This document shows positions 1 through 64,000 of a DNA stretch of 64,000 nt, in pieces. This stretch comes from Conchocele bisecta. Lineage: Eukaryota > Mollusca > Bivalvia > Lucinida > Thyasiridae. The stretch is from the NCBI GenBank assembly GCA_029237695.1, contig CM055272.1, positions 35,226,791 through 35,290,790 of the forward strand, written 5' to 3'. Under the pieces are notes generated by a model. It made no database searches and was not told the DNA's origin. It saw only the letters and a list, made by a program, of their open reading frames with translations. A program made the position numbers and the translations under genes. How positions within the stretch are numbered: position 1 is the first letter of the stretch; each line of letters begins with the position of its first letter.

Positions 1-68
1 CCCTCTTATTGTACTGACTCCTTCATGTATGGTTAATGTTTGTTCCGTTCTAACATTCGAATGTACTT

Positions 69-244
69 GGGCCGTTTCACCAAACTTCGTACGACTAAGC
101 AGTTCGTATGTGCAAAATTGAAAGTTATAATAACTCTTTAGTGATGATGAGTACAAGCAGTGCACCACGCTAACGTGAGAAGCTAATTAATAACATTTTC
201 GTACGAATTTTATCTCGTATGAACTTTAGTGAAACGGGCTCCAG
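69..244. repeat. MITE family A, divergent copy (A1)
   Basis: The ends are inverted: GCCGTTTCACCAAACTTCGT on the left and the complement of this type (ACTTTAGTGAAACGGGCT) on the right. The centre differs from other family A copies, which carry a palindromic TGAGCATAGGCTGCATATGC core. It lies just upstream of the first P450 exon seen here. There is no coding capacity, so it would depend on a transposase supplied elsewhere. Confidence 0.65.
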
Positions 245-412
245 AACTTTTGGCTCTTGGTTAGCAATGCCTCTTACCACGTTCGGAGTTGCATTAGTCA
301 ACATTATCAAAATTTCCCTTTTAACGGTGACACATGTGAGATTTAATTTTCAGAAAAAGCAAATCTACTTGCCGTTCACAGTAATTATCATACCAATTTG
401 AATGTATTTCAG

Positions 413-1330
413 ATCGGCTTCTTCACTGAGAAACACCAGAAGTATGGACGCGTGTTCAAAACCCACTTACTCGGAAGGCCCGTGATCCGAGTCTACGGTT
501 CCGACAATCTCCGGAAAATCATCAAGGGCGAGAATAAGATCGTACAATCGAGTTACCCGCTGTCCGTGGTGAAACTAATCGGGACACAGTCTCTGTCCGT
601 CAGTCATGGTGAGGACCACAAGTACAAGAAACGAGAACTCATGAAATACATGAGCGCCGAGTTTATTCATAGCCATCTCACGATATTTGCCGATACAATC
701 GCCGAACGTCTCCGTTCTCTGTGCGAACAACCGGAAGTAGATTTATTTACCGAATGCAGAAAGTTATTTATAGAACTAGCAGCAAAGTATCTTGTGAAAA
801 TCGACATTAGTGACGATGATGTTGCAGAGATTAGAGTGCAGCATGATATCTTCAGTCAAAATCTATTTTCACTTCCGGTGTACTGTCCAGGATTCGGATT
901 TTACAAGGCGTACAATGCCAAACAGAAATTGAGAGAAATCTTCGCAAGAGTTATAAACAAAAACGAAGCAGGAAATGACATATTGTGCTCTGTGCTTGAA
1001 AATTACCGAACATCTGGTTCCGGTAAGATTGACATTAAAGACGATGAGGTATTTTTAGACGCGATCATCGAACTTTTATTTTTCGGCGCGGAAACGGTGA
1101 GTTCTGCTGGCTTTACGCTCGTTTATAAACTTGCCAAACATGAGAAATATCTGACAAAACTACAAGACAGTCTAAGAGATAACGACCTTCTCGACGATTT
1201 AGATGTTTCAATAAATACGCACCACGTTACGGAAATAACGTACCTAGATGCCGTTGTCAAGGAAGCGCTTCGAGTACTGCCCCCTGTCGGCGGCGCATAC
1301 CGGAAAGTGATAGAGTCGTTTGAATTAGAC
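413..1330 (+). CDS. CYP26-like cytochrome P450, internal exon
   Basis: This 306-codon exon encodes most of a P450. CYP26 enzymes hydroxylate and inactivate retinoic acid at the endoplasmic reticulum. The exon is bounded by a good acceptor (TTTCAG at 407-412) and donor (GTAAGT at 1331), both in phase 0. The ATG at 398 lies in the intron and is not the start. Visible features are the early KYGRVFKTHLLGRP stretch, the HGEDHKYKKRELMKYMS helix C region, an I-helix FFGAETVSS (a variant of the usual oxygen-binding A/G-x-x-T), and the K-helix ExxR in VKEALRVLPPVGG. Order and wording match CYP26 rather than CYP51 or CYP120. About 80 N-terminal residues, including the membrane anchor, should lie in exon(s) left of this window. 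The exact CYP26 subfamily is not decided. Confidence 0.88.
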
Positions 1331-1559
1331 GTAAGTAGTTCGGCTTAATTAAATAGTTTAGTTACTTTCGTTAACTCAGTGCTCTGATTCGCGGATATTG
1401 ATTTCGAATAAGTGAAATATTAGGCATTGACCCAATGCGAATATTCGGGTTACAAGGAAACGAACAGTGACATTTCGCAGGTTGAACTGCGTCACATGAC
1501 GTTACCGAATGACGTCAGTATTGATGCAACGTACACAAAAAGCATTTCAACAAAAAAAA

Positions 1560-1755
1560 AACATTTTTATATTTAACCATCGGATAGCATCCAACGTTGC
1601 CTGATAAATAAAATATCAGGCTACTGTCTGTTGATATGAAGTTTATTAGTCTCGGCTCGGAAACGGTCGGAATTCCTCGGCGAGCCTCGGAATTCCTACG
1701 CATTTCCTAGCCTTGCCTGGTAAACTTAATATCAAAATACACTGGCCTGGTATTC
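1560..1755. repeat. Family J repeat (J1)
   Basis: It contains the cluster CTCGGCTCGGAAACGG plus GGAATTCCT in tandem, and the flanking pair CCTGATAAATAAAATATC / GATATGAAGTTTATT. Related copies occur at 23036-23460 (interrupted by a family A MITE) and as a short fragment at 36116-36183 beside the Polinton terminus. Confidence 0.6.
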
Positions 1756-1844
1756 TCTTTAGATCATCACTCGGGCCTAGGGGTTAGAACACATGAATTT
1801 GTGGGTTCAAACTTCGCCTTGGGCATCATAAAACTACATTCATA

Positions 1845-2198
1845 GTACAGTCGAACCTCCCCGAACGGCCACCTCTCTACAGCAACACCCTCTCTATAAT
1901 AGCCGCTATTTTCTCTATATCTAACCCTTATACTGCTAGCACGAAAATTGTCGTCTGCTGTTGCTTTTGCCTTCTTTCTCAATAAAAACATGTTTTGACA
2001 GACTTTAGAATCATTTCCAATGGAAATGATTCTGAAATGATGTAAAAACATGTTTGTATTGAGAATTATCGAAGAAAATATATAAACAGCAGACAACACA
2101 ATTTAATTCAGCGTTAACCTCCCTACAACAGCCACTTCTCTACAACAGCCAGTTTTGCGTCTTCCCATCGGTGGCTGTTGTAGAGAGGTTGCACTGTA
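1845..2198. repeat. Family N MITE (N1)
   Basis: The ends are TACAGTCGAACCTCC and GAGAGGTTGCACTGTA, inverted and flanked by TA, the target of Tc1/mariner-type transposases. The interior has AACAGCAGACAACA and TTTAGAATCATTTCC blocks shared with the copy at 15811-16062 and with the 28.6/30.2 kb foldback arms. It is non-coding. Confidence 0.65.
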
Positions 2199-2363
2199 TG
2201 TTCATCCCACTCGTCTTTCGGATAGGACTCGAAGCTGAGGTCCAGTCTATAAATGACATTAGCTGTTGCTGGAACGTTAAACCAATCAGTTTCAATTTAA
2301 ATCATCACTCGCGTATGACTCTCTATACACCCATGTACACTATATCCTGCCTATATATTCCAG

Positions 2364-2699
2364 GGGTACACGATCCCAAAGGGTTGGAATATCGCCTTTG
2401 GCATTCGGGACACACACCACAACGACACGACATTATCCGACCCTCTCGACTTCAACCCCGATAGATGGCTCGACCAAGACGTCGATAAAGACCGATACTC
2501 GTTTCTCCCCTTTGGCGGCGGCAGCAGAGCGTGTCCAGGACAATTGTATGCCAAAACCCTTTTAAAGGTGTTCGTCATTGAGTTGGCCAGGAACTGTCAG
2601 CCGCGTATTGTTAAGGACTCGGAACTCGAGCTATGGCCCACGCCGAAGCCGAAGACGAAAGTTATTGCTCAATTCACAAAGTTGTGTCATAATGTATGA
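2364..2699 (+). CDS. CYP26-like cytochrome P450, terminal exon with heme-binding loop
   Basis: This final 111-codon exon plus TGA stop (2697-2699) begins directly after the acceptor AG at 2362-2363 and continues the previous exon in phase 0, starting GYTIPKGWNIAFGIRDTHHN. It carries the meander (FNPDRW) and the P450 signature FLPFGGGSRACPG, the loop that gives the cysteine thiolate ligand to heme iron. The C-terminal WPTPKPKTKVIAQF tail is typical of the family. With the 306-codon exon this gives 417 residues, intact in frame, against about 500 for a full CYP26. The gene therefore looks functional, although its 5' end is outside the window. The 3' UTR is crowded by a MITE starting only about 30 bp after the stop. 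Confidence 0.9.
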   Translation, partial: GYTIPKGWNIAFGIRDTHHNDTTLSDPLDFNPDRWLDQDVDKDRYSFLPFGGGSRACPGQLYAKTLLKVFVIELARNCQPRIVKDSELELWPTPKPKTKVIAQFTKLCHNV

Positions 2700-2730
2700 G
2701 TGCTTAGAACGAAAATCCCTATATGTGGAT

Positions 2731-3060
2731 GTGGCTGTGACTGGAGAAATTGGGTTGATGGGCTTTGCGACCAGTTTAGATCCAGATCAGTCTGATCAGG
2801 ATCTTCATTGTATGCAATTCCGACAATGAAACACCACCCGTCATGCTTCTAACACATACAGTGGGGTCAGCGTGTAAGTGAAAGTGCACACACGAACGAA
2901 CACGACATGTTTGAACCAACCTGTCGTGTTCGTTCGTGTGTGCACTTACACGCTGACCCCACTGTAGTATAGATCGTTATTAGGTTATAGGAGTGGGCTA
3001 TTTGATCAGTAGCTACACTGGTCATACATCATATAAGCCCCATTTTTGCAGTCACAACCA
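2731..3060. repeat. Family L MITE (L1), interrupted by hairpin D1
   Basis: The left end is GTGGCTGTGACTGGAGAAAT with GGGCTTTGCGACCAGT. The right end is the inverse, ending in CAGTCACAACCA. The two halves are separated by the D1 palindrome, so L1 is older than D1. Other copies are at 8084-8284, 24884-25190 (split), 44503-44735, 57356-57768 (split) and 60953-61145. Confidence 0.7.
2857..2966. repeat. Palindromic MITE D1
   Basis: This 110-bp near-perfect palindrome has ends TACAGTGGGGTCAGCGTGTA and its complement around a short loop. It is flanked by TA as in Tc1/mariner insertions, is inserted in family L copy L1, and is almost identical to D2 at 4433-4536. The left arm has a 6-bp insertion. 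Confidence 0.8.
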
Positions 3061-3160
3061 TATGTTACCAAAGTAACACTAGTTTAATGTTTGCAAAGCT
3101 ATGCAATAATCTTTCATCAACACATTAATTGTCATCTCTTCACCAAATCATTCAGATATA

Positions 3161-3613
3161 CTTTAAAGGTACTGCGCCTAAGTTTGTGTCTCAGATTTTT
3201 AACACAACATTGTATATGATTTTGTAATTTATTCTGCTATATATATGTGATAAAACAGTGGACATAGTTTGCCAATGCATTTCCGCAATTATTGTACCGG
3301 GAAGCACAATTTGTGCGGATGCACAGGCTGATCTAGATATACACCGGTCGCTTAAGACATAAGCCCAATTTTTCCAGTCTTAGCCACATATACCGTCTGT
3401 AGAAATAGCTTTCCATTCTAGGTAATTAATTTAAAACAAAAACAATGATTGCCAAAATAACTAGCTTCCGCCACACTCGTCATTTCCAATATTATAAACA
3501 TATATTTCTCAAACACAGACTTCCTATGCGACTCATATGTACAATTAACATACATTTTTCCTATCCTTTTTCATCATTTTCTGCGCATATCTGAGACACA
3601 GTACCTTTAGTAT
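3161..3613. repeat. MITE-like element V with long terminal inverted ends
   Basis: Left end AAAGGTACTG...GTGTCTCAGAT and right end ATCTGAGACACAGTACCTTT are inverted and enclose about 400 bp of AT-rich non-coding DNA. No second copy was seen in the window. Confidence 0.5.
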
Positions 3614-4167
3614 AAATAATATATATTATTTTCAGTTGTCTGAAGCGGAATATGTTCTGACCGGTGATTTCGACATAAATTACTTCAGACAATCTGATTG
3701 TCTATTAGAACTTGTGATACACAGACACGGTCGTATTACATACAACAGGTGGTGCCAGTGTAATAATACGGTGTATTAAATATAAGGCCATAACAAATTA
3801 CTTTGGTTCCCAGATATCGCCGCGTCAGCAAAATCCCTGTGCGTAAATCACTTTATCGTCATGGCAAAATAAAATCGTACTGTAAATTCGCCACATGATC
3901 AATAAAAAATACTACCATGCACAAATATAACGAACGGTTGGTGATTGATCACTCTAAACAAAAAAAATATATTTAAAAAATCAGCCCGCCCGCGTCACAT
4001 TCCGCAACGCCGTGTCTGAGCAACGCCGTGTCTGAGAACCAAAGTACCTTTTGCAATGACCTAATATTACACTAGTGTAATACATTTGCAAAATACACCG
4101 CTATATGTGATCCGTACAGCTTCAATAAATGATGCTGTGAATATGCAAGGAACATGATCTAGCAATT
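3614..4167. other. Intergenic, no gene seen
   Basis: AT-rich spacer. It holds a short tandem duplication around ACGCCGTGTCTGAG (4010-4038) and the palindrome TTACACTAGTGTAATAC near 4066, which recurs near 7076. No splice-bounded open frame was recognised. Confidence 0.5.
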
Positions 4168-4227
4168 ACAGTGAAACCTCTCTAAACCGGACACCCTGGG
4201 TGTCCGGTTTAGAGATGTTCCACTGTA
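4168..4227. repeat. Short palindromic repeat E1
   Basis: A 60-bp hairpin: TACAGTGAAACCTCTCTAAA, then GGACACCCTGGGTGTCC, then the inverted arm ending CCACTGTA. It is TA-flanked. Similar copies are at 7328-7400, 7463-7533 and 60109-60181, with half copies at 24434 and 59700. Confidence 0.75.
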
Positions 4228-4432
4228 AATCAGACATAAGTCCGTTCTGGGACATACTTATGTCTTTTGCAATCGTGAACATGCATTATTATCTGAGATG
4301 CGTTACCAAGAAACCTCTCAAACTGAGATCACATATATTTTCTTGTCGTCCGGATTAGAGAGGTTCCAGTGTAGTTTCATTTAATTCGATGTTAATTAAC
4401 TTTTTTTGCTGATTTCCAACTCGTTTAATAAG

Positions 4433-4536
4433 TACAGTGGGGTCAGCGTGTAAGTGCACACACGAACGAACACGACAGGTTGGAACCAACCTGTCGTGTT
4501 CGTTTGTGTGTGCACTTACACGTTGACCCCACTGTA
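4433..4536. repeat. Palindromic MITE D2
   Basis: A 104-bp palindrome with the same arms as D1 (TACAGTGGGGTCAGCGTGTA), differing by a few bases and lacking the D1 insertion. TA-flanked. The arms are so complete that the DNA could form a single hairpin. Confidence 0.8.
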
Positions 4537-5653
4537 ACATTAGTACTCATGTATTTGCATATATATGTCGTTCTACATGTTAGTCGGTCATTGTTTAAAT
4601 ATCTATTACGATTGCGAGATAACATTTGTTCTAATAGCGTGTCAACGTTTCATCATGTGATTCTGTGTAAATATCGAACTATTTATTGCGTATATTGTGT
4701 TTTCAAGATAACCTGTCCGTTTGTACATTGACCTGATGAGGTGGTTGAAGATATAGGGATGTATTTTCTCATTGTGTGCGGTATTGTACTTTACATACAA
4801 GGGGTTATAACATACGTGGACATTTGCTATAATTTGTAGATCACGCAGCACACAGTAACACTGTTCCTGGTCAAGGTCAAATGCAAGTTGAAAGTTATTT
4901 AGAATCGTCTCTCAGAGACGATTATAAAGAACTTACAACTTGCATTTGTAAGTAAAAACCGTGTTGACAATTAAAGTGTCTCACGCGTAGATATCAATAG
5001 AATATACTATTGCATTACTTTGCAAATATTTTCGCAGATTTACAATGGCAATGCCCTCGCTGGATTATTAAATAAAACACTATATGCAGCTACACAGAAA
5101 TTAGGAATGCTCAAAATGAAAGGTGAAAGGTCAAACGGACAGGTCTCTTTAAACACACATTACAATTTGCATGTACATGTATATTATATTACATACACTT
5201 CCGTCCCGGTGATTTTAGTTATTATATATGTATATGGTGTCTATCTATCGCGAGTTCACTTGTGGTCGCTTTTTACAAAATCTGAATGCGAAAATATGAA
5301 ATTACGCCACCCCCACCCACCCCGTGATTTAGTTAATTTTTTGCCTTTTCACACAAAACAATTTCCGAGTTTCGCCTTTCCAAGTTGCATTTTTTCCGCG
5401 TTCGCACAAACATGCGTTTATGTCCAAAGGTTTTCAGTTGAAAATCACGCATTTTACGGCTATATATATATACGGCAATTTCGTGTTTTCGTTACAAAGA
5501 CGAAATGGCGATAGACACAATAGCCACCATATTTATATGTGTGCGTGAACGTGTCATAATACTGAAGTATATATAACACAGTATATGGATCTTAGTTCTT
5601 GTATATAAAGTATTAGTTTCTAATAATTGATTCAGTGGTTGACTGGCTGAATC
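4537..5653. other. Intergenic, no confirmed gene; one hairpin
   Basis: A hairpin with arms AATGCAAGTTG and CAACTTGCATT sits at about 4880-4948. A 164-codon open frame at 5020-5514 begins after an acceptor-like TTTTCGCAG, but its residues match nothing I recognise and the second half is low complexity. It is left uncalled. Confidence 0.45.
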
Positions 5654-6087
5654 AAGGTGCATGATCACGTGGTTACAACAACAAAAATGGCTGAAAGTGT
5701 TGAAAGCACGCCCACTCCAAAGTAAGTATTATTTGATATTTTCCTCAATAGGCAACGGATTTTGATGAAATATGGTGAGGAAAACGCGTCTTCGTGGGCT
5801 GAATTTGGTGGTCCCGGGAGTTCGGCACATACTTATATCGTTTTTGCGAAGAATCGATTTCCATGTCAGTAGGCACGGAAATCGATTCTTCGCAAAAACG
5901 ATAGAAGTTTGGGCTGAAGTGCCGAGACCACCAAATGCAGCTTGACAAGACGCGTTTGATGCGCCATATTTCATCAAATTCCGTTACAGAATAAGGATAA
6001 AAAGAATAAGTACTTTGAATCGGAGGGCTTCTGGAAGTTTCAGTACTTGTTGTTGTTGTTGTTGTAACCATGTGATCATACATCTTG
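5654..6087. repeat. Palindromic MITE family H (H1)
   Basis: The ends are AAGGTGCATGATCACGTGGT and its inverse. Sub-terminal CCCACTCCAAAGTAAGTATT and an inner palindrome GAAATCGATTCTTCGCAAAA complete the element. About 430 bp, non-coding. Copies at 22366-22766 and 61444-61828 share the whole plan, including a (GTT)n run near one end. Confidence 0.75.
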
Positions 6088-6090
6088 TGA

Positions 6091-6258
6091 ATGGATGGAT
6101 GAATGAAGAAATACATGAATGAACGAATGAACGAATGAATGTATGTATGTATGTATGTATGGACGGACGACACAAATGAAATGAATGAGTGAATGAACAG
6201 ATGGATGGACGGATGGATAGATGGATGGGTACGTGGAACTACGGGTGGACGAACGAAC
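6091..6258. repeat. GAAT/GGAT tetranucleotide microsatellite
   Basis: Degenerate tandem tetranucleotides (GGAT, GAAT, GTAT, GGAC). The repeated-histidine and serine open frames that run through it on the minus strand are low-complexity artefacts. Confidence 0.85.
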
Positions 6259-6263
6259 ATATG

Positions 6264-6769
6264 TTAAAGGTACACGCCTACTCAGTAGGCACATACTGTT
6301 ATGTATAGGGATTAAATAAGTGTATAAGTGTGTCACATTTCCACCAGTTATAAACAATACGAGTGCCCGCTATACAGATATAATCATTTAGTAATGTTTG
6401 TTTTACTGATAGTGACGCACGTTGTATCAGGCTATTTTCATATGCAAATGAGGCACGATCTTTTTTAGTTATTTATACTAATTAAATGCGTCACCTGAAC
6501 AAATAATATTTTCGACAGATTATAAAGTATGATCATTGCACATCAAAACATAAATACAGAAAATAAATAGAAATGTCCGTTAACATTTTAAGGAAACACG
6601 GTTATCGCCCCTGATATCAATGTGGTAATATATGTCTGATATAAAATGTATAATAATGCCAATCAATACGTGGGTGATGGTGCATTAATGTTTATTTTGT
6701 CATAAAATGTATCAGATGATGTCTCAGATATAAAGAACAGGTTGTGTCTGCTGAGTGACATGTACCTTT
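6264..6769. repeat. MITE family G (G1)
   Basis: About 506 bp, ending in TTAAAGGTACACGCCTACTC and the inverse GAGTGACATGTACCTTT. It contains CAGGCTATTTTCATATGCAAA and ACACGGTTATCGCCCCTGAT blocks. A full second copy lies inverted at 10658-11168. Partial copies are at 17000-17157, 41935-42290 and 46140-46525. Confidence 0.75.
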
Positions 6770-7327
6770 CTGTACTGCTACAAGTGCAACATTGTAAGTT
6801 TAACTAATTTATATAAATTACAAAAAAACAACTACATTGTATGCACGTATGACTGTGAATTCTGAATTCTAGTTGGACGTTTCGATCAACTGGGAATATG
6901 ACACGTGACCCATTCTGAAACGCCATGACAAAGTTTGACTGATTGAGTTCGCGACCAATGTAGCCCAAAATCAGCTTGCGCAACCGGACAATATGTTAAA
7001 AATATGCACTGTTACAATTTACTATAATGTTACTGCAACATTCGAGCGTAATACAATAGTGTATTACAATCGCAATACACTAGTGTAATACATATGCGAA
7101 TAAGACTGCTAAAGGAATGCATGTGATCAGTACAGTTTCACTGTATGGTTACTTGCTTATGCAACAAGCAACACACTGACTACGCAACAAATAGAATCCA
7201 ACATTTTTGTTGATTTAATATAACTCTTTGGCTGATTTGATAAGAATGTCGGCCAAGCCGATCAGGGTCTACTTTAGCCAACAACGCAATATGCCCCATC
7301 TTGTCATGCCGGTCAATGTTGTGTTTG
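6770..7327. other. Intergenic, no gene seen
   Basis: AT-rich spacer with overlapping ACTAGTGTAATAC and CAATAGTGTATTAC palindromes at 7060-7095. Nothing coding was recognised. Confidence 0.5.
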
Positions 7328-7400
7328 TACAGTAGAACCTCTCTAAACTGGACACCCTGGGAGGTCTTCAGGGTGTCCGGTTTAGAGAGGCTTCACTGTA
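7328..7400. repeat. Short palindromic repeat E2
   Basis: The arms TACAGTAGAACCTCTCTAAA and TTTAGAGAGGCTTCACTGTA flank a GGACACCCTGG core. Same family as E1. Confidence 0.75.
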
Positions 7401-7462
7401 ATTAAGCATTCCAACAGTTTTTGTCATGTTCAATCATGAGAAGACTCGACAATGACATAAAT

Positions 7463-7533
7463 GACAGTGAAACGCATCTAAATTAAACACAATGGGGTGT
7501 CCAGGGTGTCCAGTTTATAGATGTTCTACTGTA
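7463..7533. repeat. Short palindromic repeat E3
   Basis: A degenerate E copy, with GACAGTGAAACGCATCTAAA at one end and TAGATGTTCTACTGTA at the other. It lies 62 bp from E2. Confidence 0.6.
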
Positions 7534-8083
7534 TTATGAGTAAATCCAAACACATTCAAAGCTATTTTACTACTGGCTCACGGCATGGTGCACAATGAAA
7601 ACGCAACGAAATAATCCCATTTTATAAGTTTATAAATATTGTGAACGCTACTAGTCATGTATTGTGATATTCTCACATTGTGTGGGACGTGACTTCAAAT
7701 GTGCCATATTGTAAATGATACGTACATAAATAAATATTGTAAATGTTTAATAAATACATAAATAAATGAATAGAACTAATCAAATCGTTGTTTGTGTTTA
7801 AATCAACAAAATAAATGTCGCACATCCACCACCATACTTTGTATATATATATTAGATGTTAAGCACGAACTATGGTGGACGATTCGTGCAATCTGGTCGT
7901 ATCAACTTACCGCTCCAATAATGCCAACACTGAGTTATATGGACTTTCCCACTGGGGAATAACGTGTAGCAGCGATTATAAAACGGTTACAATTCCCATA
8001 AGTATACGGTATTGCGTTTTTACTTTGGTGTTCAAGGCTATTTTGATTGGTCTGATTTTCTGCTGGTTTCTAAACATAAAATT
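7534..8083. other. Intergenic, no gene seen
   Basis: AT-rich spacer with ATAAATAAAT runs near 7726-7770. The open frame at 7872 runs straight into family L2 and has no recognisable motif. Confidence 0.45.
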
Positions 8084-8284
8084 GTGGATGCGACTGGAAA
8101 AATGGGACTTATGGGATTTGTGATCCGTCTAGTTCCTGAGAAAATAGCACTCCTGCAGCCTGGTAACAATGGCGAACAGTGTAGATCCTGAACAGACTGT
8201 GCGGATGCGGATGCGGATGCGGATGTGCTGGATCTACACTGGTCGCAAAGCCCGTAAGTATCATTTCTCCAATCACAGCCACAC
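8084..8284. repeat. Family L MITE (L2)
   Basis: It starts GTGGATGCGACTGGAAAAAT and ends with the inverse TTTCTCCAATCACAGCCACA. A short GCGGAT hexamer run (8201-8224) sits near its centre. Confidence 0.7.
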
Positions 8285-8334
8285 GTACAGACATTGTTAT
8301 TATTTTACCATCCCTGCTGTAGAGGAGACGACAG

Positions 8335-8610
8335 CGCATTGCATTGTTTACCCTAGTTTCTCGACCAATGAAAGAACAGCATTTCGTCTCAATTAATCGC
8401 ATAATGCGACGCTTTCGCCAATATATATTAAATTAATCATTAAATGTTCAGCAGCTATATTTAGAGCTTATTGTACGCTTTGACATCAGTTCACATGACA
8501 CAAAGCATATTACCGCCCACACACGCGCTCACTACGTGTCACACCGCCACTCACATACTTGTATAGCGATTTGAAATCACGTTTCGGGGCGGAGCTTCGC
8601 GAATGGGCAT
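8335..8610. repeat. Dispersed repeat W (W1)
   Basis: A block beginning GCATTGTTTACCCTAGTTTC and ending GGCGGAGCTTCGCGAATGGG. It aligns along its length with 16433-16712. No inverted ends or coding frame are visible. Confidence 0.6.
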
Positions 8611-9768
8611 GTATAATTTCTTGCTCGCTAGCGCTCGCTCGAAACTAATTTATTTGTTAAAAATTCAATATGTGATCTATAACTATTACAAAATGTTCGC
8701 CCTACTTACTGGGCAGCATTGTGCTCCACATATTTCACATATTGCAACGTTTAAACCCAATAAGTTACAAAATGAATGTACATATTACCAGATTCAATGA
8801 TTCAACAGGAAATGGAAAATCAATACTCAGATGGGTCATTGCATTTTACACTTGACTGAACTATAAGTATGTCATTGTTCGCATATTGGAATTTTAAGGA
8901 ACTAAATGCTGTGGTCTATAAAGCTCCCTCGCATTTAATTCCTTAAACATCCAATATGTGAAAATTAATGTATACATAACATAACACTGAGCTTAAAATA
9001 AACATGGTTCCCCATTTCCCTTTCAACACACCACCACCACCACCACTACCCCCTGCCCATATAGCTAAGGTTATCAGCACACCAAATCTTGCTATTTCGG
9101 AACAACGAGTCAAAGTGGCCAACGACATTTTTATGGAGCTCATAGAAATTGAGCGGTCACAAACACAGAAGCGATTATTTGTTCCCGGAAGCCATTTTAA
9201 TAATGTAATGTAATTCGTGTATTCTTGTGTGATTCCGGTAGTTTCCGGCGGTACTTCGCTATCGGGTATCCATGCTTCGGATATTTCCGTGATCACTCGG
9301 GTAATTCCGCATCATCAATTGATAAGACGTCCCACTGCCGACTCATTGTGAGACATAACCCACAATGGCACGCATGGCACACAGACACTTCCTTAATCTG
9401 GACCCCTTTTATTGCAAAGAATAACGTATTTCGAGAGAATAAAGTCACATGCTTCACGATGACTACAATATTGAATAATATTATATGACTAAGTATTTCA
9501 GTCATTCTTATTGGCCGAAACACGGCCACGTGATTATCTACAAATTGAATGTAGACCTCTGAACGGTTTCTTTACACGAATAAGCACCGCAAGACCTGTC
9601 CGAGATGTGTTTATTCACGTAAAGAAACATATTGTTCATCTCCTTAGAGCGCATGCGTGAACTGACACATGTAATTGTTATTGTGTTTACACTGTTAGTG
9701 ACTATTCCTGATTGTATGAATATTAGTGGTAAGGGTCATATAATAAAACAATTATAGTAGTTTAAGTC
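8611..9768. other. Intergenic with two hairpins
   Basis: One hairpin spans about 8850-8962 (arms around CATATTGGAATTTTAAGGAA and TTCCTTAAACATCCAATATG). Another spans about 9540-9645 (CGGTTTCTTTACACGAATAA against TTATTCACGTAAAGAAACAT). No gene was recognised. Confidence 0.5.
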
Positions 9769-9870
9769 GGTGTACATGAGATTTGCGGACCCTCGAAAAG
9801 TGATGTTCACCTCCACGTTCGGCGTCGGTGAACATCACTTTTCTCATGTCCGTAACTCTCATGTACACCT
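9769..9870. repeat. Palindromic element S
   Basis: Arms GGTGTACATGAGATTTGCGG and its complement enclose AAAAGTGATGTTCACC / GGTGAACATCACTTTT with a short unpaired loop. Only one copy is in the window. Confidence 0.65.
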
Positions 9871-10210
9871 CCTCAAAAGACAATAATTGTATAGTAATAC
9901 ATCCTCATGATCTTATGTTACTGGTGTTACAATGGAACACTCGGTGTCCGGTGATCGATGTTGATCCTTGAACCAAAATGGAATTGACACCGTCCAGGCA
10001 TACGCTAGGTGTACATTTACAATGTGTTGGTACTAGTGTATGCAATGAAAATTGTCTCACTGTTCCTTTCAGTGATGTTGAACACATCTAGAATCACTAT
10101 TATCAGTGCATATCAATTAATATTCGACCCAGCTAGTAAACACTAGTGACTGCATCGTGTTGTTCTTCTCGTGGTCGAGCGTACTTACTTGAACTGGGTG
10201 GATAATGCAA

Positions 10211-10536
10211 ATTTATCCCGTCAACACTGTGCGTATGTGCCGTGAAACACGGTGCCGTGAAACATTTGTGATATCCTAATACGACTTAATCACTGCGTAT
10301 GACTATGCACGGTTGTCATACTAGTCGATTCTCCGATTTTGAGGATGCGGCTTGGGTTATATTTTTGCATTTTAAAGCTATTTGTAGGTGTTGACGGGAT
10401 AAATAGAATAGTAGGGAAGTGCCGTGAATTGCTGGCGCGGCACGGAAACGGGATGGGCTCGGCAGAGCCGCGCCCATCCCGATTCCGTGCCGCGCCAGAT
10501 ATGTTTTCACATTCACGACACTAACCTACTATTCTC
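10211..10536. repeat. MITE family F (F1)
   Basis: It has TTTATCCCGTCAACAC at one end and again inverted internally, then a long palindrome GTAGGGAAGTGCCGTGAATT...CACTAACCTACTATTCTC around CGGCAGAGCCGCGCCCATCC. Other copies are at 16722-16984, 17650-17896, 26784-27065 and 59741-60003. Orientation of the two modules differs between copies. Confidence 0.75.
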
Positions 10537-10657
10537 AATGTTGAATGCATTGTTGCGCTTTTCCTGTGTGCTGATCGCATAGTCGCCATTAAAGTATACA
10601 AGTGTTTACACGCACCTTACAAGCACTTGTTTATTTGTGATTTATCCATGTCATGCG

Positions 10658-11168
10658 TTAAAGGTACATGCCCACTCTGTAGGCACACACTGTTCTTTAT
10701 ATCAGGCATAATCTGGGACATTTTCTGGCAAAGTAAATATTCTTTCACCATTACCCCACGTATTGATTGGCATTATTATACATGTTATATATCAGACGTA
10801 AATGTTCACACTGATAGCAGGGGCGATAACCGTGTTTCATTAAAATGTTAAAGGACATTATTTTTTATTGTCTGTATTCATGTGTCGATATGCAATGATC
10901 ATACTTTATAATCTGTCGAACATATTATTTGTTCAGGTGACGCATTTAATTAGTATAAATAAGTAAAAAATAGTATTCCTCATTTGCATATGAAAATAGC
11001 CTGATACCACCGCGCGTCACTATCAGTAAAATAAATATTACTAAATGATTATATCTGTATAGCGGTCACTCGTACATTTTAGAACTGGTGGAGTAATTAC
11101 ACAATTATACACTTATTTAATTCCTATAAAGAACATGCTGTGCCTACTGAGTGGGCATGTACCTTTAA
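10658..11168. repeat. MITE family G (G2), inverted relative to G1
   Basis: It ends in TTAAAGGTACATGCCCACTC and GAGTGGGCATGTACCTTTAA. The interior is the reverse complement of G1, including ATCAGTGTGAACATT-type and GGGGCGATAACCGTG blocks. Confidence 0.8.
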
Positions 11169-11451
11169 AGGCACTATGTATCATATGAGCTATCAATTGC
11201 TCAATATGTGGTTGGTCACGTTTAGACCTTACAAACAACTTATATAAACTTTGAAGGAAACGGACCACTTAAGTTTATACAATTTCAAGGAGTTAGTGTT
11301 AATAATAGACAATCATAACATGCGGTAAACAGAAGAGATAAGTTCCACTATTTCTGTACCAGGAAAAACAAGTTATGAAACATAACGCTTGCTTTTAATT
11401 CTGATAGACATTTATATACAGCCTATACAAATTTATTTCCTTCCTAGTCAC
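11169..11451. other. Intergenic, nothing recognised
   Basis: AT-rich spacer between MITEs G2 and A2. Confidence 0.5.
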
Positions 11452-11699
11452 CAGGGGGCGCGTTTCACTAAACTTCGTACGACTAAAATATTCGTAAGTG
11501 CAAAATTATGATATTCTGTAAATTTCACATTAACAATGTTTTCTTGTTAACTAGTATTGAATTTACATTTATTGAGCATAGGCTGCATATGCATCCTATG
11601 CTCAATAAATGTAAATCCATCATTTGAAATTTCCAGACGATCCTAAATTTGCACTTACGAACATTTTAGTCGTACGAAGTTTAGTGAAACGGGCCCCAG
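11452..11699. repeat. Palindromic MITE family A (A2)
   Basis: About 245 bp. The terminal inverted repeat is CGTTTCACTAAACTTCGTAC, and the central palindrome is TTTATTGAGCATAGGCTGCA. The complete inverse ends at GTGAAACGGGCCCC. It is a typical full-length member of the commonest family here. Confidence 0.85.
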
Positions 11700-11750
11700 A
11701 TGAATTAATTAAACTCATCCTAGCATCAGCTTAACCCACACTTAGTATTA

Positions 11751-12165
11751 CGGAGCCCCGCAGGGGATTTAGAATTCATTTTTTTTATTAATTTGTTCCC
11801 ACGAAATAACAATTCGTTCCCTCAATTTAACAATACGCTGCCACGAATTAACAATTCGTTCCCTCGATGTAACAATTCGTTCCCACGAAATAACAATTCT
11901 TTCCCACGGGAACGAATTGTTAGTTCGTGGGAACGAATTGTTATATCATGGAAACGAATTGTTAATTCGATGGAATGAATTGTTAAATTGAATGAACGAA
12001 TTGTCATTTCGTGGGAATGAATTGTTAATTCTAGGGAACGAATTGTTATATCGTGGGAACGCATTGTTAATTCGAGGGAACGAATTGTTAAATTGAGGGA
12101 ACGAATTGTTATTTCGTTAGAACAAATTGATAACAAAAAATCCATGTCCCCTGGCGGGCTCCGTA
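11751..12165. repeat. Hairpin element B0 built from 21-bp repeats
   Basis: The outer inverted ends are CGGAGCCCCGCAGGGGAT and the inverse near 12146-12165. Inside, a 21-bp unit (consensus GGGAACGAATTGTTAATTCGA) runs in one orientation up to the centre at about 11906 (CCCACGGGAACG), then in the opposite orientation. Because 21 is a multiple of three, long spurious heptapeptide-repeat frames appear. Confidence 0.85.
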
Positions 12166-12306
12166 TAGTATAGATGCAAACACACACTCTTATTTCAGAT
12201 GGAATGACACGGAAGACAACAAGATTGTGGTTGCACAAACCAACAAAAAAAACCCGAAAGGAACAAAAAACTGACCCAGCCTACAAAGTATCCTTCTTCC
12301 ATCTGG

Positions 12307-12690
12307 TACACCGCTTTCCATCAAACCCCTGCCGTGACGCATTCCTTAACCCTTACACCGCTTTCCATCAAACCCCCTGCCGTGACGCATTCCTTAACCC
12401 TTACACCGCTTTCCATCAAACCCCCTGCCGTGTCGCATTCCTTAACCCTTACACCGCTTTCCATCAAACCCCCTGCCCCCGTGACGATTTTCCTTAAACC
12501 CTACCGCTTTCCAATTCACCTCTTGCGTGACATTCCTTAACCCATACACCGCTTTCCATCAAACCCCCTGCCGTGACGCATTCCCTTACTTTCCATTCCA
12601 CCTCTGCCGTGACGCATTCCTTAACCCTTACACCGCTTTCCATCAAACCCCTTGCCGTGACGCATTCCTTAACCCTTACACCGCTATCTT
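12307..12690. repeat. 48-bp minisatellite
   Basis: About eight copies, some truncated, of a 48-bp unit containing CGCTTTCCATCAAACCCCCT, GCCGTGACGCATTCC and TTAACCCTTACAC. The period is a multiple of three, which makes artificial repeated open frames. It abuts the left end of the DIRS-like copy. Confidence 0.85.
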
Positions 12691-12770
12691 AATTTTTCGT
12701 CGTCTGCTGTTTATTTAGGCGCCTCGTGTAAAACCGACCTCCATATATGCATTGCGTAATCCAATTAAGT

Positions 12771-13380
12771 TTACCACTGAGGCTTTGGAGTTGACGCTAA
12801 GTACGACCGCAATATTGAACGAATTTCACACATTTTTAACTCGGGGATACTTAATGTGGGTTGAACCGTGTCCAAATTCACACGAAGGAAACATATTTGC
12901 TGCACGGGTCCTTCCACTTTGCTGTAGTTTATACAGAATCCTAGTCGCCTGAGTTGAGACATCAATGTGTTCAGAATATTTAGGCATTCGCCATAGGTGT
13001 CAGTGACAATGAGGAAATCGTCTAAATACGCAATGATACCATGCATCCCCTTGGCAGCCATGATGGCTCTCACTGCCTGTGTTATCCGGTGAAATGTTTC
13101 CGGGCTTTGGCTGGTGCCGAATGGAAGCCGTTCGTCAATCACGTATGTATCAATACTATCCGCGTGAAATCGCCATTTTAGGCCTGTTGCCTTATAATTA
13201 GAGGGGTGAATTTTAACACTACGGTAAGCACTCGCCAAGTCCACCTTAGCACAGTAAGCACCTGGGGTAATTAGATCTACCGCGTCCTGTAATGATTGAT
13301 AACGGAATGGGTAGTTATACGCGAAGTCGTTTAATGCTTGCCACGGGGGGCGACTGGCATCGTGTATGAGACGAATGCCG
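12771..13380 (-). pseudogene. Reverse transcriptase fragment (C-terminal palm/thumb), DIRS-like
   Basis: The frame shows IRLIHDASRP, the QSLQDAVDLITPGAYCAKVD block, the LPFGTSQSPETFHRI block and the active-site YLDDFLIV, as in DIRS-type reverse transcriptases. It is cut at its upstream side by the non-LTR insertion and loses the tail after the thumb through a small deletion. The same frame in copy 2 (54751-55812) continues unbroken across the insertion point. It is non-functional as it stands. Confidence 0.85.
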
Positions 13381-14608
13381 TCAATACAATACAATACAAT
13401 ATTCCTTTAATCACCCAGTCCATACATATGGCAACATGAGGTACATAGTTTCAACAAATGTGAACAAGGCTTCAGGAAATAGCATGTACATGAATCATGG
13501 GCACTGCTTACAGTGCATCATGACGAGACAGAACGCATGTTACCGTTGTTCCGAACAGTGTAGATCCCGGTCAGATGGCGCTTTTGTGCAATCCGACATG
13601 GATTTAGACTGCCCAATAAATATATCATTTTAACTAATTAGTTCCAAAATTGACTATTTGCACGATGTGTTATATTTCATCATGCTGCACCACATACAAG
13701 TACCTCCAACGAATAAGATGTATTATTGAAATTTTCATTCTTTGTTATTTGTCGTATTTCTGTAAAAACTGTGTATAATAGTATACAATATTGATGCTAA
13801 TTTTCTGTCATTTGAATTATTTAGTCTTGTCCAAAAAGAAACCATTTTTGTTTGAATATCTACATATATTGGAACTACACCAGTTTCGCCATATACCTTA
13901 ACATTTGGTGTGCTTTTTTTCTTATTTAATATTATCTTTAGGTATTTTAGCTGGATCCTTTCTATTACATATATGTTTCCAAATCCACAAAGCTCACTTC
14001 CATATGTTAGTATCGGTTTGACGAGTTTGTCAAATAGTTATCTCTGCATATCTATAAGTAAATTTAATGACTTTGACCTTTTTATTACACTATACATTGC
14101 TCTAGTACCTTGTTCTGCTATATGTTTGTTCGTGGATGTAAATGAACCGTTTTTATTTATGAAAATTCCAAGATATTTATATTCGGTGACTATGTCAAGG
14201 ATATTATTTTGGTAGAAAAATTCGTGATTATTGTTTCTCGGGTTATTAAAAAACACTACTATCTTCGTTTTACTAGTATTAACAATTAATCTCCATTCAT
14301 GACAATATCTTTCATATTCATTTATTGCATTTTGCAAATCTTCTGCTGATTCACTTAATATTACAGTATCATCTGCGTATAGTAGTACGAATAATTTAAG
14401 ATAAACAAATAAATCTTCTTCTACTTCATGCTGTCTACATTATATACCTCTTACATTTTTGCTTTCAAGAAAATCTTCTAAATCATTTAAGTACAATGAG
14501 AATATAAATGATGACAAGTTTTCCCCTTGCCGGACGCCTTTATTACATGGAAAATATGATGATTTGTCGCCATTAACCATTACACATGATTTCATATTAC
14601 TGTACATG
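13381..14608 (-). mobile_element. 5'-truncated non-LTR retrotransposon (CR1/Jockey-like) inserted in the DIRS-like RT
   Basis: The minus strand encodes the end of a LINE reverse transcriptase. GVRQGENLSSFIFSLYLNDL lies near 14455-14540, the catalytic YADDTVILSESAEDLQ has its YADD at 14368-14379, then comes the post-RT KTKIVVFFNNPRN and TYGSELCGFGN region. A TAA interrupts the frame at 14038-14040, so this is a pseudogene. The 3' tail is a TATTG-type pentamer run (13381-13398), as in elements that prime on microsatellite tails. The 5' side is truncated at about 14608, the usual result of incomplete target-primed reverse transcription. Confidence 0.85.
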
Positions 14609-14908
14609 TTTCCGATTTCTTGGATACAACTCCCAATGCCGAAACAATACAGGGTTTCTCATGAAAAATCTTATAACGACCGTTATCTGATTCTGTACGA
14701 ATTTGTGATTCAACACGCGCGCGCATAAGGGCATCAGTGGCGGATTTATAATTATTCGTTTCCACGGGTTGTCGGATTTTCTCCGCGTCCACAATATGGA
14801 ATTCGTCGCGAATACCGAATATGCTGAATTCCCTGTCGCCGTAATCCATGGACAGGTCCGCTTCCCAGGTGTCTAACCGCAAGGCTGTTGATGGTTGCTT
14901 ACCGGGCT
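14609..14908 (-). pseudogene. Reverse transcriptase N-terminal part, DIRS-like copy 1
   Basis: The minus-strand frame, joined to the overlapping gag end, encodes PLEPGKQPSTALRLDTWEAD and continues to ALMRARVESQIRTESDNGRY. The corresponding intact stretch is in copy 2 at 55540-55840. The frame is severed at 14608 by the non-LTR insertion. At the gag/RT overlap this copy reads A ACA AAC rather than the slippery A AAA AAC of copy 2. Confidence 0.8.
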
Positions 14909-15615
14909 CTAGTGGTTTGTTGGCGCATTGTCCTTGGTGGCGCCATCGCTGAACTGGCGAGGGTGTCGACATTTACAAGATGTGCCAAACGGGCAGGCAC
15001 CTTTCGCCTTGAAGATCTTGCAGTCTTCTTTTCTCTCCGGTGCTGGTCCCTGGACTGACCCCTGTCCCTGTACCGTCTGGCGTCGTTTGGGAGTGAGAAG
15101 TTGTAACTCCATATGTGGACCGAAGGTTCCCCATTTGAACTGGTGTTCCGCTTGCATCTCCCGGCAGTGGAAATCGCATGTACGCATGTCGCAGTTGCAT
15201 GTACGGGTACACTAACAACAGGGGGTGGGACATTCCCAGACAGCAACTCATCTAGTCGCTTACCTGCGTCATTTAGGCCGATCGTTTGTGCCCGAATGTC
15301 CTTGATCGCAATGTCGTCGTCGACATGGTTGACGGCACTGACTGGCGTCTGATCGTCGTCGACGGTCGCCGGCTTCTGGAGATCACATTTAGCGGCCATG
15401 ATCAGCTTATATTGACCCATCGTAAATCCAAGTTCCTTCACATCCCGTACTTCCAACAATTTAATCGCTTTCCTTGTCGTTAATTCCTCCTTTTTCAGAA
15501 CTAACACAGATTTCCTCGTTAAACCACATTATACGGCCCATGCATCGAAATCAAACGAGTCCGTTTCTGCCGTCAACACAATGTCCACATGGTCATCACT
15601 GATATCGGTTGCCAT
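14909..15615 (-). pseudogene. Gag-like protein of DIRS-like copy 1, internally deleted
   Basis: The start ATG lies at 15613-15615, with the stop TAG at 14909-14911. The N-terminal region carries the LKKEELTTRKAI and ELGFTMGQYKLIMAA helices seen in copy 2, which look SAM-domain-like. The C-terminal part carries a CCCH zinc finger, CKIFKAKGACPFGTSCKCRH. About 360 bp of the middle is missing relative to copy 2 and the two halves are in different frames. A frame break in the first 35 codons (near 15508-15530) also separates the ATG from the helix region. Confidence 0.75.
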
Positions 15616-15810
15616 TGTAATATATGTTCCAGAACATTAAACTAATGGTAATCCACAAAATAAATTATATAAACCGCAAACAAAACGAAGCCACTCCGCG
15701 CCTGGGCTCTGCTAATGCGCGACTGACCAGTGGCGGCGGTGCCAAGTTTACCGCCAAATAGCCGGGGCCAAGATGGGGACGCCGCAGGTTGCTATCCCTT
15801 TGTGCATTGG

Positions 15811-16062
15811 CACGAAAATTGTCATCTACTGTTACATTTTCCTTCTTTCTCAATAAAGACATGTTCTGACAGCACTTTAGAATCATTTCCAAAATGTTAA
15901 ATGCTGTCAAAGCATGTATTTGACGAGAATTATCGAAGAAAATAAATAAACAGCAGACGACGAAATATAATTCAGCATTAACCTCCCTACAACAGCCATC
16001 TCTCTACAACACCTAGTTTTGCTTCTTCCCGTGGGTGGCTGTTGTAGAGAGGTTGAACTGTA
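15811..16062. repeat. Family N MITE (N2), partial
   Basis: It shares CACGAAAATTGTCATCTACT, TTTAGAATCATTTCC and the terminal GAGAGGTTGAACTGTA with N1, but lacks the N1 left end. It abuts the 5' side of the DIRS-like copy. Confidence 0.65.
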
Positions 16063-16097
16063 TCTGCATTAAATTTCCTGCATTTGAGTGAATTTAA

Positions 16098-16340
16098 CCC
16101 TTTGAACACGAAAGCCCGCTATATCGGTTTATGCAAACAGTGCAGATCCAGATGAGCCGGCTCGTAACGAGCCGTCTCATAAGGACCTACATTTTTTGAA
16201 AGTAATGTTCATAATTTTAAAAACAAAAAACACCCCCTTTTCATAAATGGACTAGTCTGAAAATTATTTTGTGACAATTGGATTGGTTGCAAAATTAACA
16301 TGTCAAATCCATTCCAGTTACTTAGGGTTGAAAGGGTTAA
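16098..16340. repeat. Dispersed repeat P (P1)
   Basis: Its marks are the perfect palindrome GAGCCGGCTCGTAACGAGCC plus a tail CCATTCCAGTTACTTAGGG. Other copies are at 17355-17612 and 27970-28171. Tail fragments are at 29370-29505 and 30704-30782. Confidence 0.7.
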
Positions 16341-16432
16341 GCCACTGAACTCTCTCATCGCAGTAATCATCTACCAGGAAGAAGCTATAATTGACTTATC
16401 ACGAAGAAAGTGGCATATTGCATTTTAGATCA

Positions 16433-16712
16433 GTTTATTGTTTACCCTAGTTTCTCTATCAATAAAACAACAGTAATTCATCTCAATTAATCACATAATG
16501 CGACAATTTCGCCAGTATCTATTAGATTAATCATTAATGTTCAGCGCTATATTTAGAACTGATTTTACGCCTTGTTGACATCAGTTCACGAGACGCAACG
16601 AATATTACCGCACACACACCCGCTCACTTCGTGTCAGATCGCCAATCACATAGTTATTAGTATAGCGATTAGAAATCACGTTTAGGAGCGGAGCTTCTCG
16701 ACTGGGCTGGGT
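16433..16712. repeat. Dispersed repeat W (W2)
   Basis: The second copy of the 8335-8610 block, including CATAATGCGAC and GATTAGAAATCACG elements. It is followed directly by MITE F2. Confidence 0.6.
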
Positions 16713-16721
16713 AAACAATAT

Positions 16722-16984
16722 AGAGAATAGTAGGTTAGTGCCGTGAATGGGAAAAAATATCTGGCAAGGCTCAGGAAACGGGATGGGCGAGGCTCTGCCG
16801 AGCACATCCCGTTTCCGTGCCGCGCCAGATATGTTTTCCCATTCACGACACTAACCTACTATTCTATTTATCCCTTGAACACCTACAAATGGCTGTAAAA
16901 TGCAAAAATTGTATTGACTGGATATCAAAAATGTTTCACGGCACCGTGTTTCACGGCACATACGCACTGTGTTGACGGGATAAA
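16722..16984. repeat. MITE family F (F2)
   Basis: It runs from AGAGAATAGTAGGTTAGTGC to GTTGACGGGATAAA and has the same modules as F1 in the opposite order. Confidence 0.8.
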
Positions 16985-16999
16985 AGTAAGTTATAATTC

Positions 17000-17157
17000 A
17001 CATATTTTATTTTCAGTGTGAACATTTACGTCTGATATAAAATGTATAATAATGCCAATCAATACGTTCTAGAACGGGTGGAATAGTGACACAATTATAC
17101 ACTTATTAATTCCTATACAGAACAGTTTGTGCCTACTGAGTGGGCATGTACCTTTAA
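17000..17157. repeat. MITE family G, partial (G3)
   Basis: Only the terminal third is present: TAATAATGCCAATCAATACG, then CACAATTATACACTTATTAA, then GGGCATGTACCTTTAAA. Confidence 0.65.
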
Positions 17158-17354
17158 ATTACAGTCTAATATCCTGGGACAGAAGCAGCGATTTCGGACA
17201 CAAGAACTGTATAACTGCGGGCTTCTTTGAATTGTTTTTCGGGCTTATTTGAAAAGGTATTTCATGTATATAATAACAATAACAATTTCCACGTTTGCAG
17301 TTTACTTCCTGTGTATGCCCCCACATCACCCCATCCTCCCCAGTCTTGGGTCAG

Positions 17355-17612
17355 GGCTGTTTCGAACAACGCTTTGAACCCGAAAGCCCACTATAGCGGT
17401 TTATGCAAACAGTACAGATCCAGATGAGCCGGCTCGTAACGAGCCGTCTCATCAGGATCTGTTCTTTTTGAAAGTAATTTTATTTGTTTCGGGAACAAAA
17501 ATACCATCTTTTCATAAATGGACAAGTCTGAAAATAATCTTGTGACGGTTGGATTGGTGGCAAAATTAACATATCAAAATCCATTCCAGTTACTTAGGGG
17601 TGAAAGGGTTAA
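17355..17612. repeat. Dispersed repeat P (P2)
   Basis: It has the same GAGCCGGCTCGTAACGAGCC palindrome and the CCATTCCAGTTACTTAGGGG tail as P1, with few differences. Confidence 0.7.
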
Positions 17613-17649
17613 TGTCACAACGATCTATATACACTCGACATACTTGGAA

Positions 17650-17896
17650 TTTATCCCGTCAACACAATGCGTATGTGCCGTGAAACATTTTTTATATCCA
17701 GTCAATACAATTTTTGCATTTTACAGCCATTTGTAGGTGTTGACGGGATAAATAGAATAGTAGGTTAGTGCCGTGAATGGGGAAAAATATCTGGCGCGGC
17801 ACGGAAACGGGATGTGCTCGGCAGAGCCTCGCCCATCCCGTTTCCTAAGCCTTGCCAGATATTTTTACCCATTCACGGCACTAACCTACTATTCTC
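17650..17896. repeat. MITE family F (F3)
   Basis: It starts TTTATCCCGTCAACACAATG and ends CACTAACCTACTATTCTC, with the same module order as F1. Confidence 0.8.
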
Positions 17897-17974
17897 TATA
17901 TCCCGATTTGTAAAGACAATTCCTAAGGTGGCGCCGTTGTGCCTCCGTGCCTTCCTATACCATCATATGTACTC

Positions 17975-18178
17975 TTTCACTAATCTTCGTACGAGTAAAA
18001 TATTCGTAAGTGGAAATTTGGATCGTTTGGAAATTTCAATTGATGGATTTACATTTATTGAGCATATGCGGCATATACTCAATAAAGTTATTCCAATAAT
18101 TGTTTACAAGAAAACATTGTGAAATTTACAGACTATCATAATTTTGCACTTACGAACATATTAGTCGTACGAAGTTTA
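17975..18178. repeat. MITE family A, diverged (A3)
   Basis: Family A ends with several substitutions (TCACTAATCTTCGTACGAGT) and a shortened core. Confidence 0.65.
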
Positions 18179-18656
18179 ACCTATCTGAGTTTCTTTCCCA
18201 CAGCAGCATGCTCTATTCCTCTGTTACATGGAGATAATTCGCGAAGCTTTATGATTTAGTTTTGACGTGAGTTGCAAACCCATGGTTCGGTGAAATATTA
18301 TATTTAACTCTTAATCTCGCAATTTCAGTAGAAGTGGGCTCTATTCTAATGAAATTCAAAGACATATTCAGCATATTTATAGGGAGAAATAAAAGAAACT
18401 GAAGGAAAATACAGTGAATTGTCGTCTACTATTTTTGAACTATGTATAGCCCACAAATTCTCCAGCATGGAAAGAGTTAATAAGCCATATGAAGTAATTG
18501 AGCCAATAAAATGCCATTAGAATTGTGTGGCCAGTGTAGATCCAAAGCATCATACATGTAATATGTCAGTGAGTGCAGTGAGTATATTGATAACACATTT
18601 AAAGAAACAATGTTCAGCTCGTCAAATCGTGACCAACGTAGTCCGGTTGCGCAGAC
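18179..18656. other. Intergenic, nothing recognised
   Basis: AT-rich spacer before the large satellite. No coding or repeat assignment was made. Confidence 0.4.
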
Positions 18657-21494
18657 TGGTCCAGGACTACCACGGTCTGCACATATCGTAATAGTAAAGT
18701 CCATTTTCTCAATCGGCGCGACAACTGCATGCAAGCAATGTCAATTTACAGTACAGGGGAGATAACTCGTGCTGTCATATGAATTAGTTTTCGCGCGATT
18801 TGCTAACACAGCAGCCTACTATCATTACATGGCGACCCTACGGAGTCCCACAGGGGAAGTAGAATTATTTTATTTATTAATTCGTTCCCACGAAATAACA
18901 ATTCGTTCTTTAAATTTAACAATTCGTTCCCACAAATTAACAAATCGTTCCCTCAATTTAACAATTCGTTCCCACGAAATAACAAATCTTTCCCTCAATT
19001 TAACATTTAACAATTCGTTCCCACGAAGTAACAATTCGTTCCCACGTGAACGAATTGTTATATCGTGGGAATGAATTGTTAATTCGAGGAAACGAATTTT
19101 TAAATAGAGGGAACTAATTGTCATTTCGTGGGAACGAATTGTTAATTCGAGTGAACGAATTGTTAAATTGAGGGAACAAATTGTTATTTCGTTGGAACGA
19201 ATTAATAAATAAAAAATCCAAGTCCCTTGCGGGTCACAACTGCATGCAAGCAATGTCAATTTACAGTACAGGGGAGATAACTCGTACTGTCATATGAATT
19301 AGTTTTCTCGCGCGAGTTGCTAACACAGCAGCCTACTAACATTACATGGCGATCCTACAGAGCCTCACAGGGGACGTAGAATTATTTTATTTATTAATTC
19401 GTTCCCACGAAATAACAATTCGTTACCTCAATTTAATTCGTTCCCACGAAGTAACAATTCGTTCCCCCGGGAACGAATTGTTATATCGTGGGAACGAATT
19501 GTTAATTCGAGGGAACGAATTGTTAAATAGAGAGAACGTATTGTCATTTCATGGGAACGAATTGTTAATTCGAGGGAACGAATTGTTATATCGTGGGAAT
19601 GAATAGTTAATTCGAGTGAACGAATTGTTAAATTGAGGGAACAAATTGTTATTTCGTGGGAACGAATTAATAAATAAAAAATCCAAGTCCCCTGCGGGTC
19701 TCCGTACTACGACGGTCGCACATATCGTAATAGTTAAGTCCATTTTCTCAATCGGCGCGACAACTGCATGCAAGCAATGTCAATTTACAGTACAGGGGAG
19801 ATAACTCGTGCTGTCATATGAATTAGTTTTCACATGAGTTGCTAACACAGCAGCCTACTATCATTACATGGCGATACTACGGTTTGTTTTTATTAATTCG
19901 TTCCCACGAAATAACAATTCGTTCCCTCAATTTAACAATTCGTTCCAATGAATTAACAAATCGTTCCCTCAATTTAAGAATTCGTTCCCACGAAATAACA
20001 ATTCGTTCCCACGGGAACGAATTATTAATTCGTGGGAATGAATTGTTATATCGTGGGAACGAATTGTTAATTAGAGGGAACAAATTGCTAAATAGAGGGA
20101 ACAAATTGTCATTTCGTGGGAATGAATTGTTAATTCTAGGGAACAAATTGTTACATTGAGAAAAATAATTGTTATTTCGTGGGAACGAATTAATAAATAA
20201 AAAATCCAAGTCCCCTGCGGGTCTCCGTACTACGACGGTCGCACATATCGTAATAGTAAAGTCCATTTTCTCAATCGGCGCGAAAACTGCATGCAAGCAA
20301 TGCCAATTTACAGTACAGGGGAGATAACTCGTGTTGTAAGATGAATTAGTTTTCACGTGAGTTGCTAACACAGAAGCCTACTATCATTGCATGGCGATAC
20401 TACAGAGCCCCGAAGGGGACGTAGCATTTTTGTTTTTATTAATTCGTTCCCACGAAATAACAATTCGTTCCCTCAATTTAACAATTCGTTCCCATGAATT
20501 AACAAATCGTTCCCTCAATTTAAGAATTCGTTCCCACGAAATAACAATTCGTTCCCACGGGAACGAATTGTTAATTCGTGGGAATGAATTGTTATATCGT
20601 GGGAACGAATTATTAATTAGAGGGAACAAATTGCTAAATAGAGAGAACGAATTGTCATTTCGTGGGAATGAATTGTTAATTCGAGGGAACGAATTGTTAC
20701 ATTGAGAAAACGAATTGTTAGTTCGTGGGAACGAATTAATAAATAAAGAATCCAAGTCCCCTGCGGGTCTCCGTACTACGACGGTCGCACATATCGTAAT
20801 AGTAAAGTCCATTTTCTCAATCGGCGCGACAACTGCATGCAAGCAATGCCAATTTACAGTACAGGGGAGATAACTCGTGCTGTAAGATAAATTCGTTTTC
20901 ACGTGAGTTGCTAACACAGAAGCCTACTATCATTGCATGGCGATACTACGGAGCCCCGCAGGGGACGTAGAATTCTTTTTTTAATAATTCGTTAAATTGA
21001 GGGAACGAATTGTCATGTCGTGGGAACGAATTGTTAGTTTGAGGGAACGAATTATTGTATCGTGGGAACGAATTGTTATTTCGAGCGAACGAATAGTTCA
21101 ATTGAGGAAATTAATTGTTATTTCGTGGGAACGAATTAATAAATAAAAAATCCAAGTCCCCTGCGTGGCTCCGTACTACGGCGGTCGCACATATCGTAAT
21201 AGTACAGTCAATTTTTCAATAGATCTGCGCGACAACTGCATGCAAGCAATGTCAATTACAATACAGGGGAGATAACTCGTGCTGTCATATGAATTAGTTT
21301 TCACGTGAGTTGTTAACACAGCAGCCTACTATCATTACATGGCGATCCTACAGAGCCCCGCAGGGAACGAATTATTAATTCGAGGGAACAAATTGTTATA
21401 TCGTGGGAACGAATTGTTAAATTGAGTAAACGAATTGTTATTTCGTGGGAACGAATTAATTAACAAATTACATGTCCCTTGCGGGGCTCCGTAC
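18657..21494. repeat. Satellite of about 530-bp units, each containing a 21-bp-repeat hairpin (B1-B6)
   Basis: Six tandem units. Each begins near GGTCGCACATATCGTAATAG, runs through ACTGCATGCAAGCAATGTCA and GGGGAGATAACTCGTGCTGT to CATTACATGGCGATACTACG, and then contains a B element like 11751-12165. Unit starts fall near 18660, 19224, 19700, 20226, 20770 and 21173. The first and last units are truncated or diverged. The B hairpins use the GGGAACGAATTGTTA 21-mer in both orientations. Every long open frame here is a product of the 21-bp period. Confidence 0.85.
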
Positions 21495-21499
21495 GATCC

Positions 21500-21745
21500 A
21501 GGGACCCGTTTCACTAACCTTTGTACGACTAAAATGTTCGTAAGTGCAAATTTAGGATTGTCTGTCAATTTCAATTGATGGATTTACATTTATTGAGCAT
21601 AGGCTGCATATGCAGCCTATGCTCAATAAATGTAAATCCAACAATTGTTTACAAGAAAACATTGTTAATGTGAAATTTACAGACTATCATAATTTTGCAC
21701 TTACGAACATTTTAGTCGTAGGAAGTTTAGTGAAACGGCCCCCAG
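21500..21745. repeat. MITE family A (A4)
   Basis: Full-length, with CGTTTCACTAACCTTTGTAC, a central TGAGCATAGGCTGCATATGC and a final GTGAAACGGCCCCC. Confidence 0.85.
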
Positions 21746-22365
21746 ATGTTTTATGACATAAAATATGTTTGCGTGTATCACCCGGTAAGTCGATGTACTG
21801 ATCTACATGTACTGTACAAGCATGTCAATGTATCTTCTACATTATGTTCAAATAAATGTTTTGGTTTTTTCTTCTTCTGATGAACATGCTTTTGTCATGA
21901 GACGTAGTTTTAATTCCAGCCGCTGACATTTTGGGCCACAACCATGGTGGTTAGAGGAGATTGTATTTATCTTTCTTAAAAATAATTAAACCTATATTTT
22001 AATTAGTGAATATCCACAGTAGGATGGGTGCAGGTTATTGTAAAATAGGTCCCATATCATCCATATTAAGACTGAAAGTAACAGAGAATAGTAAATGGTT
22101 AAGTTATATCGGACAAATCAATGTTGGTAGCCCACTAGCATTTGGTCATTTTCACCAAACACGTTTTTCTACCGACGAAATTATGGCTATTAAACACATT
22201 AAATCTAATAAATATTGATATGTAAGTACTTTTTCATCAATAACAAAAAAAGTCACCCTCCCCAAAAAAATATATTTATTAAAATACTTTTTGATTTGTG
22301 GACTGATTTTCAAAATCTAACTTTTGTTTTCTTATTTACATCATTTCCAAGCTATCTCGCCAGCA
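21746..22365. other. Intergenic, no gene seen
   Basis: AT-rich DNA. The 70-codon frame at 22006 carries no recognised motif, and its upstream region has no clear exon boundary. Confidence 0.45.
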
Positions 22366-22766
22366 AGGTGCATGATCACAACAACAAGAACAATGGCTCA
22401 ACATGATGAAAGCGTGCCCACTCCAAAGTAAGTATTATTTGATATTTTTCTTAATAGGGAACTGATTTTGATGAAATATGGCGCAGCAAACGCGTCTTCT
22501 TGAGCTGCATTTGGTGGTCGCGGGAGTTCAGCACATACTTATGTCGTTTTTGCGAAGAATCGATTTCCGTGTCAGTTCGCAAAAACGACGGAAGTTTGGA
22601 CCAAAGTACCCAGACCACCAAATGAAGCTTGACAAGACGCGTTTAATGCGCCATATTTCATAAAAATCCGCTACATAATAATGACAAAATAAAAGTACAC
22701 GGAGGACTTCTGGAAGTTTCAGTACGTGTTGTTGTTGTTATAACCACGTGTGCATGATCATACACG
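22366..22766. repeat. Palindromic MITE family H (H2)
   Basis: It runs from CAAGGTGCATGATCACAACA to GTGTGCATGATCATACACG. The inner palindrome around GAAGAATCGATTTCCGTGTC is conserved with H1. Confidence 0.75.
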
Positions 22767-23035
22767 TTGGCCAAGTTTCTGAGCAAATTTCCAATTATTT
22801 TTCGACCTTCCTGGTCAGCCTCCTCCTACTTTTCGCCCATTGTTAAATTCCCATAGGAAAATAGTTTTGTTTCGCAATAAAATCAATATTTTATGGAATT
22901 TCATCAATTAACAAAAACTGGGGATGGTGACTTTTTTGTTATTGATGAATAAGTACTTACATTTAAATATTTTTTAGATCTTAGATGTGTAATAGCCGAA
23001 AGTTCGTCGGCAGCAAAACTTGGAACAGACAGTAG

Positions 23036-23460
23036 TTTATATTTGACCATCGGTTAGGATTATATGACAACTAGAATACCAGGATAGTGTCTTTTGATAT
23101 CAAGTTTATCTGGGAGCCGTTTCACTAAACTTCGTACGACTAAAATGTTCTAAAGTGCAAACTAATGATAGTCTGAAATTTTCACATTAACAATGTTTTC
23201 TTGCAAACAATTATTGGATTTACATGTATTGAGCATAGGCTGCCTATGCAGCCTATGCTCAATAAATGTAAATCCATCAATTGAAATTTCCAGACGATCC
23301 TAAATGTGCACTTACGAACATTTTAGTCGTACGAAGTTTAGTGAAACGGGCCCCAGGCTCGGCTCGGAAACGATAGGCGAGCCTCGGAATTCCTACGCGT
23401 TATCTAGCCTTGTCTGACAAGCTTGTCATCAAAATACACTAACCTGGTATTCTCTTAGCT
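23036..23460. repeat. Family J repeat (J2) split by MITE A5
   Basis: The J sequence (GATATCAAGTTTATC ... GGCTCGGCTCGGAAACG) is interrupted at 23112-23355 by a complete family A MITE. The J1 copy shows the uninterrupted form. Confidence 0.7.
23112..23355. repeat. MITE family A (A5), nested in J2
   Basis: Full-length A element, with CGTTTCACTAAACTTCGTAC and the inverse ending GTGAAACGGGCCCC. Comparison of J1 and J2 shows its insertion boundaries. Confidence 0.85.
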
Positions 23461-23902
23461 GCATGTTTTCCGCTTTATATGCAACGGTTTACACTTCGCC
23501 ACTAAAATACAGAAAATAACGTGCAGGTTGTTGACGTTCATACTTCGCTATAATGTTATTGAGAGACAATTCTACAATACGACACAAAGAGTATTATTAT
23601 CAACGTACCTAATAAAGTGTGTATTATCAACAGTCTTAGGTCACTCTCCATGAAAAGAAAGTAAACAAAGAACGCTTCAAACGCACATTTGGAAAGACTA
23701 CTATGTCATAACGCTTACCTAATGCAGTTTCATGAAGTGTAATTAGAGCTATATAGGGCCTACTCTGAACTAATATTATCTGTGCATTGACTGGGTATCG
23801 GATATACAGGTCTGATGCCACAACGAGGCGGTGTTATGGCGACGGACAAAAAGAAATGGCATAGATAAAATATTCTTTGACATATTTAGGCGGTTTCCAG
23901 TC
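23461..23902. other. Intergenic, nothing recognised
   Basis: Spacer without identified repeats or exons. Confidence 0.4.
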
Positions 23903-24031
23903 TCAGTGGATTGGCTGTTCTGTGTGTTATGCCCTCGGTAGATATCAGTGGATTGGCTGTTCTGTGTGTTATGCCCTCGGTAGATATCAGTGGATTGGCT
24001 GTTCTGTGTGTTATGCCCTCGGTAGATATAA
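23903..24031. repeat. 42-bp tandem repeat, three copies
   Basis: The unit contains CAGTGGATTGGCTGTTCTGT and GTGTTATGCCCTCGGTAGAT. The copies are identical and start at about 23905, 23947 and 23989. It directly abuts MITE A6. Confidence 0.9.
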
Positions 24032-24275
24032 GGGGCCCGTTTCACAAAACTTCGTACGACTAAAGTCTTCGTAAGTGCAGATTTAGAATAGTCTGTAAAT
24101 TTCAACTGATGGATTTACATTTATTGAGCATAGGCTGCATATGCAGCCTATGCTCAATAAATGTAAATCCAATAATGGTTTGCAAAAAAACATTGTTAAT
24201 GTGACATTTACAGACTATCATAATTTTGCACTTATGAACATTTTAGTCGTAGGAAGTTTAGTGAAACGGGTCCCA
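24032..24275. repeat. MITE family A (A6)
   Basis: Full-length A element. The inner palindrome TGAGCATAGGCTGCATATGC is intact. Confidence 0.85.
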
Positions 24276-24883
24276 GTAGATTAGTATAATAGACCCCATC
24301 TAACCCGGACACCCATGAGTTTACGTATTCTAAATTATCGTGTGTTTAGTTTAGAGTTATCCATTATGTTCCTGTGTGTTCCTGTTCTCAAAGCACACAC
24401 TGATGTCTTTGATTGCTTATTTGCCTGTTTTTACAGTTGAACCTCTCTAAAGCGGACACCCTGGGAACCTCCAGATCAATTGACCAGTTATTGCAAGAAA
24501 ACTGCGTCTATAGACTAACCACATCTGAATTGCTTACGGACTACTTTTTCCAGCGCATGATTATCTACTCAATTCAGTGAAGTTAAACATTTGCGTGTCA
24601 TAACTGCCAACTAAGCAGCCCACAGGTGTGTGTTCTCCTTATCTGCAATCTTCACTCGCGAATCATTGTGCAGCATCTAGTTCAAATTAAAATGCTATTC
24701 AGTCGCTGATAGGCTGGCAAATGGCAATTACTATGAAGCGGTTTATCTAATTGCTCGTTACAACTCAATATTCGCGGAAGCTGTCTCGGGAAACACGCTG
24801 CATGTGTGTGAGAGTGTATGGAAAAGAGAACTACTTGGTCATCTTGTCCTTTGGTTACCGTGCCAACCATGTAATTTATATTT
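24276..24883. other. Intergenic with a half copy of repeat E
   Basis: A half E arm, ACAGTTGAACCTCTCTAAAG, lies at 24434, without its partner. Nothing coding was seen. Confidence 0.5.
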
Positions 24884-25190
24884 GTGGTTCTGATTGGAGA
24901 AATGGGGCATATGGTCTTAGCGACCAGAGCAGGGGGCCGTTTCAATAAACTTCGTACGACTAAAATGTTCGTAAGTGCAAATTTAGGATCTTCTGGAAAT
25001 GTCAATTGATGGATTTACATTCATTGAGCATAGGCTGCATATGCAGCCGATGCTCAATAAATGTAAATCCAATAAGCGTTTAAAAAAATATTGTTAATGT
25101 GACATTTACTGACTATCATAAGTTTGAACTTACGAACATTTTAGTCGTACGAAGCTTAGTGAAACGGCCCCCAGATCCACAGGCATTCGC
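24884..25190. repeat. Family L copy (L6) split by MITE A7
   Basis: Left L arm TGTGGTTCTGATTGGAGAAA up to GCGACCAGAGCA, then the whole A7 element (24932-25174), then ATCCACAGG. The right L arm is not recognisable. Confidence 0.55.
24932..25174. repeat. MITE family A (A7), nested in L6
   Basis: Ends CCGTTTCAATAAACTTCGTA and AAGCTTAGTGAAACGGCCCC, with the standard central palindrome. Confidence 0.85.
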
Positions 25191-26783
25191 CGTGTTTCGG
25201 CTTTCGTCGGTAATGCTATAATTGAACGGCACTGGTAATACTGAATACATTACAATGATTACTTCCCTTGAGATTACAATAATGCAATTTGCTTGTTGTT
25301 TACAGTAGGGTGTGTATATCTGTTCGGACACAAGCTCGTATTGTAACAATGATGTGTTTAAAATTGTAATTTTCTATGCTTTCTACGTGTTTCTGCAGGA
25401 TAACGATAATTCTCAAATGAACATATGAACTTGCCACTATATTATTGACGTTAGAGTCTTAAACACATTATTGCATTTGTTATGATACGAGGTCGTGTCC
25501 GACCTAGAAAGAACAGCCGTAATTCGATATTCTTTGCATAATTATGTGTTCTAACAAGGTGTGTTTCTAATTATGTGTTTCAGCAAGGTGGCAATACTTC
25601 TCAAGTAAACATGTGCACTTTCTGCCAAAATATTTACATTATTGTTCATAAAATCGTGGAATTTGTTCTGATACGAGGTCGTGTCCGACCAAAGCTACAA
25701 GCCTTGTTGTTCATATATAGTTAAACCGATGAAAGCCGACACACGCCGAATGCCTGTGTGCAGATCCACACCAGCCGGCGCTTCTACGTGGTCATATTTT
25801 CTTGTGCTTTCCATTTTCGGCCATGTACTTCCTATTTATCACTGTGACTGGCGAACTGACGCGTGTGGTCTTTGCCACCCAGTGGAGACCTAACCCGAAT
25901 TGTCTGAATGTCAGGCAGGGCGACATACAGTAGGTCGCCCTACCTTCGTGACAGCCAGACACTTCGGAGTAGTGCAGACCCAGACCAGACTGCGCTCAGT
26001 CTGATCAGGGTCTGCACTTCTCGCCATTAAATCCGCGGGCCGGTTAATGCCCATCATAATTCCAGCAAACAGTCGTTATCAGGTTACACACGTCAGCTAG
26101 AGGATTAAGAGCTATTCTTGCTTCAAATGTCATCAGCCACATTTCTTCAGTCACAGTCATATTTGTCCAATTGAGCCATTTGCTTCTGTATCTACACAGC
26201 TCTCCAAGTCATCTTGTTGTGGTACGTCCAACGCAATTACAAGTATACTTCATAGGCCAATGGGTATTATTGAATTTTCAATCAGTGTTGCTTCTGATCA
26301 GATATCCAACCATGGTGCATATTGTAGCACATTGTATTTCGTTAAAAAGTCGTCAATTAATGTTTTTTTCTAATACACTCTACATGTATAAATATCACGT
26401 AATCTGATTGTCTGAGTGTCATTCATTACATGTATATTATAGCTGATGAACGGTCGGAAATTGTTTCAATATGTAACATTGGGCACTTTACGCACGTACG
26501 ATGAATATATTCCTACGCCATATTCCTACGCCAATACTGAGTTTGAGGTCGGTCAATTTACTCTGCCGACCAAAACGTGCAAAAACTCACATTAAAGGCC
26601 TTCAGGAGCTTGCATCTCAAACGTCCTGGTCCGAAACGTCCTGCCCTGGAAACCTGGTCCGAAAGTTTCAATGTCCAAAACGTCCGACGAGCCGAATATA
26701 TGTAAAAGCATATTTCAAATATCTCACCGATAACCAAATTTCGAATGTCCTGGCAGTAATAGATCGTTCACACACACATACAT
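25191..26783. other. Intergenic, duplicated segment, no gene seen
   Basis: A diverged tandem duplication of roughly 180-190 bp is marked by TGATACGAGGTCGTGTCCGA at 25483 and 25670. A family L fragment lies at 25840-25880, and a short L-like hairpin (CAGACTGCGCTCAGTCTGAT) near 25990. No convincing exon. Confidence 0.5.
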
Positions 26784-27065
26784 AGAGAATAGTAGGTTAG
26801 TGCCGTGAATGGGAAAATATCTAGCAAGGCTCAGGAAACGGGATGGGTGAGGCTCTGCCGAGCACATCCCGTTTCCGTGCCGCGCCAGATATTTTTCCCA
26901 TTCACGGCACTAACCTACTATTCTATTTATCCCGTCAACATTACAAATAACTTTCAAATGCAAAAAATAACCCCAGCCGCATCTCGAAATTGTATTGACA
27001 GGATATCAAAGATGTTTCACGGCACCGTGTTTCACGGCACATACGCACTGTGTTGACGGGATAAA
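26784..27065. repeat. MITE family F (F4)
   Basis: It runs from AGAGAATAGTAGGTTAGTGC to TGTTGACGGGATAAA and matches F2 and F5 in module order. Confidence 0.8.
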
Positions 27066-27119
27066 GAAGGCATCATGGGTAATTTGGCATTTCACGAATT
27101 ATCGCAAATTTAGAAAGTT

Positions 27120-27935
27120 CGTAGCGTGCCATATCGCGCGACTTTAGGAGCGCAATATCGTTTCGCGGCGGAACAAGTGGCATACAAATCAAATAACCGT
27201 AACCAAATTAGTGGTGGTTTACTATTTCACGAGGTTAAACGTAGTTCCGGCACTGACCAATATGAGATCACGAGACCAAGGTGTATGATCACGTGGTACT
27301 CAGCTGTGGACTTAGACATATTTTACGGTGAATGTCCACATACGCCACCATGTGATAATGACCCTGATTGCTCGCAATCCTCTTTGATGGGAATTACCTC
27401 GTCGAAAATTGATCACTGTCAGTGATGGAAGTTCGCCGGTGCCATTACATAATGGCAGACCAGGGATCCTTTCACTAAACTTCGTACGACTAAAATGTTC
27501 GTAAGTGCAAATTTACGATCGTCTGGATATTTCAATTGATGGATTTACATTTATTGAGCATAGGCTATGCTCAATAACTGTATATCCAACAATTGTTGAA
27601 GAAAACATTATTAATGTGCAATTTACAGACTATCATAATTGTGCACTTTACGAACAGTTTAGTCGTACGAAGTTTAGTGAAACGGCCCCCTGAATTGTGT
27701 TAACCATTTACATTGCTATAGTGTTGCCTCATACAATTACGCTATTTACATTCTCTTCATGCTACTGAGTAAAATAAAGCATTTTGTATTCTATTGTGTT
27801 ATTGTATTGTACCGACTGTCAAGGTTACAACGAATGCAGATCCTTATTAGCATACCCATTCACACAGTGACATTAATTAGAATTGCTTCTACTTGCTAAC
27901 GGTATTCGGTATAATATATTAATTCAGCGTATACC
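27120..27935. repeat. Segmental duplicate, copy 1 (partner 61198-62553)
   Basis: It shares GCGTGCCATATCG, AAACGTAGTTCCGGCACTGA, GTGATGGAAGTTCGCCGGTG, an internal family A MITE at the same place and the GCTATAGTGTTGCCTCATAC flank with the 61-kb copy. The 61-kb copy additionally holds MITE H3 where this copy has only a GTGTATGATCACGTGGTACT remnant. The open frame at 27126 is shared in part by both copies, but no family was recognised. Confidence 0.75.
27463..27690. repeat. MITE family A, shortened core (A8)
   Basis: It lacks one arm of the central GCTGCATATGCAGC palindrome. The same shortened form occurs in A11, as expected from the segmental duplication. Confidence 0.85.
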
Positions 27936-27969
27936 AGGAACAGGGTCATTAACCGGGACCAGGTTTAAC

Positions 27970-28171
27970 CCTGTCAACCTTACATACCATAAAGCCAACA
28001 TGTGCAAACACTGTAGATACAGATGAGCCGGCTCGTAACGAGCCGTCTCATCAAAATCTACAGTATTTTCCAGAACTTTTCAGATACATATATATTTTTT
28101 GTAAAAATATTCACCATCTGATTAATGTCGAAAAATCAGCATGCCAGAGCAAGTCTATTCCAGTTATTAGG
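27970..28171. repeat. Dispersed repeat P (P3)
   Basis: It carries GAGCCGGCTCGTAACGAGCC and is followed at once by the large foldback. The P tail resumes on the other side of the foldback at 30704. Confidence 0.6.
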
Positions 28172-30703
28172 TTAAAGGCCGTGGCTGAAAATACTCAATA
28201 AATATCTTGGGGCATCATTATTCTTGAATTAAACAGCACTGCTGAAACATTGAGGGAACATTATCAGTATGCATGGGTTTAAATGCAGGCTGGGGGTGAT
28301 TACTATCTGACACTCCTTAGGTAAACCGTTATAATGGTAGTTAAATAGTGTGAATGGACCGCAACAGACTGGACATGCCACCCACCCGTAATCTGAATAG
28401 CCATCTGGATAGTGGCTGTACCAAGCAAGCCATTCTTGCACATGAACGTGTACTATTGCACCAATTGTATTATACCATCTATATTTAACAATGGAAGTTG
28501 GCTTGAATATATTCCATGCCAGTCAAATGAAAATATCAATTGTTTGCGGACGCCGACGCCGACAACGCCGACGGTATTCCATAAACTCTTCTGCACTTCG
28601 TGCAGGCGAGCTAAAAAACGAAAATTGTCGTCTGCTGCTGTATTATATATTGTCTTCTTTATCAGTAAAGACATGATTTGTCCACACTTTAGAATCATTA
28701 TACATCGGTGACAAGTTGTGTGTGTGGGGAGGGGGTGACTAGAGTCAGGTTGTCCGTCCGTCCGTCCGTCCCTAAACTTAACATCAGTGAAATTTGTCAT
28801 AACTTATATTTCCTTCATCGAACATTCTTAATATTTCACGCATGCATTCCTCAAAGGGTCTAGTAGCATGCTGTGACAAATCCACGACCGTCCAACCCCC
28901 GCTGATCCAAAGGTCAAGGTCACATACTTAGTCTCATCTGTTATAACCTTTCTTTCCTTCATTGAAAATTCTTAATATTTCACACATGCATTCCTCTAAA
29001 ACTTAACATCGGAGAAATCATGCTATGACAAATCCATGACCGTGTCGCCCCCGCCGCTAAGTCCAGGGTCAAGGTCATAGACCCACAGACTACAAATCTA
29101 CACATTTGGGGACACCTGGGACCACACAGGGGTATTCCGTAAACATCGCTTACTGACAAAGCTAGTTTACATTGAAAATGATTCCCAAGTGATGCTAAAG
29201 AATGTTTTTCATGAGAAAAATGAAAATTAGAAAATAAACAGAAGACAACAAATATTAATTCAGCAATGTAAGGGTTAATGCTGTTAAGTTTAAATAACTG
29301 CATACTTATTATTTCATACATGCACCACGAAATTACCAGGCAAAACTAGAGATCTGCACATTTTGCACGCAATTTTCATATTTTTGAGAACAAAAACACC
29401 CCCTTTTCATAAATGGACTAGTCTGAAAATCATGTGACAATTGGAGTGGTTGCACAATTAACATATCAAAATCCATTCCAGTTACTTAGGGGTGAAACAT
29501 AATCTCTAGCTTTGCCTGGTAATTTCATGGTGCATGTATGAAATAATAAGTATGTAGTTATATAAACTTAACAGCATGAACCCTTACATTGCTGAATTAA
29601 TATTTGTTGTCTTCTGTTTATTTTCTAATTTTAATTTTTCTCATGAAAAACATTCTTTGGGATCAATTGGGAATCATTTTCAATGTAAACTAGATTTGTC
29701 AGTAACCGATGTGTACGGAATACCCCTGTGTGGTCCACGGTGTCCCCAAATGTGTAGATTTGTAGTCTGTGGGTCTGTGACCTTGACACTGGGCTTAGCG
29801 GCGGGGGCGACACGGTCATGGATTTGTCATAGCATGATTTCTCCGATGTTAAGTTTTAGAGGAATGCATGTGTGAAATATTAAGAATTTTCAATGAAGGA
29901 AAGAAAGGTTATAACAGATGAGACTAAGTATGTGACCTTGACCTTTGGATCAGCGGGGGTTGGACGGTCGTGGATTTGTCACAGCATGCTACTAGACCCT
30001 TTGAGGAATGCATGCGTGAAATATTAAGAATGTTCGATGAAGGAAATATAAGTTATGACAAATTTCACTGATGTTAAGTTTCGGGACGGACGGACGGACG
30101 GACGGACGGACAACCTGACTCTAGTCACCCCCTCCCCACACACACAACTTGTCACCAATGTATAATGATTCTAAAGTGTGGACAAATCATGTCTTTGCTG
30201 ATAAAGAAGACAATATATAATACAGCAGCAGACGACAATTTTCGTTTTTTAGCTCGCCTGCACGAAGTGCAGAAGAGTTTATGGAATACCGCCGGCGTCG
30301 TCGGCGTCGGCTTCCGCAAACAATTGATCTGTTCATTTGATTGGTATGGAATATATTCAAGCCAACTTCCATTGTTAAATATTTGATGGTATAATACTAT
30401 TGGTGCAATAGTAAACTCCATGTGCTGACTATCAGAAGAATGGCTTGCTTGGTACAGCCACTATCCAGATGGCTATTCAGATAGCCATTACAGGTGGCAT
30501 GTCCAGTCTGTTGCGGTCCATTCACACTATTTAACTACAGTTATAACGGTTTACCTAAGGAGAGTCATATAGTAATCACACCCAGCCTGCATTTAAACCC
30601 ATGCATACTGAGAGTGTTCCCTAAATGTTTCAGCAGTACTGTTTAATTCTAGAATAATGATGCCCCAAGATATTTATTGAGTATTTTCAGCCACGGCCTT
30701 TAA
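28172..30703. mobile_element. 2.5-kb foldback element
   Basis: Two arms of about 1.18 kb (28172-29352 and 29510-30703) are inverted copies of each other, with the outer end TTAAAGGCCGTGGCTGAAAA. The 157-bp loop holds a fragment of repeat P. Mirror open frames in the two arms (for example 28980-29321 minus and 29576-29875 plus) arise from the symmetry and match nothing I know. The whole is a classical foldback (terminal inverted repeats occupying most of the element) and sits inside a P repeat. Confidence 0.8.
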
Positions 30704-30785
30704 ATGGACTAGTTTGACATTGTATTTGGTCGGAACATTAACATATCAACATCCATTCCAGTTACATAGGGGTGAAAGGGTTACC

Positions 30786-31033
30786 TATGAGACACGCCAT
30801 GTGATTTTGTAAGTTCGGACATCTGCGTAATTTCACGAAATACGTTACAATAATACAATATTTTCCTTAGCGTCAAAAGTTGACAGAGTACATGCAGAAT
30901 TATATGCCGCATGTACTCTGAAAATTCTGTCAACTTTTGACTTTATTTATGAAAAATATTGTAAATTTTGTAATCGTATTTCATGAAATTACGCAGATGT
31001 CCGAAGGCACACAATCACATGGCGTGCCTCATA
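30786..31033. repeat. Palindromic element Q
   Basis: The arms TATGAGACACGCCATGTGAT and its complement enclose CATCTGCGTAATTTCACGAA / TTCATGAAATTACGCAGATG and a second inner palindrome around GTCAAAAGTTGACAGAGTAC. About 248 bp. Confidence 0.75.
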
Positions 31034-31083
31034 ATTATGTGCAGTATGGCTGCACGGATGCTGAATCCGCACCCACTACACAA

Positions 31084-31235
31084 TATAAGGTTTGATCATG
31101 TCCAGCCGTGTGCAAACGTTTGCTGTGGCCCGAGGGAACTGTTTGAACCCCAAGGTCGCAGGCCGCGGGTTCAAATAGTTCCCGAGGACCACAGCAAACG
31201 TTTGCACACGGCTGGACATGATCAAACCTTATTGT
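31084..31235. repeat. Palindromic element R
   Basis: Long, nearly perfect arms: AAGGTTTGATCATGTCCAGC ... GCTGGACATGATCAAACCTT around TGCAAACGTTTGCTGTGG. Its loop is GC-rich (GGTCGCAGGCCGCGG). Confidence 0.8.
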
Positions 31236-31550
31236 TACATTTCCAACAAAAAACTGATGTAATTTGAGCATTTATTCAGTATTTTCAGTACTTTTATAAA
31301 TCGTCCCATTCAAGTAGATAATTTTCGGTATTCATATTCCGGGGCCGCGTCATGAACGTCATGAACGTCATGAACGTCATGAAGTAGAGACGTCATGAAG
31401 AAACTTCCGCGTAGTGACGTCATGAAGGCACTTGGTCTACGCGCGGCCCCGGAATGAGCATTGCCTAAAGCCATATTCAAACAGCTCGCTCTATATGTTG
31501 TGCACATATGTGCAAACAACGGAAACCATGTAACAATATTTAAATAGACT
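31236..31550. other. Spacer left of Polinton copy A, with a GACGTCATGA cluster
   Basis: Inverted GGGGCCGCG / CGCGGCCCC arms at 31341-31450 enclose four tandem TGAACGTCA units and two TGACGTCA or GACGTCATGA palindromes. The Polinton homology stops at about 31551. Confidence 0.6.
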
Positions 31551-32195
31551 TGTACTTTTGTTCGGCCTGAGCCGTCATCAGTCTGAACGGATCTGGACTC
31601 TTCCACAATTTCAGACTCAGTGGAACATCATGCAGTAGTAGTCTGTCCTGTTGGCACAAGTCTATGGCTAGGGGTCCAATCATCTCGGCTTCTATGCCTC
31701 CCTTCGTATAGGTCGATCTAGTATGAAGACCACCAATTGGTCCGTCAGTCGACGGATCATCCATAAAGTTCCCGCTGGTATCCTTTGAGATAGTTGCCAC
31801 ACGAGTTTCCGAGCATCCACTTCGTCCAACACATTATCCAGGTATGCTTTGTAAGGGTAATTGCACCCCGTTTCGCTGACGGGATGTTGTTGTACGTTGA
31901 AATCGACTTGAGAAAATATAGTATGTAGAGGCGAGTTACTTAATCCCACTTCGTCATCGTCGGTTATAGCCAAGCCGTCGTTCTTGACAATTTTTAGTTT
32001 TATATACAATATACTGTTCTTCAAGTCCACGTACTGTGTGGAAGTACCCGGAATGGAAAACTCTATAGCGGAGCCTTCCGTGAGCTGATTGATTGGCCGA
32101 TGAGTTATCCATTCTTTATATCGTATTCCCGTTTCGGTAAGAGGCATTTGGAACAAAGCCAATTCGTCGTCGTGAATTTCATTTATTGAGGCCAT
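31551..32195 (-). pseudogene. Polinton major capsid protein (hexon-like), truncated and frameshifted
   Basis: The frame starts MASINEIHDDELALFQMPLT and contains EFSIPGTSTQYVDLKN, the hallmark N-terminal region of Polinton double-jelly-roll capsid proteins, which build the icosahedral shell. The frame shifts near 31795-31805, where copy B has one more T, and Polinton homology ends at 31551. Only about half the 421-codon gene of copy B is present. The start overlaps the end of the core-protein gene by 13 bases. It cannot encode a working capsomer as it stands. Confidence 0.88.
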
Positions 32196-32614
32196 AATTT
32201 GTTTTTGGTGATCTTCTTAGAAGATTTCTTCTTCTTAGATACAGTAAGTATCTTCTTCTTATAAGCTTGTGAGGTCTTTTTCTTAGATGATTGTTCGATC
32301 TTCTTCTTAGAAGGTTTCTTCTTCTTCTTACAGGATTGTGTGAGCTTCTTCTTCTTATTAACTGTCCGTCTTTTGGGAGCGTACCTTTTCTTCCCGAAGG
32401 TGTTCATGGCACCTTCTTGATGCTTCAGATCCGATTTCGCCAGTTCCACGGCGTGTGCCGTAGGTGTAACGAATGTGATCGACGGTTCCGCCGGTTTGTT
32501 ACCTCCCGTTTGAACGGAACGAACGAAGTAGTGTCCGTATTTATCGGGTCTCATTGACCCTTTCGACATGTTAGCAAAATGCCTCTGCCACACGTCGACA
32601 TCGTGGGTGGTCAT
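32183..32614 (-). CDS. Lysine-rich Polinton virion core-like protein
   Basis: 143 residues. The first 90 (MTTHDVDVWQRHFANMSKGS onward) are ordinary, and the last 50 are runs of KKK separated by S, P or T. Small very basic proteins in this position resemble adenovirus core proteins that condense DNA, and that role is inferred. The frame is intact in both copies (142 residues at 37943-38371, one lysine fewer). Its end overlaps the capsid gene start. Confidence 0.7.
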   Translation of the reverse strand: MTTHDVDVWQRHFANMSKGSMRPDKYGHYFVRSVQTGGNKPAEPSITFVTPTAHAVELAKSDLKHQEGAMNTFGKKRYAPKRRTVNKKKKLTQSCKKKKKPSKKKIEQSSKKKTSQAYKKKILTVSKKKKSSKKITKNKLWPQ

Positions 32615-32620
32615 GTTTTC

Positions 32621-32986
32621 CTAAGATGAAGAGACTAAATGTTTCAGATTGTCTCCTCTTATAAAGATTCGAACTCGTTGAAATGAGTCGGTTTTAACCG
32701 TTACGTACTGATACGCTAATGACGTTCTGTTTTCTCGAGTTGTATTGAATATGGTTCGTAGAATGGGATAAAACGTATCGCACACGTACGAGTCTTCGAT
32801 CAAGTCGCAGCACACGTGTATAGTGGTCGTCTCTATGTCGTTGGGAAATATTAATTCAGCCAAACCGCATTCCCAGATGCCGTCTAAATATAATGGTCTA
32901 GGTATTTCCACCGTAAAATCATATGCCGTATTTCCGGGATGACTCGCTTTCGAATCCTCACTGGATAAGAGCAGATAGTAACTCAT
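32621..32986 (-). pseudogene. Polinton penton-like minor capsid protein, C-terminus altered
   Basis: It begins MSYYLLLSSEDSKASHPGNT and includes DFTVEIPRPLYLDG and CGLAELIFPND, the recognisable N-terminal half of Polinton single-jelly-roll minor capsid (penton) proteins. Against copy B (37545-37946) a net 26-bp deletion near 32633 shifts the frame, replacing the last 17 residues by VSSS. The lost part contains the conserved CTLH strand at the C-terminus. Probably non-functional. Confidence 0.82.
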
Positions 32987-32994
32987 GATCCTTC

Positions 32995-33333
32995 TTATAA
33001 ATGTTCATCGATCAACCGTTTGAGTGTACGCCACTGTCGACGGTCCAACGATATACCGATGATGGTAGCGGTGCCGTTTAAGAATTTTCTGATATCTACT
33101 ATAGCGTCACCGCACGATGTAGCGTATATATTCCCTCCTAGACTATACTGATTGGCGAACCCCCACGAAGTCAGATTTAAGGTCCGCACTTCTGAACTTT
33201 CTTGGGAAATGGTTATACCTAATATCACTAACAGCGGTGACAGAATCGTCACTAACATCAAAGATATGCCTAGTAATTTGACGATCGCTAAGTGGTATTT
33301 CGTGACCGAAGACGTTTCTATGAAAGTTTCCAT
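32995..33333 (-). CDS. Polinton small membrane protein
   Basis: 112 residues with one strong hydrophobic segment, LLGISLMLVTILSPLLVILG (about residues 19-38), then a predicted exposed domain with two cysteines. The function is unknown. Copy B has the same protein with an 18-residue in-frame deletion. The gene lies 8 bp upstream of the penton-like gene and 34 bp downstream of the integrase. Confidence 0.6.
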   Translation of the reverse strand: METFIETSSVTKYHLAIVKLLGISLMLVTILSPLLVILGITISQESSEVRTLNLTSWGFANQYSLGGNIYATSCGDAIVDIRKFLNGTATIIGISLDRRQWRTLKRLIDEHL

Positions 33334-33367
33334 CTTCTTATACCAATTAATGGTGTAGGCAACGTTC

Positions 33368-34471
33368 TTATGAGTAATCTTTCACATCAATCTCAGGAAT
33401 CCATGAGTCGTATTTTTTGGGCCAATGAAGCCACCTAACGAGTACTTCCTTCAGATTGCCTCGCTTTCGTCTTCTAAGGATCTTGTCAATACGGAACGTT
33501 GTGTTCTCGTCTACACGTATCGACTGCAGTTCCTGTTCGTAAAACGTTCCCGATATCGCCTCTCCTTCCCAGTCATCCAATTTATATACGGGTATATTCT
33601 GTCGTAAATACCCGCTCTTGACTTTGAACAGTTCGCCGGTCCATTTTTGGGAATATTCTCCATCGAATACTCCTCTGACGTGAGATATTCGCACGATATC
33701 TCCGATATTATACTTCATTTTATGAATGGGTTTAGCTTCGGTAGGTCGACGTATCAGATACTGACGTAAACGTGACTCACTTTCGTTATTTTTCGTCACT
33801 GAAGACGGCGTTGTACTGAGTGAGCGGTGATTAGTATTGTTGCAGCTGGTCACTATATCTGTTAGAGCATCTACGTATCTATACGAATTGTTCTTCAGAA
33901 TGTATCTGTATATTTTGTGTTTGATAGTTTTAATAACCCTTTCCGCGTAGTTGGCTTTGGTTTCGTTTTGGGTGACGACGAAATGATCAATATCCGTATC
34001 CTTCAAGTACTTTTTCACGTCTCTGTTCGTAAATTCGGATCCTTTGTCCGTCCCGATGGACCCTGGTTGTCTCCCATTTAGGAACGTCTCTGTCATGGCT
34101 TTGGACACTTCCTTTCCCGTTTTATTCTTCAGAGAATGACACCACAGATAACGAGAAAAGATGTAAATCATCACGAGAACGTACTTGACGCCATCGTTAT
34201 ATTTAGAAATATTGCTCATGTCCATCAGATCCACATCCCATCGACTGTCTATACCATCGACGATCACTCGGGAACGTTCGAATTTTCTTCTGGCGTATCT
34301 GGTAAACGAATAAGCCTCTTGATCTTGTAACCATTGACGTACGTCTCGTTTCGTTATTTTAAATTTTCCCTCCAATTTCACTATCTTGCAGAGTTTATCC
34401 GGACCCGAAAAACTTCCAGGGTATTTGGGATCGAAATATATAGACGACAGGTAATCTTTCCAGTCAGACAT
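33368..34471 (-). CDS. Polinton retrovirus-type integrase with chromodomain
   Basis: 367 residues, apparently intact. It would insert element DNA into chromosomes. The RNase-H-like catalytic core spans about residues 70-230, with the acidic triad at D81 (in WDVDLMDM), D142 (in TDKGSEF) and E177 (in NYAERVIKTIK), spaced D-34-E. An SH3-like region follows (KYNIGDIVRIS), and a C-terminal chromodomain covers residues 325-367 (FRIDKILRRRKRGN, then tryptophans at 347, 350 and 357), which may steer integration to marked chromatin. A canonical HHCC finger is not obvious. The start overlaps the stop of the 75-residue gene by one base. Copy B lacks the first 29 codons. Confidence 0.93.
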   Translation of the reverse strand: MSDWKDYLSSIYFDPKYPGSFSGPDKLCKIVKLEGKFKITKRDVRQWLQDQEAYSFTRYARRKFERSRVIVDGIDSRWDVDLMDMSNISKYNDGVKYVLVMIYIFSRYLWCHSLKNKTGKEVSKAMTETFLNGRQPGSIGTDKGSEFTNRDVKKYLKDTDIDHFVVTQNETKANYAERVIKTIKHKIYRYILKNNSYRYVDALTDIVTSCNNTNHRSLSTTPSSVTKNNESESRLRQYLIRRPTEAKPIHKMKYNIGDIVRISHVRGVFDGEYSQKWTGELFKVKSGYLRQNIPVYKLDDWEGEAISGTFYEQELQSIRVDENTTFRIDKILRRRKRGNLKEVLVRWLHWPKKYDSWIPEIDVKDYS

Positions 34472-34698
34472 TATAAACTAATCCACTTAGATAGTCTCTT
34501 CTTTTTATGGGATCTGATACCTGGAGGAATTATTCGATCCGTCGTAGATCCTTGACGTTCAGAGTCCTTCTTCGGTCGTTGACAATCGAGATCATCAGTT
34601 TGAACAGCCTTTTCTATGGCATCTCTACTACGGGTATTGTTGGGATGTCCAACGTATTTTTCGTAAGGTACCAGAACAGTCTTTCGTACTTCCTTCAT
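34471..34698 (-). CDS. Small basic Polinton protein, 75 residues
   Basis: No recognised domain. Basic at both ends, with a Lys-rich C-terminus (KKKRLSKW). It overlaps the preceding 108-residue gene by four bases (ATGA) and the integrase start by one base, which supports a real gene in a compact viral array. Confidence 0.5.
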   Translation of the reverse strand: MKEVRKTVLVPYEKYVGHPNNTRSRDAIEKAVQTDDLDCQRPKKDSERQGSTTDRIIPPGIRSHKKKRLSKWISL

Positions 34699-35021
34699 GT
34701 TAAAAAGTTACTAAGTACCCCCTCGATAGACTTGATAAGTATCACGATCACCAGATCTCGACCTCTCAACAGATTTTGCTTTCTACGTAGACTGACTGAT
34801 TTGTCTCCGAGAGTACGTATCAACGTCTTGTACTTTCCGAGTTCGCTTTTCCTTTTAGACGTGAGCGGTAATACTCCCTCCAATAAATTGACGATAATTT
34901 CGATGAGGGCCTTTAGTTGATATTTGGTAATGGTGTCCAATAACGCTCTTCTATGCTTCCTAGATGAGGTCGTTGACATCAGTTGGAAGAATGCGACGTT
35001 CTTCTTAACTAATTTACTCAT
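34695..35021 (-). CDS. Conserved small Polinton protein, 108 residues
   Basis: It has a helical region with the pattern KHRRALLDTITKYQLKALIE, then PLTSKRKSELGKYKTLIRTL, and a hydrophobic C-terminal helix (DLVIVILIKSIEGVLSNF). I recognise this layout (ALL...QLKAL, PL, then K-rich, then a hydrophobic tail) from invertebrate Polintons, where it is a small structural-type protein of unproven role. It may be an adenovirus pVI/pX-like virion protein, but that is inference. Confidence 0.6.
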   Translation of the reverse strand: MSKLVKKNVAFFQLMSTTSSRKHRRALLDTITKYQLKALIEIIVNLLEGVLPLTSKRKSELGKYKTLIRTLGDKSVSLRRKQNLLRGRDLVIVILIKSIEGVLSNFLT

Positions 35022-35052
35022 CTTGTTATAATTTTCAGACGTCTCACACCTC

Positions 35053-35705
35053 TTATAAACTGCTCGCCACGTATATGACGGGATCTTCTCCGACGAATAC
35101 GTTCGTTCTCAGTCTATATTCATCCTCGGCGTAAGGAACGCTGTCGACTAGTAAATAACCGAATGGACGTTTCGTAGCGTCCTGATACGCTTCAACGAGT
35201 ATACCCGACTTTCTAGGAAATATCTGACGTCCTAACGTAGCGATCTGAGTCATATCTCTGACATTCTTGAACAAAACGAGGTACCCGGTGTTGAGAGCTA
35301 TGGTACGAGCGGACTTGCCGCGACTGTAAAGGTTTTGTACGACAAATATAACGCTAATATTCTGGTGATGACAGCCTCTCGTGAACAGATGTTCCATTTC
35401 CGGATTCTCCACCACTCTATGCATCAGGTCGTCTAAAACGATCAGTCCTTGTTCACCGTCGGCAAACTCGTCTATTTCGGGCCGATTCGGGAGTCCTTGA
35501 TGTAGAGTGAAACTAGGAATGTCCCTTTCGAGATCATTGAAAAGTGGTTGGAATGACCCGTAACAGTACAGTATCTTCTTAGGTGGATCCTTGACGTACA
35601 TTCCATCTAGATTCTTTAGTAATCGTACGATCCAATGAGTCTTTCCGACTCCAGTAGGACGGAGTTAAACTCTCGGCTTCCCACCAGTCCATATTTACCA
35701 GTCAT
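35053..35705 (-). pseudogene. Polinton FtsK/HerA-type DNA-packaging ATPase, frameshifted at Walker A
   Basis: The related A32/FtsK-HerA ATPases pump DNA into capsids. The likely start ATG is at 35703-35705. After about 17 codons the frame changes by one base near 35660-35670, and the Walker A (PTGVGKTHW) and all the rest are in the second frame. Walker B is EQGLIVLDDLMH, followed by the arginine-bearing SVIFVVQNLYSRGKSARTI sensor region. The C-terminal half runs unbroken to the TAA at 35053. One indel therefore inactivates it unless it is a sequencing error. Copy B lacks this gene. Confidence 0.85.
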
Positions 35706-35717
35706 GCGGTATATAGT

Positions 35718-36017
35718 CTATTTATAAGTTTCTCGTTTCTTCATCTGGGGATTAGGTAAAGCGTAACCTATGCAACTACTCAATAAACTGATCCAAAGTT
35801 CCGTAGATCCATTTTGTAATGACAGATTCGTTATTGAAGCGATGATTATAATGTACACTATTATCATCTGACAAAAGTATACAATTTCTTCCCGCGGAAC
35901 GCGAGTTCCTAGCAAATGCCAAAGTTCTTCGTTAACTTCTTGGTCAACGTCAGGTTTTGGGAAACCTATATCTTCTTCTTCTTCTAACAAGGTTTCAGAA
36001 GTATTTGTTTCCGCCAT
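35718..36017 (-). CDS. Polinton membrane protein, 99 residues
   Basis: An acidic N-terminus (EEEEDIGFPKPD) is followed by VPREEIVYFCQMIIVYIIII, a transmembrane helix, then NLSLQNGSTELWISLLSSCIGYALPNP with a second helix. This helix-loop-helix pattern ending in GY.LPNP is one I recognise from small unnamed Polinton proteins. The frame is intact. It is the first gene inside the terminal repeat, preceded by a TTATAAGAAG motif at 36041-36056. Confidence 0.6.
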   Translation of the reverse strand: MAETNTSETLLEEEEDIGFPKPDVDQEVNEELWHLLGTRVPREEIVYFCQMIIVYIIIIASITNLSLQNGSTELWISLLSSCIGYALPNPQMKKRETYK

Positions 36018-36065
36018 ATTCTTGATTGAGATATATAAGACTTCTTCTTCTTATAAACATTACCA

Positions 36066-36115
36066 TAAGAGGTCACTCTGCATACATCGTACGAGATGCA
36101 CTCAGACTTGTGACT
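36066..36115. repeat. Polinton copy A terminal inverted repeat
   Basis: Read outward-in on the minus strand it begins AGTCACAAGTCTG and ends GCAGAGTGACCTCTTA. 45 of 50 bases match 51251-51300. The AG start is the usual Polinton terminus. Family J host repeat follows directly on its outer side. Confidence 0.8.
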
Positions 36116-36183
36116 TTTTTTATCAGGCTCGGCTCGGAAACGGTAGGAATTCCTCGGCAAGCCATTCCTAGGCGTTTCCTAGC
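36116..36183. repeat. Family J fragment between the two Polinton copies
   Basis: TCAGGCTCGGCTCGGAAACG with GGAATTCCT matches J1 and J2. It separates the terminus of copy A from the truncated start of copy B. Confidence 0.65.
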
Positions 36184-37217
36184 CTCCGGATAAACTCTAC
36201 AAGATAGTGAAATTGGAGGGAAAATTTAAAATAACGAAAGGAGACGTACGTCAATGGTTACAAGATCAAGAGGCTTATTCGTTGACCAGATACGCCAGAA
36301 GAAAATTCGAACGTTCCCGAGTGATCGTCGATGGTATAGACAGCCGATGGGATGTGGATCTGATGGACATGAGCAATATTTCTAAATATAACGATGGCGT
36401 CAAGTACGTTCTCGTGATGATTTACATCTTTTCTCGTTATCTGTGGTGTCATTCTCTGAAGAATAAAACTGGAAAGGAAGTGTCCAAAGCCATGACAGAG
36501 ACGTTCCTAAATGGGAGACAACCAGGGTCCATCGGGACGGACAAAGGATCCGAATTTACGAACAGAGACGTGAAAAAGTACTTGAAGGATACGGATATTG
36601 ATCATTTCGTCACCCAAAACGAAACCAAAGCCAACTACGCGGAAAGGGTTATTAAAACTATCAAACACAAAATATACAGATACATTCTGAAGAACAATTC
36701 GTATAGATACGTAGATGCTCTAACAGATATAGTGACCAGCTGCAACAATACTAATCACCGCTCACTCAGTACGACGCCGTCTTCCGTGACGAAAAATAAC
36801 GAAAGTGAGTCACGTTTACGTCAGTATCTGATACGTCGACCTACCGAAGCTAAACCCATTCATAAAATGAAGTATAATATCGGAGATATCGTGCGAATAT
36901 CTCACGTCAGAGGAGTATTCGATGGAGAATATTCCCAAAAATGGACCGGCGAACTGTTCAAAGTCAAGAGCGGGTATTTACGACAGAATATACCCGTATA
37001 TAAATTGGATGACTGGGAAGGAGAGGCGATATCGGGAACGTTTTACGAACAGGAACTGCAGTCGATACGTGTAGACGAGAACACAACGTTCCGTATTGAC
37101 AAGATCCTTAGAAGACGAAAGCGAGGCAATCTGAAGGAAGTACTCGTTAGGTGGCTTCATTGGCCCGAAAAATACGACTCATGGATTCCTGAGATTGATG
37201 TGAAAGATTACTCATAA
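36184..37217 (+). pseudogene. Polinton integrase of copy B, N-terminally truncated
   Basis: It matches residues 25-367 of the copy A integrase, with a one-codon deletion (a single V in HFVTQNE) and a few substitutions. The frame is open from 36186, and the nearest ATG is at 36207. The DDE residues and the C-terminal chromodomain are preserved. The missing first two dozen codons leave it without its original start. Confidence 0.88.
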
Positions 37218-37251
37218 GAACGTTGACTACACCATTAATTGGTATAAGAAT

Positions 37252-37536
37252 ATGGAAACTTTCATAGAAACGTCTTCGGTCACGAAATACCACTTAGCGA
37301 TCGTCAAATTACTAGGCATATCTTTGATGTTAGTGACGATTCTGTCACCGCTGTTAGTGATATTAGGTATAACCATTTCCCAAGAAAGTTCAGAAGTGCG
37401 GACCTTAAACCTGACTTCGTGGGGGTTCGCCAATCAGTATAGTCTAGGAGGGAATATATCCGCTACCATCATCGGTATATCGTTGGACAGTCGACAGTGG
37501 CGTACACTCAAACGGTTGATCGATGAACATTTATAA
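37252..37536 (+). CDS. Polinton small membrane protein, copy B, 54-bp deletion
   Basis: 94 residues, identical to the copy A protein in the membrane segment but missing 18 residues near residue 70. The deletion is flanked in copy A by the short direct repeat CGCTAC, which suggests slippage or microhomology repair. The frame is kept. Confidence 0.65.
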   Translation: METFIETSSVTKYHLAIVKLLGISLMLVTILSPLLVILGITISQESSEVRTLNLTSWGFANQYSLGGNISATIIGISLDSRQWRTLKRLIDEHL

Positions 37537-37544
37537 GAAGGATC

Positions 37545-37946
37545 ATGAGTTACTATCTACACTTATCCAGTGAGGATTCGAAAGCGAGTCATCCCGAAAA
37601 TACGGCATATGACTTTACGGTGGAAATACCTAGACCATTATATTTAGACGGCATCAGGGAATGCGGTTTGGCTGAATTAGTATTTCCCAACGACATAGAG
37701 ACGACCACGATACACGTGTGCTGCGACTTGATCAAAGACTCGTACGTGTGCGATACGTTTTATCCCATTCTACGAACCATATTCAATACAACTCGAGAAA
37801 ACAGAACGTCATTAGCGTATCAGTACGTAACGGTTAAAACCGACTCAATTCAACGAGTTCGAATCTTTATAAGAGGAGACAATCTGAAACATTTAGACTC
37901 TGATTCTGACTCTGTGAACTGTACTCTTCATCTTAGGAAAACATGA
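37545..37946 (+). CDS. Polinton penton-like minor capsid protein, copy B
   Basis: 133 residues, begins MSYYLHLSSEDSKASHPENT, same family as 32621-32986. It retains the Asp/Ser-rich C-terminal tail that ends CTLHLRKT, as expected of the last strand of a jelly roll. The frame is open, so this is the better copy of the two. Its stop overlaps the core-protein start by four bases. Confidence 0.85.
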   Translation: MSYYLHLSSEDSKASHPENTAYDFTVEIPRPLYLDGIRECGLAELVFPNDIETTTIHVCCDLIKDSYVCDTFYPILRTIFNTTRENRTSLAYQYVTVKTDSIQRVRIFIRGDNLKHLDSDSDSVNCTLHLRKT

Positions 37947-38371
37947 CCACCCACGATGTCGACTTGTGGCAGAGGCATTTTGCTAACATGTCGAAAGGGT
38001 CAATGAGACCCGATAAATATGGACACTACTTCGTTCGTTCCGTTCAAACGGGAGGTAACAAACCGGCGGAACCGTCGATCAAATTCGTTACACCTACGGC
38101 ACACGCCGTGGAACTGGCGAAATCGGATCTGAAGCATCAAGAAGGTGCCATGAACACCTTCGGGAAGAAAAGGTACGTTCCCAAAAGACGGACAGTTAAT
38201 AAGAAGAAGAAGCTCACACAATCCTGTAAGAAGAAGAAGAAACCTTCTAAGAAGAAGATCGAACAATCATCTAAGAAGAAGACCTCACAAGCTTATAAGA
38301 AGATACTTACTGTATCTAAGAAGAAGAAACCTTCTAAGAAGATCACCAAAAACAAATTATGGCCTCAATAA
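37943..38371 (+). CDS. Lysine-rich Polinton core-like protein, copy B
   Basis: 142 residues, one lysine shorter than the copy A protein and otherwise nearly the same, with a KKK-rich second half. Its start overlaps the penton-like stop (ATGA), and its end overlaps the capsid start by 13 bases. Confidence 0.7.
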   Translation: MTTHDVDLWQRHFANMSKGSMRPDKYGHYFVRSVQTGGNKPAEPSIKFVTPTAHAVELAKSDLKHQEGAMNTFGKKRYVPKRRTVNKKKKLTQSCKKKKKPSKKKIEQSSKKKTSQAYKKILTVSKKKKPSKKITKNKLWPQ

Positions 38372-39623
38372 ATGAAATTCACGACGACGAATTGGCTTTG
38401 TTCCAAATGCCTCTTACCGAAACGGGAATACGATCTAAAGAATTGATAACTCATCGGCCAATCAATCAGCTCACGGAAGGCTCCGCTATAGAGTTTTCCA
38501 TTCCGGGTACTTCCACACAGTACGTGGACTTGAAGAACAGTATATTGTATATAAAACTAAAAATTGTCAAGAACGACCGCTTGGCTATAACCGACGATGA
38601 CGAAGTGGGATTAAGTAACTCGCCTCTACATACTATATTTTCTCAAATCGATTTCAACGTACAATAACATCCCGGCAGCGAAACGGGGTGCAATTACCCT
38701 TACAAAGCATACCTGGATAATGTGTTGGACGAAGTGGATGCTCGGAAACTCGAGTGGCAACTATTCTCAAAGGATACCAGCGGGAACTTTATGGATGATC
38801 CGTCGACTGACGGACCAAATGGTGGTCTTTATACTAGATCGACCTATACGAAGGGAGGCATAGAAGCCGAGATGATTGGTCCCCTAGCCATAGACTTGTG
38901 CAAACAGGACAGATTTCTCTACTGAATGGTGTTCCACTGAGTCTGAAATTGTGGCAGAGTCCGGATCCGTTCAGACTGATGACGGCTCAGGCCGAACAAA
39001 AGTACAAGGTTGCCATCACCGATGCCAGTTTGAAGTTGTCTTTAGTCAAAGTGGATCCTAACGTTTTCATAGCGCAATCTAACGTATTGAAGGACCACAG
39101 CGCTCTCTACCCGTATACGAGAACTAATATAAAGACGTACGCGGTACCCAGGTGTCAATATAGCTTCATTACCGACGACCTGTTTCAAGGAGAAGTCCCG
39201 AAACAACTGATCTTGGGTATCGTATCTTCCTCGGCAACTCACGGTTCCTACGTCAAGAATCCCTTCTACTTTCAAAACTTAAACTGTATCTACGTAGGAT
39301 TCTTCGTCGATGGCAAATCTACGCCATCGCATCCATTACAACCGAACTACGAAGCCGGTAGTTTCTTAGAGGCTTACCAAAGATTGTACTCTGTCGATCG
39401 ACCACGAGCCGCACCAATTACTAGAGAATCATTCGCGGACGGATATTGTTTGTACGTATTCAACCCGGACGGAGACGTCAGAGATCGGATCCGTCAGAGA
39501 GCTCATACTCTACTAGAGCTAAAGTTCGCCAAATCTCTACCAGAAGCTTGTACCGTGATCGTATATTCCAAGTTCCCCGCATTGATGAAAATAGATGCCA
39601 GTCGGAACGTTACTCTGGAATGA
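38359..39623 (+). pseudogene. Polinton major capsid protein, copy B, one nonsense codon and one frameshift
   Basis: It spans about 421 codons. The N-terminal part (FSIPGTSTQYVDLKN) ends at a TAA (38665-38667), where copy A has CAA, a single C-to-T change. The same frame resumes to a TGA at 38923-38925, where a small indel has shifted the frame. The remaining two thirds (from about 38926) read in the next frame to the TGA at 39621-39623. The shell-forming double jelly roll is recognisable in all three pieces. Confidence 0.9.
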
Positions 39624-40060
39624 TGAATACTCGACAACTTCGTACGGCACTGACCTCAAATCCCACGACTCGAAGTCAGTTCGGAGGAGTGTGTTCGGCG
39701 GATATGATACCTAACATCGTTCGACGTCGGCCTAGACTTTATATAGTCAATACGGATACCAGTTCTTATCCCGGTAAAAATTGGGTGTCGTTTTATTTTC
39801 CGACAAAGGGACCCCCGGAATTCTTCGACCCCATGGGACACTCCCCCGAGTATTACCATCTCTGATTCCGGAACGTTTTACTGACCAACGGACCTAAATA
39901 CATTTACAATTGTCGGAGATTACAAGGCCCCGAATCAGTATATTGCGGACAGTTTTGCTTGTATTACGGATATCGACGTTGTCGAGGAACGAGCATGATA
40001 ACGATAGTCAACGAGTTTAGTAGTACAAATTACGTCCTTAACGACGAAATTGAGATGTGA
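39620..40060 (+). pseudogene. Adenovirus-type maturation protease of Polinton copy B, with nonsense codon
   Basis: It would be a 146-codon cysteine protease (adenain/Ulp1-like) that processes capsid precursors. Motifs are GVCSADMIP near residue 24, GKNWVSFYFP at 52-61, FFDPMG at 68-73, and the Gln/Cys pair in CGQFCLYY (Q111, C113). The catalytic histidine expected just before W55 is asparagine (AAT). An in-frame TGA at 39863-39865 stops translation after residue 81, before the cysteine. The start overlaps the capsid stop (ATGA). The rest of the frame is clean to the TGA at 40058. Confidence 0.87.
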
Positions 40061-41934
40061 ATTATTGTTTGTACTGTACATATTATATTGTAAACAAGAA
40101 CAATTATAACATGAATGATCATGTTATAAAAGAACGCTTTGAGTGAATGTTATTATTATTGAGGCCAACTACATGTTTGCAAGTACCATGTAAAGTTATA
40201 GATATCAGGGTATGGGATCAGTGGTTTCCGAACCTGCTTTTCCGACGTGACGTATTCTGTGACGTCATTTTTACAGTACATTTTCTTGAAACTTTTCCAA
40301 GCAAACGGACGGATTTCGATGATGTATCACACCATAGAAGTGACATACCGGTTCGATAATATGTATCACACCATACATTCACGTTCTTTAGATTTTTATT
40401 CACATCCATGGTAACCGATTCTTCGTCAAAACCATAAAATTGTTAGATTAAAGCAAACTATACCATAATGCAAGAACTGGCATCATTAAACGAAGCTAAT
40501 CCCATCGCACTGGCATCATTAAACGAAGCTAATCCCCTCGCTGGCAGCCTTGATAATAAAAAAGTACTCCGTGACCTTGGGCGGTCGAACGTGGGTCATA
40601 CGAGTCTACTCATATGCTAAACCATGCTCCATCCATAGACACACATTATGGTCAAATAATATCAAAATCGTGGAAGCAGTTCACAAGTTGTTGAACAATG
40701 AAAGGTGTTACTAGCGTACGTACATACGTACGCAGTACATGGACTAACGACATACCAGCTCTTGCCTATCGGCGAGGGGATACTAATTGGCAACCTGTTA
40801 AGCATTTACTGCGTTATGTTTCATTAAACTCTGTCTTTCCATTATAAAGATATTACATTCAACATCCTGCACCACCTTTAATTGGCATGGCGCAATTCTA
40901 AATATTGCGCGGGCCCAATTTTCCCAATTTTAGTACTTTACCCTAACCAAAAAAAAAAAAAAACGGCATCTAGTCACACGCTGACTGAGCCGCGATCTAC
41001 AAACTTACCCAGGGAGATTACATTGCAAACATAGTGTAACGCGTCCACTGGCGGTTTGTTTCGGTGAGTCCGCACAGTACAACAGTCCGACTTGGCAACG
41101 CCACCTAGCGACTTATCATCGGCACTGCAGTGCATGATATAAAAATCATAAAACCATCAACTTCTAAAACTGGCGTTTTCAAGAAAGTCATGAAGTATGC
41201 AATCTTAAATTCGATAAAATTGACGCAGTACAATTTGAACGACGTTATAAGCCAAAGATATGAGTGCCAGAAATAATCCACATTCAGACACATGAAAATG
41301 TTTGCCATTTCTCCATTTCATTGTCGAAACTCCAGACGGTTTTACAGAATGTGAAAGCCATGGAAAATGTATACTGGATATCAAATACTCCTACAAGCAC
41401 CAATATGAACTTGTGAGTGAAATTCACGACAGGTCATACATTACATCGAAACAGAAATCATTGCCTTGAAAAAGTCTGAGAAATATTACAAACACACAAG
41501 TACACATTCAAACGGCTGTATGTCAAAAATTGTTCTGCGACTTTGCACTGCAGTGGAGTATCCAGATTCATGCAGATGGGGTGTGAATTCTGAATGGAGT
41601 TTGGAAGAGGGTGCGAGAACATACATTCAATTTCTTCCATTGTAGTGATTTTCACATATATTATACAGGTAGTTATTTTCCCCAGAAAACGTAGGTTAAA
41701 GTAGAAAAATACACACCCCACCAAATGTTACGGGATGAAATTACACACCATGTCACTGGACTTTGTACTGTATACCCACTGGTGAATCCATGTGACAAGT
41801 GTTTTGTATGATGTGGTGTCTGTGAATGAGCTGATAAGGCAAGTGTCGTGCCTTTGCACTTAATGACTGGGTGCCAGACATCCTTCAGCAAAGTTGAAAA
41901 TCATGATTTGAATTGGGGTCCCATCTGTTTGGCA
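40061..41934. other. Region right of Polinton copy B, no gene seen
   Basis: AT-rich. It contains the small palindrome AACATGAATGATCATGTT (40110), a tandem pair of CTGGCATCATTAAACGAAGC (40478 and 40510) and a GTATCACACCATA pair (40324 and 40362). No Polinton terminus, PolB or host exon was recognised. Confidence 0.5.
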
Positions 41935-42290
41935 CAAAGTGTTCTTTATAGGAATTAAATATTAAATAAGTATAATTGTGTAGCTATTCCAACAGTTTTA
42001 AAAAATACGAGTGCCCGCTACACAGAAATATTCACTTAGTAATCTTAGGTTTACTGATAGGTTGTATCATCGTGCTATTTTGATTGTAAATGAGGCAGGT
42101 CATTTTTAAATTATTTATATCAACTAAATGTGTCACCTGAATAAATATTTGTATTGACTTGTTACAAAATATGATCATTGCACATCAAAAGATAAATAGA
42201 GAGAATAAATTGTTGTTTCCATTAACATTTTAAAGAGTCAATGTTATCGCCCTTGATATCAAAGTGGCAATTCAAGCTTGATGTAAACAT
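41935..42290. repeat. MITE family G, diverged partial copy (G4)
   Basis: It shares TTTATAGGAATTAAATATTA, AATACGAGTGCCCGCTACAC, ATGTGTCACCTGAA and TTATCGCCCTTGATATCAAA with G1. One end is missing. Confidence 0.6.
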
Positions 42291-42829
42291 AATAATAATG
42301 TAAAATTAACATGGTTGATATGATTTTTTTAAGAATTTTACCAAATTTTCTACGACGGCCATCTTGGATTATGCGACAACCTCCATTTTAACAAATATGA
42401 AAATGCTTCACCCACGCACCACAACTGTGAAGTCTGACCAGCGTCGGCCAAACGGTACATGAGAAGAAGACGAAATCTATAATTAAAGGATGACCTGTCG
42501 GCGGCCATCTTGTATGATGTATCATCCGATTTTGACAATACCCACGATACCTTCGATTTGATATATATCAGGACCATATTAGGTCAAATTTGAAATATCG
42601 CCATGTGCCAGATACAAAATCAATGTGTGAAAAAACAAAGGGAGAACACTGGAATATTAGTGAGGCAAGAGTTGTGATAAATATACAAAAAGGAATTCCA
42701 GTTATGCTCGGGTCACAAAATCAGTACATGTATCCGAAAAAAACAAAAGAAATCAGTATGGTAAGATATGTTATTCATGCTTTTAAGGACTAGAGCAAGT
42801 GAGCGGGGTCTCACACATTCCCTCGGCCG

Positions 42830-44085
42830 TAGCAAAGTCATTTGGCCTTGACCTTTGGCATGAAAGCCGCTTAGGTGAGATATAGAATGAAAATATGGCT
42901 GTTGATAAAGAAGTATGTGACATTTCCAGTCGATCCAACATACGGTTGCAAATAAATTGTGTACTTAAAACCTATAATTCAAAAATTACAAAACATTTAA
43001 CACAATTTGACCTTGGACCTTGGGCATGAAAGTCCACATGGCGTGGGCTATTTAAAATGAAAATATGGATGTTGATTGCTGATAGACAAATATATGAAGT
43101 TTCAATTCAATCTGACTTACGGTTGCAGAGAAATTGTTTACTTTACTTAAAACTTTAACGCATATATTTCAAAAACATTTAACGCAAGTTTCAAAGTAAT
43201 TTCACCTTCACCGTGTGCATGAAAGCCGTATGAGTGGGCTATAGAATGTTTGTTTAATGGTGTTCAACAGCTATGGTCTAATACTCACATAAAGGATATA
43301 ACTGTCGGATACCAAATGCCAAAGTTGTTTGTTTGTTTATTGGTGTTTAACAGCCTATCAACAGCTCAGGTCATATAAGGCTGGGCAAACGGGTTCGATC
43401 CCGTATTAACCTGCTGCATTGGGGGGAAAATCCCAAGATCAGAACGGAATAATTTTATCGAGAAAAATATAGTCAGCCCTGAAATTAGAATAACCTGACC
43501 TGATGCCAGGTCCATACCACACCAAAGTCACTTGGCCCCTTTCCGTAAAAAAGGATTATGAATAATCGTAATACTCACGCAAGAGATATAACCAGATTCA
43601 ACTGTCACATACAAAATGCCAAATACGTATGTGAGGGCCAAACCAGGTCTCCAGTCGGATTTCCGGTAAGGATGAATCGCGATTGTTAAATTACCCATCA
43701 CATGCACCCACCAGGGCTATAGAAAGAAAATATTGATCTTCTAACTTCATAAAGAAGTATATATATGAAGTCAACCCGACTTGCGGTTGCAGAGACATTG
43801 TGTACTTAAAAACTTTGACATGTTTGATGCAAATATTTCAAAACTTTAAGTAATTTGACCTTGTGCAGGAAAGCCACATCGGTGTGCTACAATATAAAAA
43901 ATATGGATGACGATAAAGAAGTATATGAAGATTCAACTCAATGCGATTTACGGTTGCAGATATAATGGGTACCCAAAAATCCTTTAACGCAAATCTTAAC
44001 GGATGGACGAAAATACAAAAACTATATACACCTTGACATACTTTGTATGCCTGGGTATGAATCATGATTGAAGGCACTGTGTTAC
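42830..44085. repeat. Diverged tandem array, GACCTTGGGCATGAAAGCC units
   Basis: At least four degenerate copies contain TTTGACCTTGGGCATGAAAG, TATAGAATGAAAATATGG, AAGAAGTATATGAAG and ACGGTTGCAGAGA (near 42850, 43010, 43725 and 43855), with a family K insert at 43325-43650 between them. No coding frame is conserved. Confidence 0.6.
43325..43650. repeat. Dispersed repeat K (K1)
   Basis: It starts TTTGTTTATTGGTGTTTAAC with CCTATCAACAGC. It has GGGGGGAAAATCCCAAGATC and ends with a GATGCCAGGTC block. Copies are at 46553-46870 and 46998-47460. The GGTTCGATCCC string resembles a Pol III B box, so a SINE-type origin is possible. Confidence 0.6.
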
Positions 44086-44502
44086 AGATGATGCCTCAAT
44101 ATGTTGTTTGTCACATCAGGCACTGCAAATGACCAATATCAACCAATTGCACCATTTCATTCGAAGTCAAATTTCGAAGTCGAAATTTATTGTACACATG
44201 TAATTTGTAACAAGTTTGACCATTGGGCATTGATTTCAATTATAATCATGATAATAACACAAAAATACATCATTAATTCGTAAATTTTCGTTTCCCTTCG
44301 AAAGTCTACAAAGTTTGTCTTTGGTCTATTCTGGATGTTTCAAGTAAAATCCTTTATTGCGAAGATAACTGAAACCATGTGAAACCAACCAAATATAGAC
44401 TTTATAGACTGTGGACGTTAAACAGAAATGTATGAATCAAAGATTGAATGCAATACCTTAAATGCTAATCACTCTAGGTTGGCGGTAGGATTTTTAAATT
44501 TG
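44086..44502. other. Intergenic, nothing recognised
   Basis: AT-rich spacer. Confidence 0.4.
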
Positions 44503-44735
44503 CTAAAATATGTGTCTGTGACTGGAGAAATGGGGCTTATGGATTTGCGACCAGTGTAGATACACATATCCGCACAGGATCTGCACTGTTCACCCATTGC
44601 ATCAATGAAATCTCCATCATGCTTCTAACAAGCCACATCATTATCAGGCTACAGGATGTACTATTTGATCAGGAGCTACACTGGTCACAAATCCCATAAA
44701 CCACATTCTCCAGTCACAGCCACCGGTTAAAGTAA
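44503..44735. repeat. Family L MITE (L3), complete
   Basis: TGTGTCTGTGACTGGAGAAA ... GCGACCAGTGTAGAT on the left, and CACTGGTCACAAATCCCATA ... TCTCCAGTCACAGCCAC on the right. It is the clearest uninterrupted copy. Confidence 0.8.
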
Positions 44736-44755
44736 CGGACCAATACCTATAAATA

Positions 44756-44930
44756 CATTAAATATACCTAAAAGCATCAATAAGTAAAATAAAATAGGCT
44801 AAACAAATTATTTACTCCCATATATCAAACATGGAGTAAATACATTTTGTTTAGCTTATTTTTCTCTCACTTATTGATGCTCTTAGTGTATTTAATGTAT
44901 TTATAGGCCATGGTCCGTTACTTCAACCTG
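44756..44930. repeat. Palindromic MITE family M (M1)
   Basis: Arms AACGGACCAATACCTATAAA and TTTATAGGCCATGGTCCGTT, and inner arms AATAAAATAGGCTAAACAAA against TTTGTTTAGCTTATTTTT. A second copy is at 45982-46132. Confidence 0.75.
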
Positions 44931-45981
44931 AGGTCACAGCCACATATGTGTAAAAGCATAGTAAATATATTTCTGACCATTTCAATACTAGTCCTTCGAG
45001 TGTCACATAATCAGAAATACAAATGTCATTCTGTCCACCACAAGAATGAGTCACCGATTGAAAAAATATTGACAAATCTTAAAAACTGCACAAGTCAGAT
45101 TTGTGTGAAATAAGATTCATTCTCAATTCCATCAACACAAGAAGTAACATGTCTTCACGACACATCCTTTCAACAGGTTGATTAGATGATTAGAGCAGAA
45201 ATCAGAGTTAAGAACACCAACACTGCCGCTGGCATGGATGGTACTCCGGTTAAATGGTTATTTTTTGTAACTGAACTTGTCTTTCTCAAGCTCTTCCTCG
45301 AGCGTGATATTTTCAGATGTCGCTGATCTTTAAGATGATGACAGTCTGTCATGGCGACACTATATTTTGCTTCGTGTAGGTCAGGAACTGGATCAGTTCC
45401 CATTTCGCGAGTGTTTGGCAACTTGTTGCCCAGGTGGAGTAGTGTCTTCGGGCAGCGATTCTTCTGGTGGCCTTTGTCCTTCAACAGCAGAATGAGAAAA
45501 CAATTTCCGCCTTATCAGCTTCTTCTGAAAACCGCCCATATACTATCTCAATAGCCCTGCTGGTGTTTGCCTCGACTGCAGGGTGAAGTTGAAGAGGCTC
45601 GACGAATAATCCAGATGGCTAAGATCTGTAGACGGCTTCCCTGAAACAAACAATCAAACACTATTATGTACATGGTTAGCCTTTTATTGAATTTCTTACC
45701 AGTATTAACCATTACTCAGCAAATGACTCCGCAACTTTCCAACATGAAACAGTGCTTAGAGAACTACATCCCACCCGGGCATCAAACTCACAACACTTGG
45801 ATAAATGTGGTAAGCGAGTAAGCCACATTGTTCATAGTTGTGAACAGTAACTCTTGAAATCTACAACCGAACTGTCCGTAGCAGAGTTACGTTTCCATTC
45901 ATAGTCTTCCTCTGCAGAATAGTGAATAAGAGATCTGGTTGGCAAATTACATGTAGCAGCTAAAGTTGGGGTCCCATCCAC
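44931..45981. other. Intergenic with a possible decayed RT fragment
   Basis: A short plus-strand stretch at 45189-45260 reads IRVKNTNTAAGMDGTPVKW, which resembles the finger region of non-LTR reverse transcriptases. It ends within about 40 codons. Otherwise nothing was identified. Confidence 0.3.
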
Positions 45982-46132
45982 AGGTTGAAGTAACGGACCG
46001 AGGTATATATATGTGTGTGTTATAGAGGGAGTAAGAAAACTTTTTTTAGCTTTTTTTTTTTCGTTTATGGACGCTTTTAGGCGTATTTAATGTATTTATA
46101 GACCTCGGTCCGTTACAATGTATTTCAACCTG
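45982..46132. repeat. Palindromic MITE family M (M2)
   Basis: GGTTGAAGTAACGGACCGAG and its inverse ending GGTCCGTTACAATGTATTTC. The AT-rich middle is shorter and T-rich compared with M1. Confidence 0.7.
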
Positions 46133-46139
46133 TGGTCCC

Positions 46140-46525
46140 ATCTAGTAGGCATAACAGTTTGCCTATAAGAATTAAATAAGTGTATAATTGTGTAACTACG
46201 GTACATGTATTCCGCCAGTTTTAAAAATTATGAGTGCAGGCCCACTATACACATATAATCATTTAGTAATATTGATTTTACTGATAGTGACTCGCGGTGG
46301 TATCAGGCTATTTTGATATGCAAATGACATGACATTTTTAAATTATTTATACCAATTAAATGTATCACCCGAACAAATATTTTTATTGACTCATTATAAA
46401 GTACGATCATAGTGCACATAACAAAACTAAGCAGACAAAATATAGTTTCCATTAACCTTTAATGGAAACACAGTTATCGCCCCTGATATCAGTGACGAAA
46501 TTCACGTTTCATATAAAAAGAAAAA
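46140..46525. repeat. MITE family G (G5), partial
   Basis: It contains AGAATTAAATAAGTGTATAA, TGATAGTGACTCGCGGTGGT, TATCAGGCTATTTTGATATG and CAGTTATCGCCCCTGATATC. The far terminus is missing. Confidence 0.7.
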
Positions 46526-46552
46526 GTACATGTATATTTTCACGTACATGTA

Positions 46553-46870
46553 CAAATGGGGGGAAAATCCCAAAATCAGAACTGAATATTTACAATAACA
46601 AAACTATATATTCAGCGCTGAAATCAGAATAATCCTGGTCTGATACCAGGTCCTCGCGACACCAGAATCACTTGGCCCCTCCCAAAAGCAGTAGGATAAG
46701 TAATAATCTTACTACTTTTATAAAGGGCAATAACCCAATTCAACTCCCAGGTAACAAAAGAGCCAAAGATAAAAATGTACTGAAGGGTCAAACCAGGCAA
46801 ATAGTGATTCCTATATGGAGGAACCACTACCGTTAATTTACGTCGTCTCGTTCTCTCGACCACCACCCAC
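46553..46870. repeat. Dispersed repeat K (K2)
   Basis: GGGGGGAAAATCCCAAAATC, CAGCGCTGAAATCAGAATAA, then GATACCAGGTCCTCGCGACA and CCAGAATCACTTGGCCCCTC. Lacks the K1 start. Confidence 0.65.
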
Positions 46871-46997
46871 GTAAAGTTTTGTATTACTTTTATAATAGTC
46901 TTTTTTTCAGATGGAAAATATACAAATTAGGTCACAATTAACAACTAAAGTGTAAATCAGATCTGATTAGCTATTCTGTAGAGGAAGCCTACGTATA

Positions 46998-47460
46998 TCA
47001 TTTATTTGTGTGTAGGGGTCTAACGGCCTATCAACAGAAGCGGTCATTTAAGGCCGTGTCAATGGGTTTAGTAATAAATCCCATATATTACCTGTACAAG
47101 TACATGTTCAAGTACATGTACAAATGGGGGGAAAATTCTAAAATCAGAAATTAATATTTACAATTAAAGAACTATATACTCAGCCCTGAAATCAGGATGA
47201 TCCTGATCTGATGCCAGGTCCTCGCCACACCAGAATCACATGGCCCCTCCCAAAAGCAGTAGGATCAGTAATAATCTTACTACTTCTATAATGGGCAATA
47301 ACCCAATTCAACTGCCAGGTAACAGAAAGAGCGAAAGAGGAAAACGTACCTGAGGGCCAAACCAGGCAAATCGTGATCCATACGTATTACTTTTATAATA
47401 TTTTTTTTCAGATGGAAAATATACAAATTGTGTCACATTAACAACTAAAGTGTAAATCCG
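46998..47460. repeat. Dispersed repeat K (K3)
   Basis: The longest K copy, beginning TTATTTGTGTGTAGGGGTCT with GGCCTATCAACAG. The segment from GGGGGGAAAATTC on is close to K2, including the TTTTTTTCAGATGGAAAATA flank shared by both. Confidence 0.65.
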
Positions 47461-50400
47461 ATCTGATTAGCTATTATGTAGAGGAAGCCTACATGTATGA
47501 TTGGAATAGTAACTCTGCTACAGACGGTACATGAGTAGATTGCAAGAGTTATTGTTCGCAACTACAATAACATGGTTCAATAATAATGAGACATCAGTGA
47601 TTCTATATTTTATGTACATATTGGTGTCGTTTTTCTAGTTTCGATGTAGAACCAATAATTCATTAAACTGTGTTTATTACATTGGGTGACAGTCCAGTTG
47701 TTACATTTATAATAGTATAGCCAATTGTTGTCGTCATTTTCTTAATTTTATTTCCACTTCAAGGGACCAGGGGTCTCAGAAATGTAATTTCCGTTATGTA
47801 CATTTACATGACGTAAATATAGCTTTACATTTACATTTTTTTCTTTTCAACGGCATAAAACATACAACTGAAGGAGCATCTATTTAGAAAAGTGTCAAGA
47901 ATATGGTAAGCTAATTGTATTAGTGCCAAACAGAGAAATTTAGTAGCAAGTCGTGGAATTTCTCATTTATGGTAACCCAACAACATGTATTTAATATGAA
48001 TCAGTAAAGTTAAACAAAACAAAATAGCTTGGCAACTAACAGAATGCCGTGTTTTACCACATGTACCAAACATCGTTATAAAGCTACATTTAATTAATAG
48101 CACAGCCTCCAAAAATATGGGCGTAACGGCAAAGATTATGTAACGGTAATGATAAAACGTAACGGTAATGACTTTTCATTTATTTAAAATACTAATACAG
48201 CATATATAACAAACATATTTATACTTTGAATATGCTGTACAATATAACTTCAAGTTAGTGTTTACTTTTCATGTGATTGCCAATAGAAACCCACACTCCT
48301 TGCAATCTGTGTCTGTTTTTTGTTGTTTCAGAGCTTTTACTAATTAAATCCTGATATATGAATGTTGTAGGTCTGAATAAATGTGCCATTACTGACCGAC
48401 AACTGATGGGACCTGGTTTATATCTAATTGACGCATCAACTGACTGGTTAGTATGGTAATTTATCATTGCCGTTACACGATCGTCATTACCGTTACACAA
48501 TTTTGTAACGGAAGTGACCGTAACGGTAATGATTTTTCTTTACAAACTCCCATTATTCACCCCTCTGTATACAACGCATCATGAAGGTAGAATATGCAAA
48601 GACAACATTGTAAGTGTGTCTATCTACCAATTTTGGTTTCAGTCGACCTACATACATATGGACGTGTATAAACCGTGAACGGTAATGATGCATGTAATGT
48701 GTAACCTTAAAATTCCGAATACAGACCGGTCTCGTTCTCGGCAATGACTTAAGTTGTGTTACCACCGTGTTTATTTATAAATCGGGCGCACATAAACAGT
48801 GTTCATTGCATTAGTAGCTGAGAGTAGGAAAGGGAGGTTACTCTGATTTTACATTTGTTTTCAGCGTAACGGTAATGATTCGATTTCGCGGGACAGATAC
48901 ATTAACGTCAGTATTTTTGACAAGAAAAGGCAAATTTATTGCAGAATAAGCTTAATGTCAATGTTAAACTATTTTAATTCAGATGCAATGTATAGTAAAG
49001 TACAAATTGACAAGATTTGAGAATTACGGGCTTGTGAACTGTGCTGATTGATGATCGGGACATGCCCATTTGGTGCACCATACATATGCCAACAACAGAA
49101 ATAATAACTAAACACACATAGCAAGAATTGTAAATACTGTTTTCTTAATGGATTGGTATTATACATAGTTTCTTTACTGGAAACAAAATTTCCTTATAAA
49201 TTGTGTGATTTGTCAGTAAATTACACCGGGACACCAGATGTAAATAAAATATAGAATCACTGACATACATATCTGTACATGTATCAAACCAATGAAAACT
49301 GACATTCTGATCTGCATATAAAAAATGTCATTTCGGCTAATTCTGCGCACCGGCTAATGCACAATTCACGTAATGTTTTGTCCAGCTTACGTATAAATTA
49401 TGTTGATTTTGGAATAAATCAGCTGATTAACGGTATACTAAGTCACAATTTTATCCCATTCCGATAGTTTGGTAAAAAGTTATTCAGAACATGGTCAAAA
49501 TGATTAGTGGTCCTGCTTACTAAATGAATAGATCTACCAACCAAAAAATCGATCGTTTTTAAAAAAAAAGCTTCCAATAAACCAATAATAATACACATGC
49601 AAATATACCGACATTGGTTATCATTTTATTCCCGTATTATTCGCAAAACTCAAGGACAAAATGGACTGATATTTTGATCAAATTTGGCTGGGTCTCCGCT
49701 AGGCGGATACAGATAATAGACGACAGATGAAATAGTAAAAGCCATCTGTTTACCCGTGATTATCTCGACTAAGAACTGCCTTGAATGTTCAGGGAATTTA
49801 GACTGAATATGGACATTTTCACGAAAATTGTTATTAGGTGCGCAGAATTAACAGACACGATTGTAATCCCAACAACCATACAGTCTCCACCCCACAAATA
49901 CTGCACTTCAATTTTTTTTACTTGTTTGGTCACTGTTGTTATAGTTTTCTAAATCGTGTAAACACGTGACTTTCTGAAAACACTTGTCTTAAGAAAACAA
50001 AATGAATAATCAGACATGTAAAATATTGGTGTGTGCAAAGCCACATACACGGTGCGAAGCCGGGTACACTTACTTAATAGAAATACTGCACCGGCCTATA
50101 TTCATGATATTTCGGGGGAAAGTCACCGCTGTGCAAATGCAGTGTACCTGGATTCGCACACCTCAATTTATTACTTATTTCATCACTGTTGTTACAGTTT
50201 TTTTAAACACATTTGACTCTCGGGGGAGGGGGGAGGGGAAATGAAAGTAGTGTATTTTTTAAGTGGCTAAAAGCCTATATAGACAATAGTGAATAGATAA
50301 CAGATAATAGCCTAAATATATAATGAATTGACTTGTTGGACTGAAAACATATATTCAAAGTGAATCTACAAGTATCGAGGTGCCACAAACACACAGAGTC

Positions 50401-51250
50401 CGAGATGCACCATAAATTAGAAATTAGCTATTTAAACAACAATTGTGGAAACAACATTGGTCGCGAAAACCAATGACTCGGCACATGCATAGGCAATGTT
50501 GAATATCCCCCACCCACTTGAATTCATGTTAGATTGAATACAATGGAATTATTTTAGTAGCCCTGTGGTTAAAAGTGCTGTCGAAGTCAGCACGATTCAA
50601 ATATTGGTCAACAGTAATAAAGAAATAATTCCTACCTGAAACGAATGTTTCGTGTCTGGCAGCTAATAGACTTATGTAAAATGTAGGTCAATTATTGATG
50701 CGTCTTGGCTGTCGCCGTATTGTCCTCTCAACATTAGCAAATTTGCAGAAATGTATTTCCGTACTTAGAGCTTATCAACAACGAAGACAGCAATAATTTC
50801 ACGATGTCTTGGACCAGTACGTGTAATGGCAGGACACGAAATATAGTATGACGTCACAATGAAAACACAATCGCATTTAACAACAAATAACTGACTTTTT
50901 AAACGTAAATTTGTTATTGATTGGTATATTACATTAAAAAAAAGTGTCCTGTGTCCAATAAATTGGACACATGACACTATGGCGTTTAGTAAAAAGGTTC
51001 AAATATTGACTCTGTATGTACCAGACAAAATTACATGCGTATTATTATTTTAATATAACCTATCAATGTTTACAGGTGTTAGCATGTTTCAATATTGAAC
51101 TAGCATATAGCTTGTTGGTATTGGCACACTTTCATTTTACGAACCAATTGTAATTATAGAACGCCTGTAACTATTCACGAGAATATAGGCGTTCTATGAA
51201 AAAAATATATAAAAAATGGGGGGATTGCAAAGAGGGTAATGCAGCATCTC
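47461..51250. other. Intergenic, AT-rich, with a TAACGGTAATGA motif cluster
   Basis: No gene was recognised over 3.8 kb. Between 48120 and 48880 the string TAACGGTAATGA or close variants occurs at least eight times on both strands. Elsewhere there is a hairpin at 51156-51200 (AGAACGCCTGT / AGGCGTTCT). Confidence 0.45.
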
Positions 51251-51300
51251 AGTCACAAGTCTGGGAACATCTCTTACGGTGTATGCAGAGTGACCTCTTA
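51251..51300. repeat. Terminal inverted repeat of Polinton fragment C
   Basis: It begins AGTCACAAGTCTG and ends GCAGAGTGACCTCTTA. It differs from 36066-36115 (reverse complement) at five of 50 positions by eye, and similarity fades at the inner edge. Confidence 0.78.
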
Positions 51301-51337
51301 GGGAATAACGTAGCACAATTTATTTACATAATTTTAT

Positions 51338-51847
51338 TTACAACGTATTTAATTCCAATTCTATAAGAGTAGGAAGTACAACATCATACATATTGTTCTT
51401 GATTCCCGTAATGAGAATTTTACCATTATGAAAACAAGTAAAGTGAACAGTGTCTCTCTTGGGCATGGCAGCTAGAAACAGTTCCGGTTCGTAGTGAGCT
51501 CTCATGTTCATACACAACGATTCCATAGATAGGTTCCCGTTGACTCGGTAATACGCCGACATGGTGACTATCTTCACCTTGGTCGAGTTAACGTCGTACC
51601 CGTAACGACGTAAGCGATCGATGTAAGCGTTGATCCGTATTATGCCCTTTGATTCGCAGTCAGACTTTCCGTTGACGACGATCTTGTCCGTCTTGAACGC
51701 TATGCAGCAACCTCCGAGTTCGGGATCTTTCAATATCGCTCCGTTGAATCTTCGTGGGTCGTATTTGATGTCAGGACATATACAACTCAGACGAGACAAG
51801 TCTATGAGACAGTTACAGTCCGACGTACACACTATATTGGTAATCAT
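51338..51847 (-). CDS. Divergent TATA-box-binding protein (TBP-like), Polinton-associated
   Basis: 169 residues, the size of the TBP core. TBP binds and bends promoter DNA to start transcription. The two-repeat saddle is visible. Repeat 1 has ITNIV at the start, YDPRRFNGAILKDPE, CIAFKTDKIVVNGKSDCES and the helix INAYIDRLRRYGYDV. Repeat 2 has YRVNGNLSMESL, HYEPELFLAAM and VHFTCFHNGKILITGIK. The four phenylalanines that wedge into TATA DNA align at F34, F51, F124 and F139, with the exact 17-residue spacing in repeat 1 and a loop two residues shorter in repeat 2. Elsewhere it is strongly diverged, so it is not a simple copy of the host gene. The frame is intact. Its ATG overlaps the stop of the upstream small gene (ATGA), and its stop lies 38 bp from the terminal repeat. 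Confidence 0.85.
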   Translation of the reverse strand: MITNIVCTSDCNCLIDLSRLSCICPDIKYDPRRFNGAILKDPELGGCCIAFKTDKIVVNGKSDCESKGIIRINAYIDRLRRYGYDVNSTKVKIVTMSAYYRVNGNLSMESLCMNMRAHYEPELFLAAMPKRDTVHFTCFHNGKILITGIKNNMYDVVLPTLIELELNTL

Positions 51848-52040
51848 CGTAGATCGGGTTGATTCCGTATCACGTACACGAAACGATTGGCCGCTTCTCT
51901 CGCTTCGAATTTCAGTTTATAATACGGTATACAATTCTTGGCCACGTATTCGTGAAACAAGTACATCACAACTAACACGTAGTGTCTCTTCGATGCCTAA
52001 GTTTTCAACCGCTGCTCTCGCTTCTCGTATTAGTATTCGT
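51844..52040 (-). pseudogene. Unknown gene upstream of the TBP-like gene, one frameshift
   Basis: The 3' part (from about 51990 to the TGA at 51844-51846) reads MYLFHEYVAKNCIPYY then KLKFEAREAANRFVYVIRN, a helical, mixed-charge protein. Further upstream, near 52000-52040, an adjoining frame reads IREARAAVENLGIEE. The two are one base out of register at about 51985-51995, and no ATG precedes the upstream part. The four-base ATGA overlap with the TBP-like gene suggests co-expression. No family was recognised. Confidence 0.5.
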
Positions 52041-53202
52041 GTACTTAGTTGTATGACTGTCTAACCTATATATAACCAATATATATATTCGCTGTGGTAG
52101 CTATGTCCGTAAGTTGTATGGTTGTCTACAGAGTTTCAACATATGTATATATATATACACGTTCGCTGCGGTAAACATTGTGCATATATTATATAACTAT
52201 AGTCTAATGAATAGTATGACGTTAGACTTCTGACATATAATTATATAACTATATTCTAATGAATACTCGCCAGTACGATAGTTATGTTAGACATTGGTAA
52301 TATATTATATAACTATGGCATAATGTTATGTAGTACCACAATGCTGTTCACTATGGTCACATACTATATAACTAATGAATGGTAGCCAATACAATGGCTG
52401 TGAAAAACATATCACTGTGGTCATATATTATATAACTAATGAATGGTAGCCAATACAATGGCTGTGAAAAACATATTATATAACTATGGTATAATGTTAT
52501 GTAGTACCACAATGCTGTTCACTGTGGTCATATATTATATAACTAATGAATGGTAGCCAATACAATGGCTGTGAAAAACGTTCGTGGTATATTATATAAC
52601 TATCGAACAATAGAATAAATGTTAGCTCAGCGCTAGAGCGTCGGACTAGGGCATTGGATTTCATCGGGGAGTGTATGTCGATATTGACAGTCGAGTCGAT
52701 ATACGTATGTGCGTAATTTGGCACCTGGTACAATGTTGTACATACAATGAAGAATAATTTTACTGTATCGGACTAGGGCATTGGATTTCATCGGGGAGTG
52801 TATGTCGAGTCGTTCTGAGAATGACATCATCGTTCCGCGATTTCATTGGTAAGTTTTGAGATAGATTTTGATTGGTTAACAATATGGCGTTCTGACTGGT
52901 CAACAAGATGTATCTCTTGTCATTCGATCGTTAGTCACCGTGCTGTGAACATCGTATATTTTTAATTTTTAAACAAAAATACTTTAAGGGACATGACAAT
53001 GCGTGGTTTGAGTTATCATCAAAACTTGTTTCAATTGTGAACGCACATTCAGACTATATTGACATTAACGGAAAAATAATAGTGACGATGGTGGGTCACC
53101 CTGCAGATTGATTTGCTAGTGTGAGGGGGGGGGGGTGGTGGGTGGGGTAGGGTATGGTGACACGACAGTCCCACTGATGACGCCTGAAGTCGGCAGAAAC
53201 CC

Positions 53203-53275
<73 letters not shown>

Positions 53276-53296
53276 GTGTGTGTGTATGTGTGTGTA
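53203..53296. repeat. (TG)n microsatellite
   Basis: About 45 TG dinucleotides with a few C or A interruptions. Confidence 0.95.
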
Positions 53297-54264
53297 CCTG
53301 TCAAGAACATACAGAACGTATGATCAGCTCTCGGTGAGTATTATAGCTGATTAGTTTACATTTAAAACCTTCTGCACAGGTATATCAATACATTATATAA
53401 CTAGTGACAGTCACGACGTGCGATATACACGAATGCATGGTCAGTATAGGTACTGTTAAGGTGTGTAATATATTATTATGAATATAACTCCATTTAAGGT
53501 AAGCGTGCAGATTTAATAATATCGATATTGTATAGATGTGTTGTAGTCTATGTTAGAATGAAAAGCTCCAGTATGGTTAGTAATATTTGGGACATAACGT
53601 AATTTATGAGCAAATGTGAAATTATGATGAATACTTTTACTGTATATAGAGCGTCGGACTAGGGCATTGGATTTCATCGGGGAGTTTAGACTTCTGACAT
53701 ATAATTAAATAACTATATTCTAATGAATACTCGCCAGTACGATAGTTACGTTAGACATTGGTCATATATTATATAACTATGGTATAATGTTATGTAGTAC
53801 CACAATGCTGTTCACTGTGGTCATATATTATATAACTAATGAATGGTAGCCAATACAATGGCTGTGAAAAACGTTTGTGGTATATTATATAACTATCGAA
53901 CAATAGAATAAATGTTAGCTCAGCGCTAGAGCGTCGGACTAGGGTATTGGATTTCATCGGGGAGTGTCTGTCGATATTGACAGTCGATATACGTATGTGC
54001 GTAATTTGACACCTGGTACAATGTTGTACATACAATGAAGAATAATTTTACTGTATCGGACTAGGGCATTGGATTTCATCGGGGAGTGTATGTCGAGTCG
54101 TTCTGAGAATGACATCATCGTTCCGCGATTTCATTGGTCAGTTTTGAGATCGATTTTGATTGGTTAACAATACGGCGTTCTGATTGGTCAACAAGATGTA
54201 TCTCATGTCATTCGATCGTTAGTTTATGTGCTGTGAACATCGTATATTTTTAATTTTTAAACAA

Positions 54265-54635
54265 AAATACTTTTTTTAACATTTTTAAACAACATTTTTC
54301 AATTTTTCAATTTTGATTTTTTTAAAGTTTTTAAAGTTCTTGATATTTTTTGTGAAGTTTTTCTTTTAAAGTTTTTGAATTTTTTTGTGAAGTTTTTAAA
54401 GTCTTTTTTTTTTTTAAAGTTTTTTAAAGTTTTTGAAATTTTTAAAAGTTTTTAAAGTTTTTAAAGTTTTTAAAGTTTTTTGTGAAGTCTTTTTTTTTAA
54501 ATTTTTTTAAAGTTTTTGAAATTTTTAAAAGTTTTGAAAGTTTTTTTTTTTAAAGTTTTTTAAGTTTTTAAAGTTTTTGAAATTTTTTGTGAAGTTTTTT
54601 TTTTAACTTTTTTGAGTTTTTTAAAGTTTTTCGTG
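54265..54635. repeat. T-rich simple repeat (TTTTTAAAG units)
   Basis: A degenerate tandem of TTTTTAAAGTTTTTGAA-type units. Low complexity. Confidence 0.9.
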
Positions 54636-54750
54636 GTATATTATATAACTATCGAACAATGGATTGGCGGCCATTTTGTTTTGCATCTAAAGGGCTACAC
54701 ATACTGCTACCGGCGTTTTCGGTCGATTCTCTACCATAGGCATAGTTCCG

Positions 54751-55812
54751 TTAAATAAATCCATGAAATGGATCCACCACAATATGCCAGCTTTCATCTC
54801 CACAGCCACACGTGTACGATGCCATGGTGAACGTTGCAGCATTGGCACGGTCAATTAGGTGCCTCATGTAAAACCGACCTCCATATATGCATTGCGTAAT
54901 CCAATTAAGTTTACCACTGAGGCTTTGGATTTGACGTTTTGTAACTTTATGAAACGCTAAGTACGAGCGCAATATTGTACGAATTTCACACATTTTTAAC
55001 TCGGAGATACTTAATGTGCGTTTAACCGTGTCCAAATTCACACCAATGAAACATATGTGCTGCACGGGTCCTTCCACTTTGCTGTAGTTTATACAGAAGC
55101 CTAGTCGCCTGAGTTGAGACATCAATGTGTTCAGAATATCAAGGCATTCGCCATAGGTGTCACTGACAATGAGGAAATCGTCTAAATACGCGATGATACC
55201 ATGCGTCCCCTTGGCAGCCATTATGGCTCTCACTGCCTGTGTTATCCGGTGAAATGTTTCCGGGCTTTGGCTGGCGCCGAATGGAAGCCGTTCGTCAATC
55301 ATGTATGTGTCAATATTATCCGCGTGAAATCGCCATTTTAGGCCTCTTGCTTTATAATTAGAGGGGTGAATTTTAACACTACGGTAAGCACTCGCCAAGT
55401 CCACCATAGCACAGTAAGCACATGGGGTAATTAGATCTACCGCGTCCTGCAATGATTGATAACGGAATGTGGAGTTATACGCGAAGTCGTTTAATGCTTG
55501 CTCCGTGGGGCGACTGGCATCGTGTATGAGACGAATGCCGTCCGATTTATTGGGTACAACTCCCAATGCCGAAACAATACAGGGTTTCTCATGAACAATC
55601 TTATAACGACCGTTATCTAATTCCGTACGAATTTGTGATTCAACACGCGCGCGCATAAGGGCATCAGTGGCGAATTTATAATTATTCGTTTCCACGGGTT
55701 GTCGGATTTTCTCCGCGTCCACAATATGGAATCCGTCGCGAATACCTGATATGATGAATTCCCTGTCACCGTAATCCATGGGCAGGTCAACTTCCCAGGT
55801 GTCTAACCGCAA
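54751..55812 (-). CDS. Reverse transcriptase (RNase H truncated), DIRS-like copy 2
   Basis: 353 codons from the ATG at 55810-55812. The frame is open further upstream across the gag end (to about 55850), so translation probably starts by frameshift from gag. It would copy element RNA into DNA. Motifs are GVVPNKSDGIRLIHDASRP, YQSLQDAVDLI, MVDLASAYRSV, LPFGASQSPETFHRI, the catalytic IIAYLDDFLIVSD and SLSGKLNWITQ (thumb). After DESWHIVVDPFHG a one-base shift puts the RNase H motif FNGTMPMVENRP out of frame, so the protein ends early. Confidence 0.88.
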   Translation of the reverse strand: MRLDTWEVDLPMDYGDREFIISGIRDGFHIVDAEKIRQPVETNNYKFATDALMRARVESQIRTELDNGRYKIVHEKPCIVSALGVVPNKSDGIRLIHDASRPTEQALNDFAYNSTFRYQSLQDAVDLITPCAYCAMVDLASAYRSVKIHPSNYKARGLKWRFHADNIDTYMIDERLPFGASQSPETFHRITQAVRAIMAAKGTHGIIAYLDDFLIVSDTYGECLDILNTLMSQLRRLGFCINYSKVEGPVQHICFIGVNLDTVKRTLSISELKMCEIRTILRSYLAFHKVTKRQIQSLSGKLNWITQCIYGGRFYMRHLIDRANAATFTMASYTCGCGDESWHIVVDPFHGFI

Positions 55813-55838
55813 GGCTGTTGATGGTTGCTTACCGGGCT

Positions 55839-56915
55839 CTATTGGTTTTTTGGCGCATTGTCCTTGGTGTTTTTTGGCGCATTGTCCTTGGTGGCGCCAT
55901 CGCTTAACTGGCGAGGGTGTCGAAATTTACAAGATGTGCCAAACGGGCAGGCACCTTTCGCCTTGAAGATTTTGCAGTCTTCTTTCCTTTCCGGTGCTGG
56001 TCCCCTGACTGACTCCTGTCCATGTACCGTCTGGCGTCGTTTGGGAGTGAGCAGTTGTAACTCCATATGTGGAGTGAAGGTTCCCCATTTGAACTGGTGT
56101 TCCGCTTGCATCTCCCGGTAGTGGAAATCGAAGTCCAGCACGCTATGCCACTCGTATTTCTCAGCAAATTCGAATATTTTTGCTGTGTACGCCAGGTAAT
56201 ACTCCATGTCTGGCCGAGGCAACTGTACTGTCTGTAATAGATGGTTGAGTACCCGGCGGTTTGATGCACCCCATTCCTCGATATAAATCCCAGCATATGG
56301 GTGATCATCCTCGCATTTGATGAGAAAACGCTCACTGTCCGGGCCGCTTGTTTTCATCACGAAATCCTTCCGCCTGCTCTAACGTCGACGTTTAGCCTTT
56401 TCCGTCAGGAACTGTGTCACGTGCACAGCTTTGCGAGACTGTGACTTCATAGTCAATATTGTTCGCGGATCGACTGTAGATGTAGGGTTTTCAGTCGCAT
56501 GTACGGGTACCCTAACAACAGGGGGTGGGACATTCCCAGACAGCAACTCATCTAGTCGCTTACCTGCGTCATTTAGGCCGATCGTTTGTGCCCGGATGTC
56601 CTTGATCGTAATGTCGTCGTCGACATGGTTGACGGCACTGACTGGCGTCTGATCGTCGTCGACGGTCGCCGGTTTCTGGAGATCACATATAGCGGCCATG
56701 ATCAGCTTATATTGACCCATCGTAAATCCAAGTTCCTTCACATCCCGTACTTCCAACAATACAATCGCTTTCCTTGTCGTTAATTCCTCCTTTTTCAGAA
56801 CTATCACAGATTTCCTCATTAAACCACATTCTGCGGCCCATGCATCGAAATCAAACGAGTCCGTTTCTTCCGTCAACACAATGTCCACATGGTCATCACT
56901 GATATCGGTTGCCAT
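55839..56915 (-). pseudogene. Gag-like protein with SAM-like N-terminus and CCCH zinc finger, one nonsense codon
   Basis: One frame from the ATG at 56913-56915 to the TAG at 55839-55841, broken by an in-frame TAG at 56379-56381. The N-terminal region has an acidic stretch, then the helical LKKEELTTRKAI / ELGFTMGQYKLIMAA segment, which is SAM-like. The middle has EWGASNRRVLNHLLQTVQLP, and the C-terminal part a nucleic-acid-binding CCCH finger (CKIFKAKGACPFGTSCKFRH, spacing C-8-C-5-C-3-H). Its last codons lie in a 24-bp tandem duplication containing the slippery heptamer. Confidence 0.85.
55845..55875 (-). promoter_or_regulatory. Candidate -1 ribosomal frameshift site at the gag/RT overlap
   Basis: The heptamer A AAA AAC is in the gag zero frame at 55845-55851, immediately before the gag TAG, and again at 55869-55875 through a 24-bp duplication. 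Slipping back one base enters exactly the RT frame. This is one of the strongest known retroviral slippery sequences. A downstream pseudoknot was not tested. Confidence 0.6.
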
Positions 56916-57355
56916 TGTAATATATGGTCCAGAACATTAAACTATTGGTAATACACACAATAAATTATATAAACCGCAAACAAAACGAAGCCACTCCGCG
57001 CGTGGGCTCTGCTAATGCGCGACTGACCAGTGGCGGCGGTGCCAAGTTTACCGCCAAAAAGCCAGTGAACCCTAATTGACCGGGGCCAAGATGGGGACGC
57101 CGCAGGTTGCTATCCCTTAAACTAAACTAACACGTTAATTGCATATAAAATCGTCAAATAAAATCAGGGAGAGGGTTTCATTTTAATATCTACGAAAACG
57201 TATCTACGTTTGGATATTTTTGGGATTTAATGTGTTTAATGTGTTTAATGGCCAAAAGGTGGCAGAAAAAACGTGGAACGAACAGTAGTATAAAGCAATT
57301 TAAGACGATTTTGTCATATCAAATTATGAGTTGTTTGTTTTCATGGTTGGCTTTG

Positions 57356-57768
57356 GTGACTGTGACTGAAGAAATGACGCTGATGGGTTTTGGATCTGCA
57401 CTATTCGCCATTCCGTCAATGAACCCGCCGCCATGCTTCTAACAAGCAATGTAGATCCGTATCAGGCTATAGTGGCCTGTTTCACCAAACTTCGTACGAC
57501 TAAAAAGTTAGTAAGTGCAACATTATGTTTATTGTAAACTTCACATTAGCAATGTTTTCTTGTAAACAATTATTGAATTTACAGTTACTGAGCATAGGCT
57601 GAATATGCAGCCTCTGCTCAATAAATGTAAATCCATCAATTGAAATTTCACGACGATCGTAAATGTGCACATACGAACGTCTTAGTGAAAGGTTCCGCTG
57701 GTATGGAGAGTGCCATTTGATCAGGATGTACACAGGTTACAGTCATATAAGCCCAATTTCTCCAACCA
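57356..57768. repeat. Family L MITE (L4) split by MITE A9
   Basis: L left arm GTGACTGTGACTGAAGAAAT and right arm CACAGGTTACAGTCATATAA ... AATTTCTCCAACC are separated by family A at 57474-57692. Confidence 0.75.
57474..57692. repeat. MITE family A (A9), nested in L4
   Basis: TGTTTCACCAAACTTCGTAC at the left. The right end is shortened (ACGTCTTAGTGAAAGG). The central palindrome is degraded. Confidence 0.75.
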
Positions 57769-58198
57769 CTTTTATATTTTTGGATTACTAATATCCTGTT
57801 ATCTCTTCTATCAACAATGTTCGATAATTAAGTGTTAAAAGCGGAAGTATATATATATATAGTGGGATAAATTGACCACAGGACACGAAACGTCCATGTT
57901 GCTAGATAGATAAAAACATGTTATGATCACAAATTGGCATTACGGAATACAACGCGTCGTGTTATTTCCAGGGTACTCGAACGGTTATCTAGTTATTCAA
58001 ATACACAAACACAGTGTTTCCACCTGATATCATAACTGGGTCAATACATGAAGTGTTTGATGATTATTATACAAATGTGCAAGTTTATAGTTATAACCAA
58101 CTGCGAAAGGCGCGTGACATGCTTTTTGCGTCTGAAGAAAAGGTAATTTAAATTTGATGAACATTTACAACGGATTTTACATTTGTAGTGTGAACCTG
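57769..58198. other. Upstream region of the GPCR, no repeat identified
   Basis: AT-rich spacer that could hold the promoter. No element was assigned. A short (TA)n run lies at 57847-57860. Confidence 0.4.
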
Positions 58199-58340
58199 GG
58201 GGCCGTTTCACTAAACTTCGTACGACTAAAATGTTCGTAAGTGCAAAATTATGTTTATTGTAAATTTCACATTAACAATGTTTTCTTGTAAACAATTATT
58301 AGATTTACATTTATTGAGCATAGGCTGCATATGCATATGC
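58199..58340. repeat. Half of a family A MITE (A10)
   Basis: Only the left arm is present, from CCGTTTCACTAAACTTCGTA to the centre GGCTGCATATGCAT, where it stops about 120 bp before the GPCR start. Confidence 0.8.
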
Positions 58341-58463
58341 ATATACCAGGACTAACCGCAACAACAAAAACAACAACAACAAAGCACGCTTACCATCTGT
58401 AGCGGAATTAGAGCAGCAGAATTAAGAACAACAACAATAACAACAACAATAAAGAGCAACACA

Positions 58464-59647
58464 ATGGAAAATACAACAAGTATTTCGACGGGATCACGCC
58501 ATCTAGCAGAGGAGATGAACAGTGACATGGCGTCAGCAGTTTTACCTGTCACCATCTTCGTTGGAATAGAGGCAGGTATGGCGTTCTTTGGCAACTTGTT
58601 AATTTTATACGTTTTTGTGTTTAAGTACCACAGTTGCAATTTCAAATATTTCGTGCTGTGTCTGTCCGTGATTGACATTACTAGCAGCTTGACAACAATA
58701 CCTGGAGAGATATTCACGCAGACGCACTGGTATGTTTATCCGTATCCAATGATTTGCAAAATAAAATCTTTCTTCAACATGTTTACTGTGGTGGCGTCCG
58801 CTCTGAGTCTTTTGGTGATAGCCGTTGACAGATTCCGGAAGGTTTGCCGCCCGTTCGCCTGGCAGATTAAGAGAAGGACAGCCATGGTTTTGTGCTTAGT
58901 TATTCTATTCATATCGACCGTCGTAGCCTTCCCGGGCGCAATCCTCTGGGGTACGCACGACGCCAATGTTACGTACAAAGGGGAGTCAGTGATCGTCACA
59001 GAATGCGAGATAGACCAGGCATACGAACACACGCACGCACCGTTCGCGTACACGGCTACTATGTCCGGCACGATAGGCATTGTCCTAGTATCTATGCTAG
59101 TACTGTATGTGTTCATTGTAAAAGCGCTCTTCAAGCGGAAATCACCAAAACGCGACGTTCAACCGACTGAAAGGGGAAACGAACCACCTACAAAGAGCAA
59201 CGTGCTGCTGGAAGTGCCAAACCTTGTGCACGTCGACTCGTCAAGTGCCATAGAATACGTACATTCCAATGCTGACGAGTTCACAACGCGTAGTATTACG
59301 GAAACGTCAAACAACGCATTGCCCGATGAAAACAAGAACCAAACTACTCAGAAACCACAGTGCAAACGATATCGAGCGACAACGACAACGGAGAGAAACG
59401 CCATTGTACGGAGAAAGACGATGATCATGCTGGTCTAACATCAGTGTTTATTATAACCACGGTTTTGTACCTAACGCTACTCTCGTGTATAGCCATGGAC
59501 GTGTTAGACAATATGTCCTACTCGGACAAAACCATGTATTTCTTCTTCTTCCGACTTTACTTCATAAACCACGCGGTCAACCCATGGGTGTACGGGTTTC
59601 TCGACCCGCATTTCCGTAAGGTGATTAAGACATGCAAGACATCATGA
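58464..59647 (+). CDS. Class A (rhodopsin-like) G-protein-coupled receptor, one frameshift before TM6
   Basis: A cell-surface receptor in a single exon. Visible are an N-terminal glycosylation site (NTT), TM1 with GN (N44), TM2 with the sodium-site D71, the disulfide pair C98 and C181, TM3 ending DRF (122-124) instead of DRY, TM4 and TM5, and a long Ser/Thr/Asn-rich third loop. The first frame stops at 59436-59438 just after RRKTMIMLV, the usual entry to TM6. TM6, TM7 with NPWVY (the NPxxY motif) and the tail continue in another frame, ending at 59647. One missing base near 59436 explains this. The ligand is not predictable; such orphan receptors are greatly expanded in molluscs. Lack of introns fits either that expansion or a retrocopy. 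Confidence 0.85.
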
Positions 59648-59740
59648 AAAGCGGTAGTTTAATTTTCCATTGGCGAAGGGTCTAATTAACCCATTGAATG
59701 ACAGTGAAACCCCTCAAACCGGACCCACGGGGAAAATATA

Positions 59741-60003
59741 TAGAGTATAGTAGGTTAGGTCCGTGAATTGGAAAAATATATGGCAAGGCTCAGGAAACGG
59801 GATGGGTGAGGCTATGTCGAGCACATCCCGTTTCCGTGCCGCGCCAGATATTTTTTCCCATTCACGTCACTAACCTACTATTCTATTTATCCCGTCAACA
59901 CCTAAAAATGGCTTTAAAATGCAAAAATAGTATTGACTGGATATCAAAAATGTTTCACGGCACTGTGTTTCACGGCACATACGCACTGTGTTGACGGGAT
60001 AAA
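59741..60003. repeat. MITE family F (F5)
   Basis: From AGAGTATAGTAGGTTAGGTC to GTTGACGGGATAAA. It lies about 90 bp after the GPCR stop. Confidence 0.8.
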
Positions 60004-60108
60004 GACGTTTGCTTAGATGTGTTTTCGCTCTTATGTATATCCGATTACAATGACGCTTCATGATTGCAAAACACTAGAATGTGTCATGAAGAGCTCAGAT
60101 ATCTGATT

Positions 60109-60181
60109 TACAGTGAAACATCTCCAAACGGGACACCCTGGGGACCTCCCAGTGTGTCCCGTTTGCCAGGGTTCCACTGTA
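60109..60181. repeat. Short palindromic repeat E4
   Basis: TACAGTGAAACATCTCCAAA with GGACACCCTGG, and the inverse ending GGTTCCACTGTA. Confidence 0.7.
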
Positions 60182-60952
60182 TATGGATAGGATAATTATG
60201 TTTCATTGATAAAGTCTGATTATTTTGATTATTTCTACATACAAAATATATGTTGTTACTACTCATTTGAACCGCTCTATTAAAAGTAGGCGCCTAGGTC
60301 ATTCAGAATTGTTCCTGGCCATGAACATAACGGACCGGATCTATGGATGGAACAGACCGACACATATAATGTTCGAAACAAAAGTATGTATTAAATAGAA
60401 TATCCACCAGCCGTTGCTGCATAGGCCAGGCCATGTAATTCGGCTGACTAACGAGTTCGGGCCGGCCTGTTAAGGTCACAGTTTGTTCTTGTCTGTTTCA
60501 TCCGAAAAATGTTCCGTTACAGTCAGAATGGACGATGTGCAACAAAACGGTCCGTATTTGTAGTCGTGAAAGAAAAGGGCCTAGTATAGCCATACTATGT
60601 ATGTCAATTAAAAAGAAATCCGCGATGACGAAGGTAAAAAGCAAATGTACGTCCGCCAGATTCGGCTACACGAATCACTAGAAGACGAGAAAAATGTGGA
60701 TACCGCCAGAGTCGATAAATACATCGCAGTGCTTGTTGTGTGTAAATAATTGGGTGGGGTATGGATAAAGGGTGAGCTGTGCATGCGTATGTTGGATATA
60801 CGTTGTGATGAATTGGTATTAGCGCATTGTAGAATATAGTATGCCCAGACCAACATGTACCCGAATTTTGTGGCTGACACGAAGGTCAACGTACACGTAA
60901 TAAGCGTAATAAGACACGCCGCGTGACGGCCAGAACATCCCTGTTAAGTAAT
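60182..60952. other. Intergenic, nothing recognised
   Basis: AT-rich spacer. A few short open frames without motifs. Confidence 0.4.
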
Positions 60953-61145
60953 TGTGGCTGTGACTGGAAATATGAGCCTCGTGGCATTTGTAACCAGTGT
61001 AGAGCCAGCTCAGCCTGCAGTCTGATCAGGATCAGCACTGATCGCAATTCAGTCAGGGAAGTACATGAGAAAACACATACACTGGTGAAACAAATATATA
61101 GTGTTATCATGCACTGGAATGCGCCAGCAGATCATGATCTAAACT
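60953..61145. repeat. Family L MITE (L5), diverged
   Basis: Begins TGTGGCTGTGACTGGAAATA. The core has TCTGATCAGGATCAGCACTG. The right arm is weak. Confidence 0.55.
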
Positions 61146-61443
61146 GGTAAAACACATACATATGGGTTATTTGCTTTGTATGTGGATATATGCACGAGTT
61201 CCGCAGCGTGCCATATCGAGCGACTTTAGGAGCACAATATCGTTTCTCGGACGAAAAAGTGGCATACAAATCAAATAACCTGAACATTTATAGTGGTGGT
61301 TTACTATTTTACGAGGTTAAACGTAGTTCCGGCACTGACGAATATGAGATCACGAGACGTCAATTTGGAAACAATATTGACGCTATGTGTTCCATTGTGT
61401 TTCAATGGCAAACGCAAGTAGGTATAGATAATATTCCTCATTC

Positions 61444-61828
61444 AAGGTGTATGATCACGTGATACTAACAACAACAACAAGTACTGAAACTTCCAGAATC
61501 CATCTGATTCAAAGTACGTATTCTTTTATATTGTCCTTATTACGTAACGGATTTTGATGAAATATGGCGCATCAAATGCGTCTTGTTAAGCTGCATTTGG
61601 TAGTCTTTGTATTTTCGCCCAAACTTCAGTCGTTTTTGCGAATAATCGATTTTCGTGTCTCGAGTATTCGCAAAAACGACATAAGTCTATGTCGAACTCC
61701 CTGGAAGACCAAATGCAGCTCATGAAGACGCGTTTGCTGCGCCATATTTCATCAAAATCAGTTGCATGTTAAGGAAAATATCAAATAATACTTACTTTGG
61801 AGTGGGCGACGTTGTTGTTGCACCTTGT
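61444..61828. repeat. Palindromic MITE family H (H3)
   Basis: AAGGTGTATGATCACGTGAT ... GTTGTTGTTGCACCTT. The inner arms around TCGTTTTTGCGAATAATCGA are conserved. Confidence 0.75.
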
Positions 61829-62090
61829 AATTTATCTAGTCAGAACCACAAACACATGTAAGCGCTGTGTGCGCTGTTCACCGTGCATAACCGTGCTCGA
61901 GAATATGGTCATTTCTTCATGAGATGTCAGCTGTGGATCTTAAACATATTTTACGGTGAATGTCCACATGCGCCACCATGTGATAATGACCCTGATTGCT
62001 CGCAATCCTCTTTGATGGGAATGACATCGTCGAAAATTTATCACTGTCAGTGATGGAAGTTCGCCGGTGCCATTACATAATGACAGACCA

Positions 62091-62321
62091 GGGGTCTTTT
62101 CACTAAACTTCGTACGACTAAAATGTTCGTAAGTGCAAATTTAGGATCGTCTGGAAATTTCTATTGATGGATTTTCATTTATGGAGCATAGGCTATGCTC
62201 AATAACTGTATATCCAACAATTGCTTATAAGAAAACATTATTAATGTGCAATTTACAGACTATCATAATTGTGCACTTTACGAACATTTTAGTCGTACGA
62301 AGTTTAGTGAAACGGCCCCCA
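62091..62321. repeat. MITE family A, shortened core (A11)
   Basis: Same shortened form and same flanks as A8. Confidence 0.85.
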
Positions 62322-62584
62322 GAATTGTGTTATTATTTCCACTTACATTGCTATAGTGTTGCCTCATACAATTACGCTATTTACATTCTCTTCATGCTAC
62401 TGAGTAAAATAAATCATTTTGTATTCTAGTGTGTTATTGTATTGTACCGACTATCAAGCTTACAACGAATGCAGATCCTGATTAGCATACCCATTCACAC
62501 AGTCGCATTAATTATAATTGCACCTACTTGCTAAAGGTATTCGGTATACTACGGTGTTCCGTTAAGGCCATCGTAATATCGCTA

Positions 62585-63068
62585 TCGGGTCGATACTACG
62601 ATAGTACGATAGTACGATACTACGATGACGACAGTACGATACTACGATGACGATAGTATGATACTACGATGACGATAGTACGATATCACGTTGACGATAG
62701 TACGATACCACGATGACGATAACGAGATACCACGACAGTACGATAGCACGTTGACGATAGTACGATACCACGATGACGATAACGAGATACCACGATAGTA
62801 CGATGACGATACTATGATATTATATCGTACTATCGTCATCGTAGTATCGTACTATCGTCATTGTAGTATCGTACTATCGTACTGTCGTGATCTCGTAGTA
62901 TCGTACTATCGTCATCGTGCTATCGTACTATCGTCATCGTAGTATCGTACTATCGTCATCGTGGTATCGTACTATCGTACTGTCGTGATCTCGTAGTATC
63001 GTACTATCGTCATCGTGCTATCGTACTATCGTCATCGTAGTATCGTACTATCGTCATCGTGGTATCGC
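62585..63068. repeat. Palindromic minisatellite
   Basis: Units such as GATACTACGATGACGATAGT run on one strand to about 62818. The complementary units (ATCGTACTATCGTCATCGTA) then run on to 63068. The centre is GATATTATATCG. The whole could fold into one long imperfect hairpin. Confidence 0.9.
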
Positions 63069-63563
63069 CTTTCGGATGGACACACGCATGCGCATTTTTT
63101 GTCTGCGAAATTGGCAGTACGCCTTAATCAAGGTGGGGGATCACGTGGTTTCCGAATGGCATGACGTCATGTATTGTAGATGTGTTTACAGTATAATCTT
63201 TGTGAAGTTATTGTAAAGAACTTTCAGAGCACCCATAAAACACATATGCCATCGTATTTGGTGCGCTACATATCATCAAAATCTGTCCCTTTGTTAGGAA
63301 GATTTTAATGAAAATCGACTGTAAAAATGACGTCACAGATTACGTCACGTCGGAAAATCGGGTTCGGAATCCACGTAATCACACACCTTGTTAATAGCAC
63401 AAACAAGAATTTCGGCGCAAACGGCGCAAACAAGATCAATTTTTAAAATATCTATCTTAAATACCTGTTAAATGAAATTAAATCAATCTAATGATGATTA
63501 TATATAAAAATACCGCCGAATTACCTCGTCATCCATTGTTTTGATGCGAATGCGCATGTCCAT
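63069..63563. other. Intergenic, nothing recognised
   Basis: It contains two TGACGTCA-type sites (63157-63168 and 63330-63350). No gene. Confidence 0.4.
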
Positions 63564-63669
63564 CAGTAGTATATGAGAGTCAAAATGATACAAGTTCCTA
63601 CGGACGGCCCCCCGCTACGCGCGGTGCCTTCCTACGGAACTTGTATCATTGTTGACTCATATACTACTC
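63564..63669. repeat. Palindromic element T
   Basis: Arms AGTAGTATATGAGAGTCAAA and its inverse, inner arms AATGATACAAGTTCCTACGG / GTAGGAACTTGTATCATT-type, around a GC-rich CCCGCTACGCGCGG loop. Confidence 0.7.
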
Positions 63670-63814
63670 GGATTTTCCCCCACTGTTCGGCGGGTATGTA
63701 TGAGAAGAATGGAAAAATATTTTTCAGCAACCACTAGAACATATATTTCCTAGAGCGGAAGGATAGGAACACCGTTGGCATGCAGTTGTAAGGATAACAA
63801 AAACAAACAGTTTT

Positions 63815-63893
63815 AGGTCAGGCCGAGATTCGAACCCACAAACCACGTCTTCATAGAGTGGCGCCTTAGCCCACACGACCACAAAGCGAAGGT
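63815..63893 (-). repeat. tRNA-derived sequence (SINE head-like)
   Basis: The minus strand shows an A-box-like TGGTCGTGTGGGCTAAGGCG and a perfect B box GGTTCGAATCT, spaced as in a class II tRNA. The acceptor arms do not pair, so it is not a tRNA gene. Pol III promoter remnants of a SINE are likely. The plus-strand sequence beyond it contains a CTATTAGAGA pair at 63904 and 63979. Confidence 0.45.
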
Positions 63894-64000
63894 GAAATAC
63901 ACCCTATTAGAGATAAGAAATCCATTGGTTATACTCAGTATATATGACAATCTGGTATAAATATTGGCAACTTACACTCTATTAGAGACAAGAATTCCAT

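Follow-up and report, generated by a model that had tools for sequence, protein, structure and literature searches.

Polintons are regarded as lying close to the root of many DNA viruses of eukaryotes, and to our knowledge little is known about the transcription of those found in animals. The window analyzed here (the whole stretch of 64,000 nucleotides from the bivalve Conchocele bisecta) raises the question of whether such an element can supply its own promoter-recognition factor. From the letters of this stretch it had been predicted that one of its ORFs encodes a TATA-binding protein (TBP) and that this is a Polinton gene. We think it probable that two Polinton lineages, designated N and F, carry a TBP of their own, encoded without a break in one frame, in a cassette with PC4-like genes and a small ORF, and that this TBP would recruit host TFIIB and RNA polymerase II (Pol II).

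The ORF has the sequence and predicted fold of a TBP

The ORF of 169 residues plus stop occupies positions 51338-51847 of the minus strand; the plus-strand frame is broken by stops. It matches the Pfam TBP family PF00352 at 3.2e-17 (62.6 bits, cut-off 22.9) with both TBP repeats present, and the TBP of lineage F scores 95.1 bits against the same family. PDB TBPs are matched by the window sequence at 1e-11 and by a profile built from 19 relatives at 2e-29. With the 19-relative alignment as input, AlphaFold2 predicted the two-repeat saddle fold (pLDDT 91.9, pTM 0.80). Foldseek aligned this model to human TBP (1cdw) with a TM score of 0.88, and all 44 PDB matches at E<=0.001 are, by title or name, TBPs or TBP-holding complexes. 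The original prediction had proposed such a structural comparison as its own check, and the fold that came back is that of TBP.

Identity to yeast TBP is 27-34% in the alignment of Polinton TBPs. In the alignment, F34, F51, F124 and F139 of the window TBP fall on the Phe residues of yeast TBP that we take to intercalate into the DNA. All four are Phe in lineage N; in lineage F they read F, F, F, H. The YEPELF motif is presumably the stirrup of TBP that contacts TFIIB. The two repeats, YEPELF and the four Phe residues had all been read from the window beforehand, and the PF00352 match and the alignment to yeast TBP agree with that reading. As judged from sequence and model, the ORF encodes a TBP, with TATA binding and TFIIB recruitment as its predicted activities.

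The window copy is a decaying fragment

The window copy itself is a truncated, decaying (dead) Polinton fragment (Table 1). Trp39, Gly54 and Pro125, conserved in most relatives, are changed in its TBP, and the PC4-like gene expected between the subterminal repeats and the small ORF is deleted. Taken alone, a decaying fragment among repeats would permit a reading in which a host TBP/TRF paralogue or retrocopy was caught in or beside decayed Polintons by chance and has no function for the element.

TABLE 1 Polinton-related features of the window
Positions	Strand	Feature	Remarks
33368..34471	-	Polinton integrase of the window TBP's lineage	rve + chromodomain; left palindrome arm
35053..35601	-	Polinton ATPase fragment	No Pfam match of its own at E 0.01; homologue is L028:3187-3618
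36063..36115	-	Second occurrence of the 53-bp block	Adjoins capsid/ATPase arm of a related Polinton
36207..37217	+	Integrase	Right palindrome arm
38898..39623	+	Capsid-type (MCP) gene, C-terminal part	Name presumed from position and resemblance
39446..39865	+	ORF over adenain-like protease region	Relative L012:796-1281 matches Peptidase_C5 at 0.0012
51199..51303	-	Conserved intergenic block 3' of TBP	Homology to other copies ends at 51199, the fragment end
51338..51847	-	Polinton TBP gene, lineage N	169 aa + stop; frame intact, conserved residues altered
51844..51966	-	Conserved small ORF, 3' part	ATGA overlap with TBP start; truncated, 50 codons open
52169..54066	-	Subterminal repeat region common to other lineage-N copies	Abuts small ORF; PC4-like gene absent

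TBP is a resident gene of two Polinton lineages

With the window TBP as query, the 1.89-Gb host genome gave 101 matching stretches at E<=1e-3, some of them pieces of one copy. The copies fall into two groups: lineage N, which resembles the window copy, and lineage F, which is about 45% identical. Nine N and ten F loci were fetched by TBP-score rank, each together with some 8 kb of upstream and 1.5 kb of downstream sequence, and the gene neighborhoods of these 19 loci were probed by tblastn. In every one of the nine N loci a protease gene lies 3' of TBP on the opposite strand, facing it, and seven of the nine have a capsid-type gene. All ten F loci have an integrase gene directly after TBP and also a penton-like gene; at one of them (L018) the integrase ATG lies 3 nt past the TBP stop. 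A further 20 F copies, the next in rank, were fetched with 0.9 kb past TBP, and 19 of them contain integrase, giving integrase next to TBP in 29 of 30 F copies overall (the one exception lacks it within 0.9 kb).

The adjoining stretches were followed further at one locus per lineage. The stretch beside N locus L009, L028, holds capsid-type, penton-like, integrase, X, ATPase and PolB genes, and the one beside F locus L018, L029, holds pieces of capsid-type, protease, X, ATPase and PolB genes. PolB (PF03175, a family B DNA polymerase of the putatively protein-primed type) is matched in L028 at 6.3e-13 and 9e-12 and in L029 at 2.4e-5, where the 23.8 bits fall short of the cut-off of 25.8. The integrase has rve and chromodomain matches in both lineages, the chromodomain of L018 falling just under its cut-off. 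For the remaining genes the matches are lower: a protease relative reaches Peptidase_C5 with 19 bits (0.0012, cut-off 21.3), the ATPase at L028:3187-3618 has weak AAA_11 and Pox_A32 matches below cut-off, and a 431-aa capsid-type candidate has no Pfam match and no PDB sequence match below E 0.1. Where Pfam gives no match (MCP, penton, X, PX), the gene name is presumed from position and resemblance. We did not count as linked to TBP a PolB match at L011:3568-4272 (oriented), which lies outside that element's left end, nor the PolB matches of L015 and of the L016 edge. A comparison of broken integrase with broken TBP copies was set aside because the loci had been picked by TBP score.

These neighborhoods support, at the level of sequence, the view that TBP is a resident gene of Polintons in both lineages. 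This is what had been predicted from the window. Integrase accompanies TBP in F and protease in N, with PolB and putative ATPase and capsid-type genes in the adjoining stretches. The prediction would have failed had homologues turned up at host TBP/TRF loci alone; the copies examined lie among Polinton genes. Recurrence of the same neighbors in 38 of the 39 fetched loci of the two lineages argues against chance capture of a host gene.

PC4-like genes and a small ORF accompany TBP

The original prediction had not included any partner genes of TBP, and those found upstream of it were unexpected. In lineage N, the gene upstream of TBP contains two PC4 stretches (PF02229, 2.3e-21, 75.5 bits, cut-off 25). 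Its product matches PDB PC4 by sequence at 4.4e-6, has a PC4 domain with KKGISL, and combines two PC4 units in one chain with a conserved Cys/His tail. Lineage F has three PC4-like genes in a row, with PF02229 matches of 0.0022, 0.021 and 2.8e-10; the third, at 40 bits, exceeds the cut-off of 25, and the first and second (17.9 and 14.8 bits) are below it. PC4-like genes are present in seven of nine N loci (one of the seven partial, two loci without) and in ten of ten F loci, one of which lacks gene 1. For the N protein, AlphaFold2 gave a model of intermediate confidence (pLDDT 69) made up of two four-strand-plus-helix units. Its top PDB fold match is PUR-alpha (0.0013), followed by PC4 (0.005, TMt 0.72); this double-PC4 model had no PDB fold match at E 0.001 or better.

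The overlap of TBP with an upstream gene by ATGA, noted in the original prediction, recurs: a small ORF overlaps the TBP start in this way in the window and in eight of nine N loci (L010 is without such an ORF). It is open for 53-102 codons in those eight and for 50 in the window, and its relative in lineage F lies upstream of PC4-like gene 2. A separate protein with a membrane-like segment has a C-terminal part that looks PC4-like; the N version at 32995-33333 and the F version at L018:6768-7193 are 32% identical (E 9e-12), the former lying beside integrase and the latter inside the PC4-TBP cassette.

A profile search with the PC4-like proteins returned 232 proteins at E<=1e-6, with Ruditapes philippinarum and Mactra antiquata among the 120 matches listed. 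In public assemblies, 11 TBP/PC4 pairs are on contigs of exactly equal size, where 0.24 are expected. The test compared the 71 TBP rows and the 62 PC4 rows whose longest contig reaches 2 kb or more; jittered sizes gave a maximum of 4 in 5000 runs. The linkage of TBP and PC4-like genes in other assemblies is thus one of equal contig size, not of contig names, and it too speaks against a host retrocopy.

Relatives, constraint and origin

Among 5.8 billion proteins, the single TBP sequence found 17 relatives and an alignment query found 342 at E<=1e-12. The 120 of these 342 that were listed are mostly 169-176 aa long. The named ones among them come from Mercenaria mercenaria (two) and from bins labeled Sedimenticola and Candidatus Thiodiazotropha, which probably hold host DNA; the others listed have automatic TFIID/TBP names only. 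Some clusters comprise 198 and 288 sequences, in keeping with a mobile family. Scans of viral contigs in which the window TBP, alignment A1, P0061, the window integrase or a yeast TBP core served as query confirmed no relative, and genome contigs searched with alignment A2 gave no match. Phage records searched with P0061 gave two records of one archaeal virus, weakly (E 0.2).

In a tree of 126 rows, the 121 rows of such relatives stand apart from five cellular TBPs with full support. The cellular rows are few (two of them eukaryotic) and the branches are long, so the tree shows one clade and not its origin. The lineage F TBP is closer to eukaryotic TBPs (best 1.1e-23) than to archaeal ones (best 1e-20), and an ultimately cellular source is therefore likely.

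TBP dN/dS is 0.09-0.14 between F sub-lineages (dS 0.46-0.51) and 0.27-0.34 in lineage N (dS 0.14-0.20) when young pairs are left aside. Young pairs differ by few changes and give scattered values between 0 and about 1, as expected after insertion. The low sub-lineage values and the scattered young pairs indicate that TBP was constrained while the elements spread and that copies, the window one among them, decay later. The PC4-like genes give 0.18-0.46 (one pair per gene), and the first part of the integrase gives 0.04 in one pair with dS near saturation. A host retrocopy would agree with the greater nearness to eukaryotic than to archaeal TBPs. Given TBP dN/dS of about 0.1-0.3 between sub-lineages and the deep separation of the 121-row clade from the five cellular TBPs (few as these are), together with the shared neighborhoods, we regard it as highly improbable.

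The repeat beside TBP is internal

The original prediction had tied TBP to Polintons through a terminal repeat supposed to lie 38 bp away, and this ground was wrong. The 53 bp at 51251-51303 do recur at a second place in the window (89% identity, E 7e-14). The AGTCACAAG block lies between the 3' ends of the TBP and protease genes in all nine N loci, and another copy lies inside the element in L028, between PolB and the capsid/ATPase arm. With protease directly following in nine of nine N loci and an internal copy in L028, AGTCACAAG was ruled out as a terminal repeat; it is an internal one. As an observation apart, a conserved block of 53-85 bp occurs twice, as direct repeats, in a lineage-N element (51199-51303, 36063-36115 and L028:3961-4045), 3' of TBP/protease and 3' of PolB, and is possibly a processing, termination or packaging signal.

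The left end of the element is likely AGTAGTATAG. In nine of 19 loci the homology shared by the copies starts at or close to an AGTAGT that continues with ATAG or a variant of it. From this end to TBP is 1.7-5.0 kb in lineage N and 3.6-3.8 kb in lineage F, TBP being downstream. The assignment fits the commonest end motif of vertebrate Mavericks, AGT twice (PMC8097293). No right end was found in L028 or L029, and a search for a target-site duplication found none.

Promoter-type motifs and the role of the cassette

Upstream of the first cassette gene lies TATAAAAG in lineage N (L009) and TATATATA in lineage F (L018). In an exploratory count, made after the sequences had been viewed, nine of ten TTATAA sites in L028:1-4045 are at most 80 bp upstream of gene starts (one start placed by window homology), and seven of nine sites in the left arm of the window are equally close. 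In lineage N, TTATAA precedes most gene starts, several of these sites being the terminal TTA-TAA of the preceding gene. The pattern is absent upstream of gene starts in lineage F. A fixed TATA code for element genes is at most an exploratory proposal: it is confined to N, consists partly of TTA-TAA Leu-stop pairs, and includes sites too near the ATG for a canonical TATA box.

That no uniform promoter motif was found in both lineages would suit a decoy or shut-off factor, a TBP that occupies host TFIIB or promoters and lowers host transcription without driving element promoters, as would a protein in which YEPELF is kept and the DNA-facing side is partly changed (the fourth Phe to His in lineage F). 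We consider a decoy unlikely, since all four intercalating Phe residues are kept in lineage N and co-inherited PC4-like genes would seem to fit activation of transcription better.

A second motif, TTATATAA, is over-represented in lineage N subterminal repeats: the counts are 6, 6 and 12 sites, whereas shuffles give 0.3-0.6 (0 of 200 as high). This would be expected if TBP and the PC4-like proteins served replication or packaging, through bending and single-strand binding at the ends, and not transcription; PC4 is a single-strand DNA-binding fold, the PC4-like model has PUR-alpha as its first fold match, and the cassette is near the element end. The N sites are not independent because they are located in tandem repeats, and the enrichment is absent from the lineage F subterminal region. 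Moreover, the TBPs described for the viruses compared below are transcription factors. We judge a replication role to be quite unlikely.

The mechanism that we favor is transcriptional and builds on the predicted TBP fold, the residence in Polintons, the repeated neighborhood of Polinton and PC4-like genes and the constraint at the protein level. An ordinary TATA promoter would first let the host machinery transcribe the PC4-TBP cassette. The TBP so produced would then bind A/T-rich promoters of element DNA, and its conserved YEPELF stirrup would recruit host TFIIB and Pol II, while the double PC4 protein may aid promoter opening or stabilize the initiation complex. The outcome would be to favor the replication and capsid genes of the element, which would be partly independent of host transcription. 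Dependence on host Pol II is assumed because no TFIIB or RNA polymerase gene was noticed among the element genes found. We hold it an even call whether a stronger version applies, in which a Polinton-size element would achieve TFIID-independent initiation at its own promoters with host TFIIB and Pol II by means of a dedicated minimal module (TBP and a single-chain double PC4), as an old, selected trait of a large bivalve, perhaps wider, Polinton clade.

Relation to known systems

Like cellular TBP (the TFIID subunit of PF00352), the Polinton TBP has the two-repeat saddle, YEPELF, the intercalating Phe positions (all four in N) and the length of the core domain; unlike it, the Polinton TBP has no N-terminal domain, has a signature of its own and occurs in many copies inside Polintons. 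The PC4-like proteins share with PC4/SUB1 (PF02229) the KKGISL-bearing PC4 domain and, in the model, the four-strand-plus-helix units, and differ from it in having two PC4 units per chain, a Cys/His tail and divergent paralogues within one element.

DNA viruses with a TBP of their own are the nearest parallel. Giant viruses encode one, as BFVD matches show (E 2.7e-9), examples being Heterosigma akashiwo virus 01 and Chrysochromulina parva virus BQ1. C. parva virus BQ1 is reported to have both TBP and TFIIB, which are said to redirect host RNA polymerase (PMC12085832), a precedent for the mechanism proposed here. Mirusviruses, likewise eukaryotic DNA viruses that bring their own TBP, are reported to have it in 59% of genomes (PMC10132985). 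Giant viruses and mirusviruses differ in having far larger genomes (437 kb is given for one C. parva virus) and further transcription genes. The TBP-bearing element would be of ordinary Polinton size, as estimated from the genes found, its right end not being among the finds.

With Polintons, Mavericks and adintoviruses the element shares the rve-chromo integrase and PolB PF03175 and probably also the adenain-like protease, the ATPase, the capsid-type genes and the AGTAGT end; TBP and PC4-like genes are the difference, not being described there in the accessible text of the literature found. No literature linking Polintons with TBP or PC4 was found in a search that left most subscription papers and preprints outside. 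In it, 'polinton' paired with 'TATA-binding protein' or 'TBP' in other contexts only, as far as the accessible texts go, and with 'PC4' not at all. A Mercenaria genome paper puts Mavericks at 1.7-1.9% of the assembly, and its accessible text contains neither 'TATA' nor 'TBP'.

If the proposed mechanism is true, an element lacking an RNA polymerase of its own can still take control of promoter recognition, and Polintons join giant viruses and mirusviruses among the TBP carriers. The Polinton TBPs form a natural, far-diverged TBP family in which the TFIIB-facing side is kept and, in lineage N, the intercalating residues as well. They also offer a testable handle in the DNA that the element TBP binds and in the need of element genes for it.

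Other features of the window

Positions 31549-39008 hold the two arms of one Polinton fragment, 96-99% complementary, in a head-to-head palindrome with an open integrase frame in each arm. Similar retroelement fragments lie at 12771-15507 and 54751-56915, one with an RVT_1 match and, by eye, an adjoining CCCH-type Gag-like ORF. At 62591-63094, short ACGATAGT-type repeats stand in inverted arrays that could form a large cruciform.

Follow-up and report, generated by a model that had tools for sequence, protein, structure and literature searches.

A Polinton-associated TATA-binding protein gene in the genome of Conchocele bisecta

Introduction

Polintons are characterised by an rve integrase, PolB, an adenain-like protease, an ATPase, capsid genes, long terminal inverted repeats (TIRs) starting with AG and a 6-bp target-site duplication (TSD). 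To our knowledge, viral TATA-binding proteins (TBPs) have been described in mirusviruses and giant viruses and, in remotely homologous form, in herpesviruses, but in no other viruses. TBP occurs in 59% of mirusvirus genomes and, by the clusters of the same study, in 0% of Nucleocytoviricota (PMC10132985), and a haptophyte virus has been proposed to redirect host Pol II via TBP and TFIIB (PMC12085832). TBP-like factors of beta- and gammaherpesviruses (EBV BcRF1, KSHV ORF24, CMV UL87) recruit host Pol II to late promoters (PMC4893493). Where TBPs appear in the accessible parts of Polinton-related papers, they are those of giant viruses or mirusvirus-like elements. A TBP of a Polinton's own did not turn up in searches of the open-licence literature, including the accessible parts of PMC11071308, PMC12768974, PMC12220804, PMC10675990 and PMC11464507; the first of these, a preprint on Polinton evolution, makes no mention of TATA, TBP or PC4 in that part. 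Likewise, no open-licence paper combining Polintons with PC4 or adintoviruses with the TATA box was found.

The window, i.e. the whole stretch of 64,000 nucleotides of Conchocele bisecta analysed here, contains an open reading frame that a first-pass annotation had interpreted as a Polinton-associated TBP gene. We estimate a probability of roughly two in three that this ORF is a copy of a TBP gene residing in two lineages of Polintons, and that its product is the TBP of the element itself.

The TBP frame and its predicted fold

The annotated 169-residue product was recovered, and its strand, which had not been given, was established as minus; the plus strand from 51338 is interrupted by stops.

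51338..51847, minus strand: Polinton TBP gene, 169 aa, open frame (ORF list, PF00352 match, predicted fold)

A profile search matched the product to PF00352 in two stretches (E 3.2e-17, 62.6 bits vs a cut-off of 22.9), in agreement with the two TBP repeats described before. The predicted structure is a saddle fold as in TBP, and structural matches in BFVD include several bearing giant-virus TBP names. The top BFVD match, A0A5P9U4S6, is an entry without a name that could be an earlier viral relative. Alignment to yeast TBP likewise recovered the annotated YEPELF signature and residues F34, F51, F124 and F139, which we take to be the intercalating phenylalanines 99, 116, 190 and 207 in yeast numbering. 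Changes private to the window protein include a Leu directly after YEPELF, where the other close copies have Pro or, in one case, Gln, and a Pro four residues further on, where they have Phe or Leu. The distance to animal TBP noted at first sight was also borne out, with 28 of 89 aligned residues identical to the TBP exons of the same genome, which in turn share 79 of 91 residues with yeast TBP.

The window copy is a remnant

The following features surround the gene or belong to two further Polinton fragments in the window, A and B; C2, C7 and C13 denote other TBP loci in the genome.

51844..51996, minus strand: 3' part of TMhyp, the conserved short ORF that both lineages have between PC4 and TBP (C7 copy: 86.8% over 53 residues)
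51199..52044, minus strand: block that aligns colinearly with the C7 TBP arm (91%)
51251..51306, plus strand: internal Polinton repeat, found next to TBP in each of L001-L012 and once more, behind PolB, in L018
52050..53909, no strand assigned: repeats also found upstream of TBP in the C2 and C7 loci (sequence matches)
31692..32195, minus strand: N-terminal part of a likely major capsid protein (ORF; no Pfam match)
32995..33333, minus strand: PC4-like ORF with an N-terminal hydrophobic stretch seen by eye, fragment A (PC4 E 0.021, below cut-off)
33368..34471, minus strand: Polinton integrase, rve and chromodomain, fragment A (domain search, PF00665 4e-11)
35053..35601, minus strand: putative packaging ATPase, fragment A (93.5% to the ATPase ORF of C13 by tblastn, 35056-35658)
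36059..36115, minus strand: other copy of the internal repeat in the window, located where fragment A is cut off (match to 51251-51306)
36363..37217, plus strand: integrase of fragment B, which duplicates fragment A in inverted orientation (ORF list, self-comparison, integrase search)
39620..40057, plus strand: adenain-like protease with a stop, fragment B (protease search)

The TGA of the upstream ORF (stop at 51844-51846) overlaps the ATG of TBP as ATGA, as had been reported. The block at 51199-52044 resembles the TBP arms of four other loci at 86-93%; the PC4 gene and the 96-aa ORF that come next in the C7 copy are missing beyond it. Block and repeats, the latter with no reported match to the C13 terminal repeat, make up the locus at 51.2-53.9 kb, in which no complete element with ends is present; the protease nearest to TBP is 11.3 kb off and part of fragment B. 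The window copy is a remnant, with an open TBP frame in a broken element.

Fragments A (minus) and B (plus) form an inverted duplication at 31549-40060, mostly 96-99% identical with a junction near 36.12-36.19 kb, and a fold-back rearrangement probably lies behind it. For the fragment A ATPase, Pox_A32 scored below the cut-off (E 0.018), and the PC4-like ORF is 34% identical to a distant-lineage homologue (6e-14). The ORF at 31692..32195 and the capsid-module ORFs mentioned below are presumed, by name, to be major capsid and capsid genes. The window further contains a retroelement with reverse transcriptase and CCCH-finger ORF in two copies of 95-97% identity (54751-56915 and about 12800-15500), and a plus-strand ORF at 58464-59438 that by eye looks like a rhodopsin-type GPCR.

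An internal repeat and a complete element

A Polinton terminal repeat had been placed 38 bp from the gene. A repeat does lie nearby, ending 31 bp from the TBP ORF, but it is internal, because the C13 copy carries it twice in direct orientation, after PolB (L018 5402-5520) and between protease and TBP (L012 597-719; 89.5% over 124 columns), with the TIRs elsewhere. A position between TBP and protease was found in both L009 and L012, and the two window copies match each other at 88% over 57 columns (51251-51306 vs 36115-36059, E 1e-12).

Ends were established for one copy, C13 (C13:13711231-13730547, 19,317 bp, TBP at 13727622-13728128). Its TIRs are about 870 bp long, 98% identical and start with AGTAGTAG, and the 6-bp duplication AATGCG stands on either side. 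The C13 integrase is 89% identical to that of the window, PF03175 was found at 13718739-13720649 within a PolB region spread over several ORFs, and the putative adenain-like protease scored 18.7 bits for PF00770, below the cut-off of 21.3. The left C13 terminal repeat is tandemly triplicated, with units of about 900 bp (L020:732-3580). For the C7 copy, a 5.5-kb stretch guessed to hold the left end yielded no TIR.

TBP genes across the genome

All 115 first-look TBP candidates were scored, yielding 101 matches that merged to 74 loci. These were grouped at 66% identity, with one C41 and one C5 locus reassigned by hand, into 18 loci of a lineage close to the window copy and 56 of a distant one. 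Among the candidates scored, a Polinton protease and/or integrase was located near 66 of the 74 loci (65 without the window locus) and neither gene at the other eight. Protease or integrase accompany 16/18 close and 50/56 distant loci; a protease lies within 15 kb in at least 16/18 and 39/56, respectively, 150 of the 541 protease candidates having been scored and the first 73 rows used. In 15 of the 18 close loci the protease lies downstream of TBP at a distance of 118-229 bp and in opposite orientation; the sixteenth is the window locus with its fragment B protease. The distant group has it on the same strand in 38 of 39 cases. The integrase, for which 111 of 7428 candidates were scored, was found within 10 kb of at least 8/18 close loci (all downstream, opposite strand) and at least 26/56 distant loci (all downstream, same strand). 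The TBP module looks lineage-restricted, because 81 of 83 PolB places, merged by hand from the best-scoring of 2443 candidates, have no TBP within 20 kb.

This nearly fixed layout bears on the reading that the ORF is a host TBP, TRF or TBPL1 gene or retrocopy that came to lie near a Polinton by chance or was domesticated. This reading might be suggested by one family member named 'TATA-box-binding protein-like 1' in Mercenaria, a record (P0180) that groups inside the Polinton TBP family in our tree and that we flag as a misannotation. Host TBP exons at C5 and TBPL1-like exons at C4 (the TBPL1 label being our own reading) occupy separate, intron-split loci, so homologues are not confined to host TBP/TRF loci, and the divergence from the host TBP exons given above also argues against this reading. 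Overall, this reading is refuted for the family as a whole, and we regard it as highly improbable for the ORF in the window. The host apparently has two canonical TBP genes (C5:122358184 and C5:122754954), oppositely oriented and about 0.4 Mb apart, a pair that could stem from a duplication in the assembly; in one of the two, the exon sequences were confirmed to be those of a canonical TBP.

Gene order and PC4 partners

Gene layouts were pieced together from separate copies. In the close lineage, PolB is followed by the repeat, a 93-aa ORF, the ATPase, two ORFs, the integrase and a PC4-like ORF with a hydrophobic stretch, then by three capsid-module ORFs, the protease and the repeat, beyond which TBP, TMhyp, tandem PC4 and a 96-aa ORF lie on the opposite strand. 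In the distant lineage, PC4a, TMhyp, a PC4 with hydrophobic stretch, PC4b, TBP and the integrase share one strand. The placement of TBP relative to the integrase therefore differs between the lineages, while TMhyp is common to both (61.5% over 39 residues). PC4 adjoins TBP in eight of nine loci examined, the exception being L010. The close-lineage neighbour consists of tandem PC4 domains (PF02229, E 2.1e-20, 72.4 bits vs 25 in L011); in L015, PC4b (6326-6886) is above the cut-off (E 1.9e-11, 43.7 bits) and two further paralogues are below it (4e-4 and 2e-3). PC4-like ORFs with an N-terminal hydrophobic stretch, recognised by eye, are found at 32995-33333 of the window and at L015:5781-6188. 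Judging from sequence, this stretch is likely a membrane anchor, an unusual pairing with a single-strand-binding fold.

The arrangement could also be read in terms of replication or packaging, with TBP, which bends DNA, acting at an origin or in the virion and transcription being a side issue. In the close lineage TBP indeed shares an arm with PC4-like genes, and the internal repeat is common to the 3' side of PolB and the TBP/protease junction. On the other hand, the PEL motif, for which no packaging use is known, is mostly conserved, and the partner PC4 belongs to a transcription coactivator family. We consider this role improbable and favour a TBP that serves the transcription of the element.

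Relatives in other species

A further profile search retrieved 348 proteins at E <= 1e-5. Among the 120 matches listed, names such as Mercenaria and Sedimenticola and Thiodiazotropha bins, the latter two presumably bivalve symbionts, point to molluscs. Relatives of the integrase include Solemya symbiont bins, Ruditapes, Mercenaria and Gigantopelta. Comparison of 122 TBP rows with 120 integrase rows revealed 11 contigs agreeing in size and source, against a mean of 0.52 and a maximum of 4 in 120 shifted controls, although two of these (one Mercenaria chromosome and one 6.3-Mb contig) say little alone; above 2500 bases, there were 10 coincidences vs 0.16 (maximum 1). The proposed association with Polintons is therefore upheld by the genomic neighbourhoods, the TIR- and TSD-bounded copy and linkage on independent contigs. 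Scans of viral contigs (with TBP, two TBP alignments, the integrase and a capsid-like ORF) and of genome contigs yielded no confirmed relative.

Residue signature and selection

The family alignment comprised 131 rows, made up of five loci and 126 database proteins, among them truncated ones. The four phenylalanines are widely kept (F34 115/125, F51 129/130, F124 129/131, F139 116/131), the fourth being replaced by His in 12 and Tyr in three rows. Asn69, Thr124, Asn159 and Thr215 of yeast TBP are, we assume, polar contacts to the centre of the box that are typical of TBPs without defining the family. Asn69 is retained in 125/125 and Thr215 in 125/131 rows. The position of Thr124 is occupied by Asn (106), Gln (20) or Ser (4), with one gap and never Thr, and that of Asn159 by Thr (130) or Ser (1), never Asn. 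Cellular TBP was represented by three rows (yeast, Sulfolobus and the host exons), two of which cover position 159, absent from the host exons. Since Thr124 and Asn159 are both replaced in the family, an altered preference at the centre of the box would be predicted for the element TBP.

The dN/dS was 0.10-0.12 for L015 against four other distant copies (dS 0.47-0.51), 0.27-0.34 for the window copy against six other close copies, and 0 to 0.93 at low dS within subgroups; L006 (short ORF) and L009-L012 (repeats of L002-L005) were left out of the pairs. A tree including host TBP, as had been suggested, separated 38 Polinton-type rows from the three cellular rows with support of 100/100; with its midpoint root and only three cellular rows, one of them limited to two exons, this tree does not reveal where the family came from.

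The altered centre contacts, seen in nearly all family rows, would also suit a weapon against host transcription, i.e. a TBP tying up TFIIB, TFIIA or TATA boxes without productive initiation and shutting down host genes, all the more as PC4 can act as a repressor. However, the conserved PEL, the predicted saddle, most phenylalanines and the low dN/dS fit a working promoter factor at least equally well, and an element that encodes a DNA polymerase and an ATPase depends on the transcription of its genes. Such a weapon seems unlikely to us, yet less so than a replication or packaging role.

Promoter motifs and a possible temporal switch

As a promoter factor, the element TBP is predicted to recognise TATA-like promoters within the element and thereby bring in host TFIIB and RNA polymerase II. 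The leader on the PolB side (L018) and that of PC4 (L009, L011, L012) have a box in common (TATAAAAG/TATAAATG), followed by an initiator-like TCATTC/CCATTC, the A of which lies 31 nt after the first T of the box and 60 nt ahead of an ATG. Per locus, 0.04-0.12 such pairs would be expected, with the observed sites being homologous members of one family and hence not independent. In L013 a pair was found 166 nt before an ATG, and none in L015, L019 or two window stretches. TATAAGA, a motif chosen post hoc with several instances overlapping codons or stop codons of the preceding gene, occurs ahead of 6/8 starts in fragment A and 6/10 late-arm starts including the C13 ATPase and protease (six sense vs one antisense in 4570 nt). 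TATAAG lies upstream of 6/15 close-lineage starts vs 1.3 expected, and ATAAGA upstream of 3/12 distant-lineage starts vs 1.7 expected. As a late motif, TATAAGA is no more than a weak lead.

Host TBP might start the early arms (PolB and PC4-TMhyp-TBP), in the close lineage from a TATAAAAG-type box with an initiator-like site 31 nt downstream, whereupon element TBP and PC4-like proteins would favour the integrase-capsid arm. Preferences of element and host TBP could be compared on TATAAAAG and TATAAGAA as candidate boxes. We tentatively suggest, at less than even odds, that a TBP with swapped Asn/Thr code and several PC4 proteins could assemble a pre-initiation complex specific to the element at late promoters of the TATAAG type, with early arms using TATA plus initiator, which would amount to a herpesvirus-like temporal switch in an element of about 19 kb. 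This early/late switch is put forward as a hypothesis, because the box sites are homologous and missing from some loci and TATAAGA is post hoc and partly coding. We infer that the element TBP would in part free the transcription of the element from its host, as proposed initially.

Comparison with known systems

The compact, conserved TBP of these Polintons, with its PC4 partners, shows that basal transcription factors also occur in small integrating elements. An early/late switch of a Polinton's own becomes directly testable, and nature offers here a TBP in which residues predicted to contact DNA are changed. With Polintons/Mavericks/adintoviruses the elements share the rve-chromo integrase, PolB (PF03175), long AG-starting TIRs and the 6-bp TSD, and probably also the adenain-like protease, the ATPase and capsid-like genes; they differ from known ones by the added TBP and PC4-like genes. 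With cellular TBP (PF00352), the Polinton TBP has the two repeats, the saddle, the intercalating phenylalanines and PEL in common, whereas Asn/Gln/Ser and Thr stand in place of Thr124 and Asn159 (yeast) of the three cellular rows compared. The PC4/p15 coactivator (PF02229) shares its domain with the Polinton proteins, which in contrast have two domains or a hydrophobic stretch and reside in a mobile element.

Mirusviruses and giant viruses with TBPs are also dsDNA viruses of eukaryotes, but their genomes are far larger than that of a Polinton; among the element pieces read, no RNA polymerase or TFIIB gene was recognised. The herpesvirus TBP-like proteins (BcRF1/UL87) are remote kin of TBP that use TATT boxes and five partner proteins in a six-protein late complex (PMC4893493). 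In comparison, the Polinton TBP is a minimal core of 169 aa with clear Pfam-level homology, a candidate for late-promoter use; the herpesvirus proteins are a functional analogue only. What the Polintons of C. bisecta present is a known factor in a new and much smaller carrier, accompanied by PC4 proteins and bearing a residue code of its own.
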